DNA of 64,000 nucleotides from Gonapodya prolifera JEL478 (lineage: Eukaryota; Monoblepharomycota; Monoblepharidomycetes; Monoblepharidales; Gonapodyaceae), in contig KQ965748.1 in assembly GCA_001574975.1 (NCBI GenBank), positions 279,460 to 343,459 of the forward strand, given 5' to 3'. The translations under genes and the position numbers were made by a program. Shown here one piece after another: positions 1 through 64,000 of this stretch. A model generated the notes under the pieces. That model searched no databases. It was not told where the DNA came from and was given only the letters and a program-made list of their open reading frames with translations. Numbering within the stretch: the first letter of the stretch is position 1; the number at the start of each line of letters is the position of its first letter.

Positions 1-767
1 TGCAGCGGTTCGGAGAGGAACCTTGTGAACAACGCATGCTGAAAAACGGGTTCGATTTCGTTTGGGCGTTTGGTGCAACGTAGGTGGTGCACGGCGCGAA
101 AAATGGACCGCGACGGAACAGAAAGGCTCGGTGTCGTTCCTTGTGAGTAAATTTGCCTTCCCATTGCTCGTCAGCTCTCCTTTTCGCTCACATATCCCTG
201 CTATCTCCTTCACTGCGACACCAAAGTCGGCGCACTCAAGGCCCTCACATCTTTAGACAGTGATCGTGATCGACGTTCCAGCGGCCTGCCTCATGTTCCA
301 CCAAAAGCGTCATCGGACACTTTATCACCAAGAGGAGGAAATTGGAAATTGAGTTAAATTCTGCATCCTCAACTAATTTTATGTGCTATGATATGTTTTA
401 GAAGACAGCAAGAAATGCAATTTTGAGTAGTGTGGCATAACCCAGTTGATCTTCAAAGAGGCAATCCAACAAGTCTTGCTGGAAAGAGGTATCACGTTTG
501 TTTGTGAGTTAGTGGTGCCGTCACGCAGCAAACCTCAGTTCCTATATGCGATGAGTCTCACCACTAAGTACACTGGTCACCAAGTCACGTTCATTCCAGT
601 AAAGTTTCAAACAAGTTTCAAACAGTTATACGAGGGGAATACCGACTTGCTAAGCTAAAAGGCGTCCTTTGCTGCCGAATTTTCGTTTAGACGATGTTAT
701 CTTTTCGTAGTAGTTGGGTATATAATTTTACAGAGCTCCAGGCGGATCATCAAAATGACGGAGACCA
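1..767. other. No gene resolved at left edge
   Basis: I see only short open frames without a convincing start, splice pattern or recognisable domain. The stretch around 300-450 is relatively A+T-rich and may hold the 3' flank of the BTG-family gene that ends at 768. The window edge could also cut a gene lying to the left. Confidence 0.4.
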
Positions 768-2033
768 TCACGCCCCCACAACAACAAGACTATCAAAGCC
801 CTTTTCATTATTCTCCACGTCGCTCGACACATCGGCTTTGACTGCGGACCGAACATCCACAATAGGCTTGACCGGCGATACGGACCTCGCAGTTCCTTCC
901 GAATGCGTAAGGTCGTCGTCCTCGGCCGACGCCATTCCACTCTCGGTGTCTGACGTTGCACCCGAGAGCGTCGTAGAAGAGTCCGACATAGGTTCCGGAG
1001 ATGGTGACTGGGAGTACCGAAAGCGTGGCGGAACGTAGGCGGCTGCAAAGCTTCCCTGAGCTGGCACTTGGGCCCCGGTAGTCTCAGTGACCTTCGACTG
1101 CCACTTGGTGCGGGTCTGGGAGGAGGCAGGGGTGGGGCGGCGATCGGAAGTGACTGGTCGGGCAGGTAAGGTGTGCACCAACGCTTGTCTCGGCGCACCT
1201 TGGGCCGGAGTGAGCGGTGCGACCCGAGGGGGCTTCATTACGCGCGATGAGACTTTTGCGGCCTTCCTTGCTGCTGGACTTCGTTCGGATCCATCCCTGG
1301 GAAGGACCCCAGTTGTTCCAAGAGCTTTCACGTCACGGACCTTCTCCCCAGGATGCCCTTGGCGACGCAGCAGATCTGCGGTGCCTCGAGCGGAAATAAA
1401 CACCGTGAATATGCTCCCAGTGCTTCCCACGCGGTACGAGACGCAGCCTGGGTCGATCCACAACACGAAGTCGCGAGGGAAGCAAGATACGGCGTCAGAG
1501 CGCTGGATAGAGGCGCAATCGGACGCTTGGAGTAGAATATCATCGACTATATTTGTATAATTTGGCGCAATTGGTCAGCTTGGTTCACTGTACTCTCACG
1601 ATGAAGTTCGGTTATCCTGCACTCCACTCTTGCTCACAATCCAGAGAACCGCGAGAGATTCTGGATGTTCGTGTACCAACATCCTCACAATTCGACTCAA
1701 ATCGTTTGTGATTAGAACGTCGGACAGGAATCCAGGCTCGTCGGCGGTGAACAGTCCGAAGACGAATGTTCCATCTCTCCATTGTCGCCAAGTCATCGAC
1801 TGGCTTAAGCGCCAGGAGACACACTCACCGTCATCAAACGAGCATATTGCTCTGTACGCGTTCCCTCGCACCGGCTCACCGGGATACCAATGATTCTCGA
1901 AGCGACCGAGAAGCAACTGTTCCAGCGAGGAGCGGAATACGGCGAGCTGCGATGCAGACGCGTGGGTCGAGAGATAGCGAGAGAGAAAGTCCGAGGCGCG
2001 CGTGAGCTCGATGGGCACCGCCGGGGGACCCAT
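768..2033 (-). CDS. BTG/Tob family (anti-proliferative) protein
   Basis: The N-terminal exon (start at 2033) encodes the first half of a BTG domain: a helical start (FLSRYLSTHASASQ), then a block with HWYPGEP followed by NAYRAI, matching the family's HW(Y/F)P-x-P-x(K)G-x-x-YR(C/A)I box. The second half (about 1540-1400) has LWIDPGCVSYRVG, the family's LW(V/I)DP-x-x-VSYR(I/L)G box. The exons are joined across an acceptor near 1547 (TATAG). The donor is probably the GTGAGT after FDDG near 1828, though an extra exon between is possible because the frame stays open. The C-terminal half is Ser/Pro-rich and disordered and ends at 768. In animals BTG/Tob proteins bridge the CCR4-NOT deadenylase (Caf1) to mRNA-bound factors. 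A role in mRNA decay here is inferred from the family. I am confident of the domain and less so of the exact middle splice. Confidence 0.8.
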
Positions 2034-2672
2034 CTCTGTGCCGAGACGTCAGGGGCTGACCACGGCAACAAGCACTTGCGAAAAAAAATTAGGAGATACG
2101 AAGCGAGTGTCAAACAAGCGAACCTTTGCGATTTGGGATATAGAATATCAAAGATCACGTGTAGTCTGGAAGAGCCCGGTGACTTGGGTGGGGTGCCACT
2201 TTGCTTGTATGCTCGGGCCCGCCCACCGACTGGAAAATTTTGGTACTTTCAGTCAATTTCCACAATTTCGCCGAGATTTCGAGAGATTCGTCAAGTGTTC
2301 AATCAAGGACACGTGACTCTCTTGTTGCTGCGGTTGGACCAAACCACTCCTTGTTCGAAACGGGAGTGCACAAGCGTCAAAACGATTGGAGAGTCAAAGG
2401 CAAAATCAGATTAGAGTACAAATGAGCTTAAGTACATCTGAATAAACATCATTTATCTCCAATTATCTTCGCCACTAATTCAGTGTTCCATGAACGGTAG
2501 AACTCCAAATCGGCAGAACATTCAACACTCCTTTTGGTTTCCCCCCTTGATTCTTCCACAGCCGACGTCTCACCTTTGGTCGCATCCAATCGTAGATCGA
2601 TTGTCTTATCAAGACTAAGAGCATTCTACTCCTCCCCATCTCCAAATTCTCCGTGAAATCAATCTACGGAAC
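2034..2672. other. Intergenic, divergent promoters
   Basis: Lies between the start of the BTG-family gene and the F-box-like remnant. It has pyrimidine-rich stretches near 2530-2570 but no gene I can support. Confidence 0.4.
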
Positions 2673-4301
2673 ATGTCATCCATCCAGAACTTAAACATCG
2701 CAAATGCCCTCCAGAAAACGTCGATCACTCAACCACAGAACCATACCTCATCATCTGCACCATGCTCAGTCTTGGAGTCTAAGCCCATTGAGGTTCTTCA
2801 CCGAATTGCGCAACTTCTCGATCCCAAAGCATTTGGTTGCTTTTCCCGCACCTCACACCGAACTCAGAACTCAGTGCTGTCAGCGATCCCTGGGTGCCCA
2901 AACGGGGAAGCCGTGGTGTGCTGCACGCTTTCCGTGTCTTTCGAGCGTGAATCTAGGAAGTTCTTTGCATTCTTGAACAAAATATTCGACTTCATCTCAG
3001 AGCAAAATGGGCACAATGGTGCTCGCCTTCTTTAGTCTTCAAATCAAGCCAGTGTTCGGGTTCGCGTGGGGGAGTTGGCTGGGAGCAATGACATCGAAAC
3101 CTTGATCGCCAGAGCTGTTTTTCGGGCCGGAATACAATCAGGTCGCGCGTCGGATACGACTCCATTTCCAGAAAGATCGACTTTTGCTTGGATTACTGGA
3201 TGGGTCACCCCTCGCCGCCGGTGTCATATGCTGCATTTATGAACAACCTTTGTCGGGCGCTTGCAAACGCCGCAAACTTTGCAAACGCCGCAAACTTTGC
3301 AAACACCAAGGAGAATCTCACCGAAATGGAACTTGGAGGGTCATTTGCATTCAAGTACCTCCAACACGCCGTCCGTCAAGCGAGCCTTCCACTTGGACTC
3401 GTGTTGCGAAGATTTCCGTTATTCCAAGGGTTTTGGAACGTTCTATTTCTTCGCGACCACTAACGGGGTGTGCTTATCAAAATCTTGAAGTACCTTCCGA
3501 ATGCCCGGAAAATCCGCGGACTCTGTTTACTGGCCATGAACATGACGCAATCGTTTCGCCAGGAGTTAACAGTTGAGAGGAGGTCACTTGTGACATCAGT
3601 TCTCGTCCGATATCTGGATACTTGGGAATACATACCTGTATCGTACGGATGGCCGAATGCACTCTTTTGGACTGTAGGAGTGTTTCCCAATGTACAGGAG
3701 CTTGGAATTTTCATCATCGGCGAAGATTGTACTGCAGAGAAGGGACGGCACAACTTCCGTCTTTCTCTCGGCGTCTCTGGTGATCGTTTTGCGAATACTC
3801 CCCCATTTGCGTGTGCTACATTTGGACCTGCCAGCACGTCGCAGGGGTGGATCGGGTTACAAGCAACCCAAGGACCAAGGTGATTTCCTTCTTTGGCTCA
3901 AAAAAGCAGCACCAAACATCTGCACGATCTACCCGACGCTTCGCATTTGGGTTGTACAATGCGAGCTCAAGTTCAGGGCATAGTGCGTTATGGTGGCGGA
4001 AAAGACAACGACGCATCTAGCCGGGAGACTGATGAAGGTGGCTCCAAATGGCTGTGAGATTGTGCTCAAACGGATCGAAACGTTCTTGATCAAGCCGCTG
4101 AAGCGGGAAGTGCTGGGATTGGACACTGAGTCAGAATACACCCCAGACGGAGACATCAGTGTTGACTCGGAAATGGAAGGAGAGTGTGACATGGACTCTG
4201 AGACTGGGCAAATCCGCGGAGACGCGATGGGCGCTGAGGGGGGAATCATGAGCAAGTTGGCGGCAATGCGTATAAAATTGAGCATCGAGCCGTACGATTG
4301 A
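2673..4301 (+). pseudogene. Decayed F-box/LRR-like gene
   Basis: The first open piece (2673-3035) contains SKPIEVLHRIAQLLDPKAF, which resembles the start of an F-box. Downstream, frame pieces have the spaced-leucine style of fungal F-box proteins with LRR-like C-termini (for example ILKYLPNARKIRGL near 3480 and VLRILPHLRVLHLDL near 3780). The pieces do not join into one frame: there is an in-frame TAA at about 3461 inside continuous-looking sequence, a frame change near 3770, and an in-frame TAG at 3981 before a final acidic piece ending at 4301. An 18-bp tandem repeat lies at 3261-3307. F-box proteins bring substrates to SCF ubiquitin ligases. This copy looks degraded, although some breaks could be unrecognised introns. 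Confidence 0.45.
3261..3307. repeat. 18-bp tandem repeat, about 2.5 copies
   Basis: The unit TTGCAAACGCCGCAAACT occurs twice in full and then partly, inside the F-box-like remnant. In one frame it codes a short Ala/Asn/Phe repeat (NAANFA). It looks like a small slippage or unequal-exchange expansion. Confidence 0.85.
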
Positions 4302-4652
4302 GGTTGTGCCGTAACAGAAACAGTCTCGATTTGAATTTTGTAAGAATTCCAATTTGTAAAACCAAGTTCAGTTTGATTTTTTGTGAGATCGCGGTCTAGT
4401 TCAATTCACTTTGTACAGGAGTCCGCGTTTAAAATCCAAGGTCAATACTTCCACATCTTTTTTGCTTTCCTTCTTGGATAAAATGCGGTCTCCGGCCACG
4501 GACAGCCTACAATCACAAGTCAGTTAGCCCCACTCCAAACCGTGCTTCACCACCACAAAAAGCGCTCCTATCGTGCCCTGTAGCGACTGAAAAGTCCGTG
4601 CGATCGTCTTCTGCTTCTTCCCTTCCAGCAAAACACCAAAAGACCACAGCAG
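4302..4652. other. Intergenic promoter region
   Basis: A+T-rich stretch between the F-box-like remnant and the start at 4653. No gene or RNA is recognised. Confidence 0.4.
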
Positions 4653-5666
4653 ATGGTCCGACCAGCGCCTGAGTCTGATGCCCTCGTGAGTGCTTTATCT
4701 ACGAGTATTCTTCGAGCTTTTGACGGCAAGTGACATTGTGGCTACGCTCAGACCCCTTACGAAACCCGACCTCGCAGTTGGACAGCACAGGACGCGAGAT
4801 TGCGGTACAGCCGAGGTAAGCTGAATATCTTTACGATCTACAACGCTTTTAGACGATTAGAGTCCCATCATGTTTCCACAACAGGCGCGACCCAGTTCTT
4901 TGGCAGCGATTCCAGCAATTCGATCGAGAACAGCCGGCCTAGCCAGGATATAGAAGAAGCCAGGCCTCTCCCACCCTTATCTCATTTATGGTTCCGTAAT
5001 GGCCGGCGAATTGCACCCCTCGGGAGGACATCTGGCCGGATGTGGTACCCACCAGAGACGAGTTCGTCGGCATCCACATCCAACTCCCGGTCTGCGGGAA
5101 TGGCGTTTGACCTTTTGCTGGAGGATTCTGACTCAGACAGTAGCACTGATGACGATCACCTCCGGGTCCGGCCAGGTCGGATTGAAAGGGAGGGCAGTGA
5201 GGAGGACTTTCTTAATGCGGATGCCTTGAATGAACTGTTAGCTGAGGACGTTGATGTTTCCACGCCCGTCGACCCACCTCGGTCGTATTTTGAGGACACA
5301 GAGGACGGCATGCAAACTGTAATCCCCGCAGGAGCAGCAGCCGTCACGAGGCGCTGGGCTTACTTTTCAGAAGATGCGGTACCGGCATCGGATAGACCTA
5401 CTTACCCCGCAGCAAGGTACTCCACCGGATGGAATGTAACACCCACATCTCTTTCACGATACTCACTCGACGCAAACGGCAATTGGCTGCCGCAGTCACT
5501 TCGCAGGTTTAGCAGCCTGCGCGAACGGCTGCAGCTGGAGAATTTGGACGCTAATGGCGTTCCTAGACCACGAGGGAACATTACCGGCGCTGGTGTTGGA
5601 GGACCTACGATCGGAATGAAGAGGAAACGGGAAGATGAGGTGCCTTGGTGGGAAGTTGGAAGATAG
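4653..5666 (+). CDS. Disordered acidic/Ser-rich protein, unknown
   Basis: I do not recognise a family. Three exons give one frame of about 292 residues: 4653-4685, 4752-4815 and 4885-5666, with GTGAGT and GTAAGC donors and CAG acceptors. The protein begins MVRPAPESDA, has an acidic Ser/Asp-rich middle (LEDSDSDSSTDDD) and many low-complexity stretches. It ends with a basic cluster KRKRED that could be a nuclear localisation signal, followed by a Trp-containing tail (PWWEVGR). A nuclear regulatory or scaffold role is only a guess from composition. It is transcribed toward RLI1 with about 430 bp between. Confidence 0.6.
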
Positions 5667-6093
5667 GGCGCCTTTCTTTGCCGTCGAGCCACCACTAAGA
5701 AATTTGGACGAGTGAAGGTTAGGATTTCTTGGACTTACATACAACCCGTCTTGGAAGCTGCATTGCCGCGTGTAATTCTCTTGCGCTTTCGTTATTGTTG
5801 ACTTTACTACTGCGTCTCCGGTCCTTGAATTCGGAACTTGATGTAGATCTTATTTCCGAATGTATATTTTTGGAGCTTTTACCTATTTTGCTTCAGCACG
5901 TCCTTCTGTTTCCGAGGAGCTTTGGTCTGCTTGGCTTTTGCAGGTTTCTTCCACAAACCAATTTACTGCCAACACCCGAATCAGCCCTCTGGTCCCACCC
6001 CGCTCCGACATTCCCGTGCACGACTAAACCCGTCGTCAATTTACCCCGTACCTCGCGTCCCTCTCCCCTCCATCGACCTTCACTCGCCCACCC
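5667..6093. other. RLI1 promoter region
   Basis: About 430 bp upstream of RLI1, with pyrimidine-rich tracts (5990-6080) just before the start codon, as is common in highly expressed fungal genes. No separate gene is seen. Confidence 0.4.
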
Positions 6094-8556
6094 ATGTCTG
6101 CTAAGAAGAAAGCCGCGAAAGAGGAGGAGGATGGCGCTTCCAGACTCACTCGTATCGCCCTTGTGAGCTCGGATAAGTGTAAGCCCAAAAAGTGCCGGCA
6201 GGAGTGCAAGAAGTCGTGCCCGGTAGTGAGGATGGGTGAGTTGAAGTTTATGAATCTTGATGTCCCGAGCAATCTTTTACTCGACTGCACCACAGGAAAG
6301 CTCTGTATCGAAGTTGCTCCAGACTCCAAGATTGCATTCATCTCCGAGGAGCTTTGCATTGGTTGCGGTATTTGCGTGAAGAAGTGCCCCTTCGAGGCGA
6401 TTCACATCGTCAACTTGCCGACCAACCTGGACACTCAAACTACCCATCGGTACTCGGCGAACTCGTTCAAGCTCCATCGGATGCCAGTGCCCCGACCAGG
6501 ACAGGTGTTGGGACTTGTGGGGACGAACGGAATTGGAAAGTCTACAGCCTTGAAGATTTTGTCGGGAAAGCTGAAGCCGAATCTCGGACGCTTCACTGTG
6601 AGATTTACAAAGCGATTTACGTGACAATGTCGCGGAGATATTATCCCCTTCTTCGCTCTTTAGAGCCCGCCTGACTGGGAAGACATCCTCAAACACTTCC
6701 GAGGCTCCGAACTGCAAAACTACTTCACCAAAATTCTCGAGGACAACTTGAAGGCTATTATCAAGCCTCAGTACGTGGACCACATTCCCAAGGCCGTGCA
6801 AGGCAAAGTCGGGGAGGTGTTGGAAGGGAAGAGCGAGACCGGGAACAAGGATGATGTTGTCGACCGGCTAGGTGAGTGTTACTGAGCTGATGTGGGCTGT
6901 ATCGATTTGCGGGACCGAACTTATTGTTGGCCTTCGTAGATCTGACGGACGTCTTGGACCGAGATATTGGCGCTTTATCTGGTGGAGAACTTCAGCGATT
7001 CGCCATCAGTATTGTGGCCGTGCAGAGAGCTGATATGTGAGTTGGGCGACTTCGTCTACGTCCGACACGGTTCTAAAGTGACCCTGGAACGGGAATGGTT
7101 ATCCCCGCTGCCACTGTGAAGCTTCATGTTCGACGAACCGTCTTCGTACCTCGACGTTAAGCAGCGTCTGAATGCTGCCCGTATCATTCGCTCCCTCATC
7201 AAGCACGACAAGTAAGTGCACCTCACCTGCCTTTCTCTACGCAGCTCACATGACACGACGCAATCCCAGCTTCATCATCGTGGTTGAGCACGACCTCTCA
7301 GTCCTGGACTACCTGTCCGACTTCATCTGCTGCCTGTACGGCGTGCCTTCCGCGTACGGTGTGGTGACCATGCCCTTCTCGGTTCGTGAGGGCATCAACA
7401 TCTTTTTGGACGGTGTCATCCCGACGGAGAACTTGAGGTTCAGAGACGAAAGTCTTACTTTCCGCCTTGCCGAGACCGCGGACGAGTTGCAGCAGGATAA
7501 GATGCGGCGGTACCGGTACCCCAAGATGTCCAAGTCGATGGGTGAGGATTTGCTACACCGAACGCTCCCACCGACAAGTTCCCTCACCCATACTGTTTGT
7601 AGGATCTTTCCAACTGGACATCGCCGCCGGTGAATTCACCGACTCGGAAATTATCGTCATGCTGGGCGAGAACGGGACGGGCAAGACCACGTTCATCCGG
7701 ATGATGGCCGGCGGTCTTCAACCAGACGGCGACGCCATCATGCCTGAGATGCACGTGTCGTACAAGCCGCAGAAGATTAGTCCCAAGTTCGAGGTGAACT
7801 TGTTTTCGCTCGTGTGGTTAGCTAGTGTGGTCATTGTTTGGTTGTGATATTCAGGACTCGGTCCGAATGTTGTTCCTCAAGCGGATCAAACAGATGTTCA
7901 TGCACCCGCAGTTCAACACCGACGTACTGAAACCTCTCAGCATTGAGAGCATCATCGACCAATCCGTGAGTTTCGTACCTCTCCGCACGCGCCGCCACGA
8001 CGCCTTCCTCTCTTGACGCCTACGGTATTTCTCCAGGTCCAAACCCTCTCCGGTGGAGAACTGCAGCGTGTGGCCATCTGCCTGTGCCTGGGCACGCCCG
8101 CCGAGATCTACCTGATCGACGAGCCGTCGGCGTACTTGGACTCCGAGCAGCGTATTATCGCGGGCAAGGTCATCAAGCGATTCATCCTGCACTCGAAAAA
8201 GACGGCGTTTGTCGTCGAGCACGATTTCATCATGGCCACCTACCTCGCTGACCGCGTTATTGTGTTTGATGGAACACCGAGTATTAAGGCAAGGGCGAAT
8301 GCGTGAGTAGCAGAGGGGCGGTGGTGCGGGGTGTCGCCCCTTCTCTGCAAGAGGGTTGAACTAACCGAACGCCCCCCTTTCAACTCATCACAGCCCGCAA
8401 TCCCTCCTCACAGGCATGAACAAGTTCCTGAAATCCCTGAGCATCACGTTCCGTCGCGACCCGAGCAACTTCCGCCCGCGGATCAACAAGATGGACTCGA
8501 TCAAGGACAAGGAGCAGAAGCTGAGCGGCAACTTCTTCTTCCTCGAGGAGGCGTAG
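6094..8556 (+). CDS. RLI1: ABCE1/Rli1, Fe-S ABC ATPase of ribosome recycling
   Basis: Nine exons (6094-6597, 6664-6871, 6940-7036, 7122-7211, 7270-7541, 7603-7793, 7855-7965, 8037-8302, 8394-8556) join in frame to 633 residues, close to the family's roughly 600. The N-terminus carries the two-cluster ferredoxin domain ([15 protein letters not shown], then [13 protein letters not shown]). Two ABC halves follow, with Walker A GTNGIGKS and GENGTGKT, signature motifs [10 protein letters not shown] and [10 protein letters not shown], and Walker B ending MFDEP and LIDEP. The start MSAKKK is the first ATG in frame before the Fe-S domain. Known role: splits 80S ribosomes after termination with eRF1 or Dom34 and aids initiation; essential and cytosolic. 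All key residues appear intact. Confidence 0.97.
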
Positions 8557-8590
8557 AAGGGGAGGTTGGGTGGTTTTATGCTTGTCGTTG

Positions 8591-10590
8591 GTGTTTGTGC
8601 ACGTATTTTGGTAGCTCGCGCGTCATTGTGTATTGGAGGAGGGAATTTGACGTGATGGCAGAGTTGCACTTTAAATTACTTTGGTTCATTTCACGGTTTT
8701 GGGACTCGCTCGATCGTGTCACAATACTCGGATGCTATGCACCACAATCTAACTCTTACAAAATGCCCAACCACCAAACCACCCCCGCGTCTACTATCTA
8801 CGCAGTCTTCTCCTTGCTCGCCTTCGCACACTTTGTGTTGCTCCGATATTGGGCAAATGCTTTCTCCCCGTTCCACCACCACCACCACCAAGACAACGCA
8901 CTCACACCCCCCCAGGGCACACAGAAAACTCACATTCGGGCGCCCCGCACTGAATCCCCGCAAACTGGCCCCTCTTCTTGGTCTCCTTTAAAATCTCGGG
9001 CTCCTTCCTATCCAGAATCGACTTCATGCCGTAGGAGAATCCCAAGTCCGAGGGGCCGATGAACACCCCGCAACGCCGGGCACGTCCAGGATCTCGTGAG
9101 ATTTTCCACGGCCTGCTTGGTTTCGATCATGGGATTGCTCATGCAGCGCGCGTTGGCGGTCGTTTGGTAGGTTTTGTCAGCGGAGCCGTAGCTGTGCGGT
9201 GGTGGGTGGTCGGGTGTGGGGATGGGGAGGTTGTGAGTGGTGTGAGTGGGTGGTGCTGGGGAACAGGGGCACTGGTGAGACGGACGAAAACGTACAGAGC
9301 TGCACGGATAGGTCCGTTGGAGCGCGCGCCCATCGGAGGGTATTTTCAGTAGGAGACAAAGGCCTCGCAATCCTCCTTGGAGTTGATCATCGGTGCTGCA
9401 ACGTCAGATTTGAGGTTGGACATGAGGGTTTCGGGAGAAGTGAAACTGGACCGGACAACGAACCGATGACTCCGTATGCGCCGGCATCGAGAACTTTGCC
9501 GCAGATGCCGGATTCACTTCTGTAATGAAGAAGGGGCGAGGCAGATTGGCGGGACGATGTCAAAGATGTGTGATTATGTTCAAATTCGTCAGGATTCCAC
9601 GGTCCTTGCCCGCCCGCCCATCGAGCCAGACGTCCACGTCATGAAGATGAGTTCACTAGGTCGCGCTACCTCACTCGTTTCTGATCGCGGTGTCGCCGAT
9701 AGGGATGTATGTAAACCTTCCGCTCGGTTAGACCCTTGTGCATCGCATCCTGCTCTTTCCAATATGGACATAATTCGGGCAAAGCCACACGCTCCGGAAT
9801 ATCTCCACGTGTTCGTGCTCATTCGCTATCAATTCCTCCATGTGAAAGCGTGCACACACCGTGGCACCCTAACGAGGTGAACGACAGGCTTGGCAGACAT
9901 GCCCTGGAAACAGGCGATCGTGGACATGTAGTCCTGGACGTTGTGCTGCATGTCGACGCAGATTGAGTCGAAGCCGCAGCCAGCCATCACCTGTGTGGTG
10001 GAGGGGGTAGGGATGTAATTGTTAATGAGCGAGAGAGCGCGGTGAGGAGGGGCGAGCAAGAGAGCAGATGGCGGCGGAAATCGACAGCGCGCAGCTCTCC
10101 CGTCGACGCAGGGGTAGAATAGAAGGAGCATTTAGGGATGTGAGGAAGAAACACACCTCGGCGGCAAGGGCAGAAGGAATCCGCAGGAACCAGTTGGCGA
10201 TGACGCTGCCCGAGTTCTAGATGTCGAGAATCTTGCCGCCGTGGGACATTTCGTGTGTCTGTGTGTGATGGGAGAGAGTGTGAAGGTGAAGAAGTACAGA
10301 CATTTCCCGCCGCCGCCGAACACCCCAAAGGCCGCAGCACGTTTGGTTGCGAGTCTAGCCCGGAAGCAGAATTCATTCCTGTGTGCAATCGAAGAGTCGA
10401 AAATTCTTCTTTATTTGCCTTGAAAGTGAGAGTACTGTGTGGGCCCAGGCATGTATCATGGGTCAATTCGCACGGCGCTATCCTTGCCAGTACAAGCTTC
10501 CGACCTACAAGCTGCTCCCGCACACTCATGCTGACCGTATACCTCAAGCCCCGCGCTCAGCAGTAGCATTCGCGTCCTGGTCGTCGACCT
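8591..10590. repeat. Tandem duplication, copy 1 (aldolase unit)
   Basis: This segment is similar along its length to 10744-12905. Both carry the same 3'-flank landmark (GTTTGTGCACGTATTTTGG at about 8593 and 10746), the aldolase exons in the same order, the same upstream GTGTGGGCCC patch (10437 and 12777), and the same far edge near a CCTGG/CCAGG-rich patch. Drift is clearly visible, so the duplication is not recent. Confidence 0.85.
8925..10249 (-). pseudogene. HpcH/HpaI-type aldolase, broken copy
   Basis: Exon-by-exon copy of the intact gene at 10985-12598. It starts MSHGGKILDI and then hits an in-frame TAG (10217-10219). The domain core is still readable (MAGCGFDSICVDMQHN, CGKVLDAGAYGVI, MGARSNGPIRAALY), but the conserved His-Gly of DMQHG is now His-Asn. 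There are single-base losses in the exon at about 9060-9100, so the metal-ligand region after MIETKQAV loses frame. About 24 bp coding AIYEKIVT is missing near 8990, and the final exon (beginning NYAISLGF in the intact copy) is absent. This is clear loss of function. Confidence 0.9.
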
Positions 10591-10984
10591 TTCCTTTGTA
10601 CTTTTGGGGGGCGCACGATGGCGCAAATCACGGTTCAAGTGCTAATATGCCCGTGTTTCTGCAAGAGAAAAGCTTGACGTAATTCTGATTTTTCGCGTAT
10701 TAAGTGCTGAGCCCAGAGTTCAAAGGATTTTGGTGTTACGGTAGTGTTTGTGCACGTATTTTGGTGGCTCGCGCGTCATCGTGTATTTGGTGAGGGATTT
10801 TGAAGTGATGGCAGCGTTGCACTTTGAATCTTTTTGGTTCGTTTCACGCTCTCGGGTACCGCTTGCTCGTGTCACAGAACTCGGATGTGTGCCATCCACC
10901 ATGATCCAATTTGTACAAATACCACGTCATACCACCCAACCCATCTCACACCCTCCTCCACCTCCACCTCCACCGGCGGGCGAA

Positions 10985-12598
10985 TTACGCCGACTTCGCC
11001 TCGCTAACTTTCCCGACACTCGCGGCAATGTTCTCCCGTACGAGCTTGACTCCCGACCGGGCAAACATGGCCATGGCGACAACGTCGGCTGTCACGGTGA
11101 CGAGGCGGAAGCCAAGCGAGATGGCGTAGTTTGCGTCTGTGGCGGAGGGTGGAAAGAGGGTGAGATGGATGCAGTAATCAAGCACTGCTCGTGAAGTTCC
11201 CATTGTCGAGGCTTCCCCCTCCCCAACCCATCACATACACACACCCCCACCCCCTCTCCCACAAAACTCACACTCGGGCGTCCCGCAGTGAATCCCCGCA
11301 AACTGTCCCCTCTTCTTCGTCTCCGTCACAATCTTCTCATAAATCGCCAAAATCTCCGGCTCCTTGCGATCCAGAATCGGCTTCATGCCGTACGAGAACC
11401 CAAGGTCCGAGGGGCCAATGTACACTCCCGCGACACCCGGAACGTCGAGGATGGCGGCGAGGTTGTCCACGGCCTGCTTTGTTTCGATCATGGGGATGCA
11501 AAGGCAGCGCGCGTTGGCGGTTGTTTGGTAGGTTGTGTCGGAGGAGCCGTAGCTTTGTGGTAGGTAGTGGGTGTGGTACAGAGGGTTATGGGTGGTGTGA
11601 GTAGGTGGTAGTGGTTGAGAAGGTACTAAGGAATGGGATACGTACAGAGCGGCGCGAATAGGTCCGTTAGAGCGGGCGCCCATAGGCGGGTACTTGCAGT
11701 AGGAGACAAAGGCCTCGCATTCCTCCTTGGAGTTGATCATGGGTGCTGTAACGTCAGACGAGAGGTTGGTTCATGTGAGTCGAGCTGGGGCCGGAGTGAA
11801 GTGAAGCGGGACCGGAAAACAAACCGATGACTCCGTATGCGCCGGCATCGAGGACTTTGCCGCAGATGCCGGGCTCGCTCCTGGGATGGAGAAGAGGGGG
11901 AGGTCAGTAATGAGTGGTGACGTGAAATTTCGGAAATGAGTCCGCGGTGGACGTTTTGCCCTTGGCCCCACCACCCCATGTGGGCGAAAAGTCGACTTCA
12001 GGCAGACAAATCGGCTGGATTGCGTTCCACCGCTTGTTGGTAATTGCGGTGTCGGCGATGGGTCCGTTTGTAGAGTACATATCCCAAGACGATCGAGGAC
12101 TTGGCTATCATAGCCCTCTTCCCACTTCGACCAAATACCACCTAATCTCGTTTCCCAGACCGCCTTCACGAGTTCTCTTCTCCCTGTTACATCGCAAGAG
12201 CCTGCAGAACTTACCAAGGCACCCTGACAAGAGGAACGACGGGCTTTGCCGACATGCCCTGGAAACACGCGATTGTGGACTGGTAGTCCTGGACGCCGTG
12301 CTGCATGTCTACGCAGATGGAGTCGAAGCCGCAGCCGGCCATTACCTAGGAGGTTAGGGCGGTTGGTTGATGTTAATGAGCGGGAAAGCGCGGTGAAGAG
12401 GGGGACAAGGGCAAGGCAGAGTGAGAAAGCGACCACGCGTATCTCTTCCGTCGTCGCAGCGTTGGAACAGAAGAGTGATTGAGTGATGGGGAAGAGGAAA
12501 CAAACCTCGGCGGCAAAGGCGGACGGAATCTGCAGCCATCCGTTTACGATGACGCCGCCCGAGTTGAAGATGTCGATGATGTTGCCGCCGTGAGACAT
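10985..12598 (-). CDS. HpcH/HpaI-type 2-oxo acid aldolase
   Basis: Starts MSHGGNIIDIFNSGGVIVNG at 12598. Exons in order carry WLQIPSAFAAE; MAGCGFDSICVDMQHGVQDY with VRVPW; SEPGICGKVLDAGAYGVI; MINSKEECEAFVSYC with GARSNGPIRAALY; then CIPMIETKQAVDNL...GVYIGPSDLGFSYG; and a last exon NYAISLGFRLVTVTADV to the stop at 10985. Family landmarks are present: the His of MQHG, the Arg of VRVP, and the metal-binding Glu (MIET) and Asp (GPSDL). Class II HpaI enzymes split or join 4-hydroxy-2-oxo acids with pyruvate in aromatic or sugar-acid catabolism. The true substrate here is unknown. The intron before SEPGICG is unusually long (about 310 bp). A TG microsatellite sits just upstream of the start. The neighbouring copy is dead. 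Confidence 0.9.
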
Positions 12599-12599
12599 T

Positions 12600-12614
12600 G
12601 TGTGTGTGTGTGTG
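12600..12614. repeat. TG microsatellite upstream of aldolase
   Basis: About seven TG units directly before the aldolase start (the gene reads on the minus strand). The equivalent site in copy 1 (about 10250-10268) has a shorter, interrupted version. Confidence 0.8.
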
Positions 12615-12857
12615 TGGATGGGAAAGCACGTGAAGAAGTGAAGAAGGGGAGGAATGGGCCGCTATTCGCCGAACACCGCGACCAAACAACGTTTGCTTCC
12701 GGGGTCGCACCCTGAGGCAGAACAAAATACTGGCTGATTTCTTTGTTCTTTATTTGTCTTGAACATAATACAATAGTGTGGGCCCCTGTCTGGGTAAATG
12801 CGATGCGGCGCTATCGTTCCACTCAGCACCAGCAACCGCTCATGATAACCGTAGGCC

Positions 12858-13345
12858 TCAAGTCAGGCGCTCCACAGTAGCCTTGGCGTCCAGGGCGTCC
12901 ATCTTTTGCTGAGTGGACGTCTTCGAAACGACAGGTGACATGAGATCAACGTTAATTGTTTGTTGAACTTCTCTGGAAGTCGTACTCACCTTGGCACGAG
13001 CCTCCGCCCTCCTACGATGAACCAATGTGACCACCTTATTTTCAAAATTTGGTTCAGCGATGGGCTTGTTGGTATCCCTTCTTTGTCACTTGAACATCAA
13101 CCGTCCCACCCTCACCTGCAGCTCAATCCTCGATATAGAGGCATCAATACGATGGAGTGTAGCGAAGATGTTCGACACCTCTGCGTCATTTAACAAAGCG
13201 TCAAAGACAGGCTTGTCAAAAGGTGACTCAGTTCACACCACGCACCACCGGCAATAGCTGCGCTCTCTCCCACCACATTGGAACTTGCTCCATTTGCGAA
13301 TCCAGGTGCGGACTGGTGGATGTTGCCAATGGCCATCGGTTCTTG
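12858..13345 (-). pseudogene. Coiled-coil gene remnant A (paralogue of B)
   Basis: Reading toward the left: a piece PMAIGNIHQSAPGFANG...VVGESAAIAG followed by a GTGGTG donor, a piece EVSNIFATLHRIDASISRI, then short exons RAEARAK and a last exon TSTQQKMDALDAKATVERLT with the stop at 12858-12860. The pieces align with gene B at 15329-16010 (HQSTTNLASAARVLG...GESLSLAG, then the TADTITSIDRLTAAVK helix), including the shared intron position. No start is found upstream, because the sequence turns into CpG-poor DNA near 13390. It is probably the 3' part of a gene cut off by an insertion. The family is not recognised; it has a coiled-coil style. Confidence 0.5.
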
Positions 13346-13399
13346 AGTTTAAGAAAATTCAGACCAACCACATTTCATTCACTGCCTTTCAACTTCAAA

Positions 13400-15230
13400 A
13401 GACAATCAACAATATTCTTAGGGTTCTTTACCATATATGGCAAGAATATTGATACTTGCCACTTGCCATGCCACCCTGGACATTCATGTTCCAAATGGAA
13501 ATGACACGTCATTCCTTCACACTTTTGGCACAAACGGGGACATACAAACCATGTTGCAAGGATTCATGTGCATGTACTTTCCCAAGTGATAAAGTTGATG
13601 TAGTTCCCATTTGGTCACTGGTGACAACTGCAGAGTTCTATGATCTGGTTTGTTACATGTTGCAAAACTTGCACTTTGTCAATCTATTTATCAAGGCTTG
13701 CCCTGCTATAGTATCCCACATACCACAAGGTGTTTCTTTTTTGATGTTGAAGGGTTGGACTTTGGGGTTGCAGTGCTTGGAGTTGCTACAGGTGATTTTT
13801 GCACAGCAAGACAATGCAATTCAATCCAAGAGCTGTCCCTTCTCATCCTATTTTTGAAACAGTTTGTGGAAGCAACTTGATGACTTGGTGACTCAGCTAT
13901 TGTCACAAGTGTGCTTCATTCTTCTCTTGAGAATGAAAAAGAGATAAGGGACTGGGAATCTGGGATGCATTGTTTTCGAATTATTGCAAAGCATGTCTGC
14001 AAGTACAGAAAATGGCTGAATGAAGACCAAGGGATGCAAGCTCATACTCAGAAAACTTTTGGTACCTGAAAAGCCATTTTAATCATTACATTAAAAATTT
14101 TGGAAACTCCAAACCCAAACAAAACAATCCCTGCCCACATGGTTAATGTTGTATTTTGTTTCAATCTCTCAAACTGGCTGATGATATTCTATTTTTTGAA
14201 GGGGACAATATAAAATGCTTTGAATATTGCAATTGCCCTTGATCAGAGACTTCCCTGCAGAAGCCCAACACAACTTCACATTGTTGACTATTTTAAAAAT
14301 GGCAGTCATCACTTTTACCTCAGTGCTCATGGCATTACTGTTTTCCAAAGTCATCATGGAGCATTGGTAGAGCCAATGTGAAGGCTTGTGCAAGGGAGTA
14401 GGAACTAGGAACAGTGTGGCCCTGGAAGCTTCAGTGAGAAATCAGGCCACTGGAGCCATGCCATGCCATTCCCACACAATGGAAAAATTGCATGTTGAAT
14501 TTATTGTACAGCTCAGGGAGTGTGAAGCATGAGAATGTTACCAAAGAGTGTACTGCCATGATAGAAAATCCCTCTGCAAGGATGATTTGATGAAAGAGAC
14601 ATATTTGCAGTACTACTTTGGTCTCTGACAGCAACAGAGTAATCTCACCACTTCATTGGGAAATTGTCTTCTGATTGTGATCCTCACCATGCCTTCAAGG
14701 CAGTACAAGTCCAAGTAAAATGGTAAAACACATTAAGAAAAATGGGAGGGCACTTGCATTCAAGATGCCCTAATGGGGCTTCAAGCAGATGATGTGTCAT
14801 GTGATCTTTCATCAGGAGGTATTCTGAAGATCACTATGACTGCATTCTTCGTTTCTTCAATGGACTTTCAACAGAATGACATCACCAAAACATGTTCTTG
14901 CCAGGAGTTGAAGACCACAGCAGAACAGTAAAGTTAAGTACATATAATAAGTCAGGAAATGTGTTCAGAAATGATCTTTTAGTTGTGATACAATAAATAC
15001 ATCCAAGCTCAATTTTTTGTTGTGAAGTGTGTGCCTTCCAAAGCAAGCTGAATATGAAAATGGTGCACACTGCAAAAACCAATGTGATTTATGTCCTGTG
15101 AAGGTCCACGCAATCACGTGTCAGGGACTATTGGTCTACTTCTCAGTGGAAAGTAGGGGTCCCTAGTACATTATTAAATCTCAAATGAATCTCCAAAACT
15201 TCACGGCAGTTCACATCTTCCTTACCTCAC
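13400..15230. mobile_element. CpG-poor relic, probable dead transposable element
   Basis: Unlike everything around it, this stretch has almost no CG dinucleotides and is rich in TG and CA. The 13700-14030 part shows only one or two CG. That is the footprint expected of long-term cytosine methylation and deamination in a fungal repeat. Both strands hold only broken open pieces (for example 13456-13857 on plus, with Cys-rich FMFQMEMTRHSF and CCKDSCAC; 14169-14393 and 14431-14634 on minus). I cannot assign a transposon class and did not find terminal repeats. It sits between two related coiled-coil gene pieces, as an insertion would. Confidence 0.55.
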
Positions 15231-15328
15231 AACAATCCCAAGGAAAAACTTCAGCTGCTCCTTCCTCACACCATTGTTAGCTCCCTGGCACTCACGTGGA
15301 CGCAGGCCATACGCGTCAAGCCACGCGC

Positions 15329-16010
15329 CTACAGAATCCAACGAGAGTTCCTCCACGTCCTGGATTGACCTTGTGCGTCGCCAGCGCTAGCAGGAGGGTC
15401 ATTGCACAGGAGCATGCGGATTGGTGAGTTCGGGAAGTGGGCTTGGCTGTTGAAGAGACAAGGAGCAAAGTCGGTGGCCATCCTGTCGATTTTGACGCCT
15501 AGCTGGTCGACCTTGGGAAGTGTTTCGATCAGCAAATTAGTGATGACAGGACTCAGGAGAATGGGATGGGTCTCTCGAACTCACCTTGGAGTCTGGATCA
15601 AAACCTCGCACGATGCACTTTCGAGCTGAAAGCGTCCACTTTGTTCTCCACGCCGTCCAGCTTGCAATATTCGGGGTCGGTGACGTGCGTTTCTTTTTGT
15701 CACAAAACGGGACCACTCCAACTTCCTCACCTTTTCCTTGAGTCCTTTGACAGCGGCTGTCAGGCGATCGATCGACGTGATGGTGTCTGCCGTCCCTGCG
15801 TCGCTAACAAGCGTCAAAGGAACGGTTGACGGAGAAGATCAGACACAGTTCACAATACGCACCAGCAAGAGACAGGCTCTCTCCCAGCGCCACTGCACTC
15901 GCTCCGAGAACTCTCGCTGCGCTTGCAAGGTTGGTTGTGGACTGGTGGAAGCTCTCAATGTCAATTAGAGTTTGGATTTTGCGCCGAAGTTGCCTTGCAA
16001 AACCAAGCAT
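15329..16010 (-). CDS. Coiled-coil protein B, unknown family
   Basis: Start MLGFARQL at 16010 is the only in-frame ATG close to the coding signal; an earlier one at 16073 would overlap the next gene. Exons then give LRRKIQTLIDIESFHQST..., ASAVALGESLSLAG, after an intron GTADTITSIDRLTAAVKGLKEK, then LDGVENKVDAFSSK, and VDQLGVKIDRMATDF followed by CLFNSQAHFPNSPIRML, ending at 15329. The heptad-like pattern suggests coiled coil. The tail (LFNSQA...P..PIR.L) recalls a fungal-only family of unnamed proteins (inference). Related to remnant A at 12858-13345. The start codon is only 21 bp from that of the divergent Nei-like gene, so promoters must overlap or one start is wrong. Confidence 0.55.
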
Positions 16011-16031
16011 CGCTGCATTTCTGAGACTACA

Positions 16032-18015
16032 ATGGTCGAAGGCCACCAAGTGCACCGCGTGGCCGCACACCACAGGAAACTCCTGCTCGGAAAATCATTC
16101 GTCGCTTCAAGGTGAACCCAACTTCCTACCCCACTTCAAACTCAACTTACGACCCACCATCCTATCGTCAACCCATCCCCATGTCCACCTCCGATGCAGC
16201 CCAAACGGACGATTTTCAGACGCCGCACGCATCTCGGGTCGGCCTCTGACGCGGGTCGAAGCGCAGTGAGTACATGTACTGCTGGAAGTGCGATCGCAAT
16301 CGTGGATTTTGAGATTATGGATCGTCAACCATGCAGCGGCAAGAACCTCTTCTACTGTATGTAAATTGCACTCCGCGAACACTCCTGGCTGCTCTTCAAC
16401 CGACTCCCGCTCCCGCGTAGTTTTCAAAACCCCGTCCCCAGACCCATTCGTCGTGCACATCCATTTCGGCATGTCGGGTCGGTGGACGGAACTTCCCTCC
16501 TCGTCCTCTGTCCCCGCCCTTCCCTCGCACCGCCTGGAACTCCTCAACACTACCGAGGACCTCCTTCTCCGTGTGTCTGCCCAGGTCCTTGATGCGGGTG
16601 GTGAAGAGTTTTACGACCGGTGGAGGCAAAAGTTGGGCGAGGACCCGCTCAGAGACGACGCGGATGTCGAAAGGGTGTGGACCAAGATGCAGGCGACGAA
16701 GAAGCCGATCGGGTTGGTGTTGATGGACCAGTCTGTTATTGCCGGAATTGGGAATATTTATCGTGGTGAGTTTTCTACCTCCTTTTTCTCCTTTAGCCTG
16801 CGATAAATGCCGACGTGATACCGGAAATCTGGTACGGTGCCATCTGCGTCCACGCCCACGACCCCACCAAGCCGAAATCCTCTTCAAATCCCGCCTACAC
16901 CCAAATCAACCATCACACACTGTCCCGCGGGACACGTTCGACAGCGTCTGGCGTCACTCGGTCGAGTGTCTCCAGCGCGGATTCCAGACAGGGTCAATCC
17001 TGACCGTGGATAAGGAGGATGCGGCGCGGTTGGGTCCCCCGGTGAGTTGGCGCAGTTCACGGGGGCTGGGGACGGGGTGTTAAAGTTGCAAGGGGCGAAT
17101 GGGTAAGTCGTGTCACACAGCCCTGATCGAATGAAAACTCCAGTGGACGCGCCGCTACGTCTACAACCATTCCAAATGCGGCAAGTGTGGGACTGGAATC
17201 TCGTCGTGGGAAATGGGAGGTAAGGTTCTTTTGCTTCTTTTCCTCCTAGTCGTCCTCCCTCCCTCATCGCCCCACACAACTCTCTCACCACACACTTCTC
17301 CACCGCACAAAAACACCGCACAGGTCGCACATGCTGGGCCTGCACGACCTGCCAAAGACTCCACTCCACCTCCTCCGACCCAATTTCCACCCCCACGACG
17401 CGACCTGCCAAAGTATTCTCCTCCCGGTGTGCGCGTGACGACGGGGAGACACTGAGGCCCGTCAAAATGACGGTGGCGCAGTTGAAGGAACAGCTGGAGA
17501 AGAGGGGCATGGAGGCAAAGGGACTGAAGGCACAGTTGGTGAAAATGCTGGAGGGGGTGTGGGCGGGGGAGGCAGGAGCAGGAGCAGAGGTGGTGGTGAT
17601 GGAAAGTGGTGCTGGTGCGGCAAAGGATGATGGAAAAGCACAGGAGGAGGATGACGAACCGAAGACACCAAAGAGGAAGGGCAGGGTGGCTTCGAAAGAG
17701 GTGCCCAAGACATCAAAGCGGGGCCGGAAACGATCTGCTGCTGCTGTCGAAGACCACGAGACACCAGAAGCACCCAACGAGCCCCAGGTCGTGGACAAAC
17801 CTACCACCACACAGTCTCGCAAACGGGCCAAGACCAAACCCCGCGTGGCGTCACAGAAGGCTGTGGAAGATAAGGCGGAGTTAGAAGAGTCGATTCAGGC
17901 TGGTGAGCCGGTTCGATTCGCGTCGGCAAGCGAGGCCGCAAGGGAGAAGGAAAAGGCGTGCGAGGGGAGGAATGTGGAGCATGTGAGCTGGGTTGAGGTC
18001 GGGCCGGAGAAGTAG
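16032..18015 (+). CDS. Nei/Fpg-type DNA glycosylase with SAP domain; Val at position 2
   Basis: Seven exons (16032-16111, 16200-16265, 16337-16356, 16421-16765, 16872-17041, 17144-17219, 17324-18015) join to 482 residues. The start reads MVEGHQVHRVAAHHRKLL, matching the MPEGH-x-(I/V)HR start of Nei-like enzymes but with Val instead of the nucleophile Pro2; Glu3 is kept. Further signatures are SSPNGRFSDAA, VEAHGKNLFY, VVHIHFGMSGRW and DQSVIAGIGNIYRAEILF. An exact C-x2-C-x16-C-x2-C zinc finger (CGKC...CTTC) follows. The C-terminus adds a SAP DNA-binding helix pair (MTVAQLKEQLEKRGMEAKGL) and a Lys-rich disordered tail with nuclear-localisation-like clusters. Role: removal of oxidised bases in base excision repair. 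The Val2 form is known in animal NEIL3, so activity may be altered rather than absent. Confidence 0.9.
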
Positions 18016-18276
18016 GTTGAAGTGCCTAGTGTGTTGTATGGCGTATATGAGCTTGTAATTGAAAATCGATTGCGGCTCCCGAATTTTTGCAGCGCATCAG
18101 ACTCGTCTCAAAAGCCATTGCAATTGAAACTTGCTACTTCCTCATAGAAATTGTTACAAAAACAGTGATATTAGATCTGGAAGTTCAAAATACATACATT
18201 CACCGACATTCGACTTAAAACGTATCAAATATGATTGCTTTCATCCTGCTGCAGATCTTACGAACACCGCGCCACA

Positions 18277-19702
18277 TTACGCCGGCCACACCTTCTTCCC
18301 ACTATCCATCTCATCTCCTTCCTCTCCATCTTCCATCATCACATCCTGCATCCCCATCCAGCCAGCATTTATTCCCGGCCACGACGCTGGTCCAACCGCG
18401 ACACGTGCTTGATATTCGTCTGACGAGCTGCCGTGACTACCTCGCATAGGCATCGAACGCGCGTCTAGGCTCATACGCTTTGCTGATCTGGGCGGATATG
18501 GCGTACCAGATGGAGCTGACGTTGCGTGGGCTGACGTGACGGGTGGGGTTCGGCGGAGGCCGGAGTCTCGGCGGCAGGTGGACTCGTGACGAGTGGCTTT
18601 GGCTTTGCGAGAGAACTGGGGGTGACGTGGAGAAGGGTGAAAAGGAGGTTCAATATACGATTCACAAAGGAGGCGGAACGTCGAGGCAATCAAGACTTAC
18701 GGCTCGGCTGCAGAAGGAGCATACAAAAGGAAGGCGCATGTCTTTGAGCTTTTGAGAGGCAGATTTTACACTGGGAGAAAAGGTAGGATGCAAAAAATGG
18801 ATCGTCCAGAGTCAGATGACTGGGGCAACTTTACTCACTCTTTGAACACCCGTTTGCTGACAGATGTGTCATCTCCGACTCGAGTGAATTGAACTGGACG
18901 GTGATAGGCTAGTTCAGGTGGAAGTAGCTTTGGGTCAACGTCTTGGGGGAAAGAAAGATTCACCATGTTGTTGTGAATAGGAAACCATAATTATTAACAT
19001 CCGACACAAGCACTCACCATACATCTCCACGAGTTGGATACCCTTTGTGTCTTGAGGGTTAAGTAGAACGCCCATTCGTCCAGATTCGGAGGGGTCGTAG
19101 CTCCCAGTGGAGAATAATGCGCTCGTGTCATCGTCCAGATCCATCCCAGGGGACGGAGATTTACGCTTCGGCTCTGGTATCGATACAGAAGCCTCGGTCT
19201 TGGATATTTTATGTGATTCGTTTATCTGCGCCGAGGTGAATCCGTGAGGGGTAGCGATGGAACGCAACACAGGAGCGGGGCAAGCCCAACTCCTTTGGAC
19301 CACAATAGTGTCCAAACTCGGGTCATCGTTATCTCCAGGACTATCCCCATCATATTCCGAGAATTCAAATGTCGATTCGGATTCCTCGCGCTCCTGAGCC
19401 TCCGAGGTCACGCGACGGCCGCTGCCCACAGACAAGCTTTCAGAGGCCTCCAGAGTCGCAGCTGCCGCGCTCAACGCGTAGAATTCATCGTTCATCCCTT
19501 TGGTAGTCGAGCTCGACGGCGAGCTACCCGGTAGGAAGTCGCGCCACTCTGTGGATGGTGTGGGTGACACTTTGAGCGCGACCTCCCTCCGAGCAGAACA
19601 CGACAACGCACCGGCGACCCCTCCATTTGAGTCCTGTGATACTGCCGCATCCAGTAGAAGCGACAGCGAGCCCCATCGACCGCTCAGCTCGGCTGCAGCC
19701 AT
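18277..19702 (-). CDS. C2HC/C2H2-type single zinc-finger protein
   Basis: Exon 1 (start MAAAELSGRWGSL at 19702; an upstream in-frame ATG at 19765 is possible) is a long Ser/acid-rich region ending TKGIQLVEMY. Then come DVDPKLLPPELAYHRPVQF...VSKRVFK, then SASQKLKDMRLPFVCSFCSRA, and a last exon FSRKAKATRHESTCRRD... to the stop at 18277. The last join makes CSFCSRAFSRKAKATRHESTC, that is C-x2-C-x12-H-x3-C, a C2H2-like finger whose last ligand is Cys. The tail has basic and acidic patches. This is likely a nucleic-acid-binding regulator with unknown target. It is divergent from the CFIm25 gene, with about 85 bp between starts, suggesting a shared promoter. Confidence 0.7.
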
Positions 19703-19786
19703 GTCTTCACCCAGGTGAAGATCTACCGCAAGGCTTGCTTCAGAATGGTTCGGCCAAAGAAGCAAGACTTCACTTCCAACACTTCA

Positions 19787-21071
<1,285 letters not shown>

Positions 21072-21414
21072 GGGGACCATTGAGCGCGAGGAGTGAGAAA
21101 GGATGATTTGTGACAGAAGAGGATCGCGGGAAGGAATGGGTTTTGCAAAGCAGACTAGATACCCGGAAGGAATTTGCTTGAATACATGCCGAAATCCACG
21201 AAATCAGAGGAACCGTCGGGGATAATCTCAGCGCCAAAATTGCACGTCCATAATGAATGATATCCCTTGCTATATTAACGCCTGAAAATGCGCAAGTACA
21301 AAAAAATCATTGTGTCCCTGTCGCAAATATCCAACGAATTTCGAAACCCTCGTCGGCCCGTGGTACCTATTGCCCCAGGCCTACGACATCAAACCCGACG
21401 GGTTACCTCTCTCT

Positions 21415-22204
21415 CTATTGCTCATCAATCCGACCCCTGAGTCTCCTCGCAAGATGTATGTCTTTCTGCATGATCGTGACTCTCTTCGCGTGGATCGCGC
21501 AGAGGTTTCTGTCGAGGTTGCGAGGTTATAAATGTTACCGCGCTGTCAACACATTCATCAAGAACATAAGACACTACAAAGCACTCACGCATCTTCAAAC
21601 AAATGGACCAAGTATGCCTCCGCTGCCTCCTGAAGTGCCAAAATCGCATTACTTTGCCACCTCATCCCAATCCCCGGTCTGGCGAAGTGGCTGTTGATGT
21701 AGTTTTGTGTGATTTCTCGCACCTGACAGAGCGTTGGGGTTTGTGACTTATGATTGGTTGAGCGGAGAGAAGAAATTACTCACCAGCCTTGCAAAAGGGA
21801 GCTTGCGGATGAGAAGGTCGGTGGTCTTTTGATACCTGCGAATCTCTTTGAGAGCCACCGTTCCTGGACGAAAGCGGTGCTTGCGGGAGGCTGGGAGAAG
21901 AGTCATTTAATCAGTTTTCTCGAACGTTACAAGGGTTCGGAGTGGTGGTATAGCCCATCAAGCCATGATGGGCCAAGGATTTCGCCGCGTCAATTCATTA
22001 TGCTGGAGCGCTGCATGATGCACGATTGCTCGATGCCACTTTCTCTTCCCTCATCTCGTTCCAGTCCATTGCCCACTGCTGAATTCACGCTTACTCACGT
22101 TTCTCGGGCTGCTGCCCCGGACCTCGCTTGGAGGAAAGCTTCTTGGCGCTCGGAGGACGACGTACGGTACGCTTGGCGCTTGGGGTTTCCTTTGTGCGAG
22201 CCAT
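21415..22204 (-). CDS. CENP-A: Centromeric histone H3 variant, CENP-A/Cse4
   Basis: Four exons read from the minus strand give about 146 residues. The N-tail [20 protein letters not shown] is short and basic and keeps the H3 start MARTK. The histone fold follows: [34 protein letters not shown], then [39 protein letters not shown] and [11 protein letters not shown], ending RIDEQ. CENP-A hallmarks against H3: the RWQS in place of RFQS, Ala/Leu changes in helix 2, the MQKD in place of MPKD, and a longer loop 1. Loop 1 reads [13 protein letters not shown] before MRW and is several residues longer than in yeast Cse4. Role: marks centromeric nucleosomes and recruits the kinetochore. Intron 1 is about 190 bp. 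The exons lie in separate short frames, so the gene is easy to miss. Confidence 0.92.
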
Positions 22205-22633
22205 TATGGTGGTGAATAGGAGGAGGGTGTAATGAGGTAGTGGGTTCGGATCAGAGCTCGATTGGTGTAGTGAGGATGCAAATAGGGGATTTGAGAATGA
22301 TGCGTGGGGGCTGGGGCCTGGGTGAGGGAGGATGTTTGGATTCGAGCTATGAGTTGACGAGGTGGCCCCGGCATCACTTCACAATTTATTCAGAATTGTG
22401 AGCTCTTCATCTTAGGATTCGAATTGTCTTTGAACGCGTCCATTTTGAAATTAATTTACATAAGATGCAGTCGGCAGGGTTTCTGATGTGGCCATTTAAT
22501 GAAGAATAGTACATAAACGAAATAACTGAGTTACCATCCGTTAACGGGGAATTTTTTTCGAGGAGGAATGCTCCCGCAGTGATGGTGATTACCGTCGAAA
22601 CCGCTTCGTGAACTCCTCCGATTGGACATCGAA
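22205..22633. other. Divergent promoter, CENP-A / molybdenum-cofactor gene
   Basis: About 430 bp with A+T-rich parts (22440-22560) between two divergent starts. No gene is seen. Confidence 0.5.
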
Positions 22634-24959
22634 ATGGTACGCGTGGCCATAATCACAGGTGATCGGCAACGCATCGGAGTTTCGCATCAACTCTTGGCTA
22701 AAGAATAGGTTCTTGAATGCAGTTAGTGACACATGCCATGCCGAACCCTCTCACGACCGTTCAGGACCCGCTCTTCGGGACCTTATCGCGTCAAAACAAT
22801 CCGATTGGACCTTTCTTGCTGGTGACATTGTTCCTGACGATGCAGATATCATTCGCCGGGCTGTCGTACGATTGTGCGACGAGGAAAAGGTCGACCTTGT
22901 CTTGACCACTGGAGGGAGGGGTTTGCCCAGCGCGATGTTACACCAGAGGTAATGCAAAACACCTTTGAGCCTTTTGCGGGAGGAGTTGATCTTTATATTG
23001 CAAAGGCGATCTCAAAAGTCCTGGAAAAGGAAGCTCCTGGACTGGTTGTTGCAATGATTACAGAATCGCTAAAAGTGACACCATTGGCATCACTAAGTCG
23101 ACCGGTCGCAGGGGTACGTGGTTCAACTGTCATTGTTACGCTTCCGGGTAGTCCCAAGGGGGCGAAGGTGGGTACTTCAAAGTTGCTAAACTCCATGAGC
23201 GCGTTCGTCAACACTCTCCCCATTCGAAGGAGAATCTCACAGCGATACTGCCAGCACTTCCTCATGCCATGCAGCTCGCTCGTGGCGAATCCTCAAGGCA
23301 GCTTCACACTTCGCCGATGAACCCTGTCAATGTCGCACCTATATCATCCACAACCTCACACGACTACTCGCACAACCACTCACACGACCACTCGCTCTCG
23401 CACTCCCATGATCACTCACATTCGTCGTCTTCAGGTGGCCACCGCGCTCTCGCCCGTCCGCTGGACACTCCGGTCGCTTTCCGCGCACGAACGTCCCCGT
23501 ACCCAATGATTTCCATCGCCGATGCACACCGCACAATCGAACAATACTCGACCGCACTGGATGCCGTCGAACTCCCCGTGAACCCATCCCTCGTCGGACA
23601 CGTACTTGCCGAGGACGTCTTTTCCGTCGAAGACGTCCCTGCATACCGGGCCTCCATCGTCGACGGATACGCCGTCATCGCCTCCGACGGCGCGGGGGAG
23701 TTCCAAGTGTCCCGCCCCGTCACTGCGGAGAAAGACGTGCAAGTCCCCCGAATCACACCGGGGCAGATCGCCCGAGTCGCCTCGGGGGCCGCGGTTCCCG
23801 AGGGCGCTGACGCCGTGGTTATGGTGGAGTACACGGAAGTCGTGCGTGCGTCGCAGGATGGAAGTCTGGAGGAAGTTGTTCGTGTCGCCGGGGCGTCTCG
23901 GTCGGGTGATAACATCCGAGAGGTCGGGAGTGACATGGCGAAAGGAACGCCTGTGTTGCCTAAGGGGACGCTGATTACCAACATTGGAGGCGAGTTGGGG
24001 TCTCTTGCTGCGTCCGGGCGGTCCAAAGTCCTCGTGCATAGAAAGCCACGCGTGGGTGTGCTGAGTACCGGGAATGAAGTCGTGGAGATTGGAGAGACGC
24101 TTGGGTTCGGGGCCGTCAGGGACAGTAATAGACCGACTTTGATTGCGGCAGTCAGGGGAGCGGGATTCGAAGTTGTCGATTTGGGCATTGCCAAGGATGA
24201 GTAAGTGTTACTTGAACATTCGCGTGATATTCCAACACCTCATCACTCCTCGTACCCTTTCGCCTGCGAAGACCCAACCACCTCGCCACCACACTCCGCT
24301 CCGCCCTCGGCGTCGATTCTTCCCCTCACGAAGTCGACGTCCTCCTCACCACGGGCGGCGTGTCCATGGGGGACCTGGACCTCCTCAAACCCGTTCTCGA
24401 GCAGCGGTGCGGCGTGGAAATTCTCTTTGGCCGCGTCGATGTCAAGCCCGGAAAGCCTTTGACGGTTGGTGTCTTGGGTAAGGACGAGCCCAAGGGGAGG
24501 AAGTTGGTGTTTGCGCTTCCTGGAAATCCCGTGTCGGCTATTGGTAAGTCCCTGGTTCACACGACTTCGTTGCCAATGCTTATTTTCTCCCTTTCCGCTT
24601 CAGTAACGTTCCACCTCTTCGGCCTCCCCGCGCTCCGCCGCCTCGCCGCGCACCCGTCCCCCCACCTCCCAACCGTCCCCGCACGCCTGCTGCACTCTGT
24701 CCCCACCGACTCTCGCCCCGAATACATGCGCGCCCGTCTACGGATGATTCGGTCCCCCGCTACTGGTCTGGCGACAGTCGAGTGGATAGCGGAGATCACG
24801 GGGATGCAGCGGAGTTCCCGTGTCGCAAGTCTTGCGGGGGCCAATGCGCTGGTGAGAGTGTCGCCTAGGAAGGAGCGCGAGGTGGAGGGGAAGGAAGTGG
24901 GAAGGGTTGGGGAGGGCGAGGTTGTGGAGGCTGTTGTGCTGGACACGGAGGGATGGTGA
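22634..24959 (+). CDS. Gephyrin/Cnx1-type molybdopterin adenylyl/molybdotransferase, one frameshift
   Basis: The N-terminal MogA-like domain begins MVRVAIIT (22634), then [15 protein letters not shown] after an intron, [12 protein letters not shown], then [37 protein letters not shown] and [12 protein letters not shown] Ser/His-rich linker (repeated HSHDHS-type runs, 23350-23430) leads to the MoeA-like domain: [76 protein letters not shown] and [11 protein letters not shown]. The stop is at 24959. It makes molybdenum cofactor: adenylation of molybdopterin, then metal insertion. At about 22915 the strongly conserved TTGGTGFA is one base short (a G-run region), putting GFAQRD in another frame. 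This is either a sequencing error or a true lesion that would kill the enzyme. No intron there could repair it. Confidence 0.9.
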
Positions 24960-25066
24960 CAATTTGCGTGGACTAGGTGTGATGGCTCCCTTATTTACAT
25001 GGATGATGTTGGACAAAGGAACGAAATACAGCTCCGTGCTTTTACTATGGTTACTAAACTCAAGCC

Positions 25067-25911
25067 TCAAGTAGTGTCAAAGTCGTTCTCGTCCTCATTG
25101 AGTCCCAGGAGGTGTTGTGCCCTGTCGGGAGGCATGCCCATTATGGTCAAGATGATCTTCAGCGAAAAGCGGTCCAACTGGACCGGCTGTGCCCCGTTCC
25201 CGACTCGGTGGGGATCGAGCTCTTCATCGAACCGGGATCCCTCCTCATTTAAGTCTGCGTCGTGACCTGCCTTGTATCCTCATGGCCCGCCGTGTCGCAC
25301 CCCCACGAATTGGATCCTCCCCACGGCGGGGCATCCGACTCCCACGCCCCAAACCCGCCGAAACCCGCCGTGCGGGTCTCGAGGAGCTTCGCTCGGTAGT
25401 CGAGCGTGGCTTTTTTGCACGTGTCGCGCCATTTGGAGATGAGGAAGGGGAGTTTCTCGGATTCGCCCTGGACGTTACGTATAGGTGATGAAGGTATCAA
25501 GCACAAAAGAGTACGTTCGCGTAAGGAGAAACCACAAACCGATTCCGCCTGGTTCTGCAACACGCGCAATCGTCGCATGGTTTCCTCTTTGCCCTCGACT
25601 TGCTTCTGGAGGGATGTTCTTTCAGCGACGAGAGGCGCGAGGTGAGGGTCTTTGAACATCGCGCGGGGTTTGAAAGGTGTTCGTGTGGTTGCTAGACGGC
25701 TTGTGACGTGATGGGGAAGAGAGGTAGGTGTTGTGGGGGCAGTAATTGGGGAGGTCGTGGTGGCAAGGGGTGTGGGAGAGGGAATGGTGCGTGAGATGGC
25801 GGTGACAAAGGAGGGTGGTTTGAATGCTTGGCCTAGTGAGCGGCGGAAGGTCGAGGTCTTGGAAAGTGGGCGGTGAAATGTGGGGGAGCTGGTTTGACTG
25901 AATGACAACAC
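25067..25911 (-). CDS. Sfr1/Mei5-like recombination mediator (Swi5 partner)
   Basis: The N-terminal part is Thr/Pro-rich and disordered. The C-terminal part holds a helix LAPLVAERTSLQKQVEGKEE, ETMRRLRVLQNQAES, then ISKWRDTCKKATLDYRAKLL, an acidic Trp-rich stretch, and after a very short intron (about 34-41 bp near 25300) FSLKIILTIMGMPPDRAQHL with LGLNEDENDFDTT and the stop at 25067. The coiled-coil plus KWR plus final (L)GL-x-x-x-x-DF layout matches the Sfr1/Mei5 family. Swi5-Sfr1 helps Rad51 and Dmc1 form filaments in homologous recombination. The true start codon was not found. The open frame reaches 25911 only through a non-ATG codon, so a small upstream exon is likely. Confidence 0.7.
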
Positions 25912-25929
25912 ATTTGGAGCACCGTACTC

Positions 25930-26640
25930 TGCGGTTCAAGGAGCGGTCCTTTGGTTTCTGCAAGATTGCTTGACCGACGTCTTTCACGAGCGGAATGGGC
26001 GACGTCTGCTCCACGTCGTGTTTCTGACTCGTCCCAGAAGTTGGGACATCGACCGTGTCACACGACTGATTCGAAGAGACCGGACGAGATGGCAACCAGT
26101 ACAGCGTGAAATTTTTATTCGGGTTCACGACCGAATCGTACTTATGGGACTCGACGATTCCATAAGATGTGAGAGATATCACCAGGGTCTGCAGGTCATG
26201 GGGAAGCCAATCCGGCGTGAGATCGTTCACTACAACCACCGTTTCTTACAAGACGCTCACCTTGACCATCTCCGCGTCGGATCGTGCCGGTCTCGTGCGC
26301 GCAGCATGCGAGTGCAATCTGTGCAGCATCTCGTCCTCGTCCAGAAACCTCTCGTGTCCCCACAGCACGCTGACTGATATTCCAGAGAGACAGAGTCTTT
26401 TCTGGTCCATGTCTTCAAATCAAATGAAATTTAACTCGTGGACAAACCTCATTACTGTGGTCGGCGGCTCTCCCTCCCGAACCGATTCGAAAACTCGAAT
26501 ATTCTCCTCGCCAATATCGCGGAAACATTCCTGCGATGACCAACGACACAATTTCCGAGACGTCCGTCGACAAAACGCAATAGTACGTCCGGGATCGCCG
26601 TCTCCACAACATTATCAAATTTCATGAGCCACTCTCCGAA
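25930..26640 (-). CDS. Unresolved minus-strand gene pieces
   Basis: Several coding-looking minus-strand pieces occur upstream of the Sfr1-like gene: one with ECFRDIGEENIRVFESVREG near 26530, one starting MDQKRLCLSGISVSVLWG near 26412, and one with VNDLTPDWLPHDLQTLVISL near 26230. The last two share a frame interrupted by one TAA near 26262, which a 31-bp GT-AG stretch could remove. I cannot assign a family or decide whether they form the missing 5' part of the Sfr1-like gene, a separate gene, or a pseudogene. Confidence 0.3.
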
Positions 26641-29179
26641 CTCGTTCCCAGCGTCCGTCTCGGCAACACGGGACTGAAGGTCCGTCATGTCGGTGCTAAG
26701 GAACAGCAACGTATCGCTGATGTCGCGGTCTCAAGGTTTCCAAGATTTGTCTTGGCATGATGAGCTATGGCATCAAGGAGTGGGCAGGCGATTGGGTCTT
26801 GACGGAGGAAGAGGCGCTACCGGTCATTGGGAAAGCGGTTTGTAGAAGCGAGGGCTTCGATTCATTGTGGCTTTGGTACTGATTATGCCTCACCGCACTA
26901 CTCTGTTTGTCATCTGATAGTTGGAACTCGGCATCAATTGTACGTTGCTCTCAGAGATTCGCAGGCTCAAATATTCCTAAAATGGCACGTTTTCATTTGA
27001 TGTTCAGTCTGGGATACCGCAAACGGTTCGTAACTCCTTGATTCGTGGTGCTACGATTCCCTTTATTAACACTTTTCTACTTTATACTTCCTACGATAAC
27101 CAGTGTACAGGTCAGAACACCAAAAAGCTAACAAAGACATTGTCCTTCTGAACTCACCCGACTCGGCTTTGCAGCAACGGAGTCTCGGAAACAATCACGG
27201 GAAACGCGTACGCGTGATTCCATCTGTCCAGCAAGCTCTTTTACTCATAACTGCCCCCCTCGCCGAACAACAGGATCAAGAAGTTCAACATCCCACGCGA
27301 CCGTATCGTCATCGCCACCAAAGTCCGCGGGTCTGCTCACCCTGATTGTAAATATTCACGCTGCTCCACAAAGAGCGATTCGGTCACGGGATCTCCATCT
27401 CCTAAATGTTAGAAATCACGTACTCGTCCTTTGGTAAACCTCCTAGACCAGGATGGATTGACAAGAACAGAGCCGGATTAAGCCGAAAGGTAAATTGCGC
27501 AAGTTCAGTTGCTTCGTTATGTACAGACACTTGATGGCTGCTATTCTCCATACTAGTGCATTCTTCAAGAAGTGGAGGGAAGTCTTGAGAGGCTTGGTGA
27601 GATTCTTGTTTTCAATGTAACTGATCGACATAGCGAGATCCTCAATTGCAATATTCGATCTTCATCGGAATTGATCAGGTATTGACTAGAACGTGGGTCG
27701 CTACCAAACTTGTGGTATTTTTTTCCATAATTGTCTTCTCTCTGGCCGTTTAGTATCGACCTGTACCAAATTGACGGGTGAGACACGACTATCCATTCAT
27801 TTGCAAACTGAATATGTGACCCCCGAATTCACAATATTAACAAACGCATTCCGTGGTGCTTCGAATTACAACGAACAGCTGGGACTACGACGTCCCCATC
27901 GAAGAGACCATGTCGACGCTTCATGATCTTGTTAGGGTGGGTGATGAGGTCTTACTTTTTATTCCAAAGAATATACATAACAGACGTTTCGCCCGCACTT
28001 TTGCTTCAATAGATCGGAAAAGTCCGCTACATTGGTGTGAGTTCCATGTATGGTGAGTACCCGCGTCTTCCTGGTTCAGGATTTCAAGTAGTGATCATGC
28101 CGCTATGACGACGCCGACGTTTAGCGTGGCAATTCTCCAAGGCTCAGTACACGGCCAAGATGAACGGATGGGAGACGTTTGTCAGCATGGTGAGACCCAC
28201 CTTTGCACCTGTGTTTGTGCGCCCATGGAACGAAATAAATTAATCCGCCTCTCATAGCAAAACCTGTACAATCTGACTTACCGGTGAGTTCAATGTTAGC
28301 TTGGCGTAACTTCGCCTTGGTCTCACAAGATTGACTACCTGTGCTATTTGCAAAGCGAAGAGGAACGTGAAATGATTCCAGTCAGTTTCTGATTATGATG
28401 ATGTTCACGTCTGCACCACAAACTGAGCTTCGATCTTCGGTGTACCTCCAACAGATGCTTCAGGACTTGGGTGTCGGAATGTAAGGGTCTCTTAGTGCTG
28501 CCCCACTCTCTGTACTCCGTTTGACCAAATCCGTGACCAAATCCTCTAAACAGGATCCCATGGTCCCCCCTCGGTACGAGTTTACTCCTCGTTCCTTGCC
28601 GCTCCTTATCGCACCGTCCTCCTTTGAAACTATGCCCCTTCAGCCGCTGGCCTCTTGACGGGCAAGATTCGCGGCACGCAACGGGAGAAGCGCTCTCAGC
28701 AACAGTTCAAGCCGAACGAAGTGACGGAGCAGATTATTGACCGGACCATCGCGACGGCGGAGAAGAAGGGGATTTCCCCGAGTCAGGTTGCTCTTAGCTG
28801 GATGTGAGTCTTGGTGCAGACATTACCTTTTGCCCTTGACAACCAAACGCCAACTTGCGTATTCGCAGGTACACGAAGAAGTTTGTTCACAGTCCCATTG
28901 TCGGTGAGTCGTTCAACTCTTCCCATTACATATGGGGCTAGCTTGTGCCTAAACACCGCATTTTTCACGTCCAAGGGATTTCCAAACTGAAGTACCTGTA
29001 CGACGTCATCGGAGCTCTCGATGTGAAGCTCACAGAAGACGAGATCAAGTACTTAGAAGAGCGTGAGTTTTATCTCGCGCTGGCAACCTATTCGTCGGGA
29101 CAGTCATAAACTTACTGTGATTGCTGCCTTTGACCCCATGCCAGCTTACCAACCCACTCGTGTTTTTGGGCATTACTAG
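26640..29179 (+). CDS. Aldo-keto reductase, extremely intron-rich
   Basis: More than 15 short exons rebuild one AKR barrel: VRLGNTGLK, then VSKICLGMMSYG, EEEALPVIGKA, INFWDTANVY, SNGVSETITGNA, IKKFNIPRDRIVIATK, AGLSRK, GSLERLG, IDLYQIDGWDYD, PIEETMSTLHDLVR, IGKVRYIGVSSMYAWQFSKAQ, then MNGWETFVSM, IPWSPLAAGLLTGKIRG, KGISPSQVALSWMY, SPIVGISKLKYL and the stop at 29179. NADPH-dependent reduction of carbonyls is expected. Catalytic Asp, Tyr and Lys are present (WDTANVY, ATK), but the usual catalytic His (YQIH) is Asp here (YQID). One 10-bp exon around 27679-27688 would need a GA donor instead of GT. The start codon was not found. It is either a divergent enzyme or an early pseudogene. Confidence 0.75.
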
Positions 29180-29486
29180 ATTCGACGGTCATTGGCAGTC
29201 GTTCTCGTTCATCTTTAAAAATACATCATAAAATCGAAACAGGAAATACAAACAGGAGTGTCTTCTCGCGTTTCATTCGAGGACGAGTCTCTTGCTTTTT
29301 TAATGTCTCCGGATCGCGACGGCCGCTATAATCGTCAGTCCGTCCGACAAAGCGATAAGAGACGAGATTGGTCTCAACGGACATGCTTCGTTGCTTCCGC
29401 TTTTTTGGGAACACAGGCGACTTTCGGGAACGTACCGTATTTGTACAAGCACGGAGCGGTCGATACATGCGGGGGTTGCGGTGCCA

Positions 29487-30683
29487 TCACGCCCTCGCTC
29501 CACTTTCGTCTTCTATCAATGCCGTGGTCTCGTCATCGCACCACGCCATCACGCAAGAACATTCCCCATACATGCGCTTTCGGGGAGGCATGCGGTACAT
29601 GACAGTGCTCAACACCAAATACATCTCGGCGTCTTCATCAGCCCATGCACAGTCAAGAGCCGTCATGCCCTCACCATCCCGTAAAGTCGCGTTAGCCCTT
29701 GCGGCGAGCAGAACACGCACGCGGTCAAAATGGCGCGCCTCGCACGCCATGTGCAGCGGTGTGCTGCCCCGGTTGTTCGCCAAGTCGATCCCCTCGGCGT
29801 ACGAGGTAGCGTCGACGAGGATGTCGAGTGATCTGAGCGACAAGTGTTCCGCCGTGGTGGAGCGCCGTGTTGCCCCCAGCGTCCCTTGCAAGTGGGTCTG
29901 CGCCAAAAGAGAGGAGTACTTGGAGGCAGGTTGCCGAGTTGCGACTCGCGGCAACCATGAGCGGCGTCGTGCCGGTGATGTCGGGGATGTCGCGGTCGGC
30001 ACCGGCGTCCAATACGAGCTCGAGGTCAGCTGCTACAAGATCCGGGCGGCGACGGAGGAGGTACATGAGTGCAGTGGCGCCGAACACGTCTCGGGCGTTG
30101 AGAGGGAGGTCTTGAATGGCCACCAAACTGGTTATGGCGTGGTTGTTGCGGTGGCGGCATGCAAGCATCAAAGCAGTCTGGCCTGCCGCGTTGGTGAGTG
30201 TTGGGTCCGCTCCTCCTCCGAGGAGGGTGTCAAAGATGCGGGCGCTCCGGGGACAGTGCGGGGAGAAGTAAGGCACATGTGACAGTGCATGCGTGAGTAC
30301 TGTTGTGCCAGTGGCGCAGGTGGCATTGGCATTGGCGCCGATGCTAGTAGGATGGTGACGACATCTTCGCTTTCTTTCCAGCTTGCGTGCATGAGGGGCG
30401 TCCTGCCATCTTTGTCTGCGGCATCGACGCTGCATCGGCCCCGGCAGAGAGAAGTGTTCGCATTGCACGAGCGTCCCCTGTCCTAGCGAAATAGACCATG
30501 CATTGGGTGATTGCAGCGGGGGTTGTACAGCGAGATGCGGTCTGGTTCTGTATGGTGAGTGAGCAGCAGACGAACAATATGGGTGTGTTCATGTCTTGCT
30601 GCCATTTTGAGCGCGGACATTCCGTGGAATGGCAATCGGCGGGAATCACCGTCCAGGTCCACGGAGTCCGGTCTGAACGTCAT
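29487..30683 (-). pseudogene. Ankyrin-repeat gene with frame breaks
   Basis: Clear ankyrin repeats are spread over different frames: GMSALKMAARHEHTHIVRLL (frame 1), ARTGDARAMRTLLSAGADA (frame 2), DGRTPLMHASWKESEDVVTI (frame 1), a long frame-3 run with TNAAGQTALMLACRHRNN, ITGTTPLMVAASRNSATC and DAGGNTALHH, then LANNRGSTPLHMACEARHFD back in frame 1 to the stop at 29487. Each switch happens within continuous repeat sequence without sensible splice sites. At about 29866 a 1-base gain or 2-base loss explains the switch. That makes about four frameshifts. This is probably a pseudogene, as ankyrin genes turn over fast in fungi, but assembly indels would look the same. Confidence 0.75.
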
Positions 30684-31034
30684 TGTCGGATTGAATCACG
30701 GGGCAGTTTTCGCCTTTAATTCGGTGTTTGTCTAGCTTCAAATATGACGTTGCGATGCAGAGCCCAAATTTGATTTGTAAGAAATGGTCTCTGTGTGTAA
30801 AATCTAGATACCACTACCAGAATCCTAGTCATAGTGGTATGTGGATATTGAAAAGCCCGGTCTCGGAGCATCGCTTCATTTTATGTAACCCTCGACCGTC
30901 AAAACGAAAACGAAAAACTTTAACCCTTAGTGCAACGTTCACACCCTTCAAACCTGATACATTCGTTTAGCAAAATGGTGTGGTAACACAAACACACCAT
31001 ACTCACTTCTCCTCTCACTCATTCGAACGTTGCA

Positions 31035-31960
31035 TCACACACCTCTCGCACGAGCCTCCCTCGTCAAACGAGCGATTTCGAGGAAAGCAAGCACAGTTGT
31101 GTGAGCATCTTCCGCCCCGGAGTGGGCGCGGAAGCGGGGCAGGCTCAGTGCTTTTGCCAACTGGCAAGGGAGCTTGGAGCTTGGTGTGGCATCTCAGAAG
31201 ATGTCATCGCTTTCCACTTACCACCTGAAGCTTCATTGTCCTGTGAACATCCTGTCCTTGCATTGCTCGTGCCATCTCACCAACGTCAAAAACCAATGTG
31301 GTACTGGGAGGAATGTTCGTGATTCAATAAGCGCAAGACACTTTTGCAAGAGGAGAATCACTTGCCATGGGTCGCGAACTGCCGCCTTCATCAACGCGAA
31401 GACTGTCTTCAGGTGTATGCCAACAATCGTGCACGCAGCAAGAATTGCAAAGTCGGCCCCAAGGTTTTGCCCCACAAGTGCAAATTGCCTGACACTGATT
31501 CCTGAAATTCGCTGGAAGGTCACTCCCTGGCCCGGCTGCCGCTTCTTGCGTGATCCTCCGCCCTGAATGAACCTTCCAACCATTTGCAAGCCAACTTCCG
31601 AAGCAAAGTCTTGAACCATTTCCTCGACTCCTTCCACTAACCCCATGACGATGCCTCCCTTCCTAAAAATCAACTCGCATACGTGCGCTGGAATATCTTG
31701 GATGGATCGGGGCCACTGCGTGAGACGGAGGCAACGGTACATTGGGGTAGTCACCGAGCGTGACGATTTGTTTCTTCTTCAACAGCTCCAGGATGTGTTC
31801 CCGAGTTACGACGAGCTTTGTAGTGGTTTGCCCTGTTCGGCAATCGTACGTCGTCCAGCCGATTTGTTTGACGGGCTTATCTGGGTTGTACTCCAGATCG
31901 AAGCTTTGGATCAAGTTGTTCGAGCCTGGTTTGCAATAGCCCTCCGCTTTCCTGAGCAGG
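31035..31960 (-). CDS. DEDDh (DnaQ-like) 3'-5' exonuclease
   Basis: Exo I motif: NNLIQSFDLEYNPDKPVKQI with Asp-x-Glu, followed by IGWTTYDCRTG as in this fold. After an intron comes a domain with ISVRQFALVGQNLGADFAIL, the Exo II Asn-x-x-x-Asp, then TTLVFDVGEMARAMQGQD, then LPRFRAHSGAEDAHTTVLAF, the Exo III His-x4-Asp, ending at 31035. Spacing and order fit the RNase H-like exonuclease superfamily, closest in style to fungal Gfd2-like proteins (inference). It could trim RNA or DNA 3' ends. The 5' end is open: either a start just upstream of ALLRKAEGYCK, or a splice (GTTGCA donor near 32000, 43-bp intron) joining it to the long protein encoded at 31979-33298. Confidence 0.7.
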
Positions 31961-31978
31961 GCTTCCGATTCCCTTGGC

Positions 31979-33298
31979 CTATCCGTTGCGGAGCAAGGCC
32001 GCACAGGGTCGATCGTGCAACCGCAAATAGTCATGCACAGCGGGGAACACGCGCATGTTGGAGCAGAGGAAAGTGAGATCGTGGGAAATTGGTGGCACGA
32101 CATTTCCTAGCGCTACGGTGTACGTGGACGCTGTCGGGAGCAAGCAGATATGGGTCTTAATTGTCGCGGCGGGGTTGGAACGCACCCCAATGTTGTATGG
32201 TGGGTTGAGGTTCGACGGGGAGGGAAACGCGCGAGCCAATTTCGAGCGGAGGGTCGTACATATGCCATTGTTTGCGGGATCGAACTCGCCCACAACTGCC
32301 CACACGTCTTTCTTCTCGGCTGGCGGCGGGCACAGCAGGACTCGGACGATACCAGGGGTGAAGTCGGTGGTGCTGAACTGGTCAACGAGTTCTTGCGGGA
32401 GTTCGACGCTGAGGTAGACTATGTATTGGCAGGTGATCAGTTCGGGGAATGCAGCAAACATAATCGACCTGCGAAACGTACCCTCAATCGCGTGTAGCAC
32501 CATCTTCAACGCATCCTCGTCCAACAAGACACTGCCATCTGCCGTCGTTCCGACCCTCGCTACGTCCCTCGCTCCGAGTGAAATGTGGCTGGAGGTGACC
32601 GCCACAGCCGTCTCCTCGTCGGCCTCGTCCAACTCGGCCGCCGCCGCACCGCGCTTCCTCGCCCCGCGCGCACTCGCATTGTCTTCCGCCGCCGCTGCGC
32701 TTCCACCTGCCGATTCTTGGCCCGCGGGAGTGGACGAGGCGGACGCCGATTCCGAGCTATTGGAATCGCTGTGGCCGGGCTGCGAGGACGCGGATGCACT
32801 CGGCCCGACGCGGCGCTTCTTCGGCGGTGGGGGAACGACGACGTCGGCATCGTTGAGCCTGGTAATGAGAAAGGAGAGGAGGGCCGCCAGGCTCTCCGCG
32901 CGGGCCAGCCTGCGGACCCGGTCCGCGAGAAAGTGGTGCTCGGTGGCCGACACATCGAGCTTTCGGAGCTGCAGAATGGCGTTGAGGAACACTCCGACAA
33001 TCTCCGATCTTCTGCCTCCGACGGTTGCGGGGACGGTTGCGGCAGTGGTCGAGCCGGCGGATGCAGGATTCGACCCAGATGCAGGTGCAGCGGTGGAGGT
33101 GGGAATGGGAGGGAGCAGGGTCGTAGAGGTGGCAGGAGACGGCGCCACGGGCGTCGACATGGCGCTCGAAGATGTGCCCGCGGTCGTGGCGCCGGTGGGC
33201 GTTGGGGGCGACGAGGCAGCTTCGGGCACCGCCGAGGAGGATGACGAGGAGGATACGGCACTGGCAAGCGAGAAAGTGGCCGCAATGATGTCCGACAT
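31979..33298 (-). CDS. Long Ser/Ala/Pro-rich protein, unknown (may join the exonuclease)
   Basis: Open frame from MSDIIAATFSLASAVSSSSS at 33298. The first 110 residues are Ser/Ala/Thr/Pro-rich. Then comes a helical part (SEIVGVFLNAILQLRKLDVS), a basic patch PPPPKKRRVGPS like a nuclear localisation signal, a Glu/Ala-rich segment, and a more globular C-terminal part (MFAAFPELITCQYIVYLSVE, PAEKKDVWAVVGEFDPAN). No family recognised. The last dozen residues before the stop at 31979 look unnatural and the next exon downstream codes a DEDDh exonuclease, so the real protein may read through by splicing. The gene is G+C-rich and throws large false open frames on the opposite strand. Confidence 0.6.
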   Translation of the reverse strand: MSDIIAATFSLASAVSSSSSSSAVPEAASSPPTPTGATTAGTSSSAMSTPVAPSPATSTTLLPPIPTSTAAPASGSNPASAGSTTAATVPATVGGRRSEIVGVFLNAILQLRKLDVSATEHHFLADRVRRLARAESLAALLSFLITRLNDADVVVPPPPKKRRVGPSASASSQPGHSDSNSSESASASSTPAGQESAGGSAAAAEDNASARGARKRGAAAAELDEADEETAVAVTSSHISLGARDVARVGTTADGSVLLDEDALKMVLHAIEGTFRRSIMFAAFPELITCQYIVYLSVELPQELVDQFSTTDFTPGIVRVLLCPPPAEKKDVWAVVGEFDPANNGICTTLRSKLARAFPSPSNLNPPYNIGVRSNPAATIKTHICLLPTASTYTVALGNVVPPISHDLTFLCSNMRVFPAVHDYLRLHDRPCAALLRNG

Positions 33299-34508
33299 AG
33301 CTAATTTGCGTTCTATTCTATAAAGAGTCGCGCTGTCGCGTTAGATTTCCTTTGGGGACCAACCGCGAAGGCGGATATCCAGTCAGAGGCAGGAGGCGGG
33401 AGACGAGGGGCTTGGGTCCGCACAGCGGAGAGCAGAGCACCAGAGCAGTGCGCGGGGAGCGAGGAGTCCGAGGATGGGTTCCCGACGGGGGAAGAGCGTG
33501 GAGTCAAGCGAGGACACACGGAGGTCGCTGAAGAGGAGCACACAAGAGAAGAGACGAGGGGCCGGGAAGGCCGGCGGAATTGAGTGATAGGAGGGTAATG
33601 CGCGGTTTCCGGTTCGCGCTAAGCGGAGAGCTGGCTGTCTGTTCGCAGTTGGGTTGCCTGGAGATTCGAGGGTGGCCGCTTTCTCCCTGACTCCCGCCTC
33701 CACCTGCAGGGTGCAATATCTTGGCCGAACTTTAATCAAACGCAGCGAAAGTCTCACAAGCTTTCTTTCTCATAAATTTACGCCTATGGCAAGCTGCCTG
33801 GCACGATTGGACGGGCGGCGTTATGATGTCACAAGTCCGTAGCGAGGGGCAGGAGCGGGCAGGCATCTTTACTCAGAGACAGCTTCACGTAGACAGCTTC
33901 ACGTAGACGCCGCGAGCCAGCACCAGAGGCTTCGGACTAATATTTCCCATTGAATTTTAATTAGATTTTGCATGCATAGTCGAAATCCGCAGTATTGGGG
34001 GAGGTCACGCCACCATGCAAAAAGAAACCCAATCAAACCAACCCAAACCAGTGCGACACCCCAAACCAAATCGCAAGAACGCAAAAACCCGAAGAATGAA
34101 GCTCTCTCCTCCGATATCCTACTGGCTGCCCCGTTCGACCGTTCCCCGCTCCCTTGTCTGTCTCCCGCTCGCCCCCAGGCTTCCTCGAAGACACATAGCT
34201 CCATGGCGATGCAGTAAGCGGCGTTGTTAGGTGCGGTAGACTTCCCGGGTCCGTGTTCGGCTCCCGGCTTGCGACCCGGGATCAAAGCCGCTACGAACGC
34301 TAGGTCGCTCCCTCCGAAGCTGCGTCCATGCCCTTGTCGCCGCTCACTTTGTGGGCAAGAGTGAACACCCTTCGAGAGCTTGTACCAGGTGGACGGTCCT
34401 TAGCCATCATGCGCTCATCGAGGTCCTCTTTTCTCGCCTCACCCATGGAATGGTCTTCCTGGAAAAACGTATGTTCGAATCGAGTCGAAACCACGCGAAA
34501 CACATCCT
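33299..34508. other. No gene resolved; upstream region to gap
   Basis: About 1.2 kb from the start of the Ser/Ala-rich gene to the assembly gap. G+C-rich up to 33680, then mixed. Short open pieces on both strands have no recognisable domain. An inverted repeat lies at 34244-34280. A coding piece on either side of the gap (34351-34508) is possible but unsupported. Confidence 0.4.
34244..34280. repeat. 8-bp perfect inverted repeat (hairpin)
   Basis: CCCGGGTC at 34244-34251 and GACCCGGG at 34273-34280 with a 21-base loop. I checked it as a tRNA arm and it does not fit one. Function unknown. Confidence 0.6.
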
Positions 34509-34647
34509 NNNNNNNNNNNNNNNNNNNNNNNNNNNNNNNNNNNNNNNNNNNNNNNNNNNNNNNNNNNNNNNNNNNNNNNNNNNNNNNNNNNNNNNNNNNN
34601 NNNNNNNNNNNNNNNNNNNNNNNNNNNNNNNNNNNNNNNNNNNNNNN
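34509..34647. other. Assembly gap (139 N)
   Basis: A run of N. Gene pieces next to it (34351-34508 and 34648-34884) cannot be judged. Confidence 1.
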
Positions 34648-35013
34648 CATTTTGAAGGGAAAATACCGCATGTGAGTCTCCTCAGCATTTGGCGACGATT
34701 GAGGAGTGTATTCTCATTGAAAACTGAATGTCATTGGTTCTTCAGTTCTCGTTCAAAGACTACTGCGGCACGCCACTCAACATATTCACCTCCACCTGAT
34801 AAATGGTACGGAGTATGCTCAGGGCGTAAAGTTGGTGCAATGAAGAGAGGGCAATGGCCGGTGGAGGAAGCAAGAACATTGTGAGTGGCTCCCCTGCAAC
34901 CTGTTTGAGCTCAACCTCCCTCATAAGCTTCGCCTTTCCTCTTCACTCGAACCACCTTGCCACGGCGATGATGCGACGAATGCACCAGTTTTTCCATTGA
35001 AAGAATGTATTAA
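34648..35013. other. No gene resolved after the gap
   Basis: About 365 bp between the N run and the next minus-strand pieces. One short plus-strand open piece (to about 34884) ends without a recognisable domain. No RNA gene or repeat is seen. Confidence 0.4.
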
Positions 35014-36288
35014 CTATTCCCATCGTTCATATACATTGCATTCCTCGAATACTGTAGAGCTTGCTGTCTGCATTGCCCATGACTTGGCTCTGCCACACCA
35101 CCTGGTGGTGGCTGTCAACAGTTGAGATGTTCTCGAGGATGGACAACCACTCACCACACTTCCAATCGACTTTTTACCGAATCCCTCCTTTTGGGTTTCA
35201 CTCAACGTGGATGGGTGATCAACCAATAATTGGGGCTGAGAGGATGGAGAATCAATGTCAGTTTTACTGATTATGGCAGACAACAGTCACATGGCGTGCA
35301 CTCACAGGTGAGCTACCAATCATTGGAGCGCTCTCGTGCATAACGGGAAGCTTGGTTCGAAGAAACTATTAAGTACGTCGGTTAACAAGGGAAAAGGGAT
35401 ACACTCACAAATTCGCGCGAAGAAGAAATGGGAAGTGGTGCTCGTTCTTCAGTAGTCTGTTTGCGTTTGGTCGAAGATGTTGATCTTATTGAGCCCAGCT
35501 GATATTTAGAGGGTACAACAGTGTCGAACACACTTATCAGATCCTGTTGGAGCATTCGTGGTACTTCCAGCCTGCCGTTGAATGACTCGGTGGCACGAAC
35601 CACAGCCAGAAGTTCTTCGACAAGTCTAAACGGACCACGAAGAACATAAACCAAATCATTGTATTCCCGATTCTGAAATTATTGTGCTCACTAACAGAAC
35701 CACAGTTGTGAAAGTGAAGCGTTCGAAACCCAGGCACGTGTATTATCTCCTTTGAGCCATTTTCTAAACACCCGAAAAGTGAGAACAATGCAAAAACGAA
35801 GAGAATAACCGGTGAGCTTGGTGCCGGCGCCAGGTCCACCCGCCTTCCTTTCCACATTGGACGCGCTCGATTGGACCCGATTTCTCCCAAGCGCATCATA
35901 ACTCGACTTTTCCGTCACGATCCCACCGTTTCCGATGGCGTTGGCCACCCATGCTCCCATCAGAGTGATTGCCAATGTCAAAGACCACCCCGCCGCACTA
36001 TCGGCCGCACCAGGCTCCAATCTCGGTGGATCCTTCTCGAATGGACTTGAAACACATGCGCAAGTAGGAAGGGTAGACGATCAGACCGTTGGCGTATGGA
36101 CGGATGGCTCGACGGAACCGTGAGTTGTGCTCTGGCAAGTCCGCGAAACAGCAAGGGTGCTTTTCGAGTAGATTGCGTCGCTGCGAGCTCGGAACATAGT
36201 ACGACGGTCCTCTTCTCTTCCTGATTTCGCCTGGCACATCGTAGGAGGGAAACATTCTGTGACCTCGTCTCGCCACACCCGTGACCAA
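35014..36288 (-). CDS. Unresolved minus-strand gene, unknown product
   Basis: Several minus-strand pieces look coding and lie in order: RKRRGPSYYVPSSQRRNLLE with RRAIRPYANGLIVYPSYLRM (36250-36020), then WVANAIGNGGIVTEKSSYDA with NRVQSSASNVERKAGG (about 35945-35825), then NREYNDLVYVLRGPFRLVEE, LISVFDTVVPSKYQLGS (35680-35480), then a Ser/Thr-rich piece with SKTDIDSPSSQPQLLVDHPS (35275-35130). Joins are plausible but not proven, and no family is recognised. The next gene starts divergently near 36345. Confidence 0.4.
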
Positions 36289-36344
36289 CTAAAACTCTAC
36301 AAGAATCGTTTTCCAACACTTCTCTTTCTTTTTCCGCCCCTCAG

Positions 36345-39300
36345 TACTCTGCGCCGCCTCCGTCACGTCCTGCAAACCACCGTCCCCTCCACACAATCCC
36401 CCCACATCATTTCAGAACTGGACGAGCTGGTCGAAAGGGTCATAAACGGATTTAACTGCGCTGCTGTTACCCTCGGGATTGGTTCTGGGAGGCAGAATGA
36501 TGGATTCCTGCTACTTACAGAAGTCCTAAACAAGTTTGTGGACGCATGCAATGCGCTTGTGGAAGATCTTGGTCAGAATGCTGTGCAATTGAAATACTCG
36601 TGAGTTCTGCGGAGCGGCACCTTGATGTCTGATGACTCTACTAACGTTTGCTAACCCCCAAAGCTATGTCGGACTGACAGATGTCAAATGTGTCGATCTT
36701 TTGACTGGCCGGACGCTCATGGGTACGTTCAAACAGTGTCGTTTTGAGGAACAGTTGATGGAACTTCTCTTGAAACAGATGTGCCGAGTGGAGGTCTGGA
36801 AACTCTTTCAACCACCACCACCTCCGCGACCGACATCCTGAACAAAATCCGCGAAGGTGGGACTCTTCAGCGCCTTGGACAAGGTCAAAGTTCCACCAAT
36901 GTTTTGCTGCAGGAACTCCTCTCCCAAGCGCTCTCCTTATTCACCTACATCACACCTCGGCCGATGTTCCAAATGGAACCTTACTTCTTGTGAGGCGAAC
37001 TTTTCACGAATCGATGTCTTGTGCTCAACTGACGATATTTGCAGTTTGATATGGGCCGCCCTTCTTTTGCTCCCACTTCGCATACGGGATCCTCTCTTCC
37101 GCCTGGGTTACATCGAAGTATGCAAGGTTTCCGGCGCCTCGTGGAACACCTCTCCCGCTCCTCCAGTACGGGACCCCTTAGTACCCTCGAGGTTGGCGCT
37201 GGAGAAGGCCTCGACGGAAGGATGGTTCGAGTTTTGGCGGATTATGTTGGTGGAAACGCAAGGACGGTGTTCTTTGTGGACGTTCAAGTGAATGCATCCT
37301 CACCAGTGATCGGGCAGATTAAGGTCACGAAACTTTTTTCATTGGCAGAACGGACCCGAGTTGAACTCCTCCGACGCCACTGTCGCACTTGCGTTGTGCG
37401 AAGCTCTGGGGAAAATTCGTAACAGAGAGGATCACAACCCCCTCGACCCCCGACTTGGAACCCTCATTGCAGAGGGAGAGAAATTGAGGAAGGAAGGCGA
37501 AGAAGTCTCGGTAAGTACATATGCCGTTCGTCTGGAGCAGTGGCGTGATGATCCGACCTCTCCCTCTTCAGGTGAAACTTGTTGCTGCCAATTCTGCCTA
37601 CGCTTCCGCCAACGAGGCTCTGATGCTTGCGAGGAATGAACTTGAAAAAGCACAGAGTGATGCTCGGCGTAGTTCGGAAGAAGCAAAGCGGAAGGCTGCG
37701 TTGGGGGAATGGCAAGCTAAAGATGTAAGTACAAGGTCCGCTCATCTGAGGCATAATAAAGCAGTCTGATCGTATTATGTAGGACGCTCTCAAAGCTCAA
37801 GCTGCTGCTCTGGCGCTTCAGAGAGAGGCGATCACTATCCGCATACGTAATATACATTCCAAAGAGGAAACTCGACGTGAGAAAATTCGAACGAGTGAGT
37901 AATGTTAAGCTGAGCCACATTTGGTCGCATTCATCAAACCACGACTCTCAGTCGACGCGGAATGGCGACTCACTCTGGCGTGTTGGGAAGCGAGGGAGTG
38001 GGCATTGAATGCCTCCTACGCAGAGGTGGGTCTTTCTTCACCTCATTAGCCATTCGAGTGAACTTTACGAATCTGTCCGCGATCGTTCAATTTATAGTCG
38101 CGCTATAACGTGGTTCAGGAAGCCTGGGTTGGTTTACGAAACATTTACCACGGCACGGTATCAAAACTCGGTGCGTCGAACCATGAACTCGTGGAAGAGC
38201 ACGAGCTCCGTCTCGCAGACGCCGAAAAGCACTCTATGTACGCATTCAAACTCAGCAACCAAATTTCCGAACTCGAAGCACAATCCCAGCAACTTACAAA
38301 TCGGCTCAACGTTGCTGCGGAAGAGCAGTCCAGGCTCAAAGACAAAACCCGTGAGCTCGAAATGGAACGCGCATTACACGCAAGAGAGCAGGCTGCGGCA
38401 GGTCGTGAGCGTGATGCTGCTACGGGGGAGCGAGACGCTATTGGTCGAGAGCGGGATGCGCTGGCGAGAGAACGAGACCTCGCCGTTCAGCAGAAGAACT
38501 TGGTGGACAAGGAACTCGCATCGGCACAAAAGGAAGTGGAAAAGGTCGAGAAGAGGTTGCAGGAAGCTCAAAGGACTTTGGAGGACGAGAAAGCCTGTTT
38601 GGAGGATCGCATCGCTGCTCTGACGAAGCAGAAGTTGAAGGAAGCTGAAGACGTCAAGAAGGACGCCGCCAAGTTGAGGGGGGAGAACGAGCTGAAGGAT
38701 AAGCACGTTGAAACAGCTGTGCAGCTGGCGAAGGAGGAAGTCGAAAAGGCTATGGAGCGGCGCAAGAAGGACCGCCTTGCCGCTAAGAAGGAGCAAGAGC
38801 GTTTGGAAGCACGAGTGAGAGAGCTCGAGGTACGATATCTTGTTATAATTCGCTATGTCGCAACTATACTGATCACCTAATAACGTTCGCTGAAGACTGA
38901 GCTCACCAAGACAAAAACGGCGTTCAACTCGGTTCGACTAGCGAGCGCCCACGCCGCATCGGAAAAAGCTGCCTTAGACACAGCAGAAGCGAGTGTGCTC
39001 TACGAGACCGCGACATTTGAGCTTCAGTCTTTGAAAAGGACGCAGATGAAAACGCCGGTGCCAGGCCCGCAACTTCCGAAACCACACGTCGCCCAATCTG
39101 CAGCCTCTGTTACAAGTGGTGCTGATGCTCCAAAGAGTAAACCGGTTCCGACCGTTGAGGAGAACCGCAAACCTGTCGCGAGGAAATACAAGGAGGACGC
39201 CGACGACAGCTTTTCCGCAGATGAGGAACCCATGTCGCCGAAGCCGAAGCCGAAGAAACCGGTGGCGAAGAAGGTACGTGATGGCTTTACGTCATGACGG

Positions 39301-40546
39301 AGAGGAGCCACGACCAAACAGCAATGTACGGGACCAGATCACCCCTCCTCCAGATAAGCCCAAGGAAGACGTCCAGACAGCTAAACCCAAGAAGAAGACC
39401 TCTCCCTACGAGTTTGTCCGAATTGATGTCATGATTCCCGAGGGCACTGGGCGGCGCGCTCGGGGCAAAGTGACGACGTACGGCGAGGATGACGACGCTG
39501 AGGGGATGTCCGCCGACGTTGGTGAAAAAAAGCAGAAGCAGACGAAGAACTCCGAAGTGGAGACTTCGGTTTCCAAGCGAGTTCCTGCCACCGGGGAGGA
39601 TGAAATTCTGATCGGGCAGACCGGCTCGAGAGCACCGGATGCAAAACTAGCAAAAAGGAAGCCATCCCCACCCGAACCCACACAACCTGCCCAGAAGCCG
39701 ACATCGAGTCCTGGCGAGGGCATGGACATTGATATGGTGGGCGGGGTGGAGCTTGATCTGGCCCAATCGGTGAAAGTGAGTTCCACAGCTTCGCTTATTG
39801 GGGTGGTTCTAATGACAGTCTTCCATGCAGTCGACGAAAGCGAAAAGGAAGGGTAAGAAACGTGCGACGTTGTCTGACGATGGACCTGAGACTCAGGATC
39901 GGTCGTCGCCGTTGATGAAGAGGAAGGTTGGTACACTCGTTGACCTCGGTTCCTCGATCGATACTCATTTGTGACGACCAAACAGAAACCGCAACAGCCG
40001 ACCGAAGACTCGGATACGGAGGCAGGCCGAGGTGAAGGAGCCGACCAGCCCACCAAAAAACGTAAAGTGCTTCTGAAGAAGACGAGTTCCGTGACGAAAT
40101 CAAAGGTGCGGAAATTCCAGTAGACGCTCTGACACCGATTTCGCCTCTCTAACTTGATACGGTATCTCAGGAGAACGTCCGGCGCGACACTGTCACGCCC
40201 GTTGCCCAAACAGGCGCACCAGCAAAGCCAATAGGAGGTGGGTTCCAACTATCTATCGCGCCACCGAAATCAAACCCCAGCACCGGTATCGGGCGCACTG
40301 GACCCAAGGCCGTCGGCGCCATGAAGGGCCCGCTTTCTACTTCAGGAGGCAGCGCGGCCAACATGTCGATCCGCGCCGTGGGGCCCGTCAAGCTGGCCAA
40401 GGGACTGGTGGATCCGCGACGACTGCAGTCGATTCTGTCGGGGTATGTTTTCTGCGATTTGGGATTACGTGTGTGTGCGTCGTAGGACTCACAGTTGTCG
40501 GTGGGTTTGTGTTTGAAGGTTCAATATCCCGATGCTCAAGGCGTGA
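36345..40546 (+). CDS. Long coiled-coil protein with basic disordered tail, unknown
   Basis: About 14 exons. The N-terminal part is helical (HIISELDELVERVINGFNCA, LLLTEVLNKFVDACNALVED). The middle is a long coiled coil (37620-38880) rich in E/K/A/R/Q, with runs such as RERDAATGERDAIGRERDAL and LEDRIAALTKQKLKEAEDV. The C-terminal third is basic, Pro/Lys-rich and disordered (EPMSPKPKPKKPVAKK, TKKRKVLLKKTSS, and GMDIDMVGGVELDL), ending in a short exon FNIPMLKA with the stop at 40546. The layout suggests a chromatin or cytoskeleton scaffold; no domain names it. The first exon with the ATG was not found. Introns are 45-70 bp with good GT-AG ends. Confidence 0.65.
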
Positions 40547-40693
40547 CAGAAACCCGTACTTCCCTCCTTGCTAATTTGCTATTTCCTAACTCGCTTTACT
40601 GAATTTAATTTAATTCAATTCAAATTTGCTACCCAAAATCGCCGTCCTCTCTTCAACCACAGTAGCGTAAGCACGAAAACCACCACACACCAC

Positions 40694-42017
40694 ATGGACT
40701 ACTTCCCCGCATCCTGGGGCAACCCGCGCCCGGCCGGGACATCCGACGACGCGTTTCTGTCCCGAGGCAACGGCGATTACTTGGAGGCCGTCGCGTCGGG
40801 ACAGCGCAAGGCAGCAATGCAGTTGGGCACGCCTGTCACGCACACGCAGTGAGTCTGAGTCTTTTCCGGGGTGTGTGGTGCTTTTGAGGTGGTTGGTGGT
40901 GTGCTGAACGGGTGGTTGGCGTCGATGCGTTCCTGGTTGGACTGGGTTGCTCGGCGGACGGTGATGGTGTTTGTTGTGAAAAAGGTCGCCCATCATGACG
41001 GGCACGTCGGTCCTGGCCATCAAGTACAAGGACGGGATCATGATGGCGGGGGATACACTGTGTGAGTGTGGTTTCTGGTCGACGAGTCCTAGCGGGGTGT
41101 TGACTTGTGTTGAACGTAAAAACTGCAACGACCCCCACACCCTTCGTATCCACGGATAGCTTCGTACGGCTCACTGGCACGGTTCCGTGACACACGACGG
41201 ATCGTGCAGGCGGGGGACTATACTGTGGTTGGCGCGACGGGGGAAGTGTCGGATTACCAGCACATCAAGCATCTCTTGGAGGAAGTCCTGTGAGTCCCCT
41301 TCCCCCGGTTTTGGCGGACGAGTCTGAGGCTCACACCGACATCGACGCTGCCATTGCCGTCGCCGCTGATGGCATCAGAATCGAGGAGTACTACACCGAG
41401 GACGGACACAAGCTCGGCCCGCGCAACATCTTCGAGTACTTGTCGAGGGTCATGTACAACCGACGCAGCAACTTCAATCCGCTGTGGAATTATCTGGTCG
41501 TGGCTGGGTTCAAAGAAGGTGATAAGTGAGTTTCTCGGCGCCTTTGTACTGTGTTGTACTTGTGCTCTTGTTCTATTCACCCACCACCCCTTCTATCCCC
41601 TACTCCCCGCAACAGATTCCTCGGCTACGTCGACCTCCGCGGAACGACCTACCAAGCCTCGACGATCGCGACCGGGTACGGTTCCATGATTGCTCAACCT
41701 CTGCTCCGAAAAGCCGTCGAGGGACGCGAGAACGAGGTGACGGAGGAAGAGGCGCTCAAGTTGTTGGAGGATTCGATGCGCATTTTGTGGTATAGGGATG
41801 CGAGGGCGTGGGATAAGGTATGATGGAATGCGTCGCATTCTATGTACGAAGTACTTATACTCCCCCCACCACCCGACCACTGCTCCCTCCCCACCAAAAA
41901 ACCCCCCTGTAGATTCAAGTAGCCAAGGTGACGTCCGAGGGCGTGACTATTTCTGAGCCGTACAAACTTACGACGGACTGGACCGTGGGGGAGTACGTTA
42001 AGGGATACGGGGCATAA
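40694..42017 (+). CDS. PRE4: 20S proteasome subunit beta-7 (Pre4/PSMB4)
   Basis: Six exons (40694-40848, 40985-41061, 41160-41289, 41379-41525, 41616-41817, 41913-42017) join to 271 residues, the usual length. Landmarks: propeptide MDYFPASWGNPRP, then IMTGTSVLAIKYKDGIMMAG, SSYGSLARFRDTRRI, NIFEYLSRVMYNRRSNFNPL, WNYLVVAGF, FLGYVDLRGTTYQASTIATG, RILWYRDARAW, and the C-tail that reaches across the ring in this subunit. It is one of the non-catalytic beta subunits (no Thr1 after processing). It acts in the 26S proteasome in nucleus and cytosol. Genes on both sides are unrelated. Confidence 0.95.
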
Positions 42018-42168
42018 CTTGATGTGAAATTGGAATGCAATAGGATTGTAGTTGAATTTCAACGTGGGGAAAATGGTCGAATAGAGAGGAGACGGTCAGT
42101 GCACCAACCGTGGTCAACGCAAAGCGACGACACGACGCGGACCTGCGTGCACAGAGACCAGACTTCGG

Positions 42169-45100
42169 ATGTCTTCTTTTCCTGCACCGATTGGATTTTT
42201 GAGTGCGGACGACGACGTTCGGAGAGAAATCGAGTTCAGACCGGGACCGGGGGACGCGGGAGAAGTGGGCGGAAGTGGGCGGCGAGCAGAGAAGGAGGCG
42301 CAGATTCGAGAACTCGGGCGATTGACACGAAAGTGGTGAGTGGGGAGCGGTGCAATAGGGATCAGAGTGCGGCTGATGCGACGGAATTCCGGTAGGCTGC
42401 GCATGAAAGAGCGAGCGGCACAGGCAGCGGCGACGCAGGAGAAGGGGAACGAGTCTGCTGACACCGTGAGATTTCTTAGCTGCTTCTTTATCGAGCTGGG
42501 GTGGCGAATCTGTTGCTGCTGCAGGTGGACGAAAATCCGAATCCGACAAGACAGCCCCTTGCACCTGCAGACACGAACACCGTCGACCGCGTGGTGTCAT
42601 TCGCATTGGGAACTGCCACAGATAACAAAGCGGATGGTACGCCCGCGAAACAGGGGCCACGACTGGTCCGAAAGAAACTGCCTCTACCGAAAGCCCCGAA
42701 GAAAGACGGCACCGCACCGGACACGGCATCAAGATCAGAAGCCCAAGACCCAACCACCAGCGTAGCGCACACTATGGCCGACTTTGACGGAATATCGGTC
42801 GAACTGGGACTCTCCACCGACAAACACGACCGCCTTGCATCGGTCTCGTTCAACCTCTTCCCTTCCTCTCCCCGACCTCGTGCACCTGCCAATGCATCTT
42901 TGCATCCTCGCTCACCCACCACAACCAAACCCCACCCCACTGTTCCCACACAAGCACCGCCCCCTACCTCTGCCCCTGCCTCGGACGACGACGACTCCCA
43001 CACCGTCCCGCCCTGCAAACGCGTCCGCCTCACAAAGCAACCCGCAAAACGACCCCCGTTCACCACATCCATGGCGCCTTCGCCTTACAAACCCCCGCCG
43101 CACGCACTTATTTCCGCGTCGGCGTTTCTCGCCACCTCCAAAACGGCTTCCAAAGAGGCGCTTGGCGTTGGTTCCGCACCAACTGTACCGATAGGAGCAG
43201 CTCCATCAGCCCCCGCCACCGCCCTGACATTCACCCGGACGACTCTCGCCGCCGCGCGTTCCAAGCTTCACCTCGTGGGCACCCCCGGGCGCAAGGCTCG
43301 TACACGGCTCGATTCCACCGCGCAGAAGGTGCTTGCGGCGTACAAGAACATGCCGTTGACGAGACCTGGCGCGGCGGCGGTGGTGGGAGGGGGAGTGGGA
43401 GTGGATGGAGCGAGTAAGGCGGCGAGTTTGGTGGCTGCGTTTGGGAAGGGAGGTGGGAAGAAGGTCGGTGGGAAGGGCGCGGGAGTGGAAGGTGCGCGGG
43501 GAGGGGAAGGCAGAAGGGAACAGGAACGCAGTGGGGAGAGTCGACACGAAGAGGGCGAGGAGATGGATATGGACGTGGACATGGGTGGGTCCACCACGTC
43601 TGCATCTGCAAATGCAACGGCGACGGCCAAGGTATTGGCGGCATTTGGGAAGGTTGGAGGGAAGAAGGCGAGAGGAGGTGGCGGAATCGAAGCATTAGAT
43701 CGTGTAGAACGGGAGAAAGACCGGAGTGGTGGCAGTCAGCAAGGTGGGAATGGAGGTGCGGGAATGGGCGTGGATGCGCCAGAAACCACAGCGACGAAGA
43801 CGGCCAAGGTGTTGGCGGCATTTGGGAAGGTCGGGGGAAAGAAGGCGAGAGGTGGTGGAGGGGAGGAGGAACGCAGTGGCGAGAGTAAGCGCGACGAGGA
43901 TCGGGAGATGGAGATGGCGATGGGTGGGCCCGACATCCCGGCTACCCCGGCGGTGAATGTCTTGGCGACGTTTTGGAAAATCGGTGGGCAGGACGTTGTG
44001 CGTGGTGGAGTTGGGGTTGAAGAACCGAGTGCTGGTGCCGGTGTAGAGGCGAAGGGACACATCGCAACTTCGGATGACAAAAAGGGCAACGCCGCCCGGG
44101 AGCACGACGCGGAAGGAGCACTAGCGCCTGCAGCTGTAACCGAACCTCCCGCCTCGCTTGCCGCACCTGTCGTTCCTTCACATGAACCCGTCGATGCGCC
44201 CCTTTCGATCGTGGAAGGATCAGTATCTGCTATGGACTTTGTGGACGAACCATGTCCTTTGCAGACCAACGAAGCGGTATTATTTTCCCAGGACACTCCT
44301 GCGGATCCACCGTCTGGTCAGAACCACGAGTTGGAGACACCGCCATCTACTCAACCTGAGATCACCAAACCACCTTCGTCGGTCACGTCCTCAAATGCCA
44401 CCCTCGCCCGAGTATCTCAACAACTCTCCTCCCTCCAACCCGAGCTCACACAACCGCCACCGTCGTTCATGCCTTCTGCGAGCACCCTTGGGCACGCTTC
44501 CCAACCGCCCACACCTCCCACCCACACCACCGACGCCACTCAACTCACCACCACTCCCCACGCAGACCCACCCGCCTCGCACCCCCGGGAGTCCGCCGAG
44601 TCTGCCAAATCTGCCGAATCCGACGTCTTCGTGGACGCCGAGGAGGGTCGGTCTTCTGCCGGAACGCACGTTCAGGAGATCCAAGAGCACCACTCGACGC
44701 CCACCCGCGAGTCGCCCGGGAAGGAGAATGTCCGGCCGGGTGTTGTGTTGCCTCCAAAGGTCAGTTCTCGAAATCTTCATTTCGTTATCGGTTGCCCTAA
44801 CCCACCAATGAATACCCCCACAGTCCCCCTTCCTCCCCAAAGGCGACTTCACGCTCGCCGACCGTCTTAAGGCCGCCGGGATGCCCAAGTTCAACTTCGT
44901 GCAACCCTCGCCGCCTCCTGTCCCGGCCGGTGGGAAACGGGACCGGGCCAGTTTGAAGGAGCCTGACACCGCGTCGGACGGTCAAGGTCAGGTGAAGCGG
45001 CAGAAAGTGGACGTTTTGGGTCTCAGCGTGTCCCAGCCGAAGAATTCCCTTTCCGGAGGCGCTGTGCGAGTCCAAGCCGCCATCGTCGCCAACGCTGGTC

Positions 45101-46065
45101 CGCAAGCGCCGAAACCTGGGGTGGGCTTGACGTCGAGTTCGTGGAAGACGAACAACACGAAACCCCCGCGGGCGCCTGCTCCTGCTCGGTCCCCCGTCGT
45201 GCAAGCGCAGAAGGGATCCTGGGCCGCCGCTTGGCAGCCTGTGCCGGTCTCGCTTAACGCACCGATTTCGTACGCGCATGCGCAGGGACAAGCCCTACGG
45301 AACCCGAACCCCGTGCCCCCGGTACCTCCGCCTCGTGCAGGTACCGAACATCCCAAACCAACACCTCACCCCGCCCCCGCAGCGCGCCAACCACTCCCAC
45401 CCGCGACAGCGGCCGGGGCTATGAAGAACCCACCTAAACTCGTCGTTCGGGGACTTGCAGCTGCTGCTGCACCACCGGCTGAACCGACACGCGCCATATA
45501 CGAGCCGTCTCCGCCTCCGCCACGACCAGCAGGAGCAGTTCTTGCGACGCCGCCGAGTACTGTCGGGGTGGAGAAGGGCGGGAACGGGAAAGGAGGACCG
45601 AAAACGGAGGGTGCCCCGATGCCGCCCCCGCCGCCGCAGAGTATCGTAGACGCGAATGGAGGGGAGATACCGGATATTCCGAGCGAGTGAGTTGTGTCGC
45701 AGGACACTGTTCGAGTGATCTGTATAACACGATATTAACGCCGACCCCTCTCCCGTCGAACCCAGCGACGAATCGGAGGACTCCCCGCGCGCGTCGGGCC
45801 GCACCCCGCAATGGGCACGCGATAAGAGCGTCCACGAAGCCTTGATACGGCAGTCGCAGTCGCAAGTTCCCGTCGAGGATATATTTGGGGAGGTGGACCC
45901 GAATGTGGACCTTGAAGGTGGGTCTCGGTTTGGGCCAGGGTTTAAGGTGCAGACCGAACAGGTGCTGACGGTTTTGGCTCCACAGCGATATTTGGTCGGC
46001 CGATCAGGAAGCTCAAGGGACGGAGGTCGTCTGTGAGGTGGTTAAAAGATGACATGTCTCCCTAA
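42169..46065 (+). CDS. INCENP/Sli15-like protein 1 (chromosomal passenger complex)
   Basis: Six exons (42169-42335, 42396-42465, 42525-44759, 44824-45686, 45766-45917, 45986-46065) give 1188 residues. Most of the protein is disordered, Pro/Ser/Ala-rich and basic. The C-terminus is an IN-box: GGEIPDIPSDDESEDS, TPQWARDKSVHEALIRQ, VEDIFGEVDPNVDLEAIFG, then RRSSVRWLKDD, matching the INCENP pattern of Trp-x..L..Q-x..P..IFG..LE.IF followed by a (R)-S-S-x-x-W end. The SS before W is the TSS-like Aurora B target. The last exon supplies the second IF and SS-W parts. Role: binds and activates Aurora kinase; localises to centromeres and spindle midzone. Residues about 280-500 carry a repeated AAFGK-VGGKKARGGGG unit. 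No clear N-terminal Survivin-binding CEN box is seen. Confidence 0.85.
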
Positions 46066-46267
46066 TGGGTGCTGCATGAATGTGTACAGGGCGTTTGGTT
46101 TTCTTCCCGAATCGGGGTTCTAGTGGGGCTGGGGAATAATGATTGAAGGGTTGCATTATAACTGTATAATACCGAGCGCATCAATATCACCCCTGTGAGG
46201 TGGTACATTTGTTTTATTGTCCTCAACGTATGTATCAAACGAGCACTTCACGAGTTCAGTACGATGT

Positions 46268-46963
46268 CTAGTCCTCCCACCCGTCCCGCTCCCGATCCAT
46301 GTACCAGTCAATCACCTCCGCCGCAACTTGGAGTCCGACGGCAATCACCAACACCCATTGCAGAACTCTTTCGGCGGTCCCGAGGGTTGCGAGGTTGATC
46401 AGCAGCACTGCTCGTTGCCTGGACCCGAGCGAGGAAAGAAGCTCCGCGACGGGGCGGACGTCCGGCTTGGAAGGGGACAGGATGGAGGAGATGAGAGAGC
46501 TGCTGGAGGCGGGCGAGACGAGGGCAAGCACCGCCGAGAGGGCGGGGCGGTACCAGAAGAAGCGCCAGAGGAGAGCCACGACGTAGAGGCCTGCGAAATG
46601 GGCGATCCGTCACGCTGCATCATTTTGACAAGAAAACAGCGACTTCTCACCGGCAGAGAGGTAATCTGCGCCCCTCCCGTTCCTCATAACGTGGACGGTG
46701 AACAGCGACGGCAGTGCGATCCACCGATTTGCCCACTCCAGCCTCGCGTACCACCTCGGCCCCGTAACTGCCCACGTGCGCAGGTACTGGACTGTGACCG
46801 CCGCTGCTACGTCGACAGATGCGTCGGATGTGAGTGGCGAAGGCGGGTATGGCGACAGGAACAGCAGATGCGAGTGCGTGGATCCCGCGAGTAAGGCGGC
46901 AGACGCAAGCAGCGCTGCGGTGACGTTGGGCAGCGTTTTGTCCCGCAGGATTCGGTCTGTCAT
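46268..46963 (-). CDS. Small multi-pass membrane protein, unknown
   Basis: Two exons: start MTDRILRDKTLPNV at 46963, intron after RNGRGADYLSA, second exon beginning LYVVALLWRFFWYRPAL and ending DWYMDRERDGWED at 46268. About 210 residues. Hydrophobic stretches at roughly residues 14-40, 104-125 and 165-190 suggest three or four membrane spans. No family is recognised with confidence. Confidence 0.6.
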
Positions 46964-47167
46964 CGGTGGGGTGTTGTGGTGGGGCCAAAGCAATCGGTTG
47001 AATTGCAGGCAATGGAAGTGCACAACCAAAAGGGCCGGAGATAATTTCCTTGTGGACCTACTACAGCATTATAAACAGGATCAACGGACCACGCAACTAT
47101 TGCCGTTCACCGGAGAGACAAGCCATCAGATAGGTCCAACCACAGTAGTCCTCGTCAGCTTCATTTA

Positions 47168-49187
47168 TTACATAACGTTAGCGAGTACGTAGTCAAGTAT
47201 AGCTTTCAGTGCGGCCCAGTTCTCTTCGCTAGTCGGTGCGATTTCCGTCGGTGACAACCGGAAACCCAATCCCTAATGTCAACATTATATCACAAAGCTC
47301 AACACCTGCACATGATCTGAGCTGCAATCACAACATCTCCACTCACAAATCCACCTTCCTCAGGCGTAGGTCTCAGTTCGATCGTGTACGAATACACCCG
47401 TCCCGTGCCGTTTCGGTCGTTGGTGACCTTTGAGTCCACGGTGCTGTCCCACGCCCAGTCCGCTGCCGTGCCAGTCGTTACGTATACTTGGAAGTTGGGG
47501 AAGAGGACGAGTGAGTGATAGATCAGAGGTGTGAATCTTGAACTGCAGGACTCACAACCGCGTGCAGCTGACGACAACGGTGCAAAGGAGCCATGAGATT
47601 GACCGCTCAGCTACGCCCCAACAAGTGAACAGCTCGAAGCTCACTCTGACTCGTATACACTTTCCCCGACTGGGCCGCAATCGCCGCCGCACCCGCCTGT
47701 CCCGCCTCCTTCAACTTTGCTTCCTGATCACTCTTTACATCATAAGTGTACCCTGGCGGTCGCAGGATCAACTGCGAATACGAGTGGTAGTGGATCGAAA
47801 GCACGGCGGATGTCAGGGTGGACAGGAAGTTGGCGGTGATGACTTGTGTTTCGGGTTCGGAGAGCGGGGTGGGGCCTTGGTAGTCTTCGTAGTCGATTTC
47901 GGTCGAGGCGCCGTCTGGATCCTGGATGCAGAGATTTTCGCGTCAGAGTTTGCCAAGGAGTTTGGCGACAATGTGTGTACTTACCGTGCCCTAACCAGAC
48001 GGATAGTTCCTGGAGTGGCGGGTGGATTCCAGACCAGTTGCAATACGTCAGTGACAAATGGGCATTGGCCTCCTTCCTCGAGCAGACTTACCTGTTCAGA
48101 TCAACGCAAAACTCCGTCGAAGTCGGAACAGCCGGTCGTGCATTCTTCCTCCACAAGCGCTCCGCCGTCCAGCTATAATAAAGAACTCCACCTTCTCCAG
48201 CGTCTCTACAGCCCAATTGTGGTCCGGATCCGCAGGATCGGAGAAGGAGGAAACGAGTTTGTGCGCAAGGTACTGAAGGGTTGACCCCGAAACCCATTCG
48301 CGGGCGTGGATGAGGCCTTGGGTGTACACCTGCTTGACGCCAGGCGCCTTTGGTGGTAGTGCACCGATTCGGACCATGATCAAGTCTTGCCCCTCGTAGG
48401 ATTTGCCGATGGACCCGTTGACCGATACGAGAGTGGGGTAGGCCGCCGACATACTGTAGAAGAATTGTACGATTTCGGCGTTTGTGTCTGGGCGTTTGGA
48501 GGGATAAGAGCAGCTGTGGGAAGGCAACACGCGCGGCAAGAAAGAAGTTGCTCATGGTATGCTGTGAACCAAGAGTCGGGGTCGTATGCTAGTAGGGTCG
48601 TGGTGCGTTGTGTTGTCGACGACACCTGAGAATATACGCAGAAATGAAGGAGTGAGCAATAAGTCGTCGCCCAAAGCAAATGGAACTACCTTTCGTGCTC
48701 TAATGTTCGCCATGTTCTCCCTTTCCACTTCGACTTGTAGGTTTTCGCTCAGGATAGTGACATGGACGGCGTCACTACCAAGCTCTGGAATCCCTTTGCA
48801 CTCTTGACACGAACGTCTACTGCTCGACTTCCGTCGTTCAAAGCAAGTAATTCCCAAACGTCAAGTGACTTGATTTTCCGAAGTTTTCCGACGAGCTGAG
48901 CTCGGACCGAGTCGGGATCAGGTATTACGGTTGGTGGAATTGAAACGCGGACGAGTGTTTCATTTTCGTATCGGACAGGGGTTGCGCAAGTCTTCAAGCG
49001 TAGACCTAGTGGAAGGTGTTCCGATATCACACAACACGTGAAATTTAATACAAAGAACCGCTTTTCGAAACCAAGCCCCACGTCAAAGAACATAGTCACC
49101 TGGAGATTGAATTGGTAGTGAATTGACTCCATGGAAGCTCAGCAGCAGTAACACGAGCAGAGGGATTACGAATGAAAAGGATCGCAT
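47168..49187 (-). pseudogene. Secreted M14 zinc carboxypeptidase, damaged
   Basis: Starts with a classic signal peptide MRSFSFVIPLLVLLLLSFHG (49187). Propeptide region: PVRYENETLVRVSIPP, KIKSLDVWELLAL, DAVHVTILSENLQVEVERE. Catalytic part: YPTLVSVNGSIGKSYEGQDL, TQGLIHAREWVSGST (zinc His and Glu), WTAERLWRKNARP, FCVDLNR, HYHSYSQLILRPPGYTYD (third zinc His), and the catalytic Glu in SYTIELRPT. It ends at 47168. Two lesions: a one-base loss near 48800 inside VDVRVKSAKG, and a larger loss near 48190 where the family's V-P-V-x-NPDGY should stand between LEKVEFFI and YSWTAERL, with a frame change. As read it cannot make an active enzyme. Fungal relatives digest peptides outside the cell or in vacuoles. 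Confidence 0.8.
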
Positions 49188-49595
49188 CAGCACCAAGAAA
49201 CGAAGGAACTGGGCTGACAGTCGGATCAAACACCCAAGGAGAGCAAAAAGTGAATCGATTTAAGGTCAAACGAGGCTTGCTTGAGGTATCGGAAGGCACT
49301 TCATGAACTCAAATGGTGGAGAATTCGAGGGTGCGACTATTTGAGTTTACAAAACGCCTCCTCTCTCCAGCTCTGGGCGAGCGATGCACTCAAGTTACAA
49401 GTTCGTTCATTCACCCCTTCTGTGGAGTTTATTGTCGCGGTGGCGCTGGTTGATCTCCGCCGGCAAAATTATTGCAATCACGAACTCTTTTGATTTACGA
49501 CCGAGATAGCTCATGCGACACCTAACTATTCAACATTCAATGGAGTCACGCGCGGAGGCTCATCTTTGAAAAGGGTTCAATTCACACACAAAATC
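49188..49595. other. Carboxypeptidase promoter region
   Basis: About 400 bp between the carboxypeptidase start and the 3' end of VPS26. No gene is seen. Confidence 0.5.
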
Positions 49596-51316
49596 TCAGA
49601 ATCGCATGGCGCCGTTGAACACATTGCCGGCATGCTGGGCGTAGTTTGGCTGTGCGCCCTGGTCTCCGTTCGTGAGAGCGTTGGGCTTGCGTTGGAACAG
49701 TCAGTTATCACAGAGGGGGAGACTGTTGCAGCGGTGGACTCACCTCTGGCATGTCCTCGCCCATCTCGCCCTTCACCCTGTAAATGGTGACTTCCTGGAT
49801 CGAGGAGAAAGGTCAGAAGGTATACAAAGCGACAGTCACAAATCCGTCCTCGAACCTGCTGTTTGAAGTATCGGCGATTTTCCTCGTCGATAAGAACCAG
49901 GTTCAGGTAATAGCGTGTGGAGAAGCGTTTGTTCACGTCACGGTACGTCGGTGTCAGTTCGAATCCACTCAAGAAAAGCCGGATGGGAATCGTCTCTCCC
50001 CTTGCGGGAGCGCCGTCCATGATTTCAAACTTGGTGATCGTTTCGGATTCGTTGTATTGGTTAGGAGCTGCGCCGACGTTGAGAATAAGGAGGGGAATTA
50101 GTTTGAACTAATGAACCTGCCGAAGGATCAGAAAAGAAGTACTTACGAGAGCCGGTTGTTTCTCGCCGAATAATGGAGAGCTCCATGTGTCGCACTTTGA
50201 TGCGGACAAGCAGAAAGTAAATTTTGCCAATAATCACATCCTTCAAATGGTATCTTGTCACCAGACACGTTCAATCAGTGTCGTGCCGGACATGACCGGG
50301 CGGGTGGGGCGACTCACTTGTTTTTATTGTACTCGAACTCAATGTGCAACGCGTCCTCGATCCCCACTTCCATCTTGATGCTCTGGTTGGCGTCCGTGGG
50401 CATGCGGTAGCTGTACACCCACACGTCCTTCTCCTTGGAAATGTCTGCGAGGCGGCGAGTGATGGACACGCGCACGAAGTACCTGGGGTTGGAGGTCGGG
50501 TGAAAATTCGGTCCTGTCCGCGATGCCGCAAGGTTGACGGAGAACGGAGGAAGGATAGTACCTCAGCTTGACGTTGATTCCAAAGTAGCTCTCGTACTGC
50601 TTCTCCACGTTCTTGAACTCAAACTCGTAGCTCGTCGTGCCCCGAATTTCGCCCGGAGCCGCGAGTTCCTGACGCAGAGAGGCGAATTCGGAATGTTGGC
50701 TCCGATCGGAAAAGAGTTCTGGGGAACGGAGCGGTAAGACGTTTTGTGGAACGCGAATGAAAGGTATCCGTGCGGACTCACCAATCATGCCCACAAATTC
50801 GACTTTGATCCCATTGTGCTCTATTCGTTTGTTATCCCTCACGTGTATTTTGACCTGCGCGCGTCGAAGTGAGGGAGTACTTCAGTGTCCAACAGCACCC
50901 ATCCAGAAGACCACGATTCAACGTTCCGGCAAGCGTTCCACACCGCACCGAAGTCATAGATCTCATTGTCTCGTCCCGTTTTCCTTATGTTCACCAAGAA
51001 TAGCGCTCGATACCGCGTCGCAACCCATGTTCTGTCGTGACTTCACGCAACTGCATTCGTCGGCTCAATTCACGTCCAACCCTCGCCACCCATCCATCCC
51101 ATCGACGAATTCGCGCGCGATTTCCTCCCGCTGGCGACCGTTTTCGCTCATACGGTCCTTACCCACCTTCCCCGACACCGATTCGCCATCGAGGTACAGC
51201 GGATACTTGGCTTTACGGTCCTTGTCCAGCCGCACTTCAATCAGTTTTCTGCGGTCCTCCCCGTCGAGCGCAATGTCGATGTCCGCGGTCGGTCCGAGAC
51301 CGAATAACAGTGACAT
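49596..51316 (-). CDS. VPS26: Vps26, retromer cargo-recognition subunit
   Basis: Multi-exon gene from MSLLFGLGPTADIDIALDGE (51316) to NVFNGAMRF (stop at 49596-49598). Landmarks: KYPLYLDGESVSGK, IEHNGIKVEFVGMI, TSYEFEFKNVEKQYESYFG, NVKLRYFVRVSITRRL, DVWVYSYRMP, IKMEVGIEDALHIEFEYN, YHLKDVIIGKIYFLLVRIKV, HMELSIIRRETTG, IMDGAPARGETIPIRLFLSG, ELTPTYRDVNKRFSTRYYLN and LVLIDEENRRYFKQQEVTIY. The arrestin-like fold is complete. Vps26 with Vps35 and Vps29 sorts receptors from endosomes back to the Golgi. The introns are short, and the last exon holds only a Gln/Asn-rich tail typical of fungal forms. Confidence 0.95.
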
Positions 51317-51561
51317 TGCAGTGGCAGTTCACAAGTTGTGCTGAGTACCGTCCGGGTCAAATTTGCCTTGAGCAATATCCACCGAAAACCGCTCGCGATG
51401 GATGGGTTTCAATGATTGGTGCGATGGAAACGTGTACGAGGTGGTCGAAGATATCAATGAAAGCCTGTCCCGTCTCACTGCTCCACACTTCAGCACCGCC
51501 TTGACTTTCGTAGTACATACTCATAAATGCAAATGATACTCAAAATTGTAATACAATGAGT

Positions 51562-54500
51562 TTAATTCGAAAAGCCCATATCCTTGTTATACGTTCCCAC
51601 TTCGTCTTGCGTGAGCTTGTCAGTACCAACCCAATGGGCAGAAGAAGATCGTGGACGGAACTTGCCCTTCCGTTTGGGACGAAATACCTCTGATTGCATC
51701 AACAAAGGTGCCACAGCGTCAAATGAAATCCAGCAAAAACACCTTCCAAAAGAGTGGAAACTCACCGTCAAGCTCGATGGTTGTCTTCATTGCACCGAAA
51801 ATTGCCTCGGGGTTAGTGTTTTGGTGTTGTAGCAAGGCCTGTTTGACGTTGGGGGTGTTGGCCCAAGACGGGCGTGGGGGCGCTTCATCGCTGCTAGATT
51901 CCCTGAACAGAACAAGAGAAGTTGGTCGCACAAGAAACACTTTCGTGACGAATCGAGAATGCAACGCACCCGCTATCGATCTCAGGTATTTCTCCGCCGT
52001 GAAGATCTGTAATACTCTCGGGTGTCTCCCCGCCTATTTTCGATAGCGACGCGTTGAACGCAAATGTTGCAGGTAAAAAGGGATTTGCGATCGGAGCTAC
52101 GGATGTTGCTGTTACTTTCGTTGGGAGTTGTTTCGAAGGGATTCCAGATGAAGACGTCTGCTTCGCGTAACGAGGGAGGAGCCGGAATGAGGCGTACTCG
52201 TCTGCCATTTCGAAGAAAAGGGTGACCTACATAAAGGTTCGTTCGTGCCTTCTTCAACGTTTGCTCAGCTTCGTCGTCTGGCGTTGCATTTTCGCTGGGA
52301 ACGTTATCGTCCTCTCTGGCACGCTTCATAGGCTTTAAAACAAAACACGAAAATTAACAGCATAGCCTCCTCCCAACAAATCGACAAAGATATTCTCACG
52401 GGTGGTTCCGGACGATTTAGGCCTTTTGCAGTAAGAGCGTTGTTCGCTTGAAGTTTAGCTTGAACAATGGAAATCGCGCTTGGCGGCTTCAAATAAATAG
52501 CGCAAGTGAGCTCAACATTATCTGCCAAAAAGAGAACGGTGGTGTGGACTCACGCCAGCAGGTTTGGGCAGCACGGTTTTCACTCCGACCTTGGCACAAG
52601 TGATGGCTCCACTTGCACCTTGACCCGAAGCCAGTGCTGTCTTCTTCGCCTTGACCTCTTGCCTCAGCTTCTCCCTCCTCTCCTGCTCCTGTCTTTCCTT
52701 CTCCTTGGCTTGAGCTGCACGCTTCAGAGCCGGAATATCGTCCGGCGCCCGTTTCGGGACCACAGTGGCAGATAGAAGAGGTCGACCTGATGCCCTTGGA
52801 ATAAATGAACCTGTGCCGCCTGCAGGTAATACCTGCTGCCAATACAAATTAGGTAAGAATGAGAGCGATTTGTAGTCCACAACGGGACATATACCTTGCT
52901 GCCTACACCATTCGCCGTTCCTATAGGCTGTGCTTCCTCGAGAGAATTATCGTCTTCCATAACTGGAGGCAGCGTGGCGACAAAGTTCGCCGCGATCGGG
53001 TCCTGATTGAAGTCGAAATTGAAGTCCTTTGACGCTGTTTCCTTTGGTTGAGAGCGCTCTCCCTGTGCAGAGATCGGGGATTCCGGGGCAGATTCGAACG
53101 CCATCGATTCCTCATCTTCTAAGGCTGGAGAGTGCATGAACAGAGTACCCTCATCCCTCTGCGGTGACGAAAATGGAATCGAGGACAGTTGTGTTGCGAA
53201 TAATGTAGGTTCGGCAATGCTACCCAATCGACCGAAAGGACTGCTGGGTAGAGTGTTGGCTGCAAATGTTGGTGGAGGGCTTGCCGGAGCCGAGGCAGTT
53301 GGTTGAGCATTGCTCTGCGACGGGGCAGGTGACGTGAGGGGGTTGGGATATTGATCAACTGGCTCCGGTTGTGCAATAACAGGGACTTGTTCCTTCGCGG
53401 ATTAGTACAAGAGATGGGGACGAGTCTGGAATCAGCTGAGTTGACTTCACAATTCAAGGATTTGAAAGAAACGTACCTCCGGTTTAACTTCCTCGGGGAT
53501 CCTTGGTAGAGGTTCAGCAGTCAAGAAGCTGGTATTAAGTACCGAAAGTGCCTCCGCGTTGCTCCCTCCAAGTTTCGAAATGGTCAACCTCCCCGGGGAC
53601 TCCTCCCGTGGCTTATACGACTGCCTCCCTTTCAAAATTGCCAAACGATGCCTCAGATTCTCAAGTGTCTCGCGAACATTTGATGGGCGAACATTCTCCT
53701 TCTCGGGTAAAGGTTCGGGTTCCACCTTCTGCTTCTGGGGTAGTCTGATGGGAGACGGTAGAGCAATGGACGTCGACGAGAGTGAGATGGAGATGGATGG
53801 GGAAGCAGGGGGACTCATTATCGGGTTTGCGAGATATGCTGGAGCGGAGTTGGAGGGAACAGAAACTGGTGTTGGCAGAACGCTCTGTTCTGCCGGTCTG
53901 TCTCCTCCCACCAATCCCGTCTCTACACCAGCCGCGGTCCCGATAGTGCTCGTGAGTCGAGTACTTGCCACGCTCCAGCTCCGCTGCCCTCTCAACAGCT
54001 TAGGAAGCTTCGGCAGCTGACTGAACGTATCCGGTGGCACGGGCACCGACTCCACTTCGGATCGGAACTGGTCCACGAGTTGGGCTCTCGGTGTAGGTTC
54101 CCAGTCAAAGTGGAAGAACGGCGAGGGACGCGCGATTGAAGGGAGTGCGGTGTTGACGGGCGTGACGAGTGGGAAGGTTTTGTCAGCGTGGGCGGGAGCT
54201 TGCGGTCGCCGGAACGACGAGGTGAACTCTTTGAGTGTGTCGAAAGGATCGGTCGGCTTTGTGGGTGCAGCGCTGGGTAAGGTTGGTGCGGGTGCATTTG
54301 CAGCGGTCACCGTAACCGTGTGAACAGAAGAATCTGTAGTCTCTGGATTGGGTTGAGCGCGATCTCGTTTCTGTCGCTTGGGAGGTGGTGGTTCCGAAGA
54401 CGCGTCGTTTGCTTCTGTTTCTTCGCGAGCGGAGGAACTAGAGTGTTTGCCGGGTGCCAAGAACCGGATAGCACTTCGAGCAGTGACGGTTGAGTTGGAG

Positions 54501-55569
54501 TCGGTTCTTCCCACATGTTCATGTTCGTCGAGAGAGTCTCTCTCCATGGCGACAGAGGATTCGGGGTGCGTTGGCTCCTGTTCCTCACTAATCTTTGGCG
54601 ATGCCGATGGAGAGACAAAATTCCTGGGCGATTCCCGAGTACGCTTTTCGTCGGATATTTTGGGTTCCGGAAGGGGCTTCGGGCGTGCTATCCTGCGAAC
54701 TTTCCGAGGAGGCGGGATTGGTGTTTTGTCCACGTCGCTTGGTACAGGTGCCGTAGCATCCACTGTTGAGACGTCGACTGGTTCTGGTTCGGGCTCAGTA
54801 AGAACAAGTGGTACAATCGGTTCGGGCACGGCATCCGGTTGCTTGGTTTTTGGTCGACCGCGTGCCTTCTTCGCAGTGGAGGGAGGTTCGATCGTGGATG
54901 CTGACGCGACGGATACGGGGGATTGTGGAACGGGTTTTTGCGCGGCCTTCGCCTTTCTACCGCGCTTAGCTGGTTCAGGTCCATGTGGCAATTCCACCAC
55001 GATCTCGGTGGAGTCGGTGGCAGTCGAGCTGGCCAAGGATACTCGAACTTTTCGCTTCTTTTGAGGGGCCGCTTTCCGTCCAGGCGCGCGCTGACGTCCC
55101 TTAACTGACCGAATCTCCGAGGATAATGTTTCGTCCGCTTCTGACTCTGGTTGGGGAGGTTCCACCATGAATTCTTTCGACTGTCGAGAAAGTCCGCGGC
55201 GCGAGCAGCCCGATGGAAAGGCGTAAGGATGGGGCAATAACTCTCAAGAAGACCTGTAACTGACCTGATTGCTGGTATTCGATCCTCCCGGGACGGCCGC
55301 TTCTCGTGCCATTCGGGTACGTGCTCGAGTCCTGGATGGCACCGACCCCCGATTCGACAGCGGGCATCAAACCATCAGATATCACAGATAAACGAATAAA
55401 GGCGCGGGGACGCTCACCATCGGGCGCCAAGTTCCTTGAGTTGGGCTGCCGCTCGTTTCCTGGTTGGCGACTCGTTCCGGCGGAACACGAGCGGGCCAGC
55501 ACTGTGCCAGAGTGTTTCAGCAACGTCTAAACATTCGTATCGATCCTTCCGTCGCGTGCGCCGTGACAT
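51562..55569 (-). CDS. INCENP/Sli15-like protein 2 (chromosomal passenger complex)
   Basis: Start MSRRTRRKDRYECLDVAETL (55569) joined through a short exon (TRARTRMAREAAVPGG) to a large exon 55205-53460, then further exons. Over 1000 residues, largely basic and disordered with many Pro/Ser/Lys runs (KKARGRPKTKQPDA resembles an AT-hook). A charged single-helix-like segment AQAKEKERQEQERREKLRQE (about 52680) fits the helix of INCENPs. The C-terminus is an IN-box: DLHGGEIPEIDS, SSDEAPPRPSWANTPNVKQA, LLQHQNTNPEAIFG, TTIELDEVF, then FRPRSSSAHWVGTDKLT, ending MGFSN at 51562. It matches the Aurora-binding pattern, with an SSS-x-x-W end. It is a second, diverged IN-box protein in the same window as 42169-46065. 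Confidence 0.85.
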
Positions 55570-56007
55570 CGCCGTGATGGTTTATGGCAATTGCAGAGGT
55601 GGTGCCGGGGCCACCCTGACCAACACCCCCAAAGATGGGGAGGCAATTGATTCCGGAGATTAGGACAATTAAAATCACAGTGAAATAAGCTTAATCATAA
55701 ACGAGATGGGCTCAGTTTCGAAACTAGTTGGCGAAACATTCTACACCACCATGTTGAAGATAATATGAGTGCTTGCTTTCAAGGTGCGATACACATGTAG
55801 GTTGATACGTTCCACTCGCGATGGAAATGTGCCGGGCGATCTACCTTCGCCCCGGCAAAACCCGGCAAAGGTTTGTACAGCCGACACACAATTCGAATTG
55901 TCACTCTACCATTCTACCATGGAGTATAAAAGGTCTGGTCAACATGCATCAGACACTTTCTCTCAATCAGACCTCGTTGCTTCACCCAATCAAGCTATCC
56001 AAACCCA
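55570..56007. other. Divergent promoter, INCENP-like 2 / DUF4188 gene
   Basis: About 440 bp between divergent starts, including the TATA box at 55925. Open pieces here have no domain. Confidence 0.5.
55925..55932 (+). promoter_or_regulatory. TATA box of DUF4188 gene
   Basis: TATAAAAG lies 83 bp before the ATG at 56008. Spacing suits a TATA-driven, inducible promoter with a short leader, unlike most genes here, which show no TATA. Confidence 0.65.
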
Positions 56008-57043
56008 ATGCCTTCCGTCTCGATGCCCGAACCATCCCCAAAGCCATTCAACGGCCTGCGAACTCCCATGATGGACTTCGCACCGTTACCCAAGTCCCTC
56101 CTATCAATTAGCCACTTCGTCGCCGTCGGCATGATCGCGACGGCCTTTATCCCTCCTCTGTGGTCATTGGCAGTCGCCGGTGCGCTAATCCTCCCGTCAT
56201 TCGTGCCCTGGGCTGCCCGCGTGGCTGGACTGTTGCAGGAGCCGAAACTGAAGGAAGTTCGTGTGGGACGACATACAACGAGAATTGAGGGCGACTTTGT
56301 GGTGTTCATGATTGGAGCAAAATGTGAGTAATTGCTTTGACGCAGATCGACTGGACGAATTCTGCAGCTCATTCAACTTCAATCTTAGGGAACGGGCCGA
56401 ACCCTATTAACCCAGTGTTCAAGCAAATTGGCGAAGCCTTCACCGGCATGATGGAACAACTCAAAGCCGCTCCCGATGTGTGGGGCTACCTTGGCTCCGA
56501 ATCCTACCTTGGGATGGACACAAACGGACCGGTTCGTTCCTGACTGCGACCTGTCTGTACTTCTCGCCGCTAACCTCGCGTCGATGTCCTTCTCAGTCCA
56601 TATGCAATGTCATATACTGGCGGTCTTTCGACCACCTCACAACCTTTGCTCGGTCTCGAGATAGTCGCCATTTCCCCGCCTGGAAGTTCCTGATGGAACA
56701 CGGGAGGAAGAACCCCGCTGTTGGCGTGAGTGATGAATACGTGGCGAAACACGCGACCTGGATCTGATTTAACCTTTCCTTCGCTAGTTCTGGCACGAAA
56801 GCTACATGGTCAAGGCGGGCCAATACGAAAACATCTACGCCAACATGGCACCGATGGTGAGAGTCGCCCCGTCGAACTTGTGCCTGGTATCTCATTAGTA
56901 ACTCCCCATCTCCTCTCCGCGCGCAGGGTCTTGGCAACTGTCTGCACACCGAGACGTTACCGGCCAAAGGTCACATGTCTAGCGCGAAGGGGCGTGCGGG
57001 TATGACAAAGGGGGAGGACTACGTTACAGAACTTGGCAAGTGA
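56008..57043 (+). CDS. DUF4188-family protein (monooxygenase-like)
   Basis: Five exons (56008-56323, 56389-56531, 56597-56725, 56788-56856, 56927-57043) give 257 residues. The N-terminus has a hydrophobic segment LWSLAVAGALILPSFVPWAA, probably a membrane anchor. The domain proper: GRHTTRIEGDFVVFMIGAK, WNGPNPINPVFKQIGEAFTG, GYLGSESYLGMDTNGP, YWRSFDHLTTFAR, WKFLMEHGRKNPAVGFWHES, then YENIYANMAPMGLGNC. This is the DUF4188 pattern, a ferredoxin-like dimeric fold found near oxidative enzymes in fungi and bacteria. The biochemical role is not known. The tail is Lys-rich. Confidence 0.85.
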
Positions 57044-57349
57044 GTAAAACATAAAACGATCATCCTCAGCAGTATCGAGATCGAGATTGATGGAACTTTT
57101 TTCCTCTTACAGGCCTGATTACTGAGTCCGAATTTTTTACGGGGGACTAGACGGAACCCCACTCCTGATACTGCACTGACACTCAAAGCATTTACTGTAC
57201 AAATATGGCATACACTCATAAAATGTAGTTTTCCTCCATGAATTTAATGTTGGAGAAATTTAATTCCCAATTATTTTAAAAAGTACTTCGGTCGGTGCCA
57301 GGGCATCTGAAGTTGGAAAATCTTTCGAACCGACAAGTCAACACCACTC
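57044..57349. other. Intergenic, GluRS promoter
   Basis: About 300 bp. Partly A+T-rich (57230-57290) just before the glutamyl-tRNA synthetase start. No gene is seen. Confidence 0.4.
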
Positions 57350-60300
57350 ATGGCCATAATAAAGATCACGGCCTCGCAGAAGCCATCCGGGGCGGCGTAT
57401 GGTAGGAATCTCTCCCTTGACATCCCACAATGCCGAACTCGTGCGTTGATACGACAATGCTTCCCCGACGAAACACCAGGTCCCCTCGCCATCGCCGCAT
57501 ACATCAACGAACACTCGACCGCACCGGCAGTAGAGGTATCCTTCAGCGCGGAGCAGACGGCAGATATCTCTACCGTGACGGATGGGTGAGCTGTGATGCT
57601 TCGCGACTCGCCCGTAATACTCGCCGACTCATTACCGTTGGTTTCGAAGGAAACCACTCTCTGGAGCCATTTCCGTGGCTCGCTTTCTTGCTCGGTCGTA
57701 TCCTGCGCTGTACTACCTGCCCAATGATCCTGCGTTTGCCGCCTCGGTCGACTGCTTCGTGGAAATCGCCCAGGATTCGTTGTCGCTGACGGATTTCAAG
57801 AAGCTTTCCATCGCTCTGGCACAGTTGGATGGTCACCTTACATTGAGGAACTACTTTGTCGGCTATGAATTGAGTCTGGCGGACTTTGCTGTGTGGGGTG
57901 CTCTTCGAGGTGCGTTACCCCCACACAAGTTTTAACTCGCCCGGGAGAACGGAACACTGATGCTGAACCCATCAGCAAACGCCATTTTCCAGCACCAGGT
58001 CAAGACGAACGGACCTATCGGCGTCCACCTCCTCCGGTGGTTCAACTTCGTCTCCTCTTTGGATTGCGCTGTCTCCGCAGTGGAGTCGTTGAAGAAGGCC
58101 GGCGAATCAACGAAGGTGCTATCTTTTGGATGTACCTGGTGTATGTGGGGGTACTGACGGTTGCCATATGCCCTTCAGAACACCGTCGACCAGGGCAAGT
58201 TTGACATTCCGCTTCCCGATGCGGAGATGGGAAAAGTCGTCACGCGCTTCCCTCCCGAGCCTTCCGGTTACTTGCACATTGGACACGCGAAGGCGGCGCT
58301 GTTGAATGACTACTTTGCGCGATCCTGGAATGGAAAACTCCTGCTTAGGTTTGATGATACCAATCCCAGCAAGGAGAAGGTGAATTGGAGCTACTTCCTT
58401 CCCTACTTATATTAACATGCTCACCATCGGTGTTTTTGCTACCTTCAGGAAGAGTTCGAGACCTCCATCAAGGAAGATTTGGCTCTCATTGGCATCAAGC
58501 CCGACGTTGTATCGCACACCTCGGACCACTTTGACAAACTGTATGACTTCGCTTTGGCCCTTATCAAGAAGGGCAAGGCTTACGTTGACGATACCGACCA
58601 GGAGACTGTGGGTGACGCGCGCCTGAAGCTCTTAGTATCAGCGGATTGCTAACGGCGCGTTTGGACAGATGAGGGCGCAGCGGATGGATGGAATCGAGTC
58701 GAAATGCCGTGACCTCTCCGTGGACGAGAACCTGCGTCGGTTCAAGGAGATGACCGAGGGAACCGAATGGGTACGTATTAGTACTTCTGATGACCAGTCA
58801 GTCCGGCACGACAATGATTGAGCCCTTCTCCTGGACTAGGGTGTGACCGCCTGTCTGCGAGCCAAAATCTCGATGACGAACCCAAACAAGGCCATGCGTG
58901 ACCCAGTCGTCTACCGTTGCAACCTGGTTCCGCACCACATCACTGGTTCAAAGTACAAGGTTTACCCAACATGTGAGGCTTTGGCGCATGTGTTTTTATT
59001 TTTGTGGGTTTAAAACTGTTTTTGCTTTGCAGACGATTTCGCGTGCCCGCTTGTGGACAGTATCGAGGGTGTCACACACGCACTCCGGACAAACGAGTAC
59101 CGCGACAGGAACGACCAGTACCAATGGATGCTGGAGGCGTGTGGAGTGCGCAAGGTACACCTTTGGGACTTCAGGTGAGTTTGGAGGCGTCTCCGTTATC
59201 ACTCGTCCTCTGGGATTGTTCACCACATTGCGATTACTATCTTATAGTCGTCTCAACTTCGTGTACACCCTCTTGTCCAAGCGCAAGCTGACGTGGTTCG
59301 TGGCCCAAGGACTCGTCAAAGGTTGGGATGACCCTCGCTTCCCCACCGTTCGGGGCATTCGGCGACGGGGACTAACCATCGACGCGTTGCGTCAGTACAT
59401 TTTGATCCAAGGAGCTTCGCAATCTGCTGTTTTGCTGGAGTGGGACAAGCTGTGGGCTGTGAATAAGAAGGTCATCGACCCAGTGGCACCAAGGCACACG
59501 GCGATTGAGAAGAAGGCAATGTGAGTTCACCGAAAGGGGACGGTCGTATCTGAGCTATTTAATTATTGTGGCTCTAGTGTGAAAGTCCATGTTCTGGATG
59601 AGACTGTCTCGACCGACGTGAAAGATCTTCCAAAGCACAAGAAGAACCCCGCTGTTGGCACCAAACGAACCACCTTTTCCAGCGCAATTTACCTTGAGCA
59701 GACAGACGCTCGCGAACTCGTTGTGGACGAGGAGGTTACCCTGATGGACTGGGGGAACGCCTTCATCAAAGCCATCCGGAAGGCCGGGGACGGCACGGTG
59801 CAGGAAATTGACATTCGCCTCAATTTGGACGGAGACTTCAAGAAGACCAAGCGGAAGCTTACGTGGCTTTCGCAGGTGGCTGTTGGAACGAACGGGAAGG
59901 CCGAAGCGCCGGCGGAGCTCAAGCTGAAGGATTACGACTTCTTGATCACGAAGAAGAAGCTCGAGGAGGACGACGATGTGGCGGACTGCTTGGCTCCAGT
60001 CACGGAATTTGCGACTGAGGCGGTGGGCGATGTGAACTTGAAGCTCTGCAAGAAAGGTGGTTTGGTGCTCCGCAGTGACAATGTCAACCTTTTACTGACT
60101 CACTGACTCACTCTATCAAGGGGACATCATCCAGCTGGAGCGGAAAGGATTCTTCATCATCGATGTACCTTACGACTCGTCTTCTCGCGTCATCGAACTC
60201 ATCCTCATCCCCGACGGCAAGGAGAGCACTGTCAGCAAGGCTGCCGAAGCTGCGGCGAAGGTGGCGCCGGCCAAGGGAAAAGCGCCAAAGAAGGAGGACA

Positions 60301-61557
60301 AGGCAGGCGCTGCTGGCTCGGCATGGGCCAAGACCAAGGCTCCCACTCCGGCCAAAGCCTCCGCGCCTGCGGCGTCCGCACCCGCCCCTAGTGCCCCGAA
60401 AAGTGTTCCGTCGGCACCCGCAAAAGCCGTGGCCAATGGCGTCTCGTCAGCACCATCTCCCATCCCCGCAGGGGACGCGGTTTCGCAAATGTACCACGTC
60501 CCTCCCGTGTACGGTGTAGTGCCCCTCCCGTTGCCGAGCGAGACTTCGCAGATGTACGTCGCGTCGAGCCCGTATGGATCGTGGAGCGCGCCAGGAGAGG
60601 TCGTGGCGAACGGGTCCTCTGCAAATGCACCTGCTCCTGTCGTCGAGGCTTCCGTGGTTGAGGTGAAGAAAGAGGCGACTTCGGCCCCGAGTGAGGAGAA
60701 AGGGAAGAAGGTTCGAGTTTCCGTTGCCTTTGTGTGCCCTCCGGTTGTATCAACTCGTTGGGACAGGGCAAGGACAAGGCGAAAGGCAAGGAGGCCGCAC
60801 CTGCTGCTCCCAAACCTGCCGGAGCGGAACCAACGAGTGACTGTAAGTTTCCTCAAAGCGTTCCATCCGCAAGCGTTACAACTAAAGCGGGTGTTCTCGA
60901 TCCTCCAGCGCTCATTTCGAAACTTGACATCCGTGTCGGCAAAATCAAGTCCGTCCGCAAACACCCCGACGCCGACACGCTCTACGTCGAGGAGATTGAC
61001 GTCGGGTTCGTCTTCCCACCCTCATTGCTCGCTTCCCGTTTTCGTTCACGGTTTGCTTTCTTCCCTCCCTCCTCCCGTCCAGCGAATCATCCCCCCGCAC
61101 AGTCGTCTCCGGTCTCGTCAAGTACCTCCCCGCGTCCGCTCTACAGGACCGCATGGTTCTGGTCCTGTGCAACCTGAAACCCGCGTCGATGAGGGGGATT
61201 AAGAGTATGGCGATGGTGCTGGCGGCGAGCAGTAAGGGCAAGGAACATCTCGAGCTCGTGGCCCCGCCTGAGGGGGCGAAACCGGGTGATCGGGTGTCGT
61301 TCGAGGGACATGAAGGTGGGTTGCTTGTCGGCCTCTGTCTTTGTCGACGACTGAAGTTGAACTCGGGACACTTTGTCTCGATTATAGGCGCACCCGAGGA
61401 GCAGCTGAATCCCAAGAAGAAAGTCTGGGAAACGGTCCAGCCCGACTTCTCTATTAGCGAGGACCTGGTCGCGACGTGGCGAGGTATATTCTTCAGTGTT
61501 GCCGGAGGAGTCGCCAAGATTACGGACAGTAAGATTGTTGGTGGAAGTATTAGCTAA
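57350..61557 (+). CDS. Cytosolic glutamyl-tRNA synthetase fused to EMAPII/Arc1-like domain
   Basis: The GST-like N-domain ([49 protein letters not shown]) leads to the class I core: [20 protein letters not shown] (HIGH box), [66 protein letters not shown] (KMSKS-type LSKRK), then the beta-barrel anticodon domain to [20 protein letters not shown]. The frame runs on through an Ala/Pro-rich linker (60200-60720) with two SQMY motifs into [64 protein letters not shown]: the OB-fold of Arc1p/EMAPII/p43, ending at 61557. In yeast Arc1p is a separate cofactor of GluRS and MetRS. The start at 57350 is the most upstream in-frame ATG; its first residues are uncertain. Confidence 0.9.
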
Positions 61558-61825
61558 TGTACACACCTATGGAGACTCTTCGATGAATGTCTGTAAGAAA
61601 AACCCAATGGTTTATGATAGCGCGCTCGTGAATATTTGCAATCGACCCCTTTTGCTATGGATTCGAGTAACTAGGCAGATTGGATACTACTAATTAGAAC
61701 CACCACCGAGCAGAATCTGACTATCACTAAGCGTATGATGATTGCAGGAAAACATCAGAGCCTTTTCCACACGATTCCGTGACACGTCCAAACTTCTGGT
61801 AAGCCCTACCACTGGTCCGCGCTTT

Positions 61826-62573
61826 TATTGGACTTTCTTTGGAGGAATCTCCTGGCTCTTTGTCTTTTTGAGAGCGGTCTTGACAGATGCGTAGTCGCGA
61901 AGATTCAAAAGTGTGAGGTTGCTGGACGCGTGATGTCAGCAACAATCCTCTCTCGTACCACTTCCAAAACTAGACTCACATCACAACACCCATGACCATG
62001 CAGCTCAGACTAAGCCAGTAGTCACGTTGAGCGCGGACGCTGTCATTGCAAAAGATGAGGAACGGCGTTATGGCCTTTGACGCGTAATAGGGATGGGGTA
62101 AGACACTCACTATCGAAGCCTTTCGTTGAGCGGCATGAGCTTCGACCCGACGTCCCCTGAATCAGCCGGCTCCTCGTATATGATACGAATGGCGTCAAGA
62201 AAGATGATGCCGGTGACAGCCCCGATCACACCGAAGAGTGTTACTGACGTTCGGAACAGTCGGACGACAGAATTTGTGAGAGGGGAACGGCACACGACAA
62301 TAATCAGCGTCTGGACGGCAGAGTCTGGTGTAGAAATGACGGTCACTCACGCGCAAACGTGGGTAGATTGATCGATTGAACGAGGTTTGATTTCCTGTGG
62401 ATGTGACACGTTTCTGTGAAGCCATTCCGAGCGGTTGTCTGGCTATCTCATCGGAGCGATCGATAGCAGAATAATACGTACTGTCTCCGGAAGATTGGAA
62501 TCGCCAGGAGAAGGTAGAAGGCGACCAGAACATAGAATGTTCCGGCTTCCAGTGTTAGAAACAGCGATGCCAT
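61826..62573 (-). CDS. BAP31/Yet-like ER membrane protein
   Basis: Start MASLFLTLEAGTFYVLVAFY (62573), a first membrane span, then LVQTLIIVVCRSPLTN, VTLFGVIGAVTGIIFLDAIR with a second span, PLNERLR, then QRDYWLSLSCMVMGVV (third span), and the last exon LTLLNLRDYASVKTALKKTK to PPKKVQ at 61826. The three-span layout, FLDAIR-type motif after span 2 and the final KKVQ (a KKxx ER-retrieval signal) fit the Bap31/Yet family, here without the long cytosolic coiled coil. These proteins help export and quality control of membrane cargo at the ER. Confidence 0.6.
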
Positions 62574-62808
62574 CTTTGATCTGGGTGGAAGGAGTACAAA
62601 GCCGTCAGAAACAGTAATGGTGAAGTGGGGGAAGGTGAAAAACACCTGTTGACGTGTCAATGGTTTGAATTTGGGACGAATCGAAGCGCTAAGTCCGGGC
62701 CTTCACTCCAAAAGCCCGACCAAGCAAATATAGAATTAGTAAACTCGTGCACTGTTCTACATTCGTCCTTCAAGAATAGGGTACTTGTTGACAGTGACAG
62801 TTGAAGTG

Positions 62809-63900
62809 CTACATTGGCGCTTCGCTTGCAAACACACACCAAGGAGCCTGCTTTCTGTCCGAGACTTCTTTCACTTCCCCCTGTGCAACTGTTCCAGTTA
62901 TCTTTTTCCGTACGCGTCGCAGGAATAGCGAGCGCTGCTCCGATAAAACTGACGCACCCCAATCAAAACCAACATTCGAAGTGGAAATTGATTCAATAAA
63001 CAGTACCACAGCCTCGAAAAAGGCCAGATCGTCCTGAGATTCATACCATGTGGCACTCAAATTCCAACAATACATGTCCAGTATTTCAAAGCCTGGAAAC
63101 AAGGACGCCAGAGTCGCACCGAGGGTGGGAAGACTTTCTATCAATTCGCGTTGCGGGGGTGCCCTGAAGTCGAAGAACCCGGTGGGAGAGAAATCGGCGG
63201 TCGTTGTCCGAATGCCGGGCAGTTGCCCATTGGTGCCTTTGTAAAATTCCAGCAGCGATTGATATGGGGTGTTCCGAAGTCCGTACGGTTCAAAAGAGAT
63301 GCGGAAGGAAACGGACGATGGGTAGCGGGTGGGAAGATCTTCAGGCGAGCGTAATGTCGTCGGGATCCCATCATAATGTTTCAATTTTCTCCGTCGCGAG
63401 GGCGGCTGCGTCATCCCGTCCAAGGACGCTAGTGAGTTGAAGAAAGCTATCGTTTCCAATCACGTGAAGCTCTTTTGCGTCTGGACACAGTCGAAGCGGG
63501 TGAACGGTAGAGAATCGTAGATTTTCCGCAGACGTCGAGGACGTCACAATAGCTCCAACAGAGTGAAAGAGAAGAGGACTCGGTCCCGAAAATGTCTGTG
63601 CATAGAGGTACCCGGCCTCAATCTTCACGGGTTGCGCGTACCGGACAAACTCCGCAAAGCAACGGGTCTGCACAAAGTTGACCGGGCGAAGGTGGTGCAA
63701 GATCCTATCCGAGCAGTCCAATATCGTGACGCGAAGGTGGAGATTATCCTCGGGAACTCTGATAGCCCGTGCTACCAGCGAACGAAGTGTTCAAAACGAG
63801 GCAATAGACCACGACCATCCAAAGGCTCCAGCTGTTGGATGATGCAACTTGGCGACTGTGACACACCTAACGGATCAGATTAGACGTTCGTTGTATGGGC
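62809..63900 (-). CDS. Unknown protein, F-box/RNI-like style
   Basis: Two overlapping frames are used: 63780-63375 (VTILDCSDRILHHLRPVNFV, RFSTVHPLRLCPDAKELHVI) and 63459-62809 (YDGIPTTLRSPEDLPTRYPS, ELIESLPTLGATLASLFPGF, FEAVVLFIESISTSNVGFDW). The overlap implies an intron or a frameshift around 63380-63460. The spacing of hydrophobic residues recalls the C-terminal part of fungal F-box proteins, but no F-box is visible and the 5' end near the window edge is unclear. Confidence 0.4.
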
Positions 63901-64000
63901 GTCTGACATGGCAGGGCGTTGGGTGATTCATTTGCATTGGATACGTCGGACTCAGTAGTGACTCAAGCGGACTATAAATATACTGTAAAACTATGATAAG

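What the first reader, a model, noticed from the sequence alone, without database searches (positions are those of the whole stretch)
42169..55569. Two different INCENP-like (IN-box) genes about 5.5 kb apart, converging
Seen: both encoded proteins end with an acidic GGEIP(D/E)I segment, a Trp, an L..Q stretch, an IFG, a second IF/VF and an SS-x-x-W motif. One runs plus (42169-46065), the other minus (51562-55569). Known: fungi normally have one INCENP (Sli15/Pic1) that activates Aurora kinase. Inference: an old duplication with strong divergence may have split roles, for example mitotic and meiotic or centromere and midzone, giving two chromosomal passenger complexes. Outside the IN-box the two look unrelated, so domain shuffling is also possible.
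Basis: partly seen in the sequence, partly recalled or inferred. Interest (0 to 1): 0.85.

Follow-up and report, generated by a model that had tools for sequence, protein, structure and literature searches.

The report
Two INCENP genes in a fungus
A water fungus carries two strongly conserved, long-diverged versions of INCENP, the scaffold that switches on the cell-division kinase Aurora, although only one Aurora kinase was found, so one kinase may be placed and switched on by two different scaffolds.

Summary
The window is from Gonapodya prolifera JEL478. Gene A (+, 42169-46065) and gene B (-, 51562-55569) both pass the Pfam INCENP profile and keep WA, IFG and SSxxW. B is a canonical fungal INCENP with a charged helix and C-terminal tail. 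A is a divergent paralogue lacking both. Their N-terminal helices match and three introns share position and phase, so whole-gene duplication fits better than domain shuffling. A-type also occurs in Gonapodya sp. JEL0774. A shared loop residue and a weak tree place the split after the lineage left Dikarya. A 79-86% identical copy of the region on contig C25 holds both genes intact. Between copies each IN-box has 22 silent and 1 replacing codon, so neither is decaying. On C25 the genes lie 60 kb apart on one strand. One Aurora locus and BIR (Survivin-like) loci were found. Two INCENPs are known in Apicomplexa; five paper searches showed no fungal case. Separate roles remain inference.

The parts
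42169..46065 (+). Gene A, divergent INCENP paralogue, 6 exons (42169-42335, 42396-42465, 42525-44759, 44824-45686, 45766-45917, 45986-46065), 1188 aa
   Evidence: spliced model; PF03941; C25 copy keeps all frames and splice sites; C-terminal 696 aa annotated as P0004
42169..42465 (+). Gene A exons 1-2, N-terminal helix region RELxxLxxKWxxxxxRA; intron 1 splits the Trp codon in phase 2
   Evidence: A vs B 0 of 2000 shuffles reach the score, A vs P0005 0 of 2000; intron phases
43230..43349 (+). A-type conserved block M2 (residues 315-354, FTRTTLAAARSKL...GTPGRKAR...VLAAYKN)
   Evidence: 11 silent and 1 replacing codons of 40 between C18 and C25; shared with P0005
45640..46065 (+). IN-box region of gene A (end of exon 4, exons 5 and 6), ends SSVRWLKDDMSP, no fungal tail
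   Evidence: PF03941 hit residues 1108-1165; 22 silent, 1 replacing codon of 92
51562..55569 (-). Gene B, canonical fungal-type INCENP, 10 exons (55418-55569, 55265-55331, 53477-55180, 52895-53392, 52554-52835, 52400-52486, 52231-52332, 51970-52157, 51766-51902, 51562-51689), 1114 aa
   Evidence: spliced model; same as annotated P0001; PF03941
55265..55569 (-). Gene B exons 1-2 with N-terminal helix (residues 37-62); intron 1 splits the Trp codon in phase 2 as in A
   Evidence: helix in the model, block pLDDT 43-70
52620..52742 (-). Charged single helix of gene B (DDIPALKRAAQAKEKERQEQERREKLRQEVKAKKTALASGQ)
   Evidence: helix 840-876, block pLDDT 71-96; 9 silent, 1 replacing codon of 41
51562..52016 (-). 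IN-box and fungal C-terminal tail of gene B, ends SSSAHWVGTDKLTQDEVGTYNKDMGFSN
   Evidence: PF03941 hit 1022-1074; tail helix 1100-1109; 22 silent, 1 replacing codon of 103
48997..49431 (.). Rearrangement breakpoint between A and B relative to the second copy on contig C25
   Evidence: window 48455-48997 maps to C25 237531-238106 (+), window 49431-63832 maps to C25 174744-160225 (-)

Best explanation
A and B are two INCENP paralogues made by duplication of a whole gene in the monoblepharid lineage, before G. prolifera and Gonapodya sp. JEL0774 separated. B kept the usual fungal build: N-terminal helix, charged single helix, IN-box, SSxxW and tail. A kept the N-terminal helix and the IN-box with SSxxW, has neither the charged helix nor the tail, and carries its own conserved middle blocks. 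Shown: both genes, their intact frames, shared introns, purifying selection on both IN-boxes, one Aurora locus found, BIR-domain (Survivin-like) loci. Inferred: both IN-boxes wrap and activate the same Aurora by the known TSSxxW mechanism, and the different scaffolds place the kinase at different sites or times, so that A and B share out the work of one ancestral passenger complex.
For: PF03941 above cut-off for both. Four IN-box loci in the genome, two A-type and two B-type. A vs B N-termini: 0 of 2000 shuffles reach the score; A vs P0005 0 of 2000. Introns: a Trp codon in phase 2, the codon after GGEIPxIxS in phase 2 and the codon after L(E/D) in phase 1 are split identically in A and B; a fourth (phase 0, 23 and 22 codons after the split Trp) is near but about 4 columns off in the local alignment. 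IN-box dN/dS between the C18 and C25 copies 0.01 for A and 0.03 for B, against 0.35 and 0.24 over the whole genes. A and B alike have one extra loop residue absent from 8 of 8 other IN-boxes aligned, and GGEIP absent from the 6 of those rows that cover it; the tree joins A and B at 87/88 and A-type with P0005 at 100/99. One Aurora locus on C131 (two exon matches at 66 and 69% identity to the query; the other seven matches 31-43%). TSSxxW mechanism: passages of PMC6639382.
Against: No expression, binding or localisation data. A25 vs B25 N-termini are weaker (32 of 2000 shuffles reach the score) and B vs P0005 N-termini are not significant (1064 of 2000). The middles of A and B show no homology (177 of 200 shuffles reach the score). 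No B-type protein from JEL0774 was found. The tree is mostly unresolved (1 of 10 inner branches starred, 6 open, long-branch warnings). The N-terminal helix of B is not especially constrained between copies (1 silent, 3 replacing codons of 27). Absence of the charged helix is a crude measure: Neolecta P0002 lacks it too. Structure models are low in confidence outside short helices (mean pLDDT 38.2 and 39.8).
Confidence: 0.62

Rival explanations
1. A and B sit together in one passenger complex (or bind Aurora in turn as redundant activators), with no division of labour; dosage or robustness keeps both.
For: Both keep the kinase-contacting motifs seen in other IN-boxes; in Plasmodium both INCENPs are pulled down with one ARK1 (passages of PMC12946202).
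Against: Each has conserved regions of its own (A: M1, M2, M4; B: charged helix, tail), unexpected for simple redundancy.
Confidence: 0.22
2. Domain shuffling: an IN-box cassette was added to an unrelated protein, giving A.
For: The middles of A and B do not align better than shuffles (177 of 200 reach the score); the two C-terminal introns would travel with a cassette.
Against: The first two exons also match: 0 of 2000 shuffles reach the C18 score (32 of 2000 for the C25 pair), and the same phase-2 intron splits a Trp codon.
Confidence: 0.07
3. A is a decaying or non-activating remnant, for instance a competitor that binds Aurora without activating it.
For: A lacks the tail found in B and in 6 of 6 other non-animal IN-box proteins aligned; its middle (residues 81-790) evolves fast (dN/dS 0.43).
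Against: IN-box 22 silent vs 1 replacing codon of 92, and SSxxW kept in 3 of 3 A-type proteins. Decay is excluded; an inhibitory role is not.
Confidence: 0.09

Closest known systems
Fungal INCENP (Sli15/Pic1 type; here P0002 Neolecta, P0003 Microbotryomycetes, P0006 Marasmius, P0007 Gloeopeniophorella, P0008 Yarrowia)
   Same: B has the IN-box, SSSAxW and the C-terminal tail ending MGF; A has the IN-box and SSxxW.
   Different: The searches returned one INCENP from each of these fungi (not a census). A lacks tail and charged helix, and A and B share an extra loop residue.
INCENP-A/INCENP-B of Plasmodium and INCENP-1/-2 of Toxoplasma (PMC12946202, passages read)
   Same: Two divergent INCENPs with one partner Aurora (ARK1), lineage-specific duplication.
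   Different: Per those passages the apicomplexan complex lacks Survivin and Borealin, there are three Aurora paralogues, and the Plasmodium and Toxoplasma INCENPs lack the TSS site. In Gonapodya one Aurora locus and BIR-domain loci were found and both proteins keep SSxxW.
Two INCENP orthologues of the diplonemid P. papillatum (PMC11633173, passages read)
   Same: Two INCENP genes in one species.
   Different: There one copy has lost the IN-box; here both IN-boxes are kept under strong selection.

Membership tests
INCENP, gene B | IN-box (PF03941) above curated cut-off | tested here: met
   46.6 bits vs 22
INCENP, gene B | TSSxxW-type phosphorylation motif | tested here: met
   RSSSAHW; motif from PMC6639382 passages
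INCENP, gene B | Charged single alpha-helix / coil before the IN-box | tested here: met
   28-mer 79% E/K/R/Q; helix 840-876 at block pLDDT 71-96
INCENP, gene B | N-terminal helix binding Survivin and Borealin | tested here: inconclusive
   helix 37-62 predicted; its partners not testable
INCENP, gene A | IN-box (PF03941) above curated cut-off | tested here: met
   35.4 bits vs 22; 29.1 bits for the single-frame match in the genome search
INCENP, gene A | TSSxxW-type phosphorylation motif | tested here: met
   RRSSVRW in 3 of 3 A-type proteins
INCENP, gene A | Charged single alpha-helix / coil before the IN-box | tested here: not met
   no such segment in A_C18, A_C25 or P0005; not universal, P0002 lacks it by the same measure
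INCENP, gene A | N-terminal helix binding Survivin and Borealin | tested here: inconclusive
   matches B's N-terminus; only a four-residue helix at low confidence in P0005
INCENP, both | Binds and activates Aurora kinase | not testable with these tools
   no co-folding or assay available

The most novel reading that the evidence does not exclude
A flagellated fungus builds two different passenger complexes around one Aurora kinase: a canonical B complex and an A complex whose scaffold lacks the microtubule-tethering helix and the fungal tail and carries its own conserved blocks, used at another place or stage (for example the nuclear divisions before zoospore release, or meiosis).
Probability: 0.35. 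Interest if true: 0.68.

Novelty: new variant of a known kind. Interest (0 to 1): 0.5.

Why it matters
INCENP duplication in Apicomplexa has been tied to loss of Survivin and Borealin and to several Aurora kinases (passages of PMC12946202). Gonapodya has two INCENPs with one Aurora locus found and BIR-domain, Survivin-like loci present, so it could separate those causes. It would also be a natural test of how far the scaffold alone decides where Aurora acts.

Tried and rejected
Considered and set aside: (1) pseudogene A, ruled out by the IN-box codon counts; (2) pure IN-box shuffling, made unlikely by the N-terminal match and introns; (3) A as a replacement for TPX2: a TPX2-like locus is likely at C2:512070-512352, two adjacent pieces of 24.4 and 22.9 bits, each just under the 25-bit cut-off, so this is not needed; (4) Borealin: no match at E 0.001 and a best match of 15.9 bits at E 0.52, under the 24.4-bit cut-off, but no control genome rang, so absence is not shown; (5) a wider family search with a five-row alignment gave 5 proteins, P0001 included, of 7990 scored, so the spread of A-type outside Gonapodya stays open; (6) fold searches were not run because both models are low in confidence.

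A paper search for Gonapodya with ploidy and heterozygosity gave 0 papers; two for Gonapodya prolifera with genome terms gave listings only.

Full report
What is there. The window lies in contig C18 of a 47.6 Mb genome. Two window proteins match database entries of Gonapodya prolifera JEL478 at 100% over the searched region (P0001, P0004), a monoblepharid fungus. Gene A (+) has 6 exons and 1188 aa; gene B (-) has 10 exons and 1114 aa. Both hit PF03941 over its full 55 positions at 35.4 and 46.6 bits, cut-off 22. P0004 is a shorter model of A that starts inside exon 3; my longer model rests on the matching C25 copy, on P0005 and on the introns shared with B.

More than an IN-box in common. Local alignment of the first 90 residues of A and B gives a score that 0 of 2000 shuffles reach; A against the first 100 residues of P0005 (Gonapodya sp. 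JEL0774) also 0 of 2000. Results the other way: the C25 copies of A and B, 32 of 2000; B against P0005, 1064 of 2000; the middles of A and B, 177 of 200. Introns: the first intron splits a Trp codon in phase 2 in both; in the IN-box region, one phase-2 and one phase-1 intron fall in the same codon column in both. A fourth, phase-0 intron follows the split Trp codon by 23 codons in A and 22 in B, but in the local alignment it is about four columns off. A whole-gene duplication followed by fast change in the middles explains this best.

Differences. B has a charged helix (28-mer with 79% E/K/R/Q, helix 840-876 at block pLDDT 71-96) and a C-terminal tail helix 1100-1109. The tail (ending MGF, MGY or MGH) is in B and in 6 of 6 other non-animal IN-box proteins aligned (five named fungi and the unnamed P0009), and missing from 3 of 3 A-type proteins. 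A-type proteins have conserved blocks of their own: DGISVELG (2 silent, 0 replacing codons of 8), a 40-residue basic block (11 and 1 of 40), a KEN sequence (3 and 1 of 12) and LADRLKAAGMPK... (4 and 0 of 18). KEN is recalled as an APC/C degron and was not tested; B has it on C18 but not on C25. The crude helix measure also finds no such helix in Neolecta P0002, so its absence in A is not unique.

Age. A and B share one extra residue in the loop after IFG, absent from 8 of 8 other IN-boxes aligned (five named fungi, P0009, human, worm), and GGEIP, absent from the 6 of these rows that cover that place. The IN-box tree joins A and B at 87/88 and A with P0005 at 100/99, but only 1 of 10 inner branches is starred and long branches meet. 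I therefore place the duplication in the monoblepharid lineage, before the two Gonapodya species split, with moderate confidence. No chytrid other than Gonapodya was among the proteins found, and no B-type protein of JEL0774.

A second copy of the region. Blocks longer than 200 bases on contig C25 match 52,796 of the window's 64,000 bases at about 69-87% identity. C25 holds both genes (A 79%, B 86% DNA identity), with all donors and frames kept; acceptors are kept except 2 of 9 in B, where an in-frame AG lies three bases upstream. Between copies dN/dS is 0.35 (A) and 0.24 (B) overall, 0.01 and 0.03 in the IN-boxes. In codons, the IN-box proper has 22 silent and 1 replacing in each gene (of 92 and 103); the slightly wider stretch of B used (110 codons) has 4 replacing changes. 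On C25 the genes are both on the plus strand and about 60 kb apart; the breakpoint is at window 49.0-49.4 kb. Convergent neighbourhood is thus a feature of one copy; which order is older is not known.

Partners. One locus on C131 reads as Aurora (best PDB matches Aurora A and B, E down to 1.8e-114; 60 of 107 shown). The other seven of nine matches at E up to 1e-20 are at 31-43% identity and were not examined one by one, and 147 of 382 candidates were scored. The Aurora DNA finds only itself. BIR-domain matches pass the cut-off on C188 (two, one with a stop inside the six-frame match) and C55 (one); the two loci resemble each other at 74-89% over the aligned pieces. A BIR match is not proof of Survivin function. 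A TPX2-like locus is likely; Borealin is undecided.

How it would work. PMC6639382 (passages) describes the IN-box wrapping the kinase and the phosphorylated TSSxxW motif stabilising the activation loop. Both A and B keep SSxxW, so the same mechanism is inferred for both. PMC4571873 (search listing and start of abstract) describes the INCENP coil as a single helix that binds microtubules; a scaffold without it should hold the kinase differently. This step is inference.

What is known. PMC12946202 (passages) reports two INCENPs in Plasmodium and Toxoplasma and repeated duplication in alveolates alongside Survivin/Borealin loss; PMC11633173 (passages) reports two in one diplonemid, one without an IN-box. 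Searches of the paper library (titles and abstract starts only) showed no report of two INCENPs in a fungus or of a Gonapodya passenger complex; one search listed 20 of 566 papers, so this is not exhaustive. Both genes are already automatically annotated as INCENP-domain proteins, so the new part is the pair, its history and its selection pattern.

Noticed in passing
window vs G000:C25:125000-287999: C18 and C25 are divergent, rearranged copies of one region (about 67-92% identity in blocks). A proteasome gene pair at C18:60 kb and C25:426 kb suggests the match runs over most of both contigs. Other genes are single (3 RPB2-type loci; Aurora) or mostly so (MCM: 9 loci, one look-alike pair C134/C149), so only part of the genome seems doubled, as in a hybrid or diploid with patchy loss of heterozygosity.
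   Followed up: partly
window 46573-48454: About 1.9 kb next to gene A, reaching into a zinc carboxypeptidase (M14) gene, has no counterpart at the matching place on C25.
   Followed up: partly
window 41530-41817 (+), 49577-50559 (-): Neighbours: a proteasome subunit gene upstream of A and a Vps26 (retromer) gene between A and B.
   Followed up: partly
window 43424-43990: Gene A holds imperfect repeats around VLAAFGKVGGKK in its middle; P0005 shows one look-alike.
   Followed up: no
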